Part shown: positions 1-46,109 of the stretch, one piece after another | Layout: the number at the start of each line of letters is the position of its first letter | Position numbering within the stretch: the stretch's first letter is position 1 | NCBI GenBank assembly: GCA_947448795.1 | Contig: CANFOZ010000017.1 | Span: 1-46,109 of the forward strand | DNA from: Bacteroidota bacterium | Lineage (GTDB): Bacteria; Bacteroidota; Bacteroidia; AKYH767-A; JAHEYN01 | Length of the DNA stretch: 46,109 bases | Reading direction: 5' to 3' | Program-made: the position numbers and the translations under genes | Notes under the pieces: model-generated | Told to the model about the DNA's origin: nothing | The model's input: the letters and a program-made list of their open reading frames with translations, nothing else | Databases searched by the model: none

Positions 1-2682
1 GTCAGATAGGGCTTCAATAGCAGTATGCGGTGCGTTCTTGAGCACATTGTCTTTTTTATCTGCAGTGCCGTCAATCACTTGTTGGATTTCGTGACGGATA
101 CTGATCATGGCTTCGCAAAAGCGATCCAGCTCAGCCAACGATTCGCTTTCTGTTGGCTCAATCATCAAGGTGCCGGCAACCGGGAAGGAAACCGTTGGTG
201 CATGAAAGCCATAGTCCATGAGGCGTTTGGCGATATCTTCCACCTCCACACCGCTCGTCATTTTAAACTGACGACAATCGATAATCATTTCGTGAGCCAC
301 GCGGTTGTGCGTTCCTGTATAGAGCACAGGGTAATGTTCTTCCAAGCGTGCTTTGATGTAGTTGGCATTGAGGATGGCCTTGCGTGTAGCAAGTTCCAAG
401 CCATCGCTACCGAGCATTTTGATGTAGCCATAAGATATTAGCAAGATGCTTGCGCTACCCCAAGGTGCTGCAGATACGGCAGGTATCGCTTTGGATCCAC
501 CGGTTGCAACGACTGCGTGTCCTGGCAGAAAGGGTGCTAGTTTCTCAACCACACCAATGGGTCCCATGCCAGGACCGCCACCGCCATGCGGGATAGCGAA
601 GGTTTTGTGCAGGTTCAAATGGCACACATCGGCACCGATGGTGGCCGGGTTGGTAAGTCCAACTTGTGCGTTCATGTTGGCGCCGTCCATGTAAACCAGG
701 CCGCCGTTGTCGTGAATGATTTGTGTGATTTCTTTGATACCCTCTTCAAACACACCGTGTGTTGAAGGATAGGTAACCATCAATGCGCAAAGCACATCTT
801 TGTTAGCGACGGCTTTCTCGCGGAGGTCGTTGATTTCGATGTTGCCTTTTTCATCGCATTTCACCACCACTACCTTCATGCCGGCCATTACTGCTGTTGC
901 AGGATTGGTGCCGTGAGCAGAAGAGGGGATAAGCACGATGTTGCGTTGCAGATCCTTACGGTCGAGATGGTATGCGCGTATCACCATGAGGCCGGCATAT
1001 TCGCCTTGTGCACCCGAGTTGGGCTGCAAGGAAACAGCTGCGAAGCCGGTGATCGTTTGAAGGTGAAGCTCCAGTTCACGAATGATTTGCAGGTATCCTT
1101 GAACCTGATCTGCAGGTTGAAAGGGATGCATCTGACTGAAATGCGCCCAGCTTAGTGGAGCCATTTCACTCGTTGCATTGAGTTTCATGGTGCACGACCC
1201 CAGAGGAATCATGGAGTGGGCGAGCGAAAGGTCTTTGTTTTCAAGGCGTTTGAGGTAGCGCAGCATGGCCGTTTCGGAGTGATAGGCACTAAACACAGGA
1301 TGGGTGAGAAATTCGCTGCTGCGCTTTACAAGACTATCATTGTTTTGCTTCTTGTTTGTTGCTTTTGCTTCAACACCAAAAACAGTTAGCAGAGCTACAA
1401 GGTCATTGTCCGTGGTGGTTTCATCCAAGGAAATACAAATGTGCTTGTCGTTTTCGTAACGCAAGTTAATTCCCGCTTCGAGTGCTTTGGTGCGGATTGC
1501 AGCGAGTTTTGTTCCAACTTCGATGCAAAGCGTATCAAAGAAAGACGTGTTGCTTTGTTTGAAACCAGCTGCGCTGAGCTGTTCAGCAAGCGATACAGTT
1601 TGTTTATGCACGCGACTCGCGATGGTTTGGAGTCCTGTCGGCCCGTGGTATACCGCGTACATGCCAGCCATCACGGCGAGCAATACTTGCGCGGTGCAAA
1701 TGTTTGATGTGGCTTTATCACGACGGATGTGTTGTTCGCGTGTTTGCAATGCCATGCGGAGTGCGCGGTTGCCTTTGGCATCTTGCGATACGCCGATGAT
1801 ACGACCCGGCAGGTTGCGTTTGTATTTTTCTTTTACGGCAAAATAGGCCGCGTGCGGACCACCAAAGCCCATCGGAACACCAAAGCGTTGGGTGGTTCCA
1901 ACTACAGCGTCAGCGCCCCATTCGCCTGGTGGCGTAAGTAAAACGAGCGAAAGGATATCGGCAGCAACGGCTACTTGTATGCCTTTTTCGTGTGCAGCTT
2001 TTACCCATGCAGCGTAATCGTTGACTTGGCCGTTGGCGCAAGGGTATTGAAGCAACGCTCCGAAGAAGCTTTTATCCAAAGTCGCTGTACGCTCATCACC
2101 AATAACGAGTTCAATGTTCAAAGGTTCTGAACGCGTCTTCAGTAAGTCGATGGTTTGTGGGAAGCACTTGTTTGAAACAAAAAACTTGTTGTTGGCAGCA
2201 GTGTCTTTATCGGCCGTATGCATGAACATGATCATGGCTTCGGAAGCAGCTGTGGCTTCGTCGAGCAAAGATGCATTGGCGATCTCCATACCAGTGAGGT
2301 CGGTGACCATGGTTTGGTAGTTGAGCAAAGCCTCGAGGCGGCCTTGCGCAATCTCCGCTTGATATGGCGTGTAAGCAGTGTACCAGCCTGGATTTTCAAA
2401 AATATTACGCAAGATAACGGTAGGGGTGAAACACGGGTAGTAGCCCATCCCGATGTAGTTCTTCATCACCTTGTTTAAGAGGGATGCATTTTTTAACTCC
2501 TCCAGGTATTCTTGCTCACTTTGCGCGGCCGGTATATGCAATGCTTTCGAAAGACGAATGGAAGCAGGAATAGTTTCGTTCATTAAGCTATCTAAAGAGG
2601 CAGTGCCGATGGCTTGTAGCATTTTATCGGTTTCTGCTTGATCTGGACCATTATGTCGGGAGGCGAAGTTGACGGAGCTCAT
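1..2682 (-). CDS. gcvP: Glycine dehydrogenase (decarboxylating), P protein, C-terminus cut by window edge
   Basis: PLP-dependent P protein of the glycine cleavage system. It decarboxylates glycine and passes the aminomethyl group to lipoylated GcvH. I translated this frame by hand because the ORF track omits it (no stop inside the window). It starts [17 protein letters not shown], and the RH.GPD start and the following ETIPASIRL stretch are typical of the family. The PLP lysine lies in [19 protein letters not shown] at about residue 693. The last visible residues, [17 protein letters not shown], match the conserved C-terminal region. The visible 894 codons compare with a usual length of about 950-960, so roughly 60 residues lie beyond the left edge. 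A -7 type promoter box sits 27 nt upstream of the start. The spot translations agree with an intact frame, and I saw no sign of damage. Confidence 0.96.
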
Positions 2683-2708
2683 GTGTTTTTGTTATGTTTT
2701 TTCGACCG

Positions 2709-2716
2709 CAAAAGTA
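2709..2716 (-). promoter_or_regulatory. Bacteroidota -7 promoter element for gcvP
   Basis: On the minus strand this reads TACTTTTG, a perfect TAnnTTTG -7 box, inside the longer string AGTACTTTTGC that recurs before other genes here. It would place transcription start about 20 nt before the gcvP ATG. I found no convincing -33 TTTG at the expected distance. Confidence 0.55.
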
Positions 2717-2782
2717 CTTAAAATGTAACTTGTAATGTAATATTTTAACCAAATTATCAACCAAAAAGCAAATCCCCTGTTC

Positions 2783-2813
2783 TTTGTTTACTAGCAATTT
2801 TTTTTTACTTTTG
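2783..2813 (+). promoter_or_regulatory. Promoter for the 200-aa protein gene
   Basis: A TTTG (-33) at 2783-2786 is followed after 19 nt by TACTTTTG (-7) at 2806-2813. This matches the Bacteroidota housekeeping consensus TTTG-N19-TAnnTTTG. The next ATG is 19 nt downstream, so the leader is very short. Confidence 0.65.
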
Positions 2814-2832
2814 GCCTAAATAAAACCCCATT

Positions 2833-3435
2833 ATGCGCTATCTGTTGTTATTGCTCGTTGTACTGTCTTTTTGTTCATTAAAGGCGCAAGATCGTTTGCT
2901 TTTGATGAATTGCAAAACAATCGACAGTGTTAAAGTTGTGGATATTAGTGCGAACACCGTCACCTACCTTTGCCAAGGCTCGCTAAACGAACACAAGATT
3001 TACCGCGAAAATATTTTTGCGATAACCTATAAAGACGGGAAAGAAAAGGTATTATATATGCCGGCTCCGGAGGATAACGACTTAGATATTGAGCAAATGC
3101 GAATGTTTATCAATGGAACACGCAAAGCGAAGGAGTCTTATCACAATTACAGCTCTTATCTGATTGGTTTTGTTGCCGGTGTAGCAGGCCCTGTTGCTGC
3201 CTTTTATTCGCTCCCCCCACTTATTGCACTGCCGCCAGCAACTGGTGTTTTTCTTGCCTCCTTGGGTTCCCCAAAAATGTCCAACTTGTCATATATAGAC
3301 AAGAAGTATCTTAATAATGAGGAATACATGATGGGCTTTCAGCGCAAGGCGCGTGCCAAAAAGATTAGGAATGCTTTTTTCGGATCGCTTGTTGGAGTGG
3401 CCGCAATGAGTGTTTATATGATATCGCAGAAATAG
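2833..3435 (+). CDS. Unknown exported/membrane protein, 200 aa
   Basis: I do not recognise a specific family. Residues 1-18 form a signal peptide ending SLKAQ. A small beta-rich N-terminal part follows (about 20-75, DRLLLMNCKTIDSVKV...), resembling the short domain found in many secreted Bacteroidota proteins that ends with a YKDGKE-like turn. A long hydrophobic stretch rich in Gly, Ala and Pro spans about 107-146 and a second hydrophobic segment about 179-198. It is probably anchored in a membrane with the N-terminal domain outside the cytoplasm. It is a single gene with its own promoter and is convergent with hemL, four bases away. Function is unknown. Confidence 0.8.
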   Translation: MRYLLLLLVVLSFCSLKAQDRLLLMNCKTIDSVKVVDISANTVTYLCQGSLNEHKIYRENIFAITYKDGKEKVLYMPAPEDNDLDIEQMRMFINGTRKAKESYHNYSSYLIGFVAGVAGPVAAFYSLPPLIALPPATGVFLASLGSPKMSNLSYIDKKYLNNEEYMMGFQRKARAKKIRNAFFGSLVGVAAMSVYMISQK

Positions 3436-3439
3436 CTGC

Positions 3440-4732
3440 TTAGTTTAAAACTGCACCAAGGCATTCTGAATAGATTTTTGCAGCTTCTTGCAAATCTTCT
3501 TTTGAATGCGCTGCCGACACAAAGCCTACTTCGTAACCTGAGGGGCCCATGTACACTCCTTTTTCAAGGAGCATGTGGTACATTTTGTTGAATCGCGGCA
3601 TGCCTGCCGCATCAATTTCATCGGCGGTGCGCACCGACTTAGCATCGGAAAAAGAAAACCAAAAAATACTTCCAAATTGGTGAATTCGAAAGGGTGTGTG
3701 TGTGTGTGGCAGTCCTTGCAGGATACTGTTTATAAAAAAACGGGTATTCACGGCCAACTGCTTGTAAAAGCCGGGTTGTAAGCAGATACGCAGCGCAGCT
3801 ATTCCAGCTGACATTGCAACAGGATTACCCGACAAGGTGCCGGCCTGATACACATCGCCTTCAGGCGATATTTTCGACATGATTGCCTTCGATGCCCCAT
3901 ACGCACCAACCGGCATGCCACCGCCAATTATTTTTCCATAGGTCATGATGTCGGGCGCGATGCCATAGACACCGGCCGCTCCTTCGAAGCCCACCCGGAA
4001 ACCGGAGATGACTTCGTCGAAAATCAACAGCACACCGTGCTTGGTACAAAGGTTGCGCAGCGCTTGAAGGTATTTTTTCGTTTGAAGAAGCAGTCCGTTG
4101 TTAGCCGGAATTGGCTCGATGATCACGCAGGCAATTTTATCAGCGCTGTTTTGAAGAGTTTCTTCAAGAATAACAAGGTCGTTAAGAGGCAATACCAGGG
4201 TGTCGGCAGCAAAGGATGCCGGTACGCCTGCAGATGAGGAAACGCCAAAAGTTGCCAAGCCGGAGCCGGCTTTAACCAACATCGAGTCGGTGTGTCCATG
4301 GTAGCAGCCATCGAATTTGATGATCTTGTCTTTGCCTGTAAAGCCGCGCGCTAGTCGCAAGGCCGACATAACTGCTTCGGTGCCCGAGCTGACAAAGCGT
4401 ATCTTCTCTATAAAGCGGTGGTTGGAAAGAATAAGCTCGGCCAAGGTGTTTTCTAATTCCGTCGGTGCGCCAAAGGTGGTTCCTAGCTCAACGGCTTCTA
4501 TGATTCTTTTGCGGATCACCGGGTTGTTGTGTCCATGGATGAGCGGGCCCCAAGAGCCACAAAAATCGATGTATTCATTGTCGTCGGCATCCCAGATGCG
4601 GCAACCGTCTCCACGTTGGATGAAAATGGGCGTTCCACCTACCGAGCGAAACGCTCGGACAGGAGAATTTACCCCTCCGGGAAATAGATCTTTTGCCTTT
4701 TCAAACAACGCTTCCGATTTTTTTCTTTTCAT
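3440..4732 (-). CDS. hemL: Glutamate-1-semialdehyde 2,1-aminomutase
   Basis: Converts glutamate-1-semialdehyde to 5-aminolevulinate in the C5 route of tetrapyrrole synthesis. The length of 430 aa is normal. Seen: the N-terminal PGGVNSPVRAF signature, SSGTEAVMSALRLARG (about 115-130) for phosphate binding, FDEVISGFR (238-246) with the PLP-ring aspartate, and the Schiff-base lysine in TYGKIIGGG at residue 267. HemE lies in the same window, so heme synthesis genes are scattered rather than clustered. The gene is divergent from kynU with only 41 nt between the two start codons. A perfect -7 box lies 20 nt upstream. A (GT)7 tract in the gene encodes PHTHTPF. Confidence 0.97.
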   Translation of the reverse strand: MKRKKSEALFEKAKDLFPGGVNSPVRAFRSVGGTPIFIQRGDGCRIWDADDNEYIDFCGSWGPLIHGHNNPVIRKRIIEAVELGTTFGAPTELENTLAELILSNHRFIEKIRFVSSGTEAVMSALRLARGFTGKDKIIKFDGCYHGHTDSMLVKAGSGLATFGVSSSAGVPASFAADTLVLPLNDLVILEETLQNSADKIACVIIEPIPANNGLLLQTKKYLQALRNLCTKHGVLLIFDEVISGFRVGFEGAAGVYGIAPDIMTYGKIIGGGMPVGAYGASKAIMSKISPEGDVYQAGTLSGNPVAMSAGIAALRICLQPGFYKQLAVNTRFFINSILQGLPHTHTPFRIHQFGSIFWFSFSDAKSVRTADEIDAAGMPRFNKMYHMLLEKGVYMGPSGYEVGFVSAAHSKEDLQEAAKIYSECLGAVLN

Positions 4733-4751
4733 TTGTGTTGGAATTGGATTG

Positions 4752-4759
4752 CAAAAGTA
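4752..4759 (-). promoter_or_regulatory. Bacteroidota -7 promoter element for hemL
   Basis: Minus-strand TACTTTTG followed by CA, the same extended form seen before gcvP and the OmpH gene. It predicts a leader of about 14 nt. It lies in the 41-nt hemL/kynU gap, so the kynU promoter must overlap it or lie inside hemL. Confidence 0.55.
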
Positions 4760-4773
4760 TTGATTAATGACCG

Positions 4774-6087
4774 ATGAGCATGAAAAATGATCCGATTAAA
4801 TTATACAACACCCTTGAGTTCGCTCGAAGTTTAGACGCCGAAGACCCCCTGGCGCGCTTTCGCAACTTGTATTACATCCCGCGCAAAACGCAGCGGGAGG
4901 TGGTTTATTTGACGGGTAACTCGCTTGGCCTTTTGCCGCGCGACACCTTTACGCATCTGGAAGGAGAGCTTTTCGATTGGGCGCACTATGGCGTGGATGG
5001 GCATTTTCGTGCCAAGAATCCCTGGGTGTCTTATCACGAGCGACTTGCAGTGCCTTTGGCTAACATCACCGGAGCAAACAAAAACGAAGTGGTTGCGATG
5101 AATTCGCTTACCGTTAATCTGCATCTGTTACTTGTGTCTTTTTATCGCCCAACAAAACAACGACACAAGATCATTTGCGAATATCGACCGTTTCCCTCTG
5201 ATCGCTATGCGCTCGATTCGCAGATTCGTTTCCATGGATTCGATCCAACGGAGTCGCTCGTCGAGTTAAAACCCCGCGAAGGCGAGTCTTGTTTACGCAC
5301 AGAAGACATTTTGGCCACCATACAAGAACATAAAGATTCCCTGGCGCTAGTCATGATGGGTGGCGTAAACTACATCACCGGCCAGGCCTTCGATATGCAA
5401 GCCATTACTAAAAAGGCCCATGCATGTGGTGCTATGGCGGGCTTTGATTTGGCGCATGCTATTGGCAACATACCTTTGGCGCTTCATGCATGGAATGTGG
5501 ATTTTGCATGCTGGTGCAGTTATAAATACCTGAACTCCGGTCCTGGTGGAGTAGGTGGGGTGTTCATTCACGAAAAGCACCTCAACGATCCATCTATTCC
5601 GCGCTTTAACGGCTGGTGGGGTGGTGATGCGAAAAAGAAATTCCTCATGGCCGATGAATTTAGCCCAGCGCCTACTGCCGAGGCCTGGCAGCTGAGCAAC
5701 GCGCCTGTTCTCGCTATGTCTGCCCACCATACTGCCTTGACCTTGTTCGAAGAAGCAGGCATGATGCAACTGCGTAAGAAAAGCCTCTTGCTTACCAGCT
5801 TGCTTGAGTTCTTAATCCAAGACATAGACAACACCTATTTCAAAGGCGAAGAAGTGCTTGAAATTATAACCCCATCGGATCCAACGCAGCGTGGCTGTCA
5901 ACTATCTCTGGTGGCTCATGGTATGGGCCGCGAGCTGCACGAAGCATTAGAAGAATGCGGTGTGGTAGCCGATTGGCGCGAGCCCGATGTTATTCGGATG
6001 GCGCCTGTGCCTATGTATAACAGCTTCGAAGACGTTTGGTTAGTTTGGTCTTCCCTCGATTATATCCTTAAAAAGAAATTCAAATGA
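4774..6087 (+). CDS. kynU: Kynureninase
   Basis: PLP enzyme that cleaves kynurenine or 3-hydroxykynurenine to anthranilate or 3-hydroxyanthranilate plus alanine. The 437 aa show the N-terminal TGNSLGLLPR motif, GFDLAHAIGN with the PLP-ring aspartate (D225), and WCSYKYLNSGPGGVGG with the Schiff-base lysine K251, all diagnostic for the family. A second in-frame ATG lies two codons downstream. The stop overlaps the kmo start by 4 nt (ATGA), so the two are translationally coupled. Pairing with kmo suggests that 3-hydroxykynurenine is the real substrate, feeding quinolinate and NAD synthesis or tryptophan breakdown. No kynA, kynB or haao is present nearby. Confidence 0.96.
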   Translation: MSMKNDPIKLYNTLEFARSLDAEDPLARFRNLYYIPRKTQREVVYLTGNSLGLLPRDTFTHLEGELFDWAHYGVDGHFRAKNPWVSYHERLAVPLANITGANKNEVVAMNSLTVNLHLLLVSFYRPTKQRHKIICEYRPFPSDRYALDSQIRFHGFDPTESLVELKPREGESCLRTEDILATIQEHKDSLALVMMGGVNYITGQAFDMQAITKKAHACGAMAGFDLAHAIGNIPLALHAWNVDFACWCSYKYLNSGPGGVGGVFIHEKHLNDPSIPRFNGWWGGDAKKKFLMADEFSPAPTAEAWQLSNAPVLAMSAHHTALTLFEEAGMMQLRKKSLLLTSLLEFLIQDIDNTYFKGEEVLEIITPSDPTQRGCQLSLVAHGMGRELHEALEECGVVADWREPDVIRMAPVPMYNSFEDVWLVWSSLDYILKKKFK

Positions 6088-7430
6088 AAAGTGCTAAAGT
6101 AAGTGTGATTGGTTCGGGGCTTGTGGGCTCTTTGTTATCTATATACCTTGCCAAGAGGGGCCATGCGGTGTCCACGTTTGAGCGTCGACCGGATATGCGC
6201 ACGCAGAAAATTGTGGCCGGTCGCTCGATCAATTTAGCGCTGTCCGACCGCGGCTGGCGTGCCTTAGAGGCCGTTGGTATCAGCGAAGATATCCGCGCCA
6301 TCTCCATACCGATGAAAGGCCGCATGATTCATGCAGTAAACGGCGATTTGAATTTTCAGTCCTACGGAAAAGAAGATCAAGCTATATACTCTGTTTCACG
6401 CGGTGTACTGAATTGCAAGTTGATGGATTTGGCAGAAAAGCACGGTGTTGAAATCTTCTTTAACGAGCGCTGCTTATCGGTGAATGCAACCAAGAAGCAG
6501 GTTGAGTTTGAGCATGCTAAAACAGGCATCAAATCGACGCATCAGTCGGATCTTATTTTTGGTTCGGATGGCGCGTATTCTGCAGCACGACTGCAAATGC
6601 AGCTAGGCACCGATCGTTTCAACTATTCGCAGTTTTATATACCACACGGGTATAAGGAATTAACTATTCCCGCTGGTCCTGATGGAACTTTTCTCATTGA
6701 TAAAAACGCACTGCATATTTGGCCGCGTGGCGAATTCATGCTCATTGCACTTCCGAACCTCGACGGTAGTTTTACATGCACTTTGTTTTTTCCTTTTGAA
6801 GGCGAAACCTCTTTTGCAACGCTTAAAACCGATGCTGAAATAATGGATTTTTTTCAGCGTGTTTTTCCAGATACAATCCCCTTGATTCCTACTCTTGTTG
6901 AGGATTTTAAAAACAATCCGGTTGCTTCTTTGGTTACTGTTAAATGTTATCCTTGGCGCATCGGCGAATCGATGATGCTGATTGGTGATGCGGCTCATGC
7001 CATTGTGCCCTTTTTCGGGCAAGGCATGAATTGCGGCTTCGAAGATTGCCTGGTGCTCGATAGTTTGATGGGTACAAAAGGAGATGATTGGGATGCCATC
7101 TTTGAAGCCTTTCAAGGATTGCGCAAGCCCGATGGAGACGCAATCGCAGATCTGGCCTTACAGAACTTTATTGAGATGCGCGACTTGGTTGGGCAGCCCG
7201 CTTTCCGTTTGCGTAAGCAAATAGAGGCACGTTTCTCCGGTTTGCATCCAGCTAAATGGACGCCACAATATTCATTGGTCACTTTTTCACCGCAGGTGCG
7301 CTACTCCGAGGCCTTGGCCGAAGGGAAGAGGCAAGAAAAAATTATGGACCAAATCATGGCCATGCCCGGTATTGCTGAAAAATGGGATTCAAATGAGGTT
7401 GAAAATAAAATCCTAGAACTGTTGGCTTAG
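6084..7430 (+). CDS. kmo: Kynurenine 3-monooxygenase
   Basis: FAD-dependent aromatic hydroxylase that converts kynurenine to 3-hydroxykynurenine with NADPH and O2. The 448 aa show the N-terminal dinucleotide fold GSGLVGSLLSIYLAKRGH and a following ERRPDMR; the second FAD motif MMLIGDAAHAIVPFFGQGMNCGFED is near residue 290-315. The LSDRGWRALEAVG region is also characteristic of KMO rather than general salicylate-type hydroxylases. It starts inside the last codons of kynU (ATGA). It is convergent with the OmpH gene, two bases apart, with no obvious terminator between them. Confidence 0.95.
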   Translation: MKSAKVSVIGSGLVGSLLSIYLAKRGHAVSTFERRPDMRTQKIVAGRSINLALSDRGWRALEAVGISEDIRAISIPMKGRMIHAVNGDLNFQSYGKEDQAIYSVSRGVLNCKLMDLAEKHGVEIFFNERCLSVNATKKQVEFEHAKTGIKSTHQSDLIFGSDGAYSAARLQMQLGTDRFNYSQFYIPHGYKELTIPAGPDGTFLIDKNALHIWPRGEFMLIALPNLDGSFTCTLFFPFEGETSFATLKTDAEIMDFFQRVFPDTIPLIPTLVEDFKNNPVASLVTVKCYPWRIGESMMLIGDAAHAIVPFFGQGMNCGFEDCLVLDSLMGTKGDDWDAIFEAFQGLRKPDGDAIADLALQNFIEMRDLVGQPAFRLRKQIEARFSGLHPAKWTPQYSLVTFSPQVRYSEALAEGKRQEKIMDQIMAMPGIAEKWDSNEVENKILELLA

Positions 7431-7432
7431 CC

Positions 7433-8032
7433 TTATTTAGCTGCTTCCTCTGCGTATTTCTTGTTCAGGCCTTCGAGCACATATTTTGTGATGTTGAGCG
7501 AGTCGTTCGCAAGCAATATGCCCCCTTCTTGGGTATATCCAAAAATGAATTGATACCGACCGGTTTTGTTCATTTCGCGCAGGTATGCGTTGAGTTGGTT
7601 GTATAAAGACTTGTTGAATTCTACATTCTGCTGCGCCATCTTCTCTTCCACGCCCGTTTTGTAGTCCATAAGTTGCTGCTGCTGCTGCATTAGTTTTTCT
7701 TCCTCTGCCTGCATTTGCGCCTCGGTCATATTGCCTGCGCGCGCCTTGCTTTGGGCTGCATCGTAGTTCGCCTGCAGTTGCGCCTTTTTACCTTCCATAT
7801 CTGCTTCGAAACTCTTTTGAGCTGTTTCAAATTCAACCTTCTTCTTTTGATAGAGGGTATAGTTTTCGAGTAAGGTGTCTATGTTTACATAAACCAAATT
7901 ACCACTGCCCGAAGCCGATACCATTGGAGGCATTGCAGTTTCATTTTGGCCTTTAAAATGGAGCACATAAAGAATAGCCACAGCTATGGCTAAAGTAATG
8001 TTAGAGACGATGGCTAAATTGCGGAGGTTCAT
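7433..8032 (-). CDS. OmpH/Skp-like periplasmic chaperone, membrane-anchored
   Basis: 199 aa with an N-terminal hydrophobic helix at about 7-26 (AIVSNITLAIAVAILYVL) lacking a clear cleavage site, so it is probably an anchor rather than a cleaved signal. The core reads VYVNIDTLLENYTLYQKKK, typical of OmpH, followed by a long Gln/Glu/Lys-rich coiled coil with MQQQQQLMDYK, and a C-terminal stretch ending KTGRYQFIFGYTQEGGILLANDSLNIT, also typical. The family holds unfolded outer-membrane proteins in the periplasm. The tentacle-like coiled coil is visible. There is no BamA partner next to it. The promoter box is only 12 nt upstream, so the mRNA may be nearly leaderless. Confidence 0.88.
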   Translation of the reverse strand: MNLRNLAIVSNITLAIAVAILYVLHFKGQNETAMPPMVSASGSGNLVYVNIDTLLENYTLYQKKKVEFETAQKSFEADMEGKKAQLQANYDAAQSKARAGNMTEAQMQAEEEKLMQQQQQLMDYKTGVEEKMAQQNVEFNKSLYNQLNAYLREMNKTGRYQFIFGYTQEGGILLANDSLNITKYVLEGLNKKYAEEAAK

Positions 8033-8043
8033 ATTTTTTTTTG

Positions 8044-8051
8044 CAAAAGTA
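8044..8051 (-). promoter_or_regulatory. Bacteroidota -7 promoter element for the OmpH gene
   Basis: Minus-strand TACTTTTG within AGTACTTTTGC. The predicted start of transcription falls only about 5 nt before the ATG. The rest of the 190-bp gap to the YceI gene is AT-rich without another clear signal except the YceI -7 box. Confidence 0.55.
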
Positions 8052-8189
8052 CTGTTTTGTAAATGAATAAAGCCTGAATTATGGTTGTATAGAGGCTTTA
8101 ATTTGTTGGTATTTATATTGTAAATAATTGAATATCAATAGATTATAATAAAAATAAAATTAATTGTATGTACAATGAATATCTATTTC

Positions 8190-8197
8190 TAAATTTG
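8190..8197 (+). promoter_or_regulatory. Bacteroidota -7 promoter element for the YceI gene
   Basis: TAAATTTG matches TAnnTTTG exactly and lies 25 nt before the YceI ATG. A TTG at 8164-8166 is a possible -33 element, but the 23-nt spacing is long. Confidence 0.45.
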
Positions 8198-8222
8198 AAT
8201 TCATAAATAAAAAACATAAAAA

Positions 8223-8813
8223 ATGAAAACAATTTTATTGACTGCCTTTGCTGCAGTAACTATGCTTGCTACGCAGGCGCAATCAACATGGAAAGTGGAT
8301 GCTGTTCACTCCAACATCCGTTTTGAAGTAAGCCACTTAGTGGTATCCGAAGTAGAGGGATCTTTCAAGAAATTCGAAGGCACTTGTGTGAACCCGAATA
8401 CAACGGATGATTTTTCTAAGTCAACAATCGACTTCAGCATTGAAGTTGCATCTGTAAACACGGATAACGAAATGCGCGACACACATTTGAAAGGCGATGA
8501 TTTTTTTAGCGCGGATAAATATCCGACCATGAAATTTAAATCCACCTCAATGACCAAGACGGGTGATAAAACCTATAAATTGGTTGGCAACATGACCATT
8601 CGTGATGTGACCAAGCCGATGGAGTTGCTTGTAACTTACGGTGGTACTATGAAGGATCCCTATGGCAATACCAAAGCGGGTTTTAAGGTGCAAGGCACCA
8701 TCAACCGTATTGCTTATGGTTTAAAATGGAACCAGATGCTTGATGGCGGCGGTTCTATTGTTGGGGAAGACGTTAGTTTTCGTGCCAACTTAGAAATGAC
8801 GAAACAGAAATAA
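8223..8813 (+). CDS. YceI family periplasmic protein
   Basis: 196 aa. A signal peptide ends near MLATQAQS, followed by WKVDAVHSNIRFEVSHLVVSEVEGSFKKFEG, the diagnostic start of the YceI beta-barrel (W.vD..HS.v.F...h......G.F..f.g). The downstream DEMRDTHLKGDDFFSADKYPTMKFKS-type region and the NMTIRDVTKPMELLVTYGG segment are also standard. The family binds amphiphilic polyisoprenoid-like ligands in a lipocalin-like barrel in the periplasm, but the ligand here is unknown. It is a single-gene unit with its own -7 box and a strong intrinsic terminator. Confidence 0.95.
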   Translation: MKTILLTAFAAVTMLATQAQSTWKVDAVHSNIRFEVSHLVVSEVEGSFKKFEGTCVNPNTTDDFSKSTIDFSIEVASVNTDNEMRDTHLKGDDFFSADKYPTMKFKSTSMTKTGDKTYKLVGNMTIRDVTKPMELLVTYGGTMKDPYGNTKAGFKVQGTINRIAYGLKWNQMLDGGGSIVGEDVSFRANLEMTKQK

Positions 8814-8836
8814 GTGTTTAGTGTTTTTGTGTTAGG

Positions 8837-8867
8837 GCCGGCTCGTTTATCGAGCCGGCTTTTTTTT
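8837..8867 (+). terminator. Rho-independent terminator after the YceI gene
   Basis: A perfect 9-bp GC-rich stem, GCCGGCTCG / CGAGCCGGC with a TTTAT loop, is followed by eight T residues. It lies 23 nt past the YceI stop. On the minus strand there is no T-run after the stem, so it should act mainly on YceI transcripts. Confidence 0.93.
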
Positions 8868-8872
8868 GCCCT

Positions 8873-9508
8873 TTATTGAAGAAATGGATTGTGCGTTTTC
8901 TCATGTCCAATTGTTGTGGAGGGGCCATGTCCGGGGTGAACAACAGTTTCATCGGGCAGTGGCCAAAGCTTTTGGCGGATGGAGTTTAGCAAGGTTTGGT
9001 GTTCGCCGCCTGGTAGGTCGGTGCGGCCTATACTCTCATAAAAGAGCACATCGCCAGCGATGAGTTGTTTGGTTTCTTTGTTGAAGAACACAACGCTGCC
9101 AGGTGAATGGCCTGGGGTGAAAAAAATGTCTAGCGTGGTGCTTCCAAAAACAATCGATTGGCCCTCGTTTATAAACTTCGCAGGAGCTGGTGATGGCTCG
9201 GCCGGCACACCATACATCCGAGCAACATCCATTAATGCGTCGAGCATTGGAAGGTCCAGTTCATGCATCTCCAAGCCTAGACCAAAGGTATTAGCCACCC
9301 ATTTGTTTCCTAAAACATGGTCGATGTGGCAATGCGTGTTAAGCAGTTTAACGGGTTTCAGTTTGTTGTCTTGCAGGTAGCTCATTAACTCTAGGCGTTC
9401 GTCTGCGTTAGCGCATCCTGGGTCGATGATAACGCATTCGCCCGTTGCATCGGACAATACATAGGTGTTTTCAGAGAAGGGATTGAAAGTAAAGGACTTG
9501 ATGTGCAT
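8873..9508 (-). CDS. MBL-fold metallo-hydrolase (glyoxalase II-like)
   Basis: I take MHIKSFTFNPFSENTY as the true start. The ORF-track start at 9556 adds 16 residues with no family match. This gives 211 aa. The metal-binding motif THCHIDH is at residues 58-64, PGHSPGSVVF supplies the next His, IAGDVLF the bridging Asp, and HPGHGPST the last His. This is a complete di-metal site of the hydroxyacylglutathione hydrolase-like subgroup. Such proteins act on thioesters or are persulfide dioxygenases; the sequence alone does not decide. It runs convergent to the YceI gene and is divergent from the large barrel gene. Confidence 0.9.
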   Translation of the reverse strand: MHIKSFTFNPFSENTYVLSDATGECVIIDPGCANADERLELMSYLQDNKLKPVKLLNTHCHIDHVLGNKWVANTFGLGLEMHELDLPMLDALMDVARMYGVPAEPSPAPAKFINEGQSIVFGSTTLDIFFTPGHSPGSVVFFNKETKQLIAGDVLFYESIGRTDLPGGEHQTLLNSIRQKLWPLPDETVVHPGHGPSTTIGHEKTHNPFLQ

Positions 9509-9567
9509 GTCTAAGGGTTTTTGTAAACATACAGCTTTTGTAGAAAATGCCTGCATCCGATACGCGC

Positions 9568-9594
9568 TTGTTTGCTTTTATTTGATTAAATTCG
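9568..9594 (+). promoter_or_regulatory. Possible promoter for the barrel/propeller gene
   Basis: TAAATTCG (one mismatch to TAnnTTTG) at 9587-9594 lies 8 nt before the chosen ATG, with a TTG 16 nt further upstream. This would give an almost leaderless mRNA. The spacing is short, so this is weak. Confidence 0.25.
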
Positions 9595-9602
9595 CAAGGT
9601 AC

Positions 9603-12600
9603 ATGCCCGTCATGCAAAGAGCCGGTTCCTTTTTCTCCACATTCTTTCTTCGCCTCGTCGTTGTTGCGTTCCTTTTGGTTTGCATGGCTCCAACGTTAGC
9701 GAATGCCCAGTTCTATCAGGGGTATCAAATGAATTTTGGCAAGAATAGGTTGCAGTATAACGATCTTTTTTGGACCTTTTATAGGCAGTCGCGATTTGAT
9801 GTCTATTCGTATCAAGGAGGGCAGGAGCTAGGCGATTTTGTGCGCAAAGCGGCCGGTGAGCACCTCGACGACATCGAGCGCCGCTTGGATTACAAGTTGG
9901 ATGGGCGCGTTCAGTTTATTGTTTTTAATAAACTGTCGGACATGCGTCAAAGCAATATCGGTTTAGTGACGGAAGAACCTTTCAACATTGGCGGCACAAC
10001 CAAAATTGTTGGCAACAAAATATTTTTGTACTTCACTGGCGACCATGCTCAGCTGCAAGAGCAGATTAGCTATGGGCTTGCACAGATTATGATCAATCAG
10101 ATTTTATATGGTGGCGACATTAAGAATGCCTTGCAAAATGCAGCTTTGCTCACCTTGCCTGATTGGTACATAACGGGTTTATGCGCCTATCTTTCGAAAC
10201 CCTGGGATGCCACCATCGACGATCGCGTGCGGGATGGAATCATCAACAACACCTATACCAAATTCAGCCGCTTAACTGGTGAGGATGCGCGCTATGCGGG
10301 GCAGTCTGTGTGGGCATTTATTGCGGACAAGTTCGGTGACGCATCCTTGTCGAATTTGCTCTACATGACACGAGTGAACCGCAATATCGAAAGTGCTTTC
10401 TTGTTTGTTTTGGGTATCAATTCGCGCGGACTTTCAGGAGCTTGGTACGATTATTACAATGTGCGCTATGCCCAAGATACTGTTAAGCGTATTACGCCAA
10501 TGTCTTCAATGCGTATGGGTAAAGCCGCTGTCAAACAAAACTACCAAATCAAGCTTTCACCTAGCGGCGATCGTCTTGCTTGGGTGAGCAACGATCATGG
10601 AAAATACGCTGTGCGTGTGGTCGATCTCTCAACGAATAAGCGCACTACGATCAAGAGAAAGGGCTATCGTAGCGTCGAGCATTTGACCGATGTTTCTTTT
10701 CCTGTGCTTGCCTGGAGTCCGGATGGTAAAACAGTGTCGCTCGTTTGCGAAGAAGTAGGTAAAGTATGGCTGGAACAGTTCGATCTTGAAAAAAAGGAGA
10801 GCAACAAGAGTCAAATTTTTAATATCGACAAGGTGTTGGATATGGCTTATTCCGACAATGGGAAGCTGCTTGTTATGTCGGCCGTAGTAAAAGGACAATC
10901 GGATGTATTTGTTTACAACACGCAGTCGCGGACTATGGATAACATCACCAACGATCGCTATGACGATTTTAATCCGCGTTTTGTGCAAGGCTCCCGGAAA
11001 ATTGTTTTTGCTTCCTGCCGTTTAAGTGATAGTATTGCTGTTTCCCGCAAGGATACCTTGCCAGGAATGACGCATACAGATCTATTCTTGTATGACTACA
11101 AAGGAAAAGCGCCGGTGTTGCAGCGCATCACGGCTACGCAAAACATAAACGAGTCCATGCCAACCGAGCTAGACAGTAGCCATCTTGTTTTTATTAGCGA
11201 TGCTAACGGCGTTCGGAATCGCTACATCGCTCATCTTGACAGCATACTCAGTTTTGTGGATACGATTGAGCACTACCGCGACAAAATAGATGTGTGGCCT
11301 GTGACGGATTATAGTCAAGGCATTATCAGTCAAGACATAAACGCCAAGCGAACCAAGATGGCGCAGTTTCATTACATCGAAGGTAAAGTACGAATGGTTA
11401 TTGTTGATGCGCCTTCAACTTCGAGGCTCGAATCGACTTCTTTGCAGGAGACCCCATTTCGGCTAAAGCAAAAACTAGCTGGAATGACAAGCGATGCCGC
11501 TGATAGAGTGCAAAAACCCGTCGTAATAGATGTTCGATCACCGATGCCTGGTTTAGATTTAAAAAATACTAGCTCGACTCCCTATTTTCAAAACGAGTTC
11601 CAGTATTTATCCACCGTTGCGGATACCATAAACCGAAATGGGCAACAAGCTGCGGTAGCAAGCAAGGATAGCATTTATCCACCGTCCATTAAAAAGCAAC
11701 CAGGAGTTTTAAAACGCAATTACAATACTGCTTTTGGCTCAAGTTACTTGCAGCTCCAATTGGACAACAGCTTACTTAGTCCTACTTACCAGTTATATGC
11801 CGGAGGCGGTCCGGTTACCTTTGGATCGGGGATGAATCTAAAAGCGTCTATAGCCATTAACGACCTCTTCGAAGATTACCGAATTACAGGCGCAATTAAA
11901 ACGTCTAATGACTTTCGAACACTTGGATATTACATTAGTGTAGAGAATCTAAAACATCGCCTCGATAAGCAATTGACATTCTATCGCGAAGGACGTATGT
12001 ATACTTTCGATGGATCGAACACCAAGATACGCGTGCAGACCAATGAACTGCGCTATCAATTGAAATACCCCTTTAGCGAGGTCTCTTCGGTGCGCACTAC
12101 TTTTGGTTTCAGAAGCGATCGAGCCGTTTATTTATCGACCGATATCCAGAATCTTCAGGTACCAAACTATTATGATAATTATCTGACCTTTAAAACAGAG
12201 TATGTTTTTGATAACACGATCAGTCGAGGATTAAATCTGTACCAGGGAATTCGCTTTAAAGCATTCTTTGAAATTATGCAGGAAGACGACTTGACTTTTG
12301 AAAACAACATACCAAAAACGATCAAGTTAAACAAGCCGATGTATGCTCCTGGCTTTGATTTTAGACACTATCAGAAAATTCATCGCGATATTATCTGGGC
12401 CAATCGCATCGCTGCTGCCACCTCTTTGGGTGAAGGTAAAATAGTATACTATTTGGGTTCGACGGATAGTTGGTCTAAGCCTCAGTTCAACTATTCCATC
12501 CCAATCGACAATTCGCAAAACTATGCCTTTCAAGCCTTGGCCACCAACCTGCGTGGCTTTCAGCAGAACATTCGAAACGGCAATTCTTTTGCTGTAATAA

Positions 12601-12944
12601 ATAGCGAGCTTCGTATACCTGTGTTCAAGTATTTAATGTCGCGACCAATAAAATCAGACTTTATAAAAAACTTTCAAGTGATCGGCTTTTGTGATGCGGG
12701 TTCAGCATGGACTGGGAAGTCGCCTTGGGCCGCGGCCAATTCATTGAACTCAAATGTGATAGAAAGTCCACCGTTTACAATCACGCTTGTTAATCAGCGC
12801 CAACCTATAGTTGCAGGTTACGGCTATGGCTTGAGAAGCCGTTTGCTTGGCTATTTTGCGCGCTTGGATTGGGCTTGGGGCTTTGAGAATGGGAAAACCA
12901 ATAAGCCTCGAATGCTGTATTTTTCTCTTGGAATGGATTTTTAA
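9603..12944 (+). CDS. Outer-membrane beta-barrel protein with TolB-like propeller and inactive peptidase-MA-like domain
   Basis: I choose the ATG at 9603 (MPVMQRAGSFF), directly before the signal peptide that ends LANAQ; the ORF-track start is a GTG inside the MBL gene. This gives 1113 aa. Order: signal peptide (1-37); an alpha/beta region with PDWYITGLCAYLS, as in peptidase-MA proteins, but where HExxH would be expected it reads QEQISYGLAQIM; WD40/PD40-type propeller blades (about 330-640, e.g. LAWSPDGKTVSLVCEE and FNPRFVQGSRKIVFAS); a spacer; then a C-terminal Omp85/BamA-like barrel with LRGFQQNIRNGNSFAVINSELRIPV and a final aromatic strand ending in F. It is probably surface-located with a binding or assembly role. 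The substrate is unknown. No catalytic site is visible. Confidence 0.85.
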   Translation: MPVMQRAGSFFSTFFLRLVVVAFLLVCMAPTLANAQFYQGYQMNFGKNRLQYNDLFWTFYRQSRFDVYSYQGGQELGDFVRKAAGEHLDDIERRLDYKLDGRVQFIVFNKLSDMRQSNIGLVTEEPFNIGGTTKIVGNKIFLYFTGDHAQLQEQISYGLAQIMINQILYGGDIKNALQNAALLTLPDWYITGLCAYLSKPWDATIDDRVRDGIINNTYTKFSRLTGEDARYAGQSVWAFIADKFGDASLSNLLYMTRVNRNIESAFLFVLGINSRGLSGAWYDYYNVRYAQDTVKRITPMSSMRMGKAAVKQNYQIKLSPSGDRLAWVSNDHGKYAVRVVDLSTNKRTTIKRKGYRSVEHLTDVSFPVLAWSPDGKTVSLVCEEVGKVWLEQFDLEKKESNKSQIFNIDKVLDMAYSDNGKLLVMSAVVKGQSDVFVYNTQSRTMDNITNDRYDDFNPRFVQGSRKIVFASCRLSDSIAVSRKDTLPGMTHTDLFLYDYKGKAPVLQRITATQNINESMPTELDSSHLVFISDANGVRNRYIAHLDSILSFVDTIEHYRDKIDVWPVTDYSQGIISQDINAKRTKMAQFHYIEGKVRMVIVDAPSTSRLESTSLQETPFRLKQKLAGMTSDAADRVQKPVVIDVRSPMPGLDLKNTSSTPYFQNEFQYLSTVADTINRNGQQAAVASKDSIYPPSIKKQPGVLKRNYNTAFGSSYLQLQLDNSLLSPTYQLYAGGGPVTFGSGMNLKASIAINDLFEDYRITGAIKTSNDFRTLGYYISVENLKHRLDKQLTFYREGRMYTFDGSNTKIRVQTNELRYQLKYPFSEVSSVRTTFGFRSDRAVYLSTDIQNLQVPNYYDNYLTFKTEYVFDNTISRGLNLYQGIRFKAFFEIMQEDDLTFENNIPKTIKLNKPMYAPGFDFRHYQKIHRDIIWANRIAAATSLGEGKIVYYLGSTDSWSKPQFNYSIPIDNSQNYAFQALATNLRGFQQNIRNGNSFAVINSELRIPVFKYLMSRPIKSDFIKNFQVIGFCDAGSAWTGKSPWAAANSLNSNVIESPPFTITLVNQRQPIVAGYGYGLRSRLLGYFARLDWAWGFENGKTNKPRMLYFSLGMDF

Positions 12945-12988
12945 TTTCAACCTCAATTAGACATACATTGGAAACTAAAGTAAATTCT

Positions 12989-13351
12989 ATGACAATCATT
13001 TTTATTTTATTGGCTATCGGCTTAGTAGCCGGTGTGCTCAGTGGGTTTATCGGTCTTGGCGGCGGCATTGTTGTGGTGCCAGCACTGATCTATTTTATAG
13101 GCATGAGTCAACACATGAGTCAAGGAACAACCTTGGCGATGATGCTTCCGCCAATCGGTATTCTCGGAGTTTACAACTACTACAAGAATCAGATGGTGGA
13201 CATGAAGGCCGCACTAATCCTTTCCGCATCCTTCATAATCGGTGGCTACTTCGGCTCTAAATTAGCGATCGGGCTTCCAGCGGAGGTGATTCGCAAGGTG
13301 TTTGGCATTGTCGTTCTTCTGCTTGCTTTGAAAATGATTTTTACCAAATAA
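12989..13351 (+). CDS. Half-size TSUP (TauE/SafE) membrane transporter-like protein
   Basis: The likely start is the ATG of MTIIFILLAIG; the ORF-track start at 12968 is a TTG. This gives 120 aa with three to four hydrophobic segments. The segment GVLSGFIGLGGGIVVVPALIYF is the hallmark repeat of TauE/SafE anion exporters, followed by QGTTLAMMLPPIGILGVYNYYK. Full-length members have two such repeats (about 250 aa), and only one is present, ending cleanly in a stop. A half-size unit would need to dimerise. It sits 3 nt upstream of the amidohydrolase gene, probably in the same transcript. The transported anion is unknown. Confidence 0.85.
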   Translation: MTIIFILLAIGLVAGVLSGFIGLGGGIVVVPALIYFIGMSQHMSQGTTLAMMLPPIGILGVYNYYKNQMVDMKAALILSASFIIGGYFGSKLAIGLPAEVIRKVFGIVVLLLALKMIFTK

Positions 13352-13354
13352 GCG

Positions 13355-14554
13355 ATGTCACTTATTGCCACCATAAAAGACTTAGCAAGTCGGCATTTGC
13401 CCGATGTTGTTGCCATTCGCCGTCACTTGCATCGCAATCCTGAGCTGTCGTTTCAGGAGCATGAAACAATGGCCTATATAGCTGCTCAGCTTGATTTGCT
13501 AGGAATACCCTACACTAGCGGTATTGCAGGCACTGGTATTGTGGCCCTTATTGAAGGTCTTGATCCTGAAAGCAAGGTAACGGCTTTGCGTGCAGATATG
13601 GATGCCTTGCCCATTAAAGAGGTTTCAGGTCGCGATTATGGCTCGCTTCATGAAGGCGTGATGCACGCCTGTGGTCACGATGCACACACCGCATCGCTCT
13701 TAGGTGCTGCATACATCCTTATGCAAACCCGTGCTCTTTGGAAAGGAACTGTGAAGTTGATTTTTCAACCCGGCGAAGAGAAATTGCCTGGCGGTGCATC
13801 CTTGATGATTAAAGAAGGGGCCCTGCAGAATCCAAGCCCAGCGAGCATCTTCGGGCAGCATGTGACGAACCTGTTTGCTGCAGGCAAGGTTGGATTTAGG
13901 TCGGGCTTGTATATGGCTTCCACCGATGAATTGTATCTTACGATTAGCGGAAAGGGTGGTCACGCAGCTATACCGGCCAACTACATCAATCCTTTATTGA
14001 TTGCATCCAAGGTGCTGTTGGTTATGAACGAAAAGTTTATGGATCCTAAAACCAAGCTTCATACAGCGCATCCAACCGTGCTTGCTTTTGGTAAAATAAG
14101 CGGCATGGGCGCTACCAATGTGATACCGGATCAGGTTTTTATGGAAGGCACCTTTCGCACGATGAACGAAGAATGGCGGGCAGAAGCGCATCTCTTGATT
14201 ACGCAGATAGCGCAAGAAGAAGCTGAAAAGATGGGAGGCAAGGCGGAGGTAAAAATTAGCAAAGGCTATCCTTTTTTAATCAACGACGAGCCTTTAACCA
14301 AGCGTGCGAAACAGCATGCAATTGACTATCTCGGAGCTGAGCATTTGATTGATTTGGACCTGTGGATGGCCGCCGAAGATTTCGCCTACTATTCGCAAGT
14401 GATGCCGGCCTGTTTTTACCGCTTCGGTATCCGCAACGAAAGTAAAGGCATTACCTCATCTGTGCACACCTCCAGCTTTGATATCGACGAGGAAGCACTT
14501 CGAACCTCAACGGGCATGATGGCTTGGTTGGCTATCGCCGAGTTGCAATCCTAA
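13355..14554 (+). CDS. M20 family amidohydrolase (N-acyl-amino acid / hippurate hydrolase type)
   Basis: 399 aa. Metal ligands of the M20D subgroup are visible: MHACGHDAHTA (C106, H108), PGEEKLPGGA (E141-E142), FGQHVTN, and a C-terminal AAEDFAYYSQVMPACFYRFG segment. N-terminal VAIRRHLHRNPELSFQE is also diagnostic. Members remove acyl groups from N-acyl amino acids or act on indole-3-acetyl-amino acids; the substrate cannot be set from sequence. It follows the TSUP gene with a 3-nt gap. It ends 14 nt from the convergent recQ stop with no terminator seen. Confidence 0.93.
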   Translation: MSLIATIKDLASRHLPDVVAIRRHLHRNPELSFQEHETMAYIAAQLDLLGIPYTSGIAGTGIVALIEGLDPESKVTALRADMDALPIKEVSGRDYGSLHEGVMHACGHDAHTASLLGAAYILMQTRALWKGTVKLIFQPGEEKLPGGASLMIKEGALQNPSPASIFGQHVTNLFAAGKVGFRSGLYMASTDELYLTISGKGGHAAIPANYINPLLIASKVLLVMNEKFMDPKTKLHTAHPTVLAFGKISGMGATNVIPDQVFMEGTFRTMNEEWRAEAHLLITQIAQEEAEKMGGKAEVKISKGYPFLINDEPLTKRAKQHAIDYLGAEHLIDLDLWMAAEDFAYYSQVMPACFYRFGIRNESKGITSSVHTSSFDIDEEALRTSTGMMAWLAIAELQS

Positions 14555-14568
14555 GCAAGACCCACGAT

Positions 14569-16758
14569 TTAGTTCCCTAGTTCCGACATGAACTTGATCC
14601 GCATCAAGCGAATATCCGTGCTTGAATAATCGTTTTCGCCAAGTTCAATCAATGCAGCTTCAACAGAATCATTATCGGCCGACTGGAAGTATTCATACAC
14701 TTCTTGTTGGCGTTCTTGATCGATAATGGTGTTGATGTAATAACTGATATCGATACGCGTACCTGAGCCAACGATAATCTCAATCTCGTCGAGCACCGCA
14801 TCCGTTTGAATACCGCGTGCTCGTGCAATATCAGGCAAGCCCAACTTGCGATCGATGCTTTGAATAATTTGAATCTTCTGAATCGATTTATTGGCCACCG
14901 ATTTGATGATCATATCTACAGGTCGCTCGATCTCTTTTTCTTGCACATACTGTGCAATGGCTTCCACAAAGGCTTTGCCAAATTTCATGGCTTTCCCTGC
15001 GCCAACACCGGTGATGTTTTTTAATTCATCGATGGTGATTGGATATTGAATGGTCATCTCCTCTAAGGAGTTTTCTTGAAAGATTACAAAAGGAGGAAGG
15101 TTGAGCTGTTTGGCGATTCGTTTGCGCAGGTCTTCAAGCAGTGCGAAGAGTTCGCTGTCGGCCGCGCCAGCAGACCCTTGTGGCGGGTTTTCGCTGTCCT
15201 CATCCATCTCGATACCTTCGTAATCGTGATCTTTGGTAAGCATGAAAGAAACCGGGTTGGCTAAGAATGCGCGCCCAGCGTCGGTAAGTTTTAGCAGCCC
15301 GTAATTTTCGATGTCTTTTGAGAGTAATTCTTCAAGCACCGCTTGTCTTACCGCGGCATTCCAAAACTTCTCGTCGTACTCTGAGCCTTCCCCGAAGATT
15401 TCGAGTTTATGGTGGTCGTATGATTTAACCTGCGGCTCCGCTTTACCCATTAAGATATTAATGACATGCTCGGCAACAAATTTTTCTTTGACGATATTCA
15501 CCACTTCCAGCAGCTGCGCTATTTCTTCCTTGCCTTCGAATTTTGTTTTTGGATGCAGGCAATTGTCGCAGTTGCCACAATTTTCGGTGGTGTACACTTC
15601 TCCGAAATAGTGCAAAAGTTGTTTCCTGCGGCAGGATGATGCTTCAGCGAAAGCGACGGTTTCCAACAACAGTTGTCGGCCAATATTTTGTTCGGCCACC
15701 GGTTTGTTGTTCATGAATTTCTCCAGCTTCTCAATGTCTTTATAGCTATAGAAACAGATGCATCGACCTTCGCGTCCGTCACGTCCGGCACGCCCTGTTT
15801 CTTGGTAATATCCTTCTAGTGATTTCGGGATGTCGTGGTGAATGACAAAGCGCACATCGGGTTTATCGATACCCATTCCAAAAGCAATGGTAGCAACGAT
15901 AACATCGATATCTTCTTTAAGAAACTGGTCTTGCGTTGCACTGCGCACCGAAGCATCAAGTCCGGCATGATAAGGCAGGGCTTTGATGCCATTTGCAATG
16001 AGCATTTGGGCTACTTCTTCTACCTTTTTGCGGCTTAAGCAATAGATGATGCCTGATTTGCCTGCGTTATTCTTTACATACCGCACAATTTCTTTTATCA
16101 CGCCAACCTTTGGGCGAACCTCGTAATACAGGTTCGCACGGTTGAAGGAGGCCTTGAATACGTTGGCATCCATCATGCCTAAATTTTTCTGAATGTCTTG
16201 TTGCACCTTCGGTGTGGCGGTAGCTGTGAGGGCTAGGATAGGGACCATTCCGATCCGTTCGATGAGCGGCCGCAGACGGCGATACTCGGGTCTGAAGTCG
16301 TGCCCCCATTCGGAGATACAGTGCGCTTCATCAATAGCGAAAAAGGAAATTGGGATGTCGTGTAAAAAATCGACATTCTCTTCTTTTGTAAGCGACTCGG
16401 GTGCTACATAGAGCACTTTGGTGCGTCCCGATTTGATATCCTTGCGTACTTGTGTGATCTCCGTTTTCGTTAACGAGGAGTTCATAAAATGCGCCACGGC
16501 ATCGTCTGTACCAAATCCGCGCAGCGCATCGACTTGGTTTTTCATCAAGGCAATGAGTGGGGAGATAACAACCGCTGTTCCCTCACTGATTAACGCCGGA
16601 AGCTGATAGCAGAGCGATTTACCACCTCCCGTTGGCATGATAACGAAGGTGTCTTTGCGATCTAAAATGCTTTGTATAATGGCTTCCTGCTCTCCTTTAA
16701 AGGTATCAAAACCAAAGAAACGAAGAAGGGAGGCGGATAAGGGTTCAGCAGTGGGCAT
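14569..16758 (-). CDS. recQ: RecQ ATP-dependent DNA helicase
   Basis: 729 aa, somewhat longer than E. coli RecQ (about 610). Domain order: superfamily 2 helicase with Walker A MPTGGGKSLCYQLPA (41-55), the DEAH box (143-146) and the aromatic-rich loop CISEWGHDFRPEYR; helicase C with HAGLD and QETGRAGRDGREG; zinc domain with CRRKQLLHYFGE and CGNCDNC; winged helix; HRDC (about 525-600); and a C-terminal extension of about 120 residues (SYYINTIIDQERQQEVYEYF). This is the Bacteroidota-type RecQ with a helix-rich tail. It is a 3'-5' helicase for recombination and fork repair. It is divergent from the glycosyltransferase gene that opens the glycan locus. Confidence 0.96.
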   Translation of the reverse strand: MPTAEPLSASLLRFFGFDTFKGEQEAIIQSILDRKDTFVIMPTGGGKSLCYQLPALISEGTAVVISPLIALMKNQVDALRGFGTDDAVAHFMNSSLTKTEITQVRKDIKSGRTKVLYVAPESLTKEENVDFLHDIPISFFAIDEAHCISEWGHDFRPEYRRLRPLIERIGMVPILALTATATPKVQQDIQKNLGMMDANVFKASFNRANLYYEVRPKVGVIKEIVRYVKNNAGKSGIIYCLSRKKVEEVAQMLIANGIKALPYHAGLDASVRSATQDQFLKEDIDVIVATIAFGMGIDKPDVRFVIHHDIPKSLEGYYQETGRAGRDGREGRCICFYSYKDIEKLEKFMNNKPVAEQNIGRQLLLETVAFAEASSCRRKQLLHYFGEVYTTENCGNCDNCLHPKTKFEGKEEIAQLLEVVNIVKEKFVAEHVINILMGKAEPQVKSYDHHKLEIFGEGSEYDEKFWNAAVRQAVLEELLSKDIENYGLLKLTDAGRAFLANPVSFMLTKDHDYEGIEMDEDSENPPQGSAGAADSELFALLEDLRKRIAKQLNLPPFVIFQENSLEEMTIQYPITIDELKNITGVGAGKAMKFGKAFVEAIAQYVQEKEIERPVDMIIKSVANKSIQKIQIIQSIDRKLGLPDIARARGIQTDAVLDEIEIIVGSGTRIDISYYINTIIDQERQQEVYEYFQSADNDSVEAALIELGENDYSSTDIRLMRIKFMSELGN

Positions 16759-16792
16759 GTAGGACGATAGTCAATTTGTGCTTAAATTTAAA

Positions 16793-16800
16793 TAAATTTG
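16793..16800 (+). promoter_or_regulatory. Possible -7 element before the first glycan block
   Basis: TAAATTTG matches TAnnTTTG, about 95 nt before the GT2 start. A TTTG lies upstream at 14-nt spacing, shorter than usual. The 136-bp recQ/GT2 gap holds no better plus-strand candidate. Confidence 0.3.
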
Positions 16801-16894
16801 TCGGATTAGAATACACGTTTTTGTTATTTCTTTGCTAATCAGTTCATTCTTTTTTTTTACTGTCATGCGTTTGTAAAATTCATCGCTTTTTTGT

Positions 16895-17623
16895 ATGTTA
16901 AATTCCTTTTCGCGGATCGCAGTCATCATTCCAGCATTCAATGAAGAGCAGGCTATAGCTGATGTAGTGCACCAGATACAACAAGTGGCAATTCGTGAGC
17001 ATTTGCAGCTTACAGTTGTTGTGGTTAATGACTGCTCGCGCGACAACACCGCTTCAATCATAGATGCACTGCCTTGTGTTTCTCTTCATCTGCCTGTCAA
17101 TTTAGGCATTGGCGGTGCTGTACAAACAGGCTTTCGGTATGCTTTCCGCAAAGGATATGATTATGCAGTGCAAGTAGACGGCGACGGTCAGCATCCAGCT
17201 GAAGCTATTCCAGCACTATTGAAAGCAATAGAACAGCAAGAGGCTGACGTGCTGATTGGCTCTCGATTCATTGCAAAGACAGGCTTTCAGAGCTCCTTTA
17301 TGCGCCGTGTGGGGATTCGTTTTTTTTCACATCTCAATTATTTACTTACGGGTATTCGTGTTGCTGATAGTACCTCAGGATTTAGAATGCTTAATCGTAA
17401 GGCATTAGCAGTGGTTGACGATTATTATCCAGACGAATATCCGGAGCCAGAGGCCATCATCTTATATGCTTTTAACAATCTCAAAGTGGCTGAGCATCCT
17501 GTTGAAATGCTAGAACGACAAGGAGGTGTTTCTTCTATCAACTCGCTCAATTCCTTCTATTATATGTTCAAAGTAAGCATAGCGATTCTGTTTACTTATA
17601 TCCGAATCCGCAGAAAAAAATAA
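16895..17623 (+). CDS. Family 2 glycosyltransferase, DPM1-like soluble form
   Basis: 242 aa. Nucleotide-binding start IAVIIPAFNEEQAIADV, then VVVNDCSRDN, GIGGAVQTGFRYAF, and the metal-binding DxD in VQVDGDGQHPAEAIP (D95-D97), with IGSRF and STSGFRMLNRKAL. This pattern is typical of dolichyl/polyprenyl-phosphate mannosyl- or glucosyltransferases. It lacks the two C-terminal membrane helices of GtrB. Two nt downstream is a DUF2304 gene, a common partner of such GT2s, which may supply the membrane anchor (inference). It is the first gene of the plus-strand block of five. Confidence 0.93.
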   Translation: MLNSFSRIAVIIPAFNEEQAIADVVHQIQQVAIREHLQLTVVVVNDCSRDNTASIIDALPCVSLHLPVNLGIGGAVQTGFRYAFRKGYDYAVQVDGDGQHPAEAIPALLKAIEQQEADVLIGSRFIAKTGFQSSFMRRVGIRFFSHLNYLLTGIRVADSTSGFRMLNRKALAVVDDYYPDEYPEPEAIILYAFNNLKVAEHPVEMLERQGGVSSINSLNSFYYMFKVSIAILFTYIRIRRKK

Positions 17624-17625
17624 AC

Positions 17626-17970
17626 ATGGAACGTATACAAATCATTGCTATTGTTGGCAGTTTGCTCTTCCTCGGCTTTATCGGTCGTTTGATCATCAAA
17701 GGTAAATTGCGCGAAGAATATGCCATTGTATGGATCATCTGCACGGCTATTCTCATTCTCTTTTCTTTTTGGCGACACGGACTCGATTTGGTTGCTTATC
17801 ACCTCGGTGTATATTCACCGCCGAATACTGTTTTCATGGGAGCTATCATTGCTGTGCTCGTTTACCTATTGCATTTATCAATCGTGGTTTCTAAATTACA
17901 AGCACAGAATAAAACCATGGCACAAGAGATGGCTTTGCTAAAGAATAAGCTTGAGCAAAAACAGGCATGA
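17626..17970 (+). CDS. DUF2304 family small membrane protein
   Basis: 114 aa with three hydrophobic helices (about 4-22, 34-50, 65-88) and a charged coiled tail (KLQAQNKTMAQEMALLKNKLEQKQ). The IIKGKLREEYAIVWI motif after the first helix is the hallmark of DUF2304. Members usually sit directly after a DPM1-like GT2 gene, as here, and are thought to act with it at the membrane. No enzymatic residues are visible. It overlaps the next gene by ATGA. Confidence 0.9.
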   Translation: MERIQIIAIVGSLLFLGFIGRLIIKGKLREEYAIVWIICTAILILFSFWRHGLDLVAYHLGVYSPPNTVFMGAIIAVLVYLLHLSIVVSKLQAQNKTMAQEMALLKNKLEQKQA

Positions 17971-18362
17971 ATCAGCAGCATCAATCGGAGGCACTTGTGT
18001 TTGGTCGATATCTTTTAAACGGAATTGAACCTGTTGATAGCGCCGTGGTTTTGTATGTGCAAGCCATGGAGCGTTTGGCGATAGTTCCTTCATCAGACGA
18101 ACAGCGCCTGTTGGATCGATTGCTTCTTCATCCTATGCTGCTGCCCTTGGTGGATGCAGGTTTGGCCCTTGCTAATCCGCGATCAGTGATTCGTCGGAAG
18201 CTTTTTGTATTATCTGCAATACTCGAAACACAACCTGCTCACGCTGCAGTCTATCTTCCTTATGAGCATAGCCCTGTCCAACATCTAAAAGCGATATTCA
18301 GTGCGGTCTTCGCTGGTCTTCGAGCTGCTTTCGGATTTATCCTTGTAAAGCTGATAGCATGA
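17967..18362 (+). CDS. Unknown 131-aa protein in the GT2-DUF2304-GMC cassette
   Basis: I do not recognise it. It begins MNQQHQSEALVFGRYLLNG, is mainly helical with many Leu and Ala (VVLYVQAMERLAIVPSSDEQRLLDRLLLHP), has a middle LANPRSVIRRKLFVLSAILE, and ends with a hydrophobic segment (about 110-131) that could attach it to the membrane. It overlaps both neighbours by 4 nt (ATGA on each side), so it is translationally coupled to DUF2304 and to the GMC oxidoreductase. The tight coupling suggests a small partner subunit of the oxidoreductase, comparable to the small subunits some GMC dehydrogenases have. That is inference. There is no Tat motif. Confidence 0.75.
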   Translation: MNQQHQSEALVFGRYLLNGIEPVDSAVVLYVQAMERLAIVPSSDEQRLLDRLLLHPMLLPLVDAGLALANPRSVIRRKLFVLSAILETQPAHAAVYLPYEHSPVQHLKAIFSAVFAGLRAAFGFILVKLIA

Positions 18363-19987
18363 AGGATAAGCTCTTTGACTTCATCGTAGTTGGCTCTGGA
18401 TGCACGGGAGCTATGGCTGCGCAAACCTTGGTGGAACATGGCGCAAAGGTGCTTATGTTAGATGTTGGTAAAAAAGACGAGCGCTATAAACAGGTAATAC
18501 CCGATCTTGATTTTACCTCTATTCGCGAACAAAAAAACGATCAACACCGTATTTTTTTAGGTGATGATTTTGAGGGTATACCTACACCGGGAGTCAAGAC
18601 GGGTGCGCAGTTGACGCCGCCACGTCGATACCTTATGGAGGGTGTTTCGCGTTGGTTGCCCTTGCTATCAGATACTTTTTTTCCTATGGAATCGCTTGCC
18701 TATGGTGGGCTAGGCGGGGGCTGGGGCTTGGGTTGCTGCGTTTTTTCAGATGCTGAGTTACAGCAATCCGGCATGGATTCTCAACGCATGGCGGAGGCTT
18801 ATCAAACCGTTTCGCGCCGCATAGGAATTGCATCGGCCAGTGACGACGCGTTGCCGTTTACCTCAGGCCCTTTAAAGGATGTTATGCCCGCCATCGAAAT
18901 AGATCGTGGTTCTTCGCGTCTTCTGAGTACTTATAAAAAACAAAAGAAAGGTTTCAATAGTCGTGGTTTCTATATGGGAAAGCCCGCACTGGCCTTGCTT
19001 ACCGAAGACAAAGGCGATCGCAAGAAGCTAGATTATCAAGACATGGAATTTTATAGTGATGCAAAAAAAAGCGCCTATCGTCCATGGATAACGGTTGATG
19101 AATTAAAAAAGCACAACAACTTCACGTATGTATCCGAATGCTTGGTGATGCGTTACGCGGAGCTCGGTGATGCGGTTTCTGTTTCTGGAATACATACTGA
19201 AACTGGCGCTAATATTGAGTTTAAAGCCCGTAAGTTACTGCTTGCTCCAGGTGTATTAGGAACCGCTCGAATTGTTTTGCGCTCAGCGAATGCAGTTGAT
19301 CAGCGCTTGCCTTTGCTATCCAACCCATACTGTTATGTTCCCTGCATTCAGCCGCGTTTTTTAGGCAGCGCGATGGATCGTCACACTACGGGCATGGCAC
19401 AGCTTTCTTTGTTTCACGATCCACGTGGAGATCAGTCGGATGTGGGCATGGCATCTATATACAGCTATCGATCCTTGATGCTCTTTCGGGTGATGGAGCA
19501 AGCGCCGCTAGCTTTTCGTGATTCCCGCAAATTGTTTCAGTACTTGTTGCCGGCTATAAAAATCATGGGCATTCACCACACTGAAAAACCAGGTGATCAG
19601 AAGTATCTTCAGTTGCAAAAGGCTTCAACCTATAGTGGCGATAGTTTAAAAGCGGTATATATTCTTTCAGAAACTGAAAATCAGAAGGTGCTTAGTCGTG
19701 AGCAGTCTTTTGTAAAAGCGATGCGCAGCTTGGGTTGTTATGCATTAAGTAAAATAGACCCGGGTCACGGTTCAAGCATTCACTATGCGGGCACACTGCC
19801 TTTTTCAGAGAAAGAGGGAATGTTCACCCTTGCAAAAGATGGTCGTTTGCATGGATCGAAAAGCGTGTATGTAGCCGATGGATCTGGCTTTCGTTTCTTG
19901 CCGGCTAAAGGTTTGACGTTGTCCCTCATGGCCAATGCGCATGCTGTGGCTAAGGGATTATTAAACACTGAATCAGTTCATCGATAA
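18359..19987 (+). CDS. GMC family FAD-dependent oxidoreductase
   Basis: 542 aa. N-terminal FAD fold FIVVGSGCTGAMAAQTLVEHGAKVLMLDVG with GxGxxG. SLAYGGLGGGWGLGC matches the second GMC region, and LLLAPGVLGTARIVLRSA is the third. The C-terminal GHGSSIHYAGTLPF holds the catalytic-His region, followed by VADGSGFRFLPAKGLTLSLMANAHAVAKGL, the GMC closing motif. Members oxidise an alcohol or sugar hydroxyl. The sugar-biosynthesis context suggests a carbohydrate substrate, possibly lipid-linked (inference). No signal peptide, so it is cytoplasmic. It starts within the stop of the 131-aa gene. Four nt separate it from the SDR gene. Confidence 0.9.
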   Translation: MKDKLFDFIVVGSGCTGAMAAQTLVEHGAKVLMLDVGKKDERYKQVIPDLDFTSIREQKNDQHRIFLGDDFEGIPTPGVKTGAQLTPPRRYLMEGVSRWLPLLSDTFFPMESLAYGGLGGGWGLGCCVFSDAELQQSGMDSQRMAEAYQTVSRRIGIASASDDALPFTSGPLKDVMPAIEIDRGSSRLLSTYKKQKKGFNSRGFYMGKPALALLTEDKGDRKKLDYQDMEFYSDAKKSAYRPWITVDELKKHNNFTYVSECLVMRYAELGDAVSVSGIHTETGANIEFKARKLLLAPGVLGTARIVLRSANAVDQRLPLLSNPYCYVPCIQPRFLGSAMDRHTTGMAQLSLFHDPRGDQSDVGMASIYSYRSLMLFRVMEQAPLAFRDSRKLFQYLLPAIKIMGIHHTEKPGDQKYLQLQKASTYSGDSLKAVYILSETENQKVLSREQSFVKAMRSLGCYALSKIDPGHGSSIHYAGTLPFSEKEGMFTLAKDGRLHGSKSVYVADGSGFRFLPAKGLTLSLMANAHAVAKGLLNTESVHR

Positions 19988-19991
19988 AGAC

Positions 19992-20849
19992 ATGTACGGA
20001 AAGGTAATTATAAGTGGAGCCAGTGGATTTATAGGAGGCCATTTGGTGCGCCATTTTCTTGCTAAAGGATGGACCGTGATTGCGCTCGTTCGGGTATTTC
20101 CTTCTAAACCATTGAAGGACGTGGAGTATCGCTTATACGATTTGCTTCAGGCGCCCGCTGTTGATTTGTTTAGAGAAGCGGCGTATTTTATTCATGCGGC
20201 CTATCTGCCCAACAATTTTGATTGCAATGTTACAGGCGCGAAGCAATTGTTGGCTTGCAGTCGTCAAGCTAGTTTGCGTCGCAATGTGTTTATATCTAGC
20301 TTCTCATCATCTGTTGATTCCGAATCGCTTTACGGTCGTCAAAAGTATGCCATAGAGCAGCTTTTTTGTAGGGATACAGACACGATTGTTCGTCCCGGTG
20401 CGGTTTTAGGCGATGGTGGTTTGTTTAGCAAAATGAATGCGCATATAGCGGCCGGAAAACGCATTCCATTGATACAAGGTGGAAGGCAGCCCATGCAAAC
20501 CATTGCTGTTGATGATCTTTGCTTGGCGATCGAGCATATTCTTTTAAAAGACCTGTCAGGCGTGTTTAGTGTTGCAGAGCCGGAGTCCTTAACCTATAAG
20601 GAATTTTTTCTCTTATTGGCAGCAATGAATAGTCTTTCGGCTCGCTTTCTGAAGGTCCCTTATCGCTTGTTAGATATGCTTCTTTGGGTGTCAGAAAGCC
20701 TAGGGTTTCATTTGCCTGTCGGGCGCGAAAATCTTAGGGGTTTGATCGCTTTACGTTACCGCGAAACGAAAGGCGATTTACACCGACTTGGTATAGTCAT
20801 TAAGGATTGCAAAGCTTCGTTGGAGGCCTTGTTTAGCAATACTAAATAA
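19992..20849 (+). CDS. NAD-dependent epimerase/dehydratase (extended SDR)
   Basis: 285 aa. Rossmann motif ISGASGFIGGHLVRHF (7-22) with GxxGxxG, catalytic serines in FISSFSSSVDS, and the YxxxK pair Y114/K118 in LYGRQKYAIEQ. Positions in VRPGAVLGDGG and the C-terminal SVAEPESLTYKEFF match extended SDRs. All catalytic residues are intact. The substrate is unknown; it may act with the GMC oxidoreductase just before it (oxidise, then reduce = epimerise), which is speculation. It ends the plus block and converges on the carbamoyltransferase gene, 7 nt away. Confidence 0.9.
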   Translation: MYGKVIISGASGFIGGHLVRHFLAKGWTVIALVRVFPSKPLKDVEYRLYDLLQAPAVDLFREAAYFIHAAYLPNNFDCNVTGAKQLLACSRQASLRRNVFISSFSSSVDSESLYGRQKYAIEQLFCRDTDTIVRPGAVLGDGGLFSKMNAHIAAGKRIPLIQGGRQPMQTIAVDDLCLAIEHILLKDLSGVFSVAEPESLTYKEFFLLLAAMNSLSARFLKVPYRLLDMLLWVSESLGFHLPVGRENLRGLIALRYRETKGDLHRLGIVIKDCKASLEALFSNTK

Positions 20850-20856
20850 GTCTATT

Positions 20857-22617
20857 TTAGGCCTTGAGTGGATCCAAACTTTTTTCGTCACCCGGTTTGG
20901 CCACCACATAATTACCCATCACAAGATAATCCATATCTGCTCGCTCGAAGCTATCAATAGCGTCGTATGGTGAGCAAACGATGGGTTCTCCCTTGATGTT
21001 AAAAGACGTGTTGATGAGCACAGAGTAGCCTGTTTCTTTTTTGAATGCGGTAAGCAAAGCATGCATCTCTGGGTTCTCTTCCTTGTTAACGGTTTGTATT
21101 CGAACAGAATTGTCAACATGGGTTATGCCAGGCAGTTTTCCAAGCATTTCGGGCTTCACATTGTACACCATGAGCATGAATGGATTTGGGAAGTCCGAGT
21201 CAAAATACAATCCACAGTCTTCTTCGAGCACGATAGCAGCAAACGGTCTGAATCCTTCACGAAACTTCACACGAGCATTCAGCGTGTCTTTCATTGTCTC
21301 GATTGTCGGACTGGCTATGATGCTACGGTTGCCGAGGGCGCGTGGACCGAATTCGAGTTTGCCTTGGAACCATCCGAGGATTTTTCCTTCGGCAAGTTTT
21401 TTAGCGGCGAACTCATAGTTTAGGGGCGACTGCAGATATGGAAGGGTATGTTTCTTTAGCTCAGTCTCGTATTCGTTGGTGTTGTAACTTGGACCGTAGA
21501 AAGCCGTTTTCATAACAAACTTGCGTTTGCGATTGAGTATAGCATGGTTTAGGTACAAGGCGCTGCCGATAGTTGTTCCGCTATCGCCAGCTGCGGGTTG
21601 TATATAAATATTTTTAAAGAGGCCCGACTTAGCAATAAGTCCGTTGGCAACGCTGTTTAAGGCAACGCCCCCTGCCATACAAAGGTTTTCAGAGTTGGTT
21701 TTCTTTTTAAGGTAGGCCGCTGCATGAAGAAAGAAATCCTCAATGATGTGTTGCGCTGCTGCTGCTACATTAAGTTCATGCTCTGTCCAATCTTTCCCTT
21801 CTGTTTTCGAAGGACCAAAAAGATTTTCGAATTTCTTTGTCACACCGGTTTTGCGCGTATAGTGGTAGCAGAAGTAACTCATGTCGAGACGAAACCCGCC
21901 ATCGGATGTGAACGTGATGAGTTTCTTCATCATTTCGTATTCGGGGGTGTCGGGATTGCCATACGATGCAAGGCCCATTAATTTTCCTGGACCAGAAATA
22001 AGCTTGAAGCCCAGATGTCTAGATATCGCTTGGTAAAAAGCGCCGATAGAGTGCGGTGTTTCAACAGTCGCGAGTTTATTGATTTGATTTCCTCGTCCAT
22101 GTGCAAGCATGCAGGTGGTCCATTCGCCAGCGCCATCTACAGTAAAGATTGCGGCATCTTCGTGTTCGGATGAAAAGAACGAGCTAGCAGCATGGCAGAG
22201 GTGATGTTCGAGAAGGTGGAACTTGAACTTTGGTTTCTTGCTTTCAGGAAACAAGCGTTCTAGTGTTTGCGGCAGTTTACGCATATCACCTAGGTAGTTT
22301 AGCATTCCCAAGTTTTCTTCTACCGTAAAACTTTTCTGCTCCATCAAAAGTTGTGGCAGTTTATCCCAATACTTAAGCATGAATACGGGAATCTTTGAAT
22401 ACGAAATAGACGGTTTCCAAAAAAAGGTGACATGGTCAATATCACTCAGTTTAAGGTTGCCGTATTTTAAACACTCGGCGATGCCCATGACTGGAATCCT
22501 GCCATCGTGCTTTTTACGATTTAATCGTTCTTCTTCGACAGCGAATACTACTTCGTCGTCAATGATAAGCGCCGCAGCCGAGTCGTGTCCGAAACAGTTG
22601 AATCCTAATATATTCAT
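20857..22617 (-). CDS. Carbamoyltransferase (NodU/CmcH/TobZ family)
   Basis: 586 aa, usual for the family. It transfers a carbamoyl group from carbamoyl phosphate (through carbamoyl-adenylate) to a hydroxyl, often of a sugar. Seen: the start ILGFNCFGHDSAAALI, EEERLNRKKHDGRIP, the metal-binding EHHLCHAASS (H138-H142) and FTVDGAGEW (D161) of the Kae1-like domain, LCMAGGVALNSVANG, and the C-terminal-domain signature GWFQGKLEFGPRALGNRSI and LINTSFNIKGEPIVCSP. Last gene of the long minus-strand block, 22 nt after the TMTC-like gene. It probably decorates the glycan made by this locus. Confidence 0.95.
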   Translation of the reverse strand: MNILGFNCFGHDSAAALIIDDEVVFAVEEERLNRKKHDGRIPVMGIAECLKYGNLKLSDIDHVTFFWKPSISYSKIPVFMLKYWDKLPQLLMEQKSFTVEENLGMLNYLGDMRKLPQTLERLFPESKKPKFKFHLLEHHLCHAASSFFSSEHEDAAIFTVDGAGEWTTCMLAHGRGNQINKLATVETPHSIGAFYQAISRHLGFKLISGPGKLMGLASYGNPDTPEYEMMKKLITFTSDGGFRLDMSYFCYHYTRKTGVTKKFENLFGPSKTEGKDWTEHELNVAAAAQHIIEDFFLHAAAYLKKKTNSENLCMAGGVALNSVANGLIAKSGLFKNIYIQPAAGDSGTTIGSALYLNHAILNRKRKFVMKTAFYGPSYNTNEYETELKKHTLPYLQSPLNYEFAAKKLAEGKILGWFQGKLEFGPRALGNRSIIASPTIETMKDTLNARVKFREGFRPFAAIVLEEDCGLYFDSDFPNPFMLMVYNVKPEMLGKLPGITHVDNSVRIQTVNKEENPEMHALLTAFKKETGYSVLINTSFNIKGEPIVCSPYDAIDSFERADMDYLVMGNYVVAKPGDEKSLDPLKA

Positions 22618-22639
22618 TAGTGTTTTCTCTTAAAAGAAA

Positions 22640-24697
22640 TTAATTGCCTTGTAATCCTTTTTTTGATACCTCTAGATTGCCTTTCAGTTGGCGATGGTCG
22701 GGGTTGTGCTTTAAGCCGGTTTCGCATGCCGTTATGGCTTCATTCCACTTGTGAAGCTCGTTGTATGAGCAGCAGATATTGTTGTATGCTGCATCCCAAT
22801 TTGGTTTCAGTAGCAAGGCTTGTTCACACATTTTTATACAGTCCTCGTAGCGACGGGCATTGTAATACTGCAGACTTAGATTAAGATAGGCTTCAGGAGT
22901 GTGTGCAGTATTTACAAGCTTCTCAGCGGCTTCAAGAGGAGATTGAAGTCCACCGGGTGTGGCTAATAATTCATTCATCAGGTTCTGTGAAGAAATATGA
23001 CCTGGGGCCAACTGAAGTGCTTGCTGCGCCATTCCTAATGCCTCTTGATAACGACCGCAGTTTTTTAGGTAATTACCATAAAAGTAATAACTCTCCGGGT
23101 TGTTGGCATCGAGTGCAATGGATTGTTTGAAATGCACTTCAGCCTCGGCTTTGTTGCCCATGGCGTTTTTCAATATGCCTAAGTTGGTTTGTAGGTAAGA
23201 GTAGTTAGGAACATAAACAAGGGCGCGGTTGAAATAGTTTAGTGCTTCCTGATATTCTCCTTTACGCATTTTTGCTAAGCCGTAGTTCATTAGTCCACGT
23301 CCGTTTTGTGGGCTTTTTATAGTTACATCGTACCATAAACCATCTTCGTTGTTCCACACTTTGTTGCGTTGATAGGTTCCGTAACAATGCGCAGCGATGA
23401 GCAAACCGCCGAGCATTAGAACTGCAGCACGAGTGCTTGAAGATTGCATAATTTTGTGTTCTTTGTCGGTCAAAAAAAGTGCTATGGACCAAGTCACCGC
23501 CAGCATCAATCCAACGAATGGGAAAAAGATACGGTGGTCGTTGAGTACCTCTGCCAGTGGCATAAAGCTAGAAGTCGGTGCCAAAGCTAAAAGAAACCAA
23601 ATAAGACCAAAGCTGATGGGACGGGTTCGTGCATCATTCGAGGTTCTTACAATAGTATAAATCATACCGATTAGGAAGGCTGTGCCCACGATGACGCGGT
23701 CGTCAAAGATGTTGCGAATAGGAGTCCAGTCTGTGTCTGCGCTTAGACCTGTTGGAAGGAAGAACGTCAAAAAGTAGTGAACAATTACAAAGGTCTGTGT
23801 TTGCAGGTAGGTGAGGCGGTCGACACCGCCACCGGTCCACAAAGGAGGCAGCATGTGTATGATGAAATACACCAATGCGATGCAAATAGCAATAACAGGC
23901 AAAACACGCACAAAGGTATGACTAAGTGCTGAGCGGTTTTTTGATGAAAATAATTCACCAATAGACATCTTCTTTTCAAAGAAAAGGATGTAGAAAAACA
24001 ACAATGGCGCAAAGATCATAGCGGGTTCTTTTACGAACATGCCGATGATGATCGGTATAAGATAAAGGTAGTATTTACGAGATATAGCGGAATACATATA
24101 CATCGCGAAGCCAATGATTACGGCTACTGTGGATAGCGAATCGGTACGCGAGATGATGTAATTAATTGTTTCCGCGTTCGATGTAAGGACACCATACCAG
24201 AGCGCACCGAACAGCGCGAAATATTTGTTCCAGTGGTGTTTGTGGGCGAGGTTGAAAATCTTGTAGAAAATAAAATACATCAGCACGAGCTGAAGTAAGT
24301 ACCAGATGAAAGTGGAGAGGTGGAAATAAAACGTTGAATTGAATCCATCACCACTCAATTTTTGACCAATCCAATAGTCGATAGCCAAGGTTGTTGTGGT
24401 CATCGGTCGATATGCTTGGTTTGCTGGCAATGAGCTACCGGTGGTTACATCTTTAAAGAAACGCGGGATATTGCCTATGTCACGAATATAGAGGTTGTTA
24501 CAAATGGTATGCGTATCGTCGAAGTGGAACTCGTTTTTGAAGTGGTTGCTATACGCCAATGTAACCACAGCAAGCATCAGAAAGATGTATTTCATCATTC
24601 CGAGGTGTGTTTTTAATTCTTCTTTTTGCTCTTCACTTTTGTTATTAGAAAACAAGCGGATGATGTTTTCAGCAAAGATGGATGTGTTCTTTTCCAT
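22640..24697 (-). CDS. TMTC-like polytopic membrane protein with C-terminal TPR repeats
   Basis: 685 aa. After a short cytoplasmic N-terminus, about ten membrane helices span 33-450. The first extracytoplasmic loop has NEFHFDDTHTICNN (D60-D61), the acidic motif of GT-C enzymes, followed by FFKDVTTGSS. TPR repeats fill about 460-685 (MNYGLAKMRKGEYQEALNYFNRAL, TNLGILKNAMGNKAEAEVHF, AYNNICCSYNELHKWNEAI). The architecture matches eukaryotic TMTC O-mannosyltransferases and their bacterial relatives. Probable lipid-P-sugar-dependent glycosyltransferase acting outside the cytoplasmic membrane. The two nt between this start and the upstream transketolase stop indicate an operon. Its TPR tail is similar to those of two other proteins in the locus. 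Confidence 0.85.
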   Translation of the reverse strand: MEKNTSIFAENIIRLFSNNKSEEQKEELKTHLGMMKYIFLMLAVVTLAYSNHFKNEFHFDDTHTICNNLYIRDIGNIPRFFKDVTTGSSLPANQAYRPMTTTTLAIDYWIGQKLSGDGFNSTFYFHLSTFIWYLLQLVLMYFIFYKIFNLAHKHHWNKYFALFGALWYGVLTSNAETINYIISRTDSLSTVAVIIGFAMYMYSAISRKYYLYLIPIIIGMFVKEPAMIFAPLLFFYILFFEKKMSIGELFSSKNRSALSHTFVRVLPVIAICIALVYFIIHMLPPLWTGGGVDRLTYLQTQTFVIVHYFLTFFLPTGLSADTDWTPIRNIFDDRVIVGTAFLIGMIYTIVRTSNDARTRPISFGLIWFLLALAPTSSFMPLAEVLNDHRIFFPFVGLMLAVTWSIALFLTDKEHKIMQSSSTRAAVLMLGGLLIAAHCYGTYQRNKVWNNEDGLWYDVTIKSPQNGRGLMNYGLAKMRKGEYQEALNYFNRALVYVPNYSYLQTNLGILKNAMGNKAEAEVHFKQSIALDANNPESYYFYGNYLKNCGRYQEALGMAQQALQLAPGHISSQNLMNELLATPGGLQSPLEAAEKLVNTAHTPEAYLNLSLQYYNARRYEDCIKMCEQALLLKPNWDAAYNNICCSYNELHKWNEAITACETGLKHNPDHRQLKGNLEVSKKGLQGN

Positions 24698-24699
24698 GA

Positions 24700-25608
24700 T
24701 TAAGCGGAGATAATGAGTTTGGCGATGGATTGAGTATCAAGTCCAGATTGTTTTTGATGAAAAGCTTGGTCGCCATAGATCTGACCTGGATACCCCTGGG
24801 CATGCAATGTTGTAATGCTATCAGTAGCAATATTTAGCTTCGCAAAATGATAGAGGAATTGTTGCGCAAGACCACCTTGTGCTACGTGTTCTTCTAAAAG
24901 TATAATCCGCTTGCTCTGTTTAATCGAATCAATGAGTTGCTGCGGAATGCTGCGGAATGGAAAACGGATAGCCGTAAAAAGGTCAATAGGGTCGGCTTTT
25001 TCATGCTGTTGCATTGCGGCTAGCACATTGTTAACCAAGGGCCCCATGGCAATAACAGTATGTTGAGCGCTTGTGCTTTTGTGCACGCATCGAAAAGCAT
25101 CGAAAAGCAGTTGCTCTGATGGCGCTTGTTTCCCTAAGCCTAGTCTAAGATAGGCAGGTCTTGACTCATTAACAATGGCGTGCATGGATGTTTCAAGATC
25201 CTCAATAAAGGCAGGTACATGACACGACATGTTTTGAAGCGGGGCAAGGCAGGCAATGTCTTCCAACGCATGATGCGAGGACCCCATGATGCCATACCCA
25301 TACCCACCTCCATTACCCACCAAAAAAACAGGTAGGTTATGCAAACAAACATCGTTTCGCGTTTGCTCTAAGCATCGATACACCACAAAGGGAGCGATGC
25401 TGTAGCAAAACACTTTGTAGCCACTGCGCGCCATGCCGGCTGCCATGCCCACCATGTTCTGTTCGGCCACGCCGGCATTGATGAAACGGTCACCCATCGA
25501 TTGCTGCAGGCTTTCAAGGGCGTTGTAGCCCAAGTCACCCGTCAGGAAAACGATGGATTCGTCTTTGGCTGCGTGTTGCTGAATGAGCTCCGCAAATTTT
25601 TTCCGCAT
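24700..25608 (-). CDS. Transketolase-like protein, C-terminal half (pyrimidine-binding subunit)
   Basis: 302 aa. Contains the TPP pyrimidine-binding domain with the catalytic-type glutamate in RFINAGVAEQNMVGMAAGMA (E49) and the C-terminal transketolase domain (IILLEEHVAQGGLAQQFLYHFA, AQGYPGQIYGD). It pairs with the N-terminal half encoded at 29607-30413; in most split transketolases the two genes are adjacent, but here four genes lie between them. Probably moves a two-carbon ketol unit for a special sugar, not central metabolism (inference from context). Two 10-bp tandem duplications lie inside the gene (24941-24960, 25087-25106), and the frame is intact. Confidence 0.9.
   Translation of the reverse strand: MRKKFAELIQQHAAKDESIVFLTGDLGYNALESLQQSMGDRFINAGVAEQNMVGMAAGMARSGYKVFCYSIAPFVVYRCLEQTRNDVCLHNLPVFLVGNGGGYGYGIMGSSHHALEDIACLAPLQNMSCHVPAFIEDLETSMHAIVNESRPAYLRLGLGKQAPSEQLLFDAFRCVHKSTSAQHTVIAMGPLVNNVLAAMQQHEKADPIDLFTAIRFPFRSIPQQLIDSIKQSKRIILLEEHVAQGGLAQQFLYHFAKLNIATDSITTLHAQGYPGQIYGDQAFHQKQSGLDTQSIAKLIISA
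24941..24960. repeat. 10-bp tandem duplication inside transketolase C-half
   Basis: TGCGGAATGC followed by TGCGGAATGG, nine of ten bases identical. It is in coding sequence, and the unit length is not a multiple of three. A second such duplication lies about 140 bp away. Confidence 0.7.
25087..25106. repeat. 10-bp perfect tandem duplication inside transketolase C-half
   Basis: GCATCGAAAA occurs twice in direct succession, followed by GCAG. A copy-number change by slippage would shift the reading frame. Confidence 0.75.
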
Positions 25609-25642
25609 GTGCTCGGTGACAAATCAGTATTCGAAACAACAA

Positions 25643-26590
25643 TTACTTACCAGAGATCTTCTTGCAAACGTTCACGAAGTCGAAATCTTGGATATACGAC
25701 TTGGTACGCTGATAGATCTCATCCAATTGTTGTTTGCTTAGTTCTTTTCCAGTTTGGATGTTTACTTCTTCAGTTGGTATACGAACGGTACCCCATGGAT
25801 ACACTTCTTTCAATACTTCACCGTTCCAGCTTGGTACAGCTAAGGTTTTGCTGCTGCTAATTCCAGCTTTTTTAAGCACCGCAGAGAGCGTGCCGATTTT
25901 ATCCTTGATGATATCTTCATAGCGCACGATAAGGAAGTTTTTAGGATACTTCTCGGCGTATAATTTAGCAAAATACTGTGAGTTTACCCAGCCTGTCATG
26001 TAGTGAGCGATGGATAGTGGAACTGCGCGTTTGCTGGTGTCTCCGTATGCAGAGAAGGGGTTTCTCACAACGTGAAGAACATACCCATTGCCTTTGTAAT
26101 CTTCGATGATTTTATCGCCGTCAACACCGATGATTGGGCTATAACCCACATAGGCTTTTTCTTTCCCTGTGCGTTTGTAGTTTTTCCAAGCTTCGAAAGT
26201 TGCGCGGAAGAAGGCTTCCATAGCGTTTCCACGCGTAAGCGGTTTGCCTTTTAAAAATTTTACAAATTCGTTTTTACGGTTTTTGTCTGTCATTTGAAAG
26301 TCCGCGTCGCGAAACTTGCTTACGTATGGTGTTTTGCTGCGCACCTTGCCTTCCTCGTCAATAATCAGCTCGTACATCTCTTCCGCTGTCGCTGTGCTTG
26401 GGAATACAGGCCAGCGATATTTTAATGGATACATTGAACTCATAAAATCGTTCACGTATTTTGAACCGGGCTGCGACTCAAAAGGGTAAACAAAAAGTTC
26501 CGGATGCCCATCGAGTAAGCGATGTGTGGTGTTGCCGCCATTCTCATACATGGCCGAAAGCATGATAAATTTGAAGGTCTTTGGTGTCAT
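25643..26590 (-). CDS. Sulfotransferase-like protein with unusual PAPS loop
   Basis: 315 aa. The middle segment YVLHVVRNPFSAYGDTSKRAV (about 173-193) matches the 3'-phosphate-binding region of PAPS sulfotransferases (vRNP......S), and NFLIVRYEDI is the usual following strand. The 5' loop reads MYENGGNTTHRLLDGHPEL (14-32): the LLDGHPE part is typical, but the usual [RK]SGTT is GGNTT. It may transfer sulfate to a sugar or could be a relative with altered activity. It has 34 nt to the transketolase C-half downstream, and a weak promoter-like box upstream. Confidence 0.8.
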   Translation of the reverse strand: MTPKTFKFIMLSAMYENGGNTTHRLLDGHPELFVYPFESQPGSKYVNDFMSSMYPLKYRWPVFPSTATAEEMYELIIDEEGKVRSKTPYVSKFRDADFQMTDKNRKNEFVKFLKGKPLTRGNAMEAFFRATFEAWKNYKRTGKEKAYVGYSPIIGVDGDKIIEDYKGNGYVLHVVRNPFSAYGDTSKRAVPLSIAHYMTGWVNSQYFAKLYAEKYPKNFLIVRYEDIIKDKIGTLSAVLKKAGISSSKTLAVPSWNGEVLKEVYPWGTVRIPTEEVNIQTGKELSKQQLDEIYQRTKSYIQDFDFVNVCKKISGK

Positions 26591-26625
26591 ACTGTGTGGA
26601 TGTGGTTAGTTTTTAATTCGGATGG

Positions 26626-26633
26626 TAAAAGTA
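26626..26633 (-). promoter_or_regulatory. Possible internal promoter before the sulfotransferase gene
   Basis: Minus-strand TACTTTTA, one mismatch to TAnnTTTG, inside AAGTACTTTTAC, close to the extended form seen at gcvP, hemL and the OmpH gene. It lies in the only gap above 50 nt (76 nt) inside the minus block, so the last four genes may have their own transcript. Confidence 0.35.
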
Positions 26634-26666
26634 CTTATTTTTTTGAGTCTAGTCCCTCTTTTTTGA

Positions 26667-27842
26667 CTAGTGGGTGGCGCTGAAGTAAAGATTGTTGATG
26701 CTATCGCTATCGCCGTCGATCGAGGTGTGCGGAAAACCACTGCTCACATCACTCGGCAGCCATTCCACCGCAAAAATTTGGTTGCCGAATGGAAAGGTGA
26801 TTGAACCGACTACTTTCTCACTTTTTGTATCGAAGGCAACAATTCCGCAACGGGGTATTTCATGGGTGATGCCCGGAGCGTAGACTTTGTATTTTTGAAT
26901 GATGCGCGAAACTCCGATAAAGGCAATGTCCTCGTGAAAGCAAAGACCGCGCGTCCAGCTTTGTAAGTTCAGCAGCGGTTTGAAGTTTCCTTTTTCTATG
27001 TAGCCGAATTCACCGGCCCCACTGTTATTCACCCACAAGCGTCCTTTGTGTAGTTTTGCGGAATGCGGTCGTGTGAGACCACGGGCTGCAACAGAGCGTG
27101 TTTTACCGGAGAAGATCACGCCTGTGTTTTTGACAGGAAACTGCAAGTGTCCGGGCTTGTATCTCCTGATCTTTTCAGAGGATGCGGTGAAGTAGGATGC
27201 TTGCAGTGTTCGGCCGGCTGCAATGGAGTTCAATTGTAAATGATTAGCGGACAGGTCAGGCTCGCCATTCTTCTTGGTGGTAGCTTCCGGAAACCAACAC
27301 AGCGTTTCTGTTTCAGGGCTGCTTAAATCAGCTTTTATAATGCCGTTTATGCCAACTGAATTGGCATATAATCGATTGCCAATGTAGGCCAAATCATGGA
27401 AGTAATAGCTACCCGGGTAGTATTTCTCGCGGACAGGCATCAGGGGCCGGTGGCCTGCAAAGGTCGAGCCGCTGAGTTTTCGTTCAGTGCATCCGGCCAT
27501 GGGCTTTAGTTCCACCAATTTATTGGGGTTGCGTGTGCAAGCGATGACGATGCTGTTTGTTTTCCGGTGAATGGCAATGCCGGTGGGGTGTGGCATGGGT
27601 AGAAAGCTTTGATACAGCTGATTGCCTCGCACGCTGAGCGCAAGCATCAGGTTTTCATACTCCCTGGAAACGAGCAAGGTGATCTTGTGCTCTTTGAGTA
27701 CGTCCTTGAATCTGCCTTCGATACGATACTCCAAGGATCTCGCATCCAATCCACCTTGCTCCGGCTTGAACGAAATTACTTCGAGCGGGTCTCGGATCGT
27801 TTTCGCTTGCTTTTCAATGATTTTATCAAGTCCTTTCATCAT
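26667..27842 (-). CDS. DUF4915 / TIGR03032-like predicted beta-propeller protein
   Basis: The likely start is the ATG overlapping the preceding GT2 stop (ATGA at 27842); the ORF-track start lies inside the GT2 gene. This gives 391 aa. Seen: LLVSREYENLMLALS, FLPMPHPTGIAIHRKTNSIVIACTRNPNKL, YFHDLAYIGNRLYANSVGINGI, GLTRPHSAKLHKGRLWVNNSGAGEFGYIE, and ITFPFGNQIFAVEWLP, a repeating strand-rich pattern with short His/Pro-containing turns. The family is widespread near sulfotransferases and glycan genes, but no function is established that I know of. No signal peptide. Confidence 0.8.
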   Translation of the reverse strand: MMKGLDKIIEKQAKTIRDPLEVISFKPEQGGLDARSLEYRIEGRFKDVLKEHKITLLVSREYENLMLALSVRGNQLYQSFLPMPHPTGIAIHRKTNSIVIACTRNPNKLVELKPMAGCTERKLSGSTFAGHRPLMPVREKYYPGSYYFHDLAYIGNRLYANSVGINGIIKADLSSPETETLCWFPEATTKKNGEPDLSANHLQLNSIAAGRTLQASYFTASSEKIRRYKPGHLQFPVKNTGVIFSGKTRSVAARGLTRPHSAKLHKGRLWVNNSGAGEFGYIEKGNFKPLLNLQSWTRGLCFHEDIAFIGVSRIIQKYKVYAPGITHEIPRCGIVAFDTKSEKVVGSITFPFGNQIFAVEWLPSDVSSGFPHTSIDGDSDSINNLYFSATH

Positions 27843-28540
27843 CGTGCATGCTTTGCTTCTGCATCCAGGTTTCTTTTTAGCCGCCAAAGCCCAGTATACA
27901 TTTTAATGGCCGACTTGAGTTTGGTTGTAGATTGACCTTCAATACGCTTTGGTGACACAATCAGAATCTCAATAATCTGAATATTTTTACGATATATCCG
28001 AGCCATAATCTCTGCATCGATGAGATCGCCTTCCTCTGTAATATTGAGGTCTTTCAAAAACTGTGCGGGTATGACTTTGGGAGTGCCATTCACGTCCCAA
28101 AGCGGAGTTCCGAGTAGCAAGCGGTTTTCGTAATTATAGAGGATGGATCCCATTTTTCTGCGCAAGCTCTCGCGCGCAACACGTGTCGTTTTGAGTACCA
28201 CCTGTGAGTTTGCGCTAGAATACTTGAGCACAAGGATAAGCTGCTCGGGTATGGTTCTTGCCGAGTTTGTGTAGCAAACAATCGCTCCGCGTGCTTCGGA
28301 GAGGCCGAATTTTACAGCCCTGCCCCAGCCACCTTTTTCAAGGTTGAAAACACGCACGTTTGGATTCTTGGCAGCCATTTTTTGAGCGGTTTCAAACGAC
28401 TTGTCGCGAGAGCCGTTGACAATTAAAAGCAGCTCCCAAGAATCTCCAGTTTCAGTGAGTTTTTCGGTATATTGGGTATACAAAAAATCAATCTGCTTTT
28501 CTTGATTGTAAATAGGAAGAATGACCGAGTATTTTATCAT
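27839..28540 (-). CDS. Family 2 glycosyltransferase-like protein with altered DxD
   Basis: I choose the ATG of MIKYSVILPIYNQEKQID; the longer ORF-track start overlaps the SDR gene and adds no family sequence. This gives 233 aa. GT2 features: ILPIYNQE, LLIVNGSRDKS, and GGWGRAVKFGLSEARGAIVCY. At the place of DxD it reads YTNSARTIPEQL (91-93 TNS), so the usual metal-binding acids are missing. The rest of the fold looks intact and ends without membrane helices. It is either a subfamily that uses another metal or nucleotide geometry, or a non-catalytic partner. It overlaps the DUF4915 gene by ATGA. Confidence 0.85.
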   Translation of the reverse strand: MIKYSVILPIYNQEKQIDFLYTQYTEKLTETGDSWELLLIVNGSRDKSFETAQKMAAKNPNVRVFNLEKGGWGRAVKFGLSEARGAIVCYTNSARTIPEQLILVLKYSSANSQVVLKTTRVARESLRRKMGSILYNYENRLLLGTPLWDVNGTPKVIPAQFLKDLNITEEGDLIDAEIMARIYRKNIQIIEILIVSPKRIEGQSTTKLKSAIKMYTGLWRLKRNLDAEAKHAR

Positions 28541-28575
28541 GCTGAGTTGTATATGCCTTAAAAAGCTCTTCTTTG

Positions 28576-29610
28576 TTAGATCCGTTCTCCAGACCAGTTC
28601 CAAAAGGCAGTATCAAAACCAACCTCTTGTTGCCATTTAGCCACATTTAGCATGCCTTCTTCTAAGCCTATGGTGGTTGACCAGCCGAATGTGCTTTTTG
28701 CTTTTGACGGGTTGGAATACCAATCCACGACATCCCATTTTCGATCGGGCATATTGCCAAACTCAGGCGGGTTGGCTATCTTGAACAAATCACAGGTGAG
28801 TTTAGAGATTTGTCCGATGGTGGTTTTAACACCTGTGCCTATATTGAAAACCTCGCCAAAGAGCGATGGTTTCAGGGCGATGGCTGCCTGGATGAATGCA
28901 GCGGAGATATCGGTTACATGGATGAAATCACGAGATATTTCAGGATTTACCAAAGGCGGTAGTTTCCCATGCCGGGCCTTGGCTATAAGAACGGGCATGA
29001 GTCTGTCCGGTTCTTCCCACGGTCCATAAGCTGAATACAAACGCAAGTTGAGCACAGGCATTTGTTCGATACGTCCGAAATATTTGATGGCCGAGTGCAC
29101 GGCTGTTTTTGAAACCGCGTAATGGCTGTTCGGAATGAGTTCTTCGTCCTCGAAAGGGCCTGCACTGTTAAGTCCGTATTCGGAGCTGGAGCCAGCATGG
29201 ATAAAGGCGTCGAACCCAGTTTCACGCAAGGCCTCTAGCATATCCACGGTGGCAATGAAATTAGTTTTGTAAATCTTACGATACTCTCGCTGTTTGGAGT
29301 AAGCCCCATACGCAGCCAAGTTGAAAATCGTGCGCGGTTTATATTGACGAATAAGTTCACGCAATTCCTCGGGTTGCGTGATGTCACAGGCCAGTAGGTT
29401 TTCCGGAGGGGTGTGCGTGGCAATGAAGCGCCAATTGTTTTTTGGATCTTGGGAGATGCCAAACACATCTTTTCTGTATAACAGAAGCGAATGCATCAAG
29501 TTCAGCCCAACGAAGCCGCCCGCACCAAAGATGAAAATTGGTCCTTTTAATGCCTTGACCTGGTATGCCACTTCAGACGGTAGCACAAAGATGGATGCGT
29601 GCTGAGTCAT
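28576..29610 (-). CDS. NAD-dependent epimerase/dehydratase (extended SDR), intact
   Basis: 344 aa. Rossmann motif GPIFIFGAGGFVGLN (GxxGxxG at 29-35), NLAAYGAYSKQ, catalytic serine region HAGSSSEYG (141-143), and the Y164/K168 pair in HYAVSKTAVH. C-terminal SRDFIHVTDISAAFI and VFNIGTGVKTTIGQI are typical of sugar-nucleotide SDRs. All catalytic residues are present. The N-terminus (IFVLPSEVAYQVKALKGP) is similar to that of the fusion protein at 36387, indicating paralogy. It starts inside the transketolase N-half stop (ATGA). Probable sugar-nucleotide 4-epimerase or dehydratase; the substrate is unknown. Confidence 0.92.
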   Translation of the reverse strand: MTQHASIFVLPSEVAYQVKALKGPIFIFGAGGFVGLNLMHSLLLYRKDVFGISQDPKNNWRFIATHTPPENLLACDITQPEELRELIRQYKPRTIFNLAAYGAYSKQREYRKIYKTNFIATVDMLEALRETGFDAFIHAGSSSEYGLNSAGPFEDEELIPNSHYAVSKTAVHSAIKYFGRIEQMPVLNLRLYSAYGPWEEPDRLMPVLIAKARHGKLPPLVNPEISRDFIHVTDISAAFIQAAIALKPSLFGEVFNIGTGVKTTIGQISKLTCDLFKIANPPEFGNMPDRKWDVVDWYSNPSKAKSTFGWSTTIGLEEGMLNVAKWQQEVGFDTAFWNWSGERI

Positions 29611-30413
29611 TTGGCTGTCGAGTAGTTTTTTTTGACTTCTTCCATGGCTTCTTCAAACTGCTCTTTGTTCATCGGATTATAGTGCCACTCAAGGCGATTT
29701 TGCATAAAGGAAACACCTTTTCCTTTGATCGTATGTGCGATGATTACCTTGGGCTTGCCGTTCTTCTCTTTTTTAAGTTTGGCTATCAAAGCAGTGTTTG
29801 TCTCCACGTCGTGACCATCTGTTTCATGCACTTCGAAGCCGAGTGAAAGCCACTGTTCAGGAGAACATGTATCCCCCAGTACATCGGCAGTGGTGCCGAA
29901 CCCTTGTAGTTGGTTTTTGTCTATGATGACGAGCAGATTGTCAAGTTTTTGTTGTCTGGCAAAATGCGCTGCTTCCCAGGTAGTACCCTCGTTGGTTTCG
30001 CCGTCTGACATCAGAACCTGGACGATGGCGTCGTTGTTTTTCATTTTTTCTGCTTTGGCAACACCCACACCGAAAGGGAGTCCATGGCCAAGTGACCCTG
30101 TAGCCAAAGGAACGGCTTTGAAACGATTCGGCGCCGGATGCGCGGTCAAGGAAGTACCGTTTTTGTAATAGGTGGCCATCTCCTCATCGCTGAGTAAGCC
30201 TTTTTCCATCATGCTTACATACAAGGAGACGGCGGCATGACCTTTGGACAGGATGAATGTATCCGCTGCACCTGTATTGTGAATAAAGGATGCGATGAGA
30301 AGATCGATACAACTGAGCGAGCAAGCGATGTGGCCAGCATTGGCTGCGTTGTAAGTTTCTAAAATGCGAAGTCGCAGCGCACCAGGTAAGCTGATAGATT
30401 CGATGTTCTTCAT
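29607..30413 (-). CDS. Transketolase-like protein, N-terminal half (pyrophosphate-binding subunit)
   Basis: 268 aa. ILSKGHAAVSLY (K57, H59) and PLATGSLGHGLPFGVGVAKA are standard. The Mg-TPP motif reads MSDGETNEGTTWEAAHFARQQKLDNLLVIIDKNQLQ (136-171), a typical split-transketolase form with SDG in place of GDG. Its partner half is at 24700-25608, separated by four genes. It overlaps the upstream TPR membrane gene and the downstream SDR gene by 4 nt each, so it is deeply embedded in the operon. Presumably dimerises with the C-half to make a 2-carbon-extended or branched sugar intermediate (inference). Confidence 0.93.
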   Translation of the reverse strand: MKNIESISLPGALRLRILETYNAANAGHIACSLSCIDLLIASFIHNTGAADTFILSKGHAAVSLYVSMMEKGLLSDEEMATYYKNGTSLTAHPAPNRFKAVPLATGSLGHGLPFGVGVAKAEKMKNNDAIVQVLMSDGETNEGTTWEAAHFARQQKLDNLLVIIDKNQLQGFGTTADVLGDTCSPEQWLSLGFEVHETDGHDVETNTALIAKLKKEKNGKPKVIIAHTIKGKGVSFMQNRLEWHYNPMNKEQFEEAMEEVKKNYSTAK

Positions 30414-33274
30414 TTGACTGCGTTTTTTTTCTTGGCCTCGGAGTCGGCAAGGTTGTTCTTTGCAAGTTCAAAGTTAGGATTTAATTCAACAGCTTTTTTG
30501 AGTGCTGAGATGGCCGCATCGAAATCGCCTAGCGCATTGTAAGCGATGCCCATATTATTCAAGGCAATGGTGTTTTTTGGGTCGCGAGCGAGCAAGACCT
30601 GCGATAGCTTGATGGTGCCATTGTAATTACCAACGAGGTAAAGGTCTACGCTTTTTTGGAGTAATTCGGCATCTCCTCGTTCCGCATATAATTTGGCTTC
30701 CTCTTTTTTCAAGCGTTTGGCTGAAGCCACATTGTTTTTTGCAAGATCGAAGTCGGATTGCAAATCCAGGGCTTTTTGACAGTAATGGATGTAATCGTCC
30801 AAGATCATCAATACGCCAAACTCATAGCCTAGGTTGTTGTAAGCCAACGAATACAAGCTGTCCACTGCGATGGCTTTGCGGTAATAGTTGATGGCATCGA
30901 CGCTTTTTTGATGATTACTGTACCATACGCCGACATTCACAAAATTCTCTTTGGTTGGCTTCGCATTGGCTATGGCGATCAATTGATCCGGACCGTCGCT
31001 GGCAGGCGCTGCTTGATTGGATGCGGCCGAATTTGATGCAAATCCCGGAATGGCTTGGTTGAACTCTTGCAGTCGATCGTTGAAGTTGGCTTTGGGTACG
31101 AAGTGCACGATTCTCCAATCAGCATTTTCAAAGCTGGCATTGGCTTGAAATGCGAAGGATAACCAAGGTTCTAAAAAGGGATGATTGTCTCTTTTACAAA
31201 TGATGAGCCACCCGCCGGTCGGGAATTGTTCAATGAACCGGGAGATGTAAGTTGCAATGCGTTCATGGGGAAGCGAATTCAGCAAGGTCATTTGATGCAC
31301 GGGCAACCAGTAGATAGGCTTTCTGTCTTGACCAGTGATACGGGATTGCAAAAACAAGATATCGGTTGCGCAGGCCACCGGTTCGGTGGCTTGGATGCCC
31401 GCTTGATTTATCAGCGCATCCAAACTGCCCGAACTGGTTCCATAGTTGCCCGACATGTTTTGATCGTTGGAAGGGATGATGTCTTCAATGTTTGAAACAT
31501 ATCCTGTTTTTAAACCGCTTATGAACCGGTCGATGCCTCCGGTATCGTCATACACGGATATCATAGTAACAGCGAAAACAGGTAGCAAAGCGATGCGGTA
31601 ACTCGAAAAACCTGCCCGATTGTTTTTCAAAAGATGCATTGTTGCCGCACAAAACAAGAGTACGAGTGGAATCAGACTAGTCAGATTGGCAGGATGACTT
31701 CTGCCGATGTAATTACTCGTAACGGCGAACAAACCATAAAACAGAGCAGCCGCTATGGCAAGCTCCCGCGTTCGTTTAAATGACATGAAGCGAGTGGCGA
31801 CGACCGCGATCAGAAGCAAGCAGAAAAGCATCCCAATAATTGGGCCTTGGGGATCAATCAGCATGCTGCCTAACCCTTCTTTGACGGCAATGGAATGTTC
31901 GTAATAGCAGCGCCAATCTGGAAGATGACCGATTCTGAACAAGTAAAGTAAATCAATGAGCAGCATGGTGATCAGGAGCATGGCTACCGGTAAGCCCAAT
32001 CTAAATAGCATCGTATTGATTGCAGGGCTGAAAGGCCCCGACATCGTATTCGGCGATGTCGCCACCGCCGGTTCGTGTTTTGGTTCTAATTTGAATGACG
32101 CATAAGCAATGACGAGAAGATATACCGACCAAATGGAGAAGGTGAAAAATCCGCTTTCCACAGCCCATAAAAAGGAGCAGAGATTGATGAAGCTGCCTAT
32201 AAGGATATGCCTACGCAATCGCGAAATTCCGTCATGGCGGTAGCTGTAAATTAAATAAGCAACCATGACAAATACCCAAATGTAGCGCATGGAGCCGCTG
32301 CTTGGAAAGCTTTGTGGGCCTGCAAAGCCGTCGGTGAGTCCCCAACCAGGCAGCAGAAATACCGCACCGGCAGATACAAGGACTGCAAGGGCGTATGCCG
32401 CCCATCCCCGAAATGAGGTTTGGATTAATTTGTAGAGTATAAAAGCAGAAACGCTCAGAACGATGGTATTCAAAACATATAAAGACTGCCAAGCACTTTG
32501 AAAGGGCATACTTGCAAGGACTAGTTCGGATAAAAAGCCATATGACGAGGGCACGTTCCACAATAAATGACCGCCTTGCCGAAGCATCTCAGCCGGTGTA
32601 ATGTATAATCCGCAGTGATGAATAGTAGTTGGCATTCGCATATCCACTTTGTATGATGCGAAAACGAAAAAAAGAAAGGCCACTGCATCTTTACCAATTC
32701 GAATCAATCTTGGCGGTGCATAATTTTCTACACTTCCTTGATTTTCAGTAAATGCAAGAAAGCAAAGTAGTAGAATAAGCAATGTCGTAATAATCGTCTG
32801 CATCGATTGGGTGGCGAGGTCATAGGGGTTTACCCACCAAATGAAAGTATACGATAGCGTCCATGCGACAGTGCCGGAAATCAGGATCGGTAGGTGTTGT
32901 TGCCATGCATGCGAAATGCCGGTTCGGCTGGTTTGTATACCAAGCCAAACAAATTGGGCAATCACAGGGATTGCAATCAATAACGCGTTGTTGGGATGTG
33001 CATAATAATACAATGAAATCAGGATAGCAAAGCCAACCATTGGAACCTTAAGTTGAGCAACCGGTAGTCTCTTGTTGGCTAGTACAGCTAATATCAAAGC
33101 GGCAGGAAGAAGCAATCCGAAACCAAGATACTGGGTCCACTCGGATGATTCTTGGCCAGTGTCTACAAGTAGTCGAATCATTAATAAAACAGCAAAGCCC
33201 AAGCCTACACCCCAGAGGTACTCCAGCTGCATATAACCTGATCGCTTCGCGTTGATTTTTGAGAACAAACTCAT
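30410..33274 (-). CDS. Large polytopic membrane protein with C-terminal TPR repeats
   Basis: 954 aa. About 15 hydrophobic helices fill 15-560, an extracytoplasmic-looking domain follows (about 570-750; YWLPVHQMTLLNSLPHERIATYI), then TPR repeats from about 775 (NVGVWYSNHQKSVDAINYYRKAI, AYNNLGYEFGVL, ALNNMGIAYNALGDFDAAISALKKAV). No specific enzyme family is evident to me, and the many helices plus large loop suggest a GT-C-like glycosyltransferase or an O-antigen-ligase-like protein. No clear DD motif near the N-terminus. The TPR tail is related to those of the TMTC-like and GT39-like proteins of the locus. Five nt separate it from the acyltransferase gene, and it overlaps the transketolase N-half by 4 nt. 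Confidence 0.8.
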   Translation of the reverse strand: MSLFSKINAKRSGYMQLEYLWGVGLGFAVLLMIRLLVDTGQESSEWTQYLGFGLLLPAALILAVLANKRLPVAQLKVPMVGFAILISLYYYAHPNNALLIAIPVIAQFVWLGIQTSRTGISHAWQQHLPILISGTVAWTLSYTFIWWVNPYDLATQSMQTIITTLLILLLCFLAFTENQGSVENYAPPRLIRIGKDAVAFLFFVFASYKVDMRMPTTIHHCGLYITPAEMLRQGGHLLWNVPSSYGFLSELVLASMPFQSAWQSLYVLNTIVLSVSAFILYKLIQTSFRGWAAYALAVLVSAGAVFLLPGWGLTDGFAGPQSFPSSGSMRYIWVFVMVAYLIYSYRHDGISRLRRHILIGSFINLCSFLWAVESGFFTFSIWSVYLLVIAYASFKLEPKHEPAVATSPNTMSGPFSPAINTMLFRLGLPVAMLLITMLLIDLLYLFRIGHLPDWRCYYEHSIAVKEGLGSMLIDPQGPIIGMLFCLLLIAVVATRFMSFKRTRELAIAAALFYGLFAVTSNYIGRSHPANLTSLIPLVLLFCAATMHLLKNNRAGFSSYRIALLPVFAVTMISVYDDTGGIDRFISGLKTGYVSNIEDIIPSNDQNMSGNYGTSSGSLDALINQAGIQATEPVACATDILFLQSRITGQDRKPIYWLPVHQMTLLNSLPHERIATYISRFIEQFPTGGWLIICKRDNHPFLEPWLSFAFQANASFENADWRIVHFVPKANFNDRLQEFNQAIPGFASNSAASNQAAPASDGPDQLIAIANAKPTKENFVNVGVWYSNHQKSVDAINYYRKAIAVDSLYSLAYNNLGYEFGVLMILDDYIHYCQKALDLQSDFDLAKNNVASAKRLKKEEAKLYAERGDAELLQKSVDLYLVGNYNGTIKLSQVLLARDPKNTIALNNMGIAYNALGDFDAAISALKKAVELNPNFELAKNNLADSEAKKKNAVK

Positions 33275-33279
33275 GGGCT

Positions 33280-34374
33280 TTAAAATTTTGCTTTAAGTTT
33301 CAAGAAACGTGACTCCATATAATTGTAGGACAGGGCGCTGATGAACACAGCTAGTAACAGGGTTGTCAGAATCTTTGGAATCACCCAATCTGCGGACTCA
33401 GGCATCAAGGCCAAAACGATATAAATAGCCATCATGTGTGTCATGTAAATGCCGTAACTGATTTTTCCCAACCACGTTAACAGCTGACTGGATCGCATTT
33501 TAAACGGAGAGCGTGAACTGTAGTTTTGTTCGAGAATTATAAAACCGAAAAACAGATAAGGCAGAAGCATCATCGGAATGTATAAAAGGGAGATCGCAGA
33601 CAGTTGATTTTGAAAATAGAAACCCAACATTGCAAGGACGTAAATGATTGCAATGGTAGAGGCATCTAGTTTACGCATGAGGTATCTGACCCACGATACT
33701 TTGTAGAAAGCCAGATAGGCGAGTAAGCCGCCAAAAGCCAAGAATCGAACGCAGCTGAAAAAATGATAATTCGCAACCGCAAAATTGGGAGCATCTTGAA
33801 AAAAATACTCGGAGCCTATGAGCATCAAGGCGAGCATTAAAGGTAGGTAATTACTTCGGATGGTGAGCAAGATCAAAACCGGCCAAATCAAATAGAATTG
33901 TTCTTCCACAGCCACGCTCCATTGCACACCGAGCATCGCACACAACGGTGGTCCGTGTTGGATGTGATCGAAGTTGGTTGCAAACAGCACATACATCCAT
34001 TTTGTCACTCCTTCAGTATGAATGCGTCCACTCAAACTCAGCAAATAAGGATAGAGCAAAAAACCGACCGCTAATGAAACATAGTACAGGGGCCAGATTC
34101 GTAAAATGCGACGTGCGTAAAAGTTACCAAGATTGATGTATCCGTTTTTTTTCTGCTCATTAAATAGAAGGTATGTAATTAAAAATCCACTTAAAACGAA
34201 AAAAAAGTGCACACCTAATTCACCTCCATGCCCATTTATGGAAATTAAATTTTTTAGTGATTCATAATTTCCTGCCGGAAAGGCAAAATACATGGTGGAA
34301 TGCAGCAATACCACCAATATAGCGGCTATTGCTCTAAATCCATCCAAGTTTTCAAAGTACATTGATTTGCTCAC
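33280..34374 (-). CDS. Acyltransferase family 3 (OafA-like) membrane protein
   Basis: 364 aa with about ten membrane helices. N-terminal NLDGFRAIAAILVVLLHS with the conserved His (H25), then GELGVHFFFVLSGFLITYLLF and YARRILRIWPLYYVS, and VQWSVAVEEQFYLIWPVL, all typical of acyltransferase 3. Members add acetyl or other acyl groups to sugars, taking the group across the cytoplasmic membrane. No C-terminal SGNH domain. Probably decorates the glycan of this locus. Five nt precede the TPR membrane gene, in the same operon. Confidence 0.94.
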   Translation of the reverse strand: MSKSMYFENLDGFRAIAAILVVLLHSTMYFAFPAGNYESLKNLISINGHGGELGVHFFFVLSGFLITYLLFNEQKKNGYINLGNFYARRILRIWPLYYVSLAVGFLLYPYLLSLSGRIHTEGVTKWMYVLFATNFDHIQHGPPLCAMLGVQWSVAVEEQFYLIWPVLILLTIRSNYLPLMLALMLIGSEYFFQDAPNFAVANYHFFSCVRFLAFGGLLAYLAFYKVSWVRYLMRKLDASTIAIIYVLAMLGFYFQNQLSAISLLYIPMMLLPYLFFGFIILEQNYSSRSPFKMRSSQLLTWLGKISYGIYMTHMMAIYIVLALMPESADWVIPKILTTLLLAVFISALSYNYMESRFLKLKAKF

Positions 34375-34419
34375 GAATAAGGAGAATTAGCTTGGCCCGT
34401 TTTGGATATTAAATAGCAA

Positions 34420-35166
34420 TCAGGGAATAGAGACGAACTTCTTTTTTTGCATTTTTCGGCTTGCAAAAAAGCGAAGGTATTGCATCGTGGTTTTAACTAC
34501 TTTCATTTTCGAAGCCCCTTTTCTTTTGGAGGAGTGCAGGGTCATTGGAACTTCGATGATTCGGGCATTACATTCGATGGCTTTGATCAGGATGTCAAGC
34601 ATACAAATGAATCCGCGTTCTTGTATGATGATCGAGTGCTGTTCTTTAATCTTTTTGATCAATTTTATATCGTAAACTCGAAAAAAGGAACTCAGTGTGA
34701 GAACCTTTATATTGAAAAGAAAGCGGAACATTAAATTGGCGATGGATGAAATCGCTTGGCGGAAAAAAGAGGTTGAGTCAAATCCACCGTTTTGGGCATA
34801 GACAGAAGCAAGAACAAGCGAAAATCCATAATCTGAAATGCCCAACATGGCAGGTATTAAGGTCACGTCAGAAGTAGTGTCGGCCTCCAATGTTAAGATT
34901 TTATCATTGTCGCTTTGCGAATGTTGAAGTATCCATTCAAATCCGGTATTGAAGGCATGCCCCGGACCGTGATTTTGTCCGTCTCCCAAAAGGATGTAAT
35001 CGGTTGCTTTGAAATACGAATGAATCAATGCAGCCGATTGATCCTTGGATCCGTCGTCGGAGAATACATAAAATCGGGGACTATCCAAGTGCAGTCCATT
35101 CAATTCATTGAAAAGCGCAGGAATGTTCAATTCCTCATTGAAGATGGGAATTAAAAAGTAAATCAT
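34420..35166 (-). CDS. Family 2 glycosyltransferase
   Basis: 248 aa. IYFLIPIFNEELNIPALFNEL, VFSDDGSKDQS, GPGHAFNTGFEWIL, and a DxD-type motif in LTLEADTTSDVTLIP. Later STSFFRQAISSIANLMFRFLFNIKV and IIEVPMTLHSSKRKGASKMKVVKT resemble DPM1-like synthases and end with a basic tail but no membrane helices. It uses a nucleotide sugar; product unknown. It starts inside the stop of the upstream SDR gene (ATGA), and 45 nt separate it from the acyltransferase. Confidence 0.9.
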   Translation of the reverse strand: MIYFLIPIFNEELNIPALFNELNGLHLDSPRFYVFSDDGSKDQSAALIHSYFKATDYILLGDGQNHGPGHAFNTGFEWILQHSQSDNDKILTLEADTTSDVTLIPAMLGISDYGFSLVLASVYAQNGGFDSTSFFRQAISSIANLMFRFLFNIKVLTLSSFFRVYDIKLIKKIKEQHSIIIQERGFICMLDILIKAIECNARIIEVPMTLHSSKRKGASKMKVVKTTMQYLRFFASRKMQKKKFVSIP

Positions 35167-36134
35167 TGGCTGTTTCGGATGGACTGGATGGTGTGTACCA
35201 CGGCCTCCTCCAGTTTCACAGACGGCTGATAACCCAAGATTTCTTTCGCTTTGCGTAAATCCGGAATTCTGCGCATGATATCTTTGTAGGTTCCAAAAAG
35301 CTCAGCCATGGGTATGAATTTAATTTTCAAGGGCTTGTTAGAGCCACTTATCCGATGAATCAACTTTGCCGAGTCCAACACGCTCATTTCCTCATCATTG
35401 CCAAGGTTGATCAATTGACCAATGGCTTGCTCATTTTCAAGTGCTAGCACCGTACCCTTCACGAGGTCGGTCACAAAACCCATTGATCGGGTCTGGCTTC
35501 CATCGCCATGAATGGTCACTTCCTCATCGTTTAATATTTGACGAATGAAAATTGGAATATGGCCACCGCTCCAGCTAAAACTTGAACGCGGGCTGAAAGC
35601 GCCAAAATAGCGCAGCACCACTACCGGTAATTTGAAATCTTGGTAGTACGCGAAGCACAATTGCTCACCATACAGCTTAGATACGGCATAACTCCAACGC
35701 TTGATCATGCTTGGGCCGAGCAGCAAATCTCCGTTTTCGTTCAAGGGCAAGTCGGGCGACATGCCGTAAACGTCAGACGTGGAGGCAAATACCACCTTTA
35801 TTTTTTTCTGTTTCGCTGCTTGCAATACAATCTCCGTGCCTCTGGTATTAACCGTTAAGGTTGGCATGGATGATTCACGATCACTGATCTTTTTGACAGC
35901 AGCAAGATGAATAATGGCGTCCGAGCGCAAGGCGATGCTGTGCATCAATCCTTCATCCATGATGTCGCCTTCAATAAATTCGAATTGCGGATTGGGTATG
36001 TTGTGTTTGATGTTTTCAATTGAACCGTATGCGAAATTATCAAGTCCAATGACATGATAACCTCTATCTAGCAGCACATCTAAAAGGTGCGAACCAATCA
36101 TGCCGGCCACACCTGTCATGAAAATTGTTTTCAT
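35163..36134 (-). CDS. NAD-dependent epimerase/dehydratase (UDP-glucose 4-epimerase-like extended SDR)
   Basis: 323 aa. GVAGMIGSHLLDVLLDRGYHVIGLDNF (8-34), HLAAVKKISDR, the serine region FASTSDVYG (118-120), and the Y149/K153 pair in WSYAVSKLYGEQ. VVLRYFGAFSPRSSFSWSGGHIPIFI and VTIHGDGSQTRSMGFVTDLVKG match sugar-nucleotide epimerases and decarboxylases. All catalytic residues are intact. First gene of the minus-strand block, with a well-placed promoter about 120 nt upstream. It may supply a UDP-sugar for the GT2 directly downstream. Confidence 0.93.
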   Translation of the reverse strand: MKTIFMTGVAGMIGSHLLDVLLDRGYHVIGLDNFAYGSIENIKHNIPNPQFEFIEGDIMDEGLMHSIALRSDAIIHLAAVKKISDRESSMPTLTVNTRGTEIVLQAAKQKKIKVVFASTSDVYGMSPDLPLNENGDLLLGPSMIKRWSYAVSKLYGEQLCFAYYQDFKLPVVVLRYFGAFSPRSSFSWSGGHIPIFIRQILNDEEVTIHGDGSQTRSMGFVTDLVKGTVLALENEQAIGQLINLGNDEEMSVLDSAKLIHRISGSNKPLKIKFIPMAELFGTYKDIMRRIPDLRKAKEILGYQPSVKLEEAVVHTIQSIRNSQ

Positions 36135-36211
36135 TCTGAATGTATTATGAGTTAATCAATGGTTTGGTTGGTGTATGAAAACAAAGTCGTCAACTTTAAA
36201 CTTGGTTCGGT

Positions 36212-36230
36212 GGCCATCAAAAAAGTGGCC
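36212..36230. repeat. Short inverted repeat in the leader of the minus-strand glycan operon
   Basis: GGCCA and TGGCC are separated by nine bases in the presumed 5' leader of the 36134 gene. A hairpin with five GC-rich pairs is possible. No T-run follows on either strand in a terminator position. Confidence 0.4.
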
Positions 36231-36257
36231 TCTCGTACCTTTCCTTATTTAAACGTG

Positions 36258-36286
36258 CAAAAATAGAAATATTTTTAAAATGCCAA
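36258..36286 (-). promoter_or_regulatory. Promoter of the 12-gene minus-strand glycan block
   Basis: On the minus strand a TTG (36286-36284) is followed after 18 nt by TATTTTTG (36265-36258), a perfect TAnnTTTG -7 box. The leader would be about 118 nt. This 252-bp divergent region also must drive the plus-strand fusion gene, for which I see no clear box. Confidence 0.55.
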
Positions 36287-36386
36287 GAGATATGAAGCAG
36301 GGCCTATGAAAGCACGCTATTCATGCATTTTGTAGGCATTGTATTGGAGTTGACGAGAAGGGTACCTCACCATTGACATTTTAAAC

Positions 36387-38285
36387 ATGGAATTCAATAT
36401 CTTTACACCGATGGAATTGAACAACCAGCTGAAAAATCAACTTGATCGTTTGAAGGGTCCCATATTTATCTTGGGGGCTGAAAGTCACTTGGGTGCACAC
36501 GTTTTGCATGCAATAAGTTCAGTACGTAGCGATTGTTTCGCCCTTGTGGATGCGGATGCAAATCCATGGCGTCTCCATGCCATGGGTATCCGTGCACAAT
36601 CCTTTCAGTCCATCGAATGGACGCCGGAGTCTATCCAAAAGGTGTTCAAGACCTTCCAGCCCAAAGTCGTGTTTGACTTCACGGCTTTTTATGGCGATCT
36701 CCGCGTGCCGGATTACAAGAATCAAATCGCACTTTTGATACAAGTGCTCTCCTGCTGCGCACCCGGAACCGCATACCTGCATGCTGCAGCAGCTGTTGCA
36801 GCACCGGCAGATGTGATTTTTAAACCAGCTGCCAATCAGCAAGCGCATGCTTTTGCGCTGAAGATGTTTGCTGAAGTACTCAGGCATGCCGCCACCAGTG
36901 ATGGTATTCAAGCAAGCGGTTTCGTGTTTCCTGAAATCTTTGGCGAATGGCAATATCCCTCCCATGATTTGCCGCAGCTTTTAAATTGCCTTCGCCAACA
37001 AAGACCAGTGCCCGATGCCCTTTTCTCTGCATCGAGATGCTTCATAGACATTCAAACTGTATTTCAAGAATTGTTGCAAGCCGCATTGTCTAACAGTGCA
37101 AACGGTCAAACCATTGATTTGTCCAAAGGCCGCTCCTGGAGCTTCGCAGATCTGGCTGAATGGCTTAGTAATACGCGCGCATTTGCAGACGCTTCGCTCG
37201 CAACCGAAGATAGAGCCACCCTGATTGGATTGCGCAGAGTTTTAGATTGGCAGTCCACTATCGATTACTCAAATCTCACCCTTGGTGGAGTAGAGGAGCG
37301 CGCCTCCAAATCTAAAATCTCCGCTATCATCGCATGCTACAAAGATGCCCAGGCCATTCCGGTGATGTACGATCGGCTAGTCCACGTGTTTAGCGAATTG
37401 GAAACAGACTACGAAATTATTTTTGTCAACGATTGCTCACCGGATAATACCGAAGATGTGCTTGCACCCATCTGTGCCTCCGATCCGAAAGTGATTGCCA
37501 TCACGCATTCGCGTAATTTTGGCTCCCAAGCGGCTTTTCAAAGCGGTATGGAGATTTCAACAGGTGATGCGGTAGTTCTGATGGACGGCGACTTGCAAGA
37601 TCCGCCGGAAATGATTCCGCGTTTCTATAAACGCTGGAAGGAAGGCTTTGAAGTAGTTTACGGCAGACGCATCAAAAGACAGATGAATCCGTTCATGGGT
37701 GCGTTGTACAAACTCTTTTATCGCATTTTTAGAAAACTCTCTTACGTGGAAATGCCAGTTGATGCAGGCGATTTCTCCATGATTGATAGAAAGGTGGTGC
37801 GCGAATTGATCAACTTGCCTGAAACAGAGCAATTCATTCGTGGTCTCCGCGCTTGGGTTGGCTTTCGTCAAACCGGTGAGGATTATGTTCGGCCGGAGCG
37901 CATGTTCGGGGTTTCCACGAACAATTGGATCCGAAATATCGGTTGGGCTAAAAAAGCGATATTCTCGTTTAGTTTCGTACCCTTGGAAGCCATGTCTTAC
38001 CTCGGTTTTATGCTTACAGCTACCTCCTTCCTCGCCATCATTGGCCAAATTATCTCTCGTTTTTTGTTCCCCAGTGTTCCCCAGGGTGTTACCACGATCA
38101 TCGTGCTTATCCTCTTTTTTGGCGGTGTTCAACTTTTAGCCATTTCATTAATTGGAGAGTATATCTCTAAAATTTTTGATGAAACAAAAAAGAGACCCAA
38201 ATTTATCCGCAGAAAGGTCATCAAAGGTGGTAAACTGTTCGACACCCCCGAGTCTATCGATTCCCTGATTGACCATGCAAAATGA
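36387..38285 (+). CDS. Fusion: catalytically degenerate SDR domain + GtrB/DPM1-like family 2 glycosyltransferase
   Basis: 632 aa. Residues 1-300 are an SDR-type domain clearly related to the intact SDR at 28576-29610 (LKGPIFILGAESHLG versus LKGPIFIFGAGGFVG). Key residues are gone: GxxGxxG reads GAESHLG (30-36), the serine region reads HAAAAVAA (132-139), and YxxxK reads AFALK (155-159). From about 308 a GT2 domain begins (SAIIACYKDAQAIPVMYD), with FVNDCSPDNTE, NFGSQAAFQSGM, and DxD in LMDGDLQDPPEM (398-400), then two membrane helices (about 535-555, 570-592), as in GtrB. This probably makes a polyprenyl-phosphate sugar; the SDR part may be a regulatory or docking module (inference). The next gene overlaps by ATGA. 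Confidence 0.88.
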   Translation: MEFNIFTPMELNNQLKNQLDRLKGPIFILGAESHLGAHVLHAISSVRSDCFALVDADANPWRLHAMGIRAQSFQSIEWTPESIQKVFKTFQPKVVFDFTAFYGDLRVPDYKNQIALLIQVLSCCAPGTAYLHAAAAVAAPADVIFKPAANQQAHAFALKMFAEVLRHAATSDGIQASGFVFPEIFGEWQYPSHDLPQLLNCLRQQRPVPDALFSASRCFIDIQTVFQELLQAALSNSANGQTIDLSKGRSWSFADLAEWLSNTRAFADASLATEDRATLIGLRRVLDWQSTIDYSNLTLGGVEERASKSKISAIIACYKDAQAIPVMYDRLVHVFSELETDYEIIFVNDCSPDNTEDVLAPICASDPKVIAITHSRNFGSQAAFQSGMEISTGDAVVLMDGDLQDPPEMIPRFYKRWKEGFEVVYGRRIKRQMNPFMGALYKLFYRIFRKLSYVEMPVDAGDFSMIDRKVVRELINLPETEQFIRGLRAWVGFRQTGEDYVRPERMFGVSTNNWIRNIGWAKKAIFSFSFVPLEAMSYLGFMLTATSFLAIIGQIISRFLFPSVPQGVTTIIVLILFFGGVQLLAISLIGEYISKIFDETKKRPKFIRRKVIKGGKLFDTPESIDSLIDHAK

Positions 38286-40507
38286 TGCTGCCGCGTCGCT
38301 TTGTATTCAATGAAACCATAAAATTAAAAGAGAACATGCAGACAATTGATTTTCGAAAATTATTCATCGGCTCAAGTATCGCTATGCTGCTGGTTATGCT
38401 ATTTTTTAGTCATGATTACGGAATTTCATGGGATGAGCAACTGCACAAAGAATACGGTGAAAAGGCATTGAACTATTACCAAACCTTTGGCAAGGATACT
38501 TCGTGCTTGCATTTCGGAAACCTATACATGTATGGGGCCTTTTTTGATATGACCGCGGCTGCACTGAACAAGATGCACCTCGGCGACGAATATGAAGTTC
38601 GCCATACACTCAGTGCCTTCTTCGGTTTCATCGCCATCCTTTGCTGTGGCTTGTTGGCCATGGAGTTGGCAGGTTGGCGTGCCGGTTTCATCGCTTTGCT
38701 GCTGCTGTTTTTTTCACCTCGTTTTTTTGGTGATTCTATGTATAACCCGAAGGACATTCCCTTCGCGGCCCTGTTTACGCTCTCGATTTATGCGATGATT
38801 CGTGTCATTAAACAATTTCCTAAACCGACTTTTCGCACCGTGCTTGGCTTGATTGTCAGCATCGCTTTAACCACGGGTATTCGCGTGGGGGGGCTGTTAT
38901 TGTTCTTCTTCTTCGGTTTGTTGCTGTTGGGTAAGGTCATAGCCACCTTGAATAAACAGGAACTGACAAGGGAAACAGTTGCTAGCTTTCGTCGAATGGC
39001 TCTCCTTTTTGTTGTCATCTGTGCTTCGGCATATCTGCTCTGTGGACTTTGCTGGCCTTTTGCACTCACCAATCCCTTGATGAATCCCTTCAGGGCCTTT
39101 CAATTATTCAGTGCATACGATTCCTTTAATTCGTATAACCTGTTTGAAGGTCGTTGGATCAATGTGTGGGAGATACCTTGGAACTATATTCCAAAATGGA
39201 TCTGGATTACCACACCAATTGGCGTGCTGTTCACCTTCCTACTCATGCCTTTGTTGCTGCTGCCGGATCTTAGAAACCGACTCCAAGTACCAGCGAACTA
39301 TCTATTGGTTATCGCTTTCATGATCGTCTTTCCTATTCTTTTTGTCATCTTCAAAAACTCCAACGTTTACGACAGTTACCGTCATTTGTATTTCGTGTAT
39401 CCACTCATCGTTGCTTGCAGCGGGGTGCTTTGGAACGCACTTCTGTCGATCGACCTAAAGCCTGTCGTTCACCGAGCACTGCTGCTGATTCTCGCTTTAG
39501 CCCTGCTCGAGCCCGCAGTTTTCATGGTCAAAAACCGTGGCTTGCAGCAGTTCTATTTCAGCCCGGTCATCGGCGGAAACAAAGGCGCTTTCAAGCACTA
39601 CGAGATCGACTACTACGGCACCTCCATCCGCCAAGCCGTCGAATGGATTGCGGCCAATACCGACTCAACAAAACCAAATCCAATCCGTGTTCGTAATGTC
39701 TACGGTGAACTCATCAGCGTTGAGCATTTTGTTAAAAAATACAAACATCTTCAACTCGTCTTTCAGCCCGATCTCTCGCTAGACTGGGATTATTCCATCG
39801 TCTTGACTGCCGCCGCCAAACATGATTCACTACTTCTTGTTAATTGGCCTCCCCCTAATACGGTCCATGAAATCATGTCTGGTGGTACCCCTCTTTTAGC
39901 CATTGTTGCCAATGGCGCACAGGCAAATCCTGCTGCTGCCTTGGATAACATCAGGCAGCAAATCAGGTCAACCAAAGATCCTGTCCTCTTAATAAATAGC
40001 AGCTTGTCTCTTTTCAATTCAGGTGACTTTTTTGGCTCGATAGAGGCCTGCGAACGAGCCTTGCAAGTCGATCCAACAAATGTAACAGCGCTAAGCAATA
40101 TCACTGCAGCTTTAAATAACTTGAGTCTATTCGAAGAAGCAATACCCTTTGGTGAAAAGGCGGTCAAGTTAAACCCTACATTTACACTTGCTGCTGCTAA
40201 TCTTGCACTATCCAGGAAAAATAAGGATGTCAAGATAAATCCTACAATCTTGGCCAATCAATTGATTAATCTAAGTGTGGTGTATCACAATACCGGTCAA
40301 TTCGAGCGGTGCATCGATATTTGTAAAAAGAGCCTAGCCTTGGTTCCCGATAACGCCATCGCCTACAACAATATCTGCTCTTCTTTCAATGGACTTGGAC
40401 GCTATGCTGAGGCCGAAGTAGCCGGTGCGAAAGCCGTCACTTTAAGTCCAGAGCAGTCCTTATTTAAAAATAATTTAGCTTTTGCGCGTTCCAAACTTGG
40501 CAAATAA
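38282..40507 (+). CDS. GT39-like (PMT/ArnT-type) membrane glycosyltransferase with C-terminal TPR repeats
   Basis: 741 aa. The ATG overlapping the fusion-gene stop (ATGA) is chosen since this locus uses that arrangement often; MQTIDFRKLF at 38336 is the alternative. After the first helix, YGISWDEQLHKEYGE carries the acidic D51-E52 motif of GT-C enzymes. SPRFFGDSMYNPKDIPFAALFTLSIYAM and NVYDSYRHLYFVYPL are typical of GT39-like Bacteroidota proteins. About ten helices end near 430, then a soluble domain, and TPR repeats (about 560-741; NLSVVYHNTGQFERCIDICKKSL, AYNNICSSFNGLGRYAEAE). It likely takes the polyprenyl-linked sugar made by the coupled GT2 upstream. Confidence 0.87.
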   Translation: MMLPRRFVFNETIKLKENMQTIDFRKLFIGSSIAMLLVMLFFSHDYGISWDEQLHKEYGEKALNYYQTFGKDTSCLHFGNLYMYGAFFDMTAAALNKMHLGDEYEVRHTLSAFFGFIAILCCGLLAMELAGWRAGFIALLLLFFSPRFFGDSMYNPKDIPFAALFTLSIYAMIRVIKQFPKPTFRTVLGLIVSIALTTGIRVGGLLLFFFFGLLLLGKVIATLNKQELTRETVASFRRMALLFVVICASAYLLCGLCWPFALTNPLMNPFRAFQLFSAYDSFNSYNLFEGRWINVWEIPWNYIPKWIWITTPIGVLFTFLLMPLLLLPDLRNRLQVPANYLLVIAFMIVFPILFVIFKNSNVYDSYRHLYFVYPLIVACSGVLWNALLSIDLKPVVHRALLLILALALLEPAVFMVKNRGLQQFYFSPVIGGNKGAFKHYEIDYYGTSIRQAVEWIAANTDSTKPNPIRVRNVYGELISVEHFVKKYKHLQLVFQPDLSLDWDYSIVLTAAAKHDSLLLVNWPPPNTVHEIMSGGTPLLAIVANGAQANPAAALDNIRQQIRSTKDPVLLINSSLSLFNSGDFFGSIEACERALQVDPTNVTALSNITAALNNLSLFEEAIPFGEKAVKLNPTFTLAAANLALSRKNKDVKINPTILANQLINLSVVYHNTGQFERCIDICKKSLALVPDNAIAYNNICSSFNGLGRYAEAEVAGAKAVTLSPEQSLFKNNLAFARSKLGK

Positions 40508-40553
40508 TAAATTCAAAAAGATGGCTTTTCTGATCTGATTTGACTTTAAAAGG

Positions 40554-40568
40554 ACGATTATAAATCGT
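40554..40568. promoter_or_regulatory. acn: Candidate operator palindrome upstream of aconitase
   Basis: ACGATT-ATA-AATCGT is a perfect 6+6 inverted repeat with a 3-nt centre, 70 nt before the acn ATG and near possible promoter elements (TTTG at 40539-40542; TACCTTGC at 40568-40575). Size and symmetry fit a dimeric regulator site. The regulator is unknown. Confidence 0.4.
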
Positions 40569-40637
40569 ACCTTGCGGCCTCGTTTTGGCACTCCTACCGC
40601 CTATTAACCAACAAAAACAATAAAACTCAAACTTATC

Positions 40638-42905
40638 ATGGCTTTCGACTTAGAGATGATCAAGAAGGTGTATGCTGCGCTCCCTGCCAGCATCGAAGCT
40701 GCGCGCAAAGCAGCCGGCCGCCCGCTCACCCTTACCGAGAAAATTCTGTTCGCCCACTTAGCAGAGAAAGGCGCTGACCTCGCTGCTTTCCAGCGCGGCA
40801 GTTCCTATGTTGACTTCAACCCCGATCGTGTTGCGATGCAAGATGCAACGGCGCAGATGGCCCTGCTACAATTCATGCAGGCTGGTCGTCCAAAGGTAGC
40901 CGTGCCTTCCACCGTGCATTGTGATCACCTCATCCAAGCCAAAGACGGTGCTAAATCGGATTTAGCTGTAGCTAACGATAAAAACAAAGAGGTTTACGAC
41001 TTCCTTTCTTCTGTCTCTAATAAATACGGCATCGGCTTCTGGAAGCCGGGTGCAGGTATCATCCACCAAGTAATCCTTGAAAACTACGCCTTCCCGGGCG
41101 GACTGATGATCGGTACCGATTCACACACCGTGAACGCTGGTGGCTTAGGCATGATCGCCATCGGTGTGGGTGGTGCAGATGCTTGCGATGTGATGGCCGG
41201 CTTGCCTTGGGAGCTTAAATTCCCAAAACTGATCGGTATCAAATTGACCGGTAAACTGTCGGGCTGGGCTTCAGCAAAAGATGTTATCCTTAAAGTGGCC
41301 GGCATCCTCACCGTGAAAGGGGGTACCGACAAAATCGTAGAATACTTCGGCGAAGGTGCTGATTCGCTCTCTTGCACAGGCAAAGGCACCATCTGCAACA
41401 TGGGTGCGGAGATCGGCGCAACAACGTCTATTTTTGGTTATGATAAAAAGATGGCCGACTACCTGCGTGGCACCGAGCGCGCTGAGGTTGCCGATGCTGC
41501 TGATAAAGTAGCGGAACACTTGAAAGGTGATCCTGAAGTGTATGCCAACCCAGCTACGTATTTCGACGAAGTAATCGAAATCAACCTTTCTGAACTTGAG
41601 CCATACATTAACGGTCCATTCACGCCGGATCTGGCTTTCCCGCTCTCTCAGTTCGCTGAAGCGGTGCGCAAAAACGGCTGGCCTGCGAAATTGGATGTGG
41701 GTCTGATCGGCTCTTGTACCAACTCGTCTTACGAAGACATCTCGCGTGCTGCTTCTCTTGCTAAGCAAGCGGTTGACAAAAACCTCAAAGCGAAGTCTGA
41801 ATACACCATCACGCCGGGCTCTGAGCTCGTGCGTTACACCGTTGAGCGCGACGGCTTCCTCGGCACCTTTGAAAATATGGGTGGCGTCGTTCTCGCAAAT
41901 GCTTGCGGTCCTTGCATCGGGCAATGGGCGCGTCACACCAACAACCCGGAGGGTAAAAACTCCATCATCACATCGTTCAATAGAAACTTCGCAAAGCGTA
42001 ACGACGGTAACCCGAACACACACTCCTTTGTGGCGTCTCCGGAAATCGTAACCGCGCTGTCTATCGCGGGCGACCTTACCTTCAATCCAATGACCGACTT
42101 CCTCACCAACGAGAAAGGGGAGAAGGTGAAACTCGACGAGCCAACAGGTGCTGAACTCCCTGCAAAAGGTTTTGCTGTGGAAGATGCCGGCTACCAAGAG
42201 CCCGCTAAAGACGGCAGCCAAGTGCAGGTGAAGGTGTCTCCAACATCCGATCGTTTGCAACTGCTCGATCCTTTCGCGGCATGGGAAGGCATGGACATTA
42301 AAGGCCTGCGTCTGCTCATCAAAGCAAAAGGCAAGTGCACCACCGATCACATCTCTATGGCTGGCCCATGGTTGAAGTTTCGCGGTCACCTCGACAATAT
42401 CTCTAACAACATGCTCATCGGTGCGCTCAATTCTTTCAACGAGAAAACCGATTCTGTTAAAAACCAACTCGATGGTACTTATGGTGCTGTTCCTGCTGTT
42501 CAGCGTGCCTATAAAGCGGCCCACATTGGAACCGTAGTAGTAGGTGATGAAAACTACGGTGAAGGTTCATCCCGCGAACATGCGGCGATGGAGCCACGTC
42601 ACCTCGGTGTGCGTGTGATCCTGGTGAAATCCTTCGCCCGAATTCATGAAACAAACCTCAAGAAGCAAGGTATGCTAGGCTTGACCTTTGCGAATAAAGC
42701 GGACTACGATAAAATTCAAGAAGACGACAGCTTCGACATCCTGGGTTTGACTGATTTCACGCCTGGCAAACCGCTTAGCATGGTTATTCACCACAGCACA
42801 GGTGATCATGAGATTATTACGGTAAACCATTCCTATAACGCGAACCAAATCGAATGGTTCAAAGCAGGTGGTGCGCTTAACATCATCCGTCGCGAACTCG
42901 CATAA
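40638..42905 (+). CDS. acn: Aconitate hydratase (mitochondrial-type)
   Basis: 755 aa, the short mitochondrial-type aconitase rather than E. coli AcnA (about 890 aa) or AcnB. It interconverts citrate and isocitrate in the TCA cycle with a [4Fe-4S] cluster. The three cluster cysteines are visible: C360 in [12 protein letters not shown] and C423/C426 in [37 protein letters not shown] and the swivelling-domain motif [21 protein letters not shown] are also intact. Codons look highly biased, with long antisense ORF shadows (up to 417 aa) as expected for a highly expressed gene. The stop overlaps the msrB start by one base. Confidence 0.97.
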
Positions 42906-43408
42906 TGAAATTGCTTGCTCCTCTCCTGATCATCTTTTTTGCAGCCTGCTCAGGAGAGGGCAGAGCATCTTTTCCTCAAACATCAACAAAGCAAACAGCC
43001 ATGTCGGATACGGTGAACAAGAGTGAAGACGAATGGAAAAATATTCTGACCAGCGAACAGTTCTATGTGCTTCGTCAAAAGGGCACCGAACGGCCTTTCA
43101 GTGGCAAGTTCGAGAAATTCGACGAGAAAGGACATTATGTATGTGCCGGCTGTGGCAATGACTTATTCAGCTCCGATACCAAGTTCGACGCGGGTTGCGG
43201 ATGGCCTAGCTTTTTCGATGCAATCGATAAATCCAAGGTGAAGCAGATTCCAGACAACAGCCATGGCATGCGTCGCATCGAAGTGCAGTGCGCTAAATGT
43301 GGCGGTCACCTGGGGCATATCTTCAACGATGGTCCACGCCCTACCGGTATGCGTTATTGTATAAACTCGGTGTCTATTGATTTCAAGGCCGATACGATAA
43401 AGAAGTAA
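42905..43408 (+). CDS. msrB: Peptide-methionine (R)-S-oxide reductase, lipoprotein form
   Basis: Reduces methionine-R-sulfoxide in proteins. 167 aa with an N-terminal lipoprotein signal (LLIIFFAAC, lipobox Cys15) and a linker, so the enzyme is probably exported and lipid-anchored. Catalytic domain: zinc cysteines C80/C83 (CAGC) and C129/C132 (CAKC), [36 protein letters not shown] with catalytic Cys152. It starts at the last base of the aconitase stop, so it is co-translated with acn. An internal ATG ([12 protein letters not shown]) would give a cytoplasmic-size MsrB, but the upstream signal sequence is convincing. Confidence 0.95.
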
Positions 43409-43436
43409 TCGGCTTCATTTTTCTGCCTTAATAACT

Positions 43437-44486
43437 ATGCTTCAAAACGATCTGCTGCTTCGTGCCGCAAAAGGCGAGCCCACTGAGCGCACTCCTGTAT
43501 GGCTCATGCGCCAAGCTGGACGCATCCTTCCCGAGTACCGCCAAGTGCGTGCTTCCGTTAGTGGTTTCAAAGAATTGGTGGAGACACCTGCCTTGGCTGC
43601 CGAGGTAACGATTCAGCCAGTGGACCTATTAGGTGTGGATGCCGCCATTATTTTCTCCGATATTTTGGTCATCCCAGAAGCCATGGGATTAACCTACGAG
43701 ATGATTGAGCAAAGAGGCCCACATTTCCCGAAAACCATTGAATCGAAAGCTGATGTAGATGCTATTCGTGTGGCGCAAGGCCACGATTTGGACTATGTGC
43801 TTAAAGCCATCCAACTAACAAAAACACAACTCGCGGGCCGTGTGCCACTCATCGGATTTGCTGGCGCTCCATGGACGATTCTTGCCTACATGGTTGAAGG
43901 ACATGGTTCGAAAACCTTTTCAAAAGCCCGCCGCTTTCTTTACACCGAGCCGGCTCTTTCGCACACATTACTAGTTAAAATCACAGAAAGTACAATCAAT
44001 TACCTTAAAGCTCAAATCGACGCAGGTGCTGATTTGATTCAGCTTTTCGACTCTTGGGCAGGCATCTTGCCACCCGCTCAATACCGCACCTTTTCGGCAC
44101 ATTATCTACGCCTAATCTGCGACGCTTTGAAAGCGCACGCACCACATATTCCAGTTACCGTTTTTGCCAAAGGCGCATTCTTTGCCTTGGAAGATTTTGC
44201 AGCCAGCTCCTGCGATGTGATTGGTCTGGACTGGAATATGGATATCGCCACTTCGCGCTTGCAAACCAAGGGCAAAACCCTGCAAGGCAACATGGATCCT
44301 TGCCTGCTTTACGCAAATCAAGAAACCATTCAAGAGGAGGCAGAAAAGATGCTGCGTGCCTTTGGTAGCAAAGGTTATATTGCCAACCTCGGTCATGGAT
44401 TATATCCCGACACCGACCCGAAAAACGTGAAGTTCTTCGTAGATTGTGTGAAGAACTTTAAACACGAGGCGCACACCCAAATCTAA
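43437..44486 (+). CDS. hemE: Uroporphyrinogen decarboxylase
   Basis: Converts uroporphyrinogen III to coproporphyrinogen III. 349 aa, normal length. [18 protein letters not shown] (18-35) with R25 and R29, [14 protein letters not shown] with the catalytic-type aspartate D75, [29 protein letters not shown], and the C-terminal [13 protein letters not shown] / [12 protein letters not shown] motif are all diagnostic. It lies 28 nt after msrB and 15 nt before the MFS gene, possibly one transcript. No clear own promoter. Confidence 0.97.
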
Positions 44487-44501
44487 TCAAGCACGATACG
44501 C

Positions 44502-45800
44502 ATGGCCTCCATTCAGAACGATAAAAAAGTCATCAACGCTTGGAGCATGTACGATTGGGCCAACTCGGTCTATCCGCTTGTAATAACCTCTACTATTTTT
44601 CCAATTTATTACGAGGCTGTAACAAGCAAAGCGGCATCCGATCATATTCATTTTCTAGGCATGGAGTTTGTCAATACGGCGCTCTATTCCTATGCCTTGT
44701 CTATTGCTTTTCTAATCATCGCCTGTCTTTCGCCACTGCTTTCGGCTATTGCCGATTACACCGGTGGTAAAAAACGCTTCATGCAGTTCTTTTGTTACCT
44801 CGGCGCGGCCTCCTGTTCCGCTCTGTATTTTTTTGAAGCCAACACCTTGTGGCTCGGACTAGCGGCCTTCATGATGGCAACCATTGGCTTCTCCGGTAGT
44901 TTGGTTTTTTACAATGCCTACCTGCCCGAGATAGCCACCTCCGACATGCAAGACAAGGTAAGTGCGCGCGGATTTGCCTTGGGCTATATCGGTAGCTCGC
45001 TGCTGTTGATTTTTAATCTGACCATGGTCCTAAAACCGGAGTGGTACGGCATCGCTTCAATTGCTGTGGCATCCCGCATCTCATTTCTCACCGTTGGAAT
45101 ATGGTGGGCTGTATTCGCGCAGATCCCCTTTTATTTTTTGCCGGATGGCGATCGAAAAAAGGGGCGACAAACGAATCTGCTGCTGCATGGCTATCAAGAG
45201 CTAATCAAAGTATGGAAAGAGGTGCGTTTCAACAGTGCACTGAGTCGCTTCCTCGTGTCTTTCTTCGTGTATAACATGGCGCTGCAAACGGTCATGAACA
45301 TGGCCACCATCTTTGGTAGCAAAGAACTCAAACTCGAGAGTAGTCAGCTAATCATTACAGTGCTCATTATTCAGTTTGTGGCTATTGCTGGCGCATTCCT
45401 TTTCTCGCGCTTATCAGGTGTGGTGGGAAACATCAAAGCCTTAGGAATCGCCATCATCGTATGGATCGGCATTTGCATCGGCGCGTATTTTGTACAAGGG
45501 GTAAATGGTTTTTATGTCGTAGCCTTCTTTGTGGGAATGGTGATGGGCGGTATTCAGTCGCTATCGCGTTCAACATATTCAAAGATGCTCCCAGCGGAAT
45601 CGCACAACCATGCCTCGTATTTTAGTTTCTATGATGTGTGTGACAAAATGGGCTACTTCTTCGGCATCTTGTCCTTCGGCATTATCGAAGAGCTAACCGG
45701 CAGTATGCGCAACTCCATCATCGTGCTGGTGCTGTTTTTTTGCCTCGGGCTTTTTTTGTTACTTCGTATTGGAAATAAAAATGAACTTAAATCTCAATAA
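44502..45800 (+). CDS. UMF1/Atg22-type MFS transporter
   Basis: 432 aa, about 12 membrane helices. The start NAWSMYDWANSVYPLVITSTIFPIYYEAV is the hallmark of the UMF1 family (related to yeast Atg22), followed by LSPLLSAIADYTGGKKRFMQFF and the mid-protein FFVGMVMGGIQSLSRSTYSKMLP. Yeast Atg22 is linked with amino acid efflux, but the bacterial substrate is not known to me. Ends with a basic C-terminus. One nt separates it from the lipoprotein gene. Confidence 0.93.
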   Translation: MASIQNDKKVINAWSMYDWANSVYPLVITSTIFPIYYEAVTSKAASDHIHFLGMEFVNTALYSYALSIAFLIIACLSPLLSAIADYTGGKKRFMQFFCYLGAASCSALYFFEANTLWLGLAAFMMATIGFSGSLVFYNAYLPEIATSDMQDKVSARGFALGYIGSSLLLIFNLTMVLKPEWYGIASIAVASRISFLTVGIWWAVFAQIPFYFLPDGDRKKGRQTNLLLHGYQELIKVWKEVRFNSALSRFLVSFFVYNMALQTVMNMATIFGSKELKLESSQLIITVLIIQFVAIAGAFLFSRLSGVVGNIKALGIAIIVWIGICIGAYFVQGVNGFYVVAFFVGMVMGGIQSLSRSTYSKMLPAESHNHASYFSFYDVCDKMGYFFGILSFGIIEELTGSMRNSIIVLVLFFCLGLFLLLRIGNKNELKSQ

Positions 45801-45801
45801 A

Positions 45802-46109
45802 ATGAAAAATTTCGGACTCCTCTTTGCAGCTGTTGTTTTAAGTACCGTATTGTTTTCGTGCAGCCGACCGGGCACTGGTGGCGACAACATCCTTGTGGTA
45901 TTTCCTAAACATCATGGACAATCTATCAAAGGTGCAACCGTGTATCTGCGTTTCGGAGCCAAGGATTTCCCGGGCTCTGCTCCAACCGACTACGACATGA
46001 CCGTTGTAGGTGAAGCAAATGAGGAACATGTGCATGTAGAGAATCTTCGTAAAGGCGAGTATTATATTTATTCGATAGGGTATGATAGCACCATCTCTGC
46101 GGTTGTAAC
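45802..46109 (+). CDS. Unknown lipoprotein, C-terminus cut by window edge
   Basis: Translated by hand; it is absent from the ORF track because it has no stop in the window. 102 codons are visible. MKNFGLLFAAVVLSTVLFSCSRPG gives a lipoprotein signal with lipobox LFSC (Cys20). The mature part reads NILVVFPKHHGQSIKGATVYLRFGAKDFPG...VHVENLRKGEYYIYSIGYDS, with a beta-sandwich feel like small carboxypeptidase-regulatory-like or transthyretin-like domains (KGEYYIYSIGYD). Function unknown. It begins one nt after the MFS stop, so it is probably in the same transcript. Confidence 0.85.
   Translation, partial: MKNFGLLFAAVVLSTVLFSCSRPGTGGDNILVVFPKHHGQSIKGATVYLRFGAKDFPGSAPTDYDMTVVGEANEEHVHVENLRKGEYYIYSIGYDSTISAVV

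Follow-up and report, generated by a model that had tools for sequence, protein, structure and literature searches.

A family of small helical proteins paired with a GMC-fold flavoenzyme and an SDR reductase, mostly in Bacteroidota

The window, by which we mean the whole 46,109-nucleotide stretch of DNA analysed here, carries genes for a GT2, a DUF2304 protein, a protein that we call X, a GMC enzyme and an SDR in that order, followed by convergent genes for a carbamoyltransferase and a membrane-TPR protein. The features considered are:

16895-17623, forward strand: GT2 resembling polyprenyl-phosphate sugar synthases (PF00535, E 5e-27)
17626-17970, forward strand: DUF2304 small membrane protein, GacJ/WpsB-like (PF10066, E 7e-28)
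17967-18362, forward strand: X, a 131-aa helical protein (open ORF, homologues, AlphaFold2 model)
18273-18359, forward strand: last helix of X, hydrophobic and basic, residues 103-131 (composition in 22 members)
18359-19987, forward strand: GMC-fold flavoenzyme, 542 aa (co-occurrence with X; fold class via a homologue)
19992-20849, forward strand: SDR (epimerase-type) reductase (TGxxGxxG and YxxxK present)
20857-22617, reverse strand: carbamoyltransferase, context (PF02543/PF16861)
22640-24697, reverse strand: protein with multiple membrane spans and TPRs, context (TPR matches)

The X reading frame is open over 131 codons from an ATG. Its start (17967) lies in an ATGA that also holds the DUF2304 stop TGA (17968-17970), and its own stop (18360-18362) falls within the ATGA carrying the GMC start (18359). 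The coordinates thus agree on both sides with the overlaps given in a preliminary description of this locus, which had also named the two neighbours correctly, DUF2304 by PF10066 and GMC by a weak Pfam match together with a Foldseek search of a homologue. The GT2, SDR, carbamoyltransferase and TPR genes have matches in Pfam and NCBIfam too. The same description recognised no family for X, and this holds for Pfam, NCBIfam and PHROGs, while a search of the PDB with X or its profile returned no sequence relative above noise. Twenty-two homologues compared with Pfam likewise gave no match above noise, X does not match PF10066 as its neighbour at 17626-17970 does, and a scan of the genome contigs with the X sequence alone gave no match. 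Prediction by AlphaFold2 from X and 22 homologues yields an all-helical model (pLDDT 92, pTM 0.82) with seven helices (residues 3-16, 24-37, 43-54, 56-69, 74-88, 90-96 and 103-130), for which the best Foldseek match in the PDB has an E value of 3.7 and a probability of 0.05. Could X be a chance ORF? Its homologues, at 20-40% identity, share its position in most relatives and its fold is predicted with high confidence; therefore, X is a real gene. It represents a family of small helical proteins that has not been described before and has no detectable relatives in sequence or fold.

A first search for X homologues covered 60 relatives and gave five clear ones. Profile searching of 395 genomes of the class, with strong matches defined as E < 1e-10, identified X in 34. 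Further homologues were reached through GMC loci in named records; X is present in Flavobacterium lacisediminis (L130), in a Saprospiraceae MAG (L129) and in Sediminibacterium (L127), and homologues are found in about 43 genomes, mostly Bacteroidota. Their identity to the window protein is 20-38%, and their alignment contains the invariant residues Y15, Y30, D63, R76 and E87 and the nearly invariant A67, I85, L86 and G123. Proteins of ~460 aa in six genomes (G265, G135, G069, G238, G185 and G356) match the X profile weakly and were treated as chance; the one inspected, from G135, looks like a protein of the outer-membrane efflux type. Two MAGs with complete X-GMC-SDR sets bear labels outside Bacteroidota, namely Blastocatellia (L108) and Krumholzibacteriota (L123), reflecting either horizontal transfer or mis-binning.

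Among 35 loci, 28 have X and GMC as direct neighbours, mostly with a stop and start that overlap, and the SDR is next in line in 24 of these 28. Just upstream of X lies DUF2304 in most loci, and in the others a different GT2 (L013, L053) or a polysaccharide deacetylase (PF01522); by inspection, the GT2 of L013 carries C-terminal membrane spans of its own. A RecQ gene (14569-16758 in the window) diverges from GT2 in the window and in about half of the linked loci, a conserved arrangement for which no functional reason is obvious.

The enzyme encoded after X has a GxGxxG FAD motif near its N-terminus and an invariant histidine of the catalytic type (His475). Its match to Pfam GMC_oxred_C (E 2e-4) is below the cut-off of that family, and the fold was read from a homologue at locus L117. 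In Foldseek, the GMC part of the L117 model best matches FAD-GDH alpha subunits (8grj_B, 6a2u_B) and fructose dehydrogenase (E 1e-25), followed by pyranose 2-oxidases and C-glycoside oxidases, all of which act on sugars. By the fold of the homologue's model, the FAD motif and the conserved C-terminal histidine, the window enzyme belongs to the GMC superfamily. A 3Fe-4S cluster is unlikely because the family alignment contains no invariant cysteine. At one locus (L051, about 9410-10998, in the single-contig genome G097), the GMC frame is split by a frameshift, which makes it a pseudogene or a sequencing error.

Does X belong with this enzyme? When a GMC profile was run on the same 395 genomes, X was found in 34, the GMC subfamily in 35, both in 34 and neither in 360, with none of the 34 X genomes lacking GMC. 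The sole genome with GMC only (G332) is 72% complete, and its GMC is truncated at a contig edge. Fisher's exact test gives p of about 2e-48 for this overlap, a value that ignores relatedness among the 395 genomes. In another 396 genomes, sampled across the phylum and partly overlapping the first set, either gene occurs in the window's genome only. Over all searches, 43 of 43 genomes with X also have GMC, and X alone is found in none. The preliminary description had proposed that X is a stoichiometric partner of the GMC enzyme; the partnership is well supported by co-occurrence at the level of genomes (34/34 X genomes with GMC, 34/35 GMC genomes with X), with a stoichiometry and a physical interface that are putative. 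Moreover, the two genes come and go together within genus g6 (both in G008, neither in G005 or G014), genera g32 (G162/G050) and g38 (G225/G056) and family f1 (G000/G001), which points to several independent events.

The same description had held that homologues of X away from GMC genes would speak against the partnership. Such homologues exist in nine genomes (G008, G087, G116, G149, G180, G264, G352 and those of L125 and L128), but each of them keeps GMC elsewhere, so that the pairing is strengthened by its survival without linkage. G008 has its GMC on a different contig from X, and the GMC loci L125 and L128 have no X nearby, X being found elsewhere in the same genomes. Downstream of the GMC-less X of G008 (contig C109), tandem-repeat DNA with FWRSP/FWRNP-like and MLTLRPI-like repeats occupies positions 9986-10573 and 18301-18630 of locus L010, and may mark the rearrangement that parted X from GMC. 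The genomes of L132, L133 and L134 encode distant GMC proteins (about 25% identity) and have no X; thus, the pairing is confined to the GMC subfamily of the window. At these three loci, two of them from Verrucomicrobia, the distant GMC gene forms a pair with an SDR gene; the combination of oxidase and SDR is older or wider than the partnership with X.

The SDR at 19992-20849 is a third constant member that was missed in the preliminary description. Of 36 X genomes, 35 have this SDR subfamily; among the X-less genomes checked, only G332, which has GMC, contains it at a comparable score. X, GMC and SDR are therefore a constant set. The SDR weakly resembles HpnA and sterol SDRs in NCBIfam. DUF2304 behaves differently: it is found in 30 of 36 X genomes, is absent from G054, G085, G133, G162, G225 and G336, and occurs without X in five genomes. 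It cannot be a universal partner of X, and is a preferred rather than an obligate one. In NCBIfam the GT2 comes closest to the polyprenyl-phospho-GalNAc synthase PpgS and to dolichyl-phosphate hexose transferases, but reaches the cut-off of none of them.

Inspection shows no signal peptide at the start of X or of GMC, and in the alignment the N-terminus of X shows neither a twin-Arg signal nor a hydrophobic stretch; both proteins should therefore be cytosolic. The C-terminus of X is distinctive. Among 22 divergent homologues, acidic residues make up 2 of 659 positions (0.3%) from residue 103 on, compared with 10.1% in the body, and 20 of the 22 have no D or E in their last ~29 residues. The net charge of the tail is usually +3 to +5, its hydrophobicity or amphipathicity is high, and the HeliQuest-type D is about 0.68 or more in nearly all 22. 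A composition that is acid-free, basic and hydrophobic is typical of membrane-binding helices, and from its sequence the tail is a probable membrane tether, be it by lying in the membrane plane or by spanning it. The preliminary description had X perhaps attaching the enzyme to membrane-bound, lipid-linked sugar; membrane attachment gains support from this conserved helix, which would be the attaching part. As a pseudo-cofold, a read-through chain of X and GMC from L117 was modelled from a 30-row alignment, with the X stop TGA read as Gly and followed by the GMC start. This chain reached pLDDT 81 and pTM 0.77, but the pLDDT of the X tail was 53-69 instead of about 85, a loss of confidence that leaves the model neutral as to an interface between X and GMC; docking may be blocked by the one-residue linker itself.

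Which known systems does this set resemble? FAD-dependent glucose and fructose dehydrogenase complexes consist of a GMC alpha subunit, a small gamma or 'hitchhiker' subunit of the PF13618 type and a cytochrome c. As in those complexes, a GMC sugar oxidoreductase is encoded alongside an obligate small partner, and of the traits of a gamma subunit X has the obligate pairing with the GMC catalytic subunit (34/34 genomes of the class, 43 overall). Unlike in those complexes, there is no Tat signal, no cytochrome subunit and no invariant cysteine for a 3Fe-4S cluster, and the proteins are apparently cytosolic. We considered and rejected X as a PF13618 gamma subunit: neither X nor 21 homologues match PF13618, hhalign gives a probability of 0.1 against 15 PF13618 proteins, and the Foldseek search of the PDB returns no protein with the gamma-subunit fold (6a2u/8grj/7w2j).

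A second likeness is to DprE1/DprE2, which oxidise and then reduce a polyprenyl-phosphate sugar and co-purify (PMC9993113). Here too a flavoprotein oxidase lies beside an SDR reductase in a polyprenyl-phosphate sugar setting, the latter as judged from gene context. The flavoenzymes differ, as DprE1 has the VAO fold and the enzyme here the GMC fold, so that only the logic of oxidase plus SDR is common; to our knowledge, the DprE1/E2 system has no X-like protein. The GT2-DUF2304 gene pair immediately upstream of X resembles GacI/GacJ and WpsA/WpsB, in which the DUF2304 proteins GacJ and WpsB activate undecaprenyl-phosphate-GlcNAc synthases (PMC8327497, PMC10821137), and undecaprenyl-phosphate sugars are substrates of epimerases in three-component systems (PMC11127046). 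Descriptions of those pairs include no X, GMC or SDR, and the likeness does not assign the product sugar here; among the papers searched, none links a GMC oxidoreductase with DUF2304 or with the glycosylation of undecaprenyl. The lipid-linked sugar that the preliminary description ascribed to GT2 and DUF2304 is plausible from this context and precedent, but it has to accommodate the six X genomes that lack DUF2304.

What, then, might X do? We give an even chance to the reading in which X is a dedicated accessory subunit that tethers a cytosolic, sugar-oxidising GMC enzyme at the inner membrane, the site at which this enzyme and the SDR would remodel a sugar linked to polyprenyl phosphate. GT2, aided by DUF2304, would make the polyprenyl-phosphate sugar. 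The helical body of X (residues 1-100) would bind the GMC enzyme, and its C-terminal helix (103-131) would be embedded in, or rest on, the inner leaflet of that membrane. GMC would oxidise a hydroxyl of the lipid-carried sugar, with oxygen or a membrane acceptor such as menaquinone taking up the electrons. The SDR would reduce or further process the keto sugar in an epimerisation-like chemistry. The modified lipid-linked sugar would then be exported and transferred. More tentatively, with a chance clearly below even, GMC oxidase and SDR reductase, held at the membrane by the new family, would epimerise or remodel the sugar as an independently evolved counterpart of DprE1/DprE2.

Other roles for X can be weighed against this one. 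The GMC sugar dehydrogenases that the present enzyme structurally resembles are exactly those that require a small subunit for functional expression (PMC6719666), and the obligate pairing would suit a hitchhiker-like chaperone acting in folding, FAD insertion or stability of GMC, whose tail would be an oily surface contacting the enzyme rather than a tether. We hold this to be unlikely: a strongly basic, acid-free tail is typical of membrane contact and not of a protein interface, the lack of Tat and Sec signals in X and GMC leaves no role in secretion, and X differs from the gamma subunit in both fold and profile. It seems quite doubtful that X instead works on the polyprenyl-phosphate sugar synthase formed by GT2 and DUF2304, as its adaptor or regulator, and brings GMC and SDR to this synthase. 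The split genomes speak for such a role and count against tethering, since X usually stays with DUF2304 (in six of the seven split genomes of the class and in the genome of L128) rather than with GMC, which is usually near the SDR; X is also translationally coupled to DUF2304 in the window. Against it stand the six X genomes without DUF2304 and the five genomes that have DUF2304 but not X, whereas no X genome lacks GMC.

The substrate may also be questioned. The weak likeness of the SDR to HpnA and sterol SDRs, the promiscuity of the GMC fold and a tail that points to a membrane substrate would all be compatible with action on a non-saccharide membrane lipid, for example a terpenoid, a hopanoid or a quinone-like molecule, with the sugar genes nearby by coincidence. 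This is improbable given that the closest structural matches of GMC are sugar enzymes and that GT2, polysaccharide deacetylase, GNAT and carbamoyltransferase genes recur in the neighbourhood. Finally, X might be a passive operon member linked with GMC by shared cluster inheritance only. Mirror-tree correlations are similar for all cluster genes, and the partial correlations give GMC no preference over SDR or GT2, which also counts against the tethering reading; most loci, moreover, are linked. Yet both genes are kept in the nine unlinked genomes and are jointly absent within the same genera, and DUF2304 from the same cluster shows no such strict pairing. Passive membership is already disfavoured, and we regard it as barely credible.

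The work marks out a new protein family and assigns it one specific partner that can be tested. Were the tethering mechanism true, a DprE1/DprE2-like route of sugar remodelling would have been assembled from unrelated parts, GMC enzymes would have gained small partner subunits more than once, and unusual surface-glycan sugars would be predicted in the Bacteroidota that carry the set, including a named Flavobacterium strain. The genes around the module add some context. The carbamoyltransferase is also found near it in L012, L067 and L073, and relatives of the membrane-TPR protein, whose putative architecture is like that of extracytoplasmic glycosyltransferases, lie near it in many X loci. In variant clusters at L013, L044, L057, L059 and L130, X is preceded by a polysaccharide deacetylase gene (PF01522 + DUF3473) and a GNAT acyltransferase gene lies downstream of the SDR, which suggests that the module may remodel an amino sugar that is N-acylated.

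Follow-up and report, generated by a model that had tools for sequence, protein, structure and literature searches.

We found that the protein encoded at 36387-38285 (+) joins a degenerate extended-SDR domain (residues ~1-305) to an intact GtrB/ArnC-like polyprenyl-phosphate GT2 (residues 309-609). It is located in the window, i.e. the whole stretch of 46,109 nucleotides that we analysed, which is a contig of a draft assembly. The SDR domain has lost catalytic residues that relatives with the same fusion keep, and it has diverged far more than the GT2 half. We consider it probable that the domain is a pseudoenzyme that was made redundant by a stand-alone SDR encoded in the same window and that persists as a folded portion of the GT2 polypeptide.

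A damaged SDR domain

The SDR domain comprises residues 1-310, up to the start of the GT2 (36387-37316, +). Residues 1-305 had no Pfam match when the whole fusion was scanned at 0.01; scanned separately, the domain matched Pfam Epimerase with 23.2 bits (cutoff 20.9). Alignments with intact SDR relatives, to which the domain is 22-26% identical, revealed how the motifs have changed. The nucleotide loop at residues 30-36 (36474-36494) is GAESHLG where relatives have GASGFIG. The preliminary description had considered this loop lost, but only the middle glycine of GxxGxxG has been replaced, by serine, whereas the first and third glycines (G30 and G36) remain. Its reading of the catalytic serine region as lost was correct: HAAAAVAA at residues 132-139 (36780-36803) takes the place of HAGSSSEYGLN, with HAGSSSEYG of the relatives corresponding to HAAAA followed by a gap and the remaining loop absent. 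The former YxxxK site, YAVSK in relatives, is HAFALK (residues 154-159, 36846-36863). Here, the tyrosine is lost in either alignment, but its change to alanine and the retention of Lys159, as originally described, depend on one gap. With a one-residue gap, Tyr corresponds to Ala155 and Lys159 is in register; without the gap, Tyr corresponds to His154 and Lys to Leu158. A further loss had been overlooked: the C-terminal substrate-binding lobe (residues 248-280, 37128-37226) is shortened by about 30 residues compared to relatives (the GSMxxRKWDLxxWYGN region). Overall, 27 of the 63 SDR columns that are invariant in 21 intact homologues survive in the window and 36 are lost. Elements still present are the LKGPIFI lead-in, the WQ linker helix, the SR.F arginine and, in the nucleotide loop, two of the three glycines. 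The domain lacks the Ser/Thr plus YxxxK of an active extended SDR (the Ser loop and Tyr are gone and the Lys is alignment-dependent) as well as a complete GxxGxxG, and is predicted from these motifs to be catalytically inactive.

The domain had also been described as a paralogue of the stand-alone SDR at 28576-29610 (-). The two are homologous (24% identity, pairwise E 1e-16) and have LKGPIFI in common; however, the nearest relatives of the fused domain are found in other fusions, whose SDR domains reach 108 bits, compared to 69 bits for the stand-alone SDR. We thus rejected a recent copy of the window's stand-alone SDR as its origin.

An intact glycosyltransferase and its neighbour

The GT2 half (37317-38285, +) matches Pfam Glycos_transf_2 with 108 bits and phrog_841 'GtrB-like' with 277 bits, and among PDB sequences it is matched by GtrB sll0501 along its entire length (213.6 bits) and also by ArnC (126.5 bits). 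The motif DGDLQDPPE is intact, with DGD at residues 400-402 (37584-37592). Together with the GT2 fold and two hydrophobic C-terminal helices, this agrees with the earlier assignment of a GT2 that retains DxD and two membrane helices, and it is what is expected of a GtrB/ArnC-like GT2. Scores were under the NCBIfam equivalog cutoffs, so that no specific sugar can be assigned. From what is known of the family and from the neighbouring genes, the GT2 half would load a sugar onto undecaprenyl phosphate.

As stated in the preliminary description, the reading frame is open over all 632 codons. An independent ATG start of the GT2 was rejected, as no in-frame ATG from which it could be translated alone lies between codons 160 and 327. 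Since the GT2 is translated through the SDR domain and such an ATG is missing, the open frame alone proves little.

The downstream gene (38282-40507, +) has a 4-bp overlap with the fusion and encodes a probable GT-C-type membrane glycosyltransferase with TPRs. Its match to PMT_2 is weak (16.6 bits, under the cutoff of 26.1); a 44% identical relative is encoded beside the fusion of G160, and PMT_2 proteins occur near the fusions of G069 and G241. The gene product is probably the user of the lipid-linked sugar. Two more large membrane proteins that have TPRs at the C-terminus are encoded in this region, at 22640-24697 (-) and 30410-33274 (-); all three are probable GT-C enzymes or glycan-handling proteins.

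The fusion in other genomes

Profile and protein searches over 1387 genome slots, in which some genomes were searched more than once and for which three candidates per genome were scored in the larger searches, detected the full-length SDR-GT2 fusion in about 70 further genomes, which all belong to the class of the window genome. Searches of viral contigs gave nothing useful. The window protein belongs to this family by full-length orthology of the GT2, by the shared junction and by the SDR lead-in. To count active-site residues, we aligned the window protein and 48 fusion relatives. All 48 retain Tyr and Lys, and 47 retain Ser/Thr, the sole exception being G241 with Asn. The SDR half of the SDR-GT2 fusion thus normally has its active site intact; the loss of this site is specific to the window's lineage, with a milder parallel in G241.

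These counts bear on the proposal of the preliminary description that the SDR domain serves as a sensor or scaffold for the GT2, which had been made dependent on the residues being lost in all such fusions. They are kept in the relatives, and only the loss of Ser recurs, once, in G241. As homologues with the same fusion keep Ser, Tyr and Lys, the origin of the fusion did not lie in sensing or scaffolding, and we rejected a general sensor fusion.

The fused SDR of G241 has FKG instead of FIG in addition to the change of Ser to Asn, and its substrate lobe is altered, but it retains Tyr and Lys. Of the 80 columns that are invariant in intact fusions, 14 differ in G241, compared to 0-6 in the others, save the deep-branching G379. 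Judged by Tyr, Lys and the length of its branch (see below), this domain may still be active. One fusion (L068 in G164) was left out of the counts because of an early in-frame stop in its otherwise motif-complete SDR half. Its GT2 half is intact, and the stop is either an assembly error or marks an early pseudogene.

Unequal divergence of the two halves

When comparing the window protein to five relatives, we observed 23-26% identity in the SDR half and 66-71% in the GT2 half, whereas the five relatives among themselves have 54-72% and 64-82% identity, respectively. Maximum-likelihood trees of the two halves reveal the same asymmetry. The window branch has 3.57 substitutions per site in the SDR tree, compared to 0.08-0.80 for the other fusions, and 0.25 in the GT2 tree, compared to 0.02-0.58. 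Dividing the mean SDR distance by the mean GT2 distance gives a ratio of 5.74 in the case of the window, whereas the remaining fusions have ratios of 1.17-1.68. The SDR branch of G241 is not unusually long. A local point mutation or a recent frameshift was rejected as the cause of the loss, as the divergence spans the whole SDR half.

Two operon types and the stand-alone SDR

Most fusions adjoin genes for the N-half and the C-half of a split transketolase, an arrangement that we call type A. For instance, the N-half was found in 30/30 and the C-half in 27/30 cases in one set of relatives with short flanks; at the fusion of G066, neither half adjoins in the 18 kb that were read. The window fusion has no adjoining transketolase pair of its own. 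The window's pair is instead found in a second operon (type B), beside the stand-alone SDR.

The type B operon runs from 30413 down to 24700 on the reverse strand of the window, and this conserved six-gene operon also occurs in G123, G356 and G241. Its order is transketolase N-half (29607-30413), stand-alone SDR (28576-29610), a GT2-fold protein (27839-28603), a DUF4915/TIGR03032 protein (26667-27887), a sulfotransferase-like protein whose Pfam matches are below cutoff (25643-26590) and transketolase C-half (24700-25608), all on (-). The stand-alone SDR, which had been described as intact, indeed has FGAGGFVG, HAGSSSEYG and YAVSK and is the presumed substitute for the dead domain. The GT2-fold protein has TNSAR in place of DxD in all four type B operons; its other strongly conserved motifs are EKGGWGRAVK and LWDVNGTPK, and it may represent a distinct GT2 family that is metal-independent or non-catalytic. 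Elsewhere in the window, a carbamoyltransferase gene (20857-22617, -) beside glycan genes suggests a carbamoylated sugar or product, and at 16895-18362 (+) a GT2 gene is followed by genes for a DUF2304 protein and a small ORF product that has no Pfam match.

Within the window genome, the stand-alone SDR is the sole other homologue of the fused SDR that we found. The sole other transketolase N-half is 35% identical and encoded on another contig, and there is no second pair of the same type. Among the genomes found, the fusion and the type B operon occur together only in the window and in G241, and the fused SDR is damaged in both, compared to none of 47 other fusions examined. The chance of such a coincidence would be 1 in 1176 if all genomes were independent; they are not, several of the genomes are incomplete, the larger searches scored only three candidates per genome, and the pattern was noticed post hoc. 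The link between damage and the stand-alone SDR thus comes from two cases and could be a coincidence. Also against a replacement by the stand-alone SDR, trees of the transketolase halves, made to date the operon swap, gave no clean split between the two operon types.

Fold retention and the fate of the domain

The window domain has the features of the extended-SDR fold, namely an Epimerase match above cutoff, the order of its secondary structures and, for a low-confidence model, its Foldseek matches. This model was obtained with AlphaFold from two aligned sequences and has a pLDDT of 46.2 and a pTM of 0.51; the confidence was equally low for an intact control (pLDDT 45.6, pTM 0.49). The first six Rossmann strands are present in order, through residue 181. 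The Foldseek matches include PglF and other sugar dehydratases or sugar-nucleotide SDRs, and also complex I chains from respirasome entries, which are taken to be the SDR-like subunit NDUFA9. A phmmer search of the SDR domain against PDB sequences gave no match.

Over 298 columns, the hydrophobicity of the window domain correlates with that of the family at r 0.62, as it does in intact relatives. At 150 columns the domain has a residue that no family member shows; there, r is 0.37, a value reached in 0 of 5000 permutations. For comparison, we let four intact genes decay neutrally in silico, with stops excluded (120 simulations). At 30% identity to the start, the simulated sequences have median best family scores of 84-120 bits (window 104-108). 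Their mean r is 0.39-0.43 overall and 0.07-0.11 at new residues, with maxima across all simulations of 0.59 and 0.27. The hydrophobic pattern of the window domain goes beyond these neutral simulations, which makes a constraint at the level of the fold likely, and the domain probably still folds. The loss of the catalytic residues is no trivial accident, as the divergence is wholesale and the fold pattern is kept.

We infer the following sugar pathway and its replacement. The ancestor would have been an extended SDR with an intact site that acted on a nucleotide sugar, or on a lipid-linked sugar, joined to a GtrB/ArnC-like GT2 and normally encoded beside a split transketolase. The SDR and the transketolase pair would build an unusual nucleotide sugar, unless the SDR acts on a lipid-linked sugar; the GT2 would load the sugar onto undecaprenyl phosphate, and the GT-C enzyme would pass it on at the far side of the membrane. 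With the type B operon present in the window's lineage and the fusion devoid of its own transketolase pair, the SDR step was presumably taken over by the stand-alone SDR. Catalytic residues and a portion of the substrate lobe would then have disappeared from the fused SDR. Selection to fold would persist, since the domain shares one polypeptide with an intact and needed GT2.

A role as sensor or scaffold is possible for the dead domain of the window, taken by itself. It might have taken on the task of a docking platform or sensor that binds the stand-alone SDR, a nucleotide or a nucleotide sugar and that channels the product to the GT2 or regulates it. The fold pattern kept beyond the neutral expectation and the retained sequence elements named above, from LKGPIFI to the two glycines of the loop, are in line with such a role. 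NDUFA9, a precedent (PMC8762328), has its complex I entries among the Foldseek matches. We nevertheless regard this recruitment as unlikely. It was not the purpose of the fusion, given the active sites of the other fusions; the shortened substrate lobe and the vanished surroundings of the sugar site argue against binding of the old ligand; and the fold constraint is already explained by membership of the GT2 polypeptide. The loss has a simpler explanation in redundancy with the stand-alone SDR. Extended SDRs usually pair. Where both operons are present, the active stand-alone SDR might dock on the dead domain as a mixed pair, forming a two-protein channel with a pseudoenzyme anchor, which we consider improbable.

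Plain decay would make the domain an unselected leftover, whose frame is open only because the GT2 shares its start. The very long SDR branch, the deletions and the 36 of 63 otherwise invariant positions lost would fit, and the missing ATG means that the open frame needs no other reason. At a similar homology score, however, the neutral simulations lose the hydrophobic pattern that the window keeps, and we judge plain decay to be quite improbable. Continued enzyme activity of the domain, with altered chemistry or through an active site that was rebuilt, is very improbable: strong fold-conserving divergence could reflect new selection, and two nucleotide-loop glycines and perhaps Lys159 remain, but neither Ser nor Tyr survives, alanines and a gap have replaced the catalytic loop, and the substrate lobe has become shorter.

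Comparison with known systems

Redundancy followed by retention as a folded part would make this protein a clean natural case in which one half of a bifunctional enzyme turned into a pseudoenzyme while the other half evolved normally. Dozens of intact relatives serve as controls, and an intact substitute is encoded next door. The analysis also exposed a recurrent SDR-GT2 fusion in a transketolase-containing glycan operon; neither the fusion family nor a transketolase pathway of such a kind was described in the literature searched. The product of such an operon could be a branched or otherwise unusual sugar.

In the ArnA/ArnC pathway of modified arabinose, too, an SDR is coupled to an ArnC-type GT2 that makes a lipid-linked sugar. 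The SDR of ArnA is fused to a formyltransferase and not to a GT2, unlike in the window fusion, and to our knowledge no split transketolase is involved in that pathway. The GT2 half resembles GtrB sll0501 (PDB 5EKE/5EKP) and ArnC (9HWJ, 8VXH) over the full length, including DxDLQDPPE and the hydrophobic C-terminal helices, whereas the solved chains of these proteins (322-363 residues) have no SDR domain.

A three-component periplasmic glycosylation system has been described that consists of a polyprenyl-phosphate-sugar synthase, a GT-C enzyme and an auxiliary SDR epimerase, where the separate SDR was proposed to act on the lipid-linked sugar (PMC11127046). Unlike in the fusion, the SDR of that system is encoded by its own gene, and the lipid-linked ribofuranose derives from a polyprenyl phosphoribose synthase.

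The sugar-nucleotide extended SDRs RmlB, GalE, MoeE5, RMD and PglF are matched by sequence by the intact fused and stand-alone relatives and by fold by the low-confidence window model. Compared to these enzymes, the window domain is devoid of the Ser loop, the Tyr, the middle Gly and part of the substrate lobe. Lastly, NDUFA9 of complex I is an SDR that has no known activity and is a structural subunit with bound NADPH (PMC8762328). Like the window domain, it is an SDR fold retained in a membrane complex without known catalysis; unlike the window domain, it is a separate subunit that still binds NADPH and belongs to a different system.
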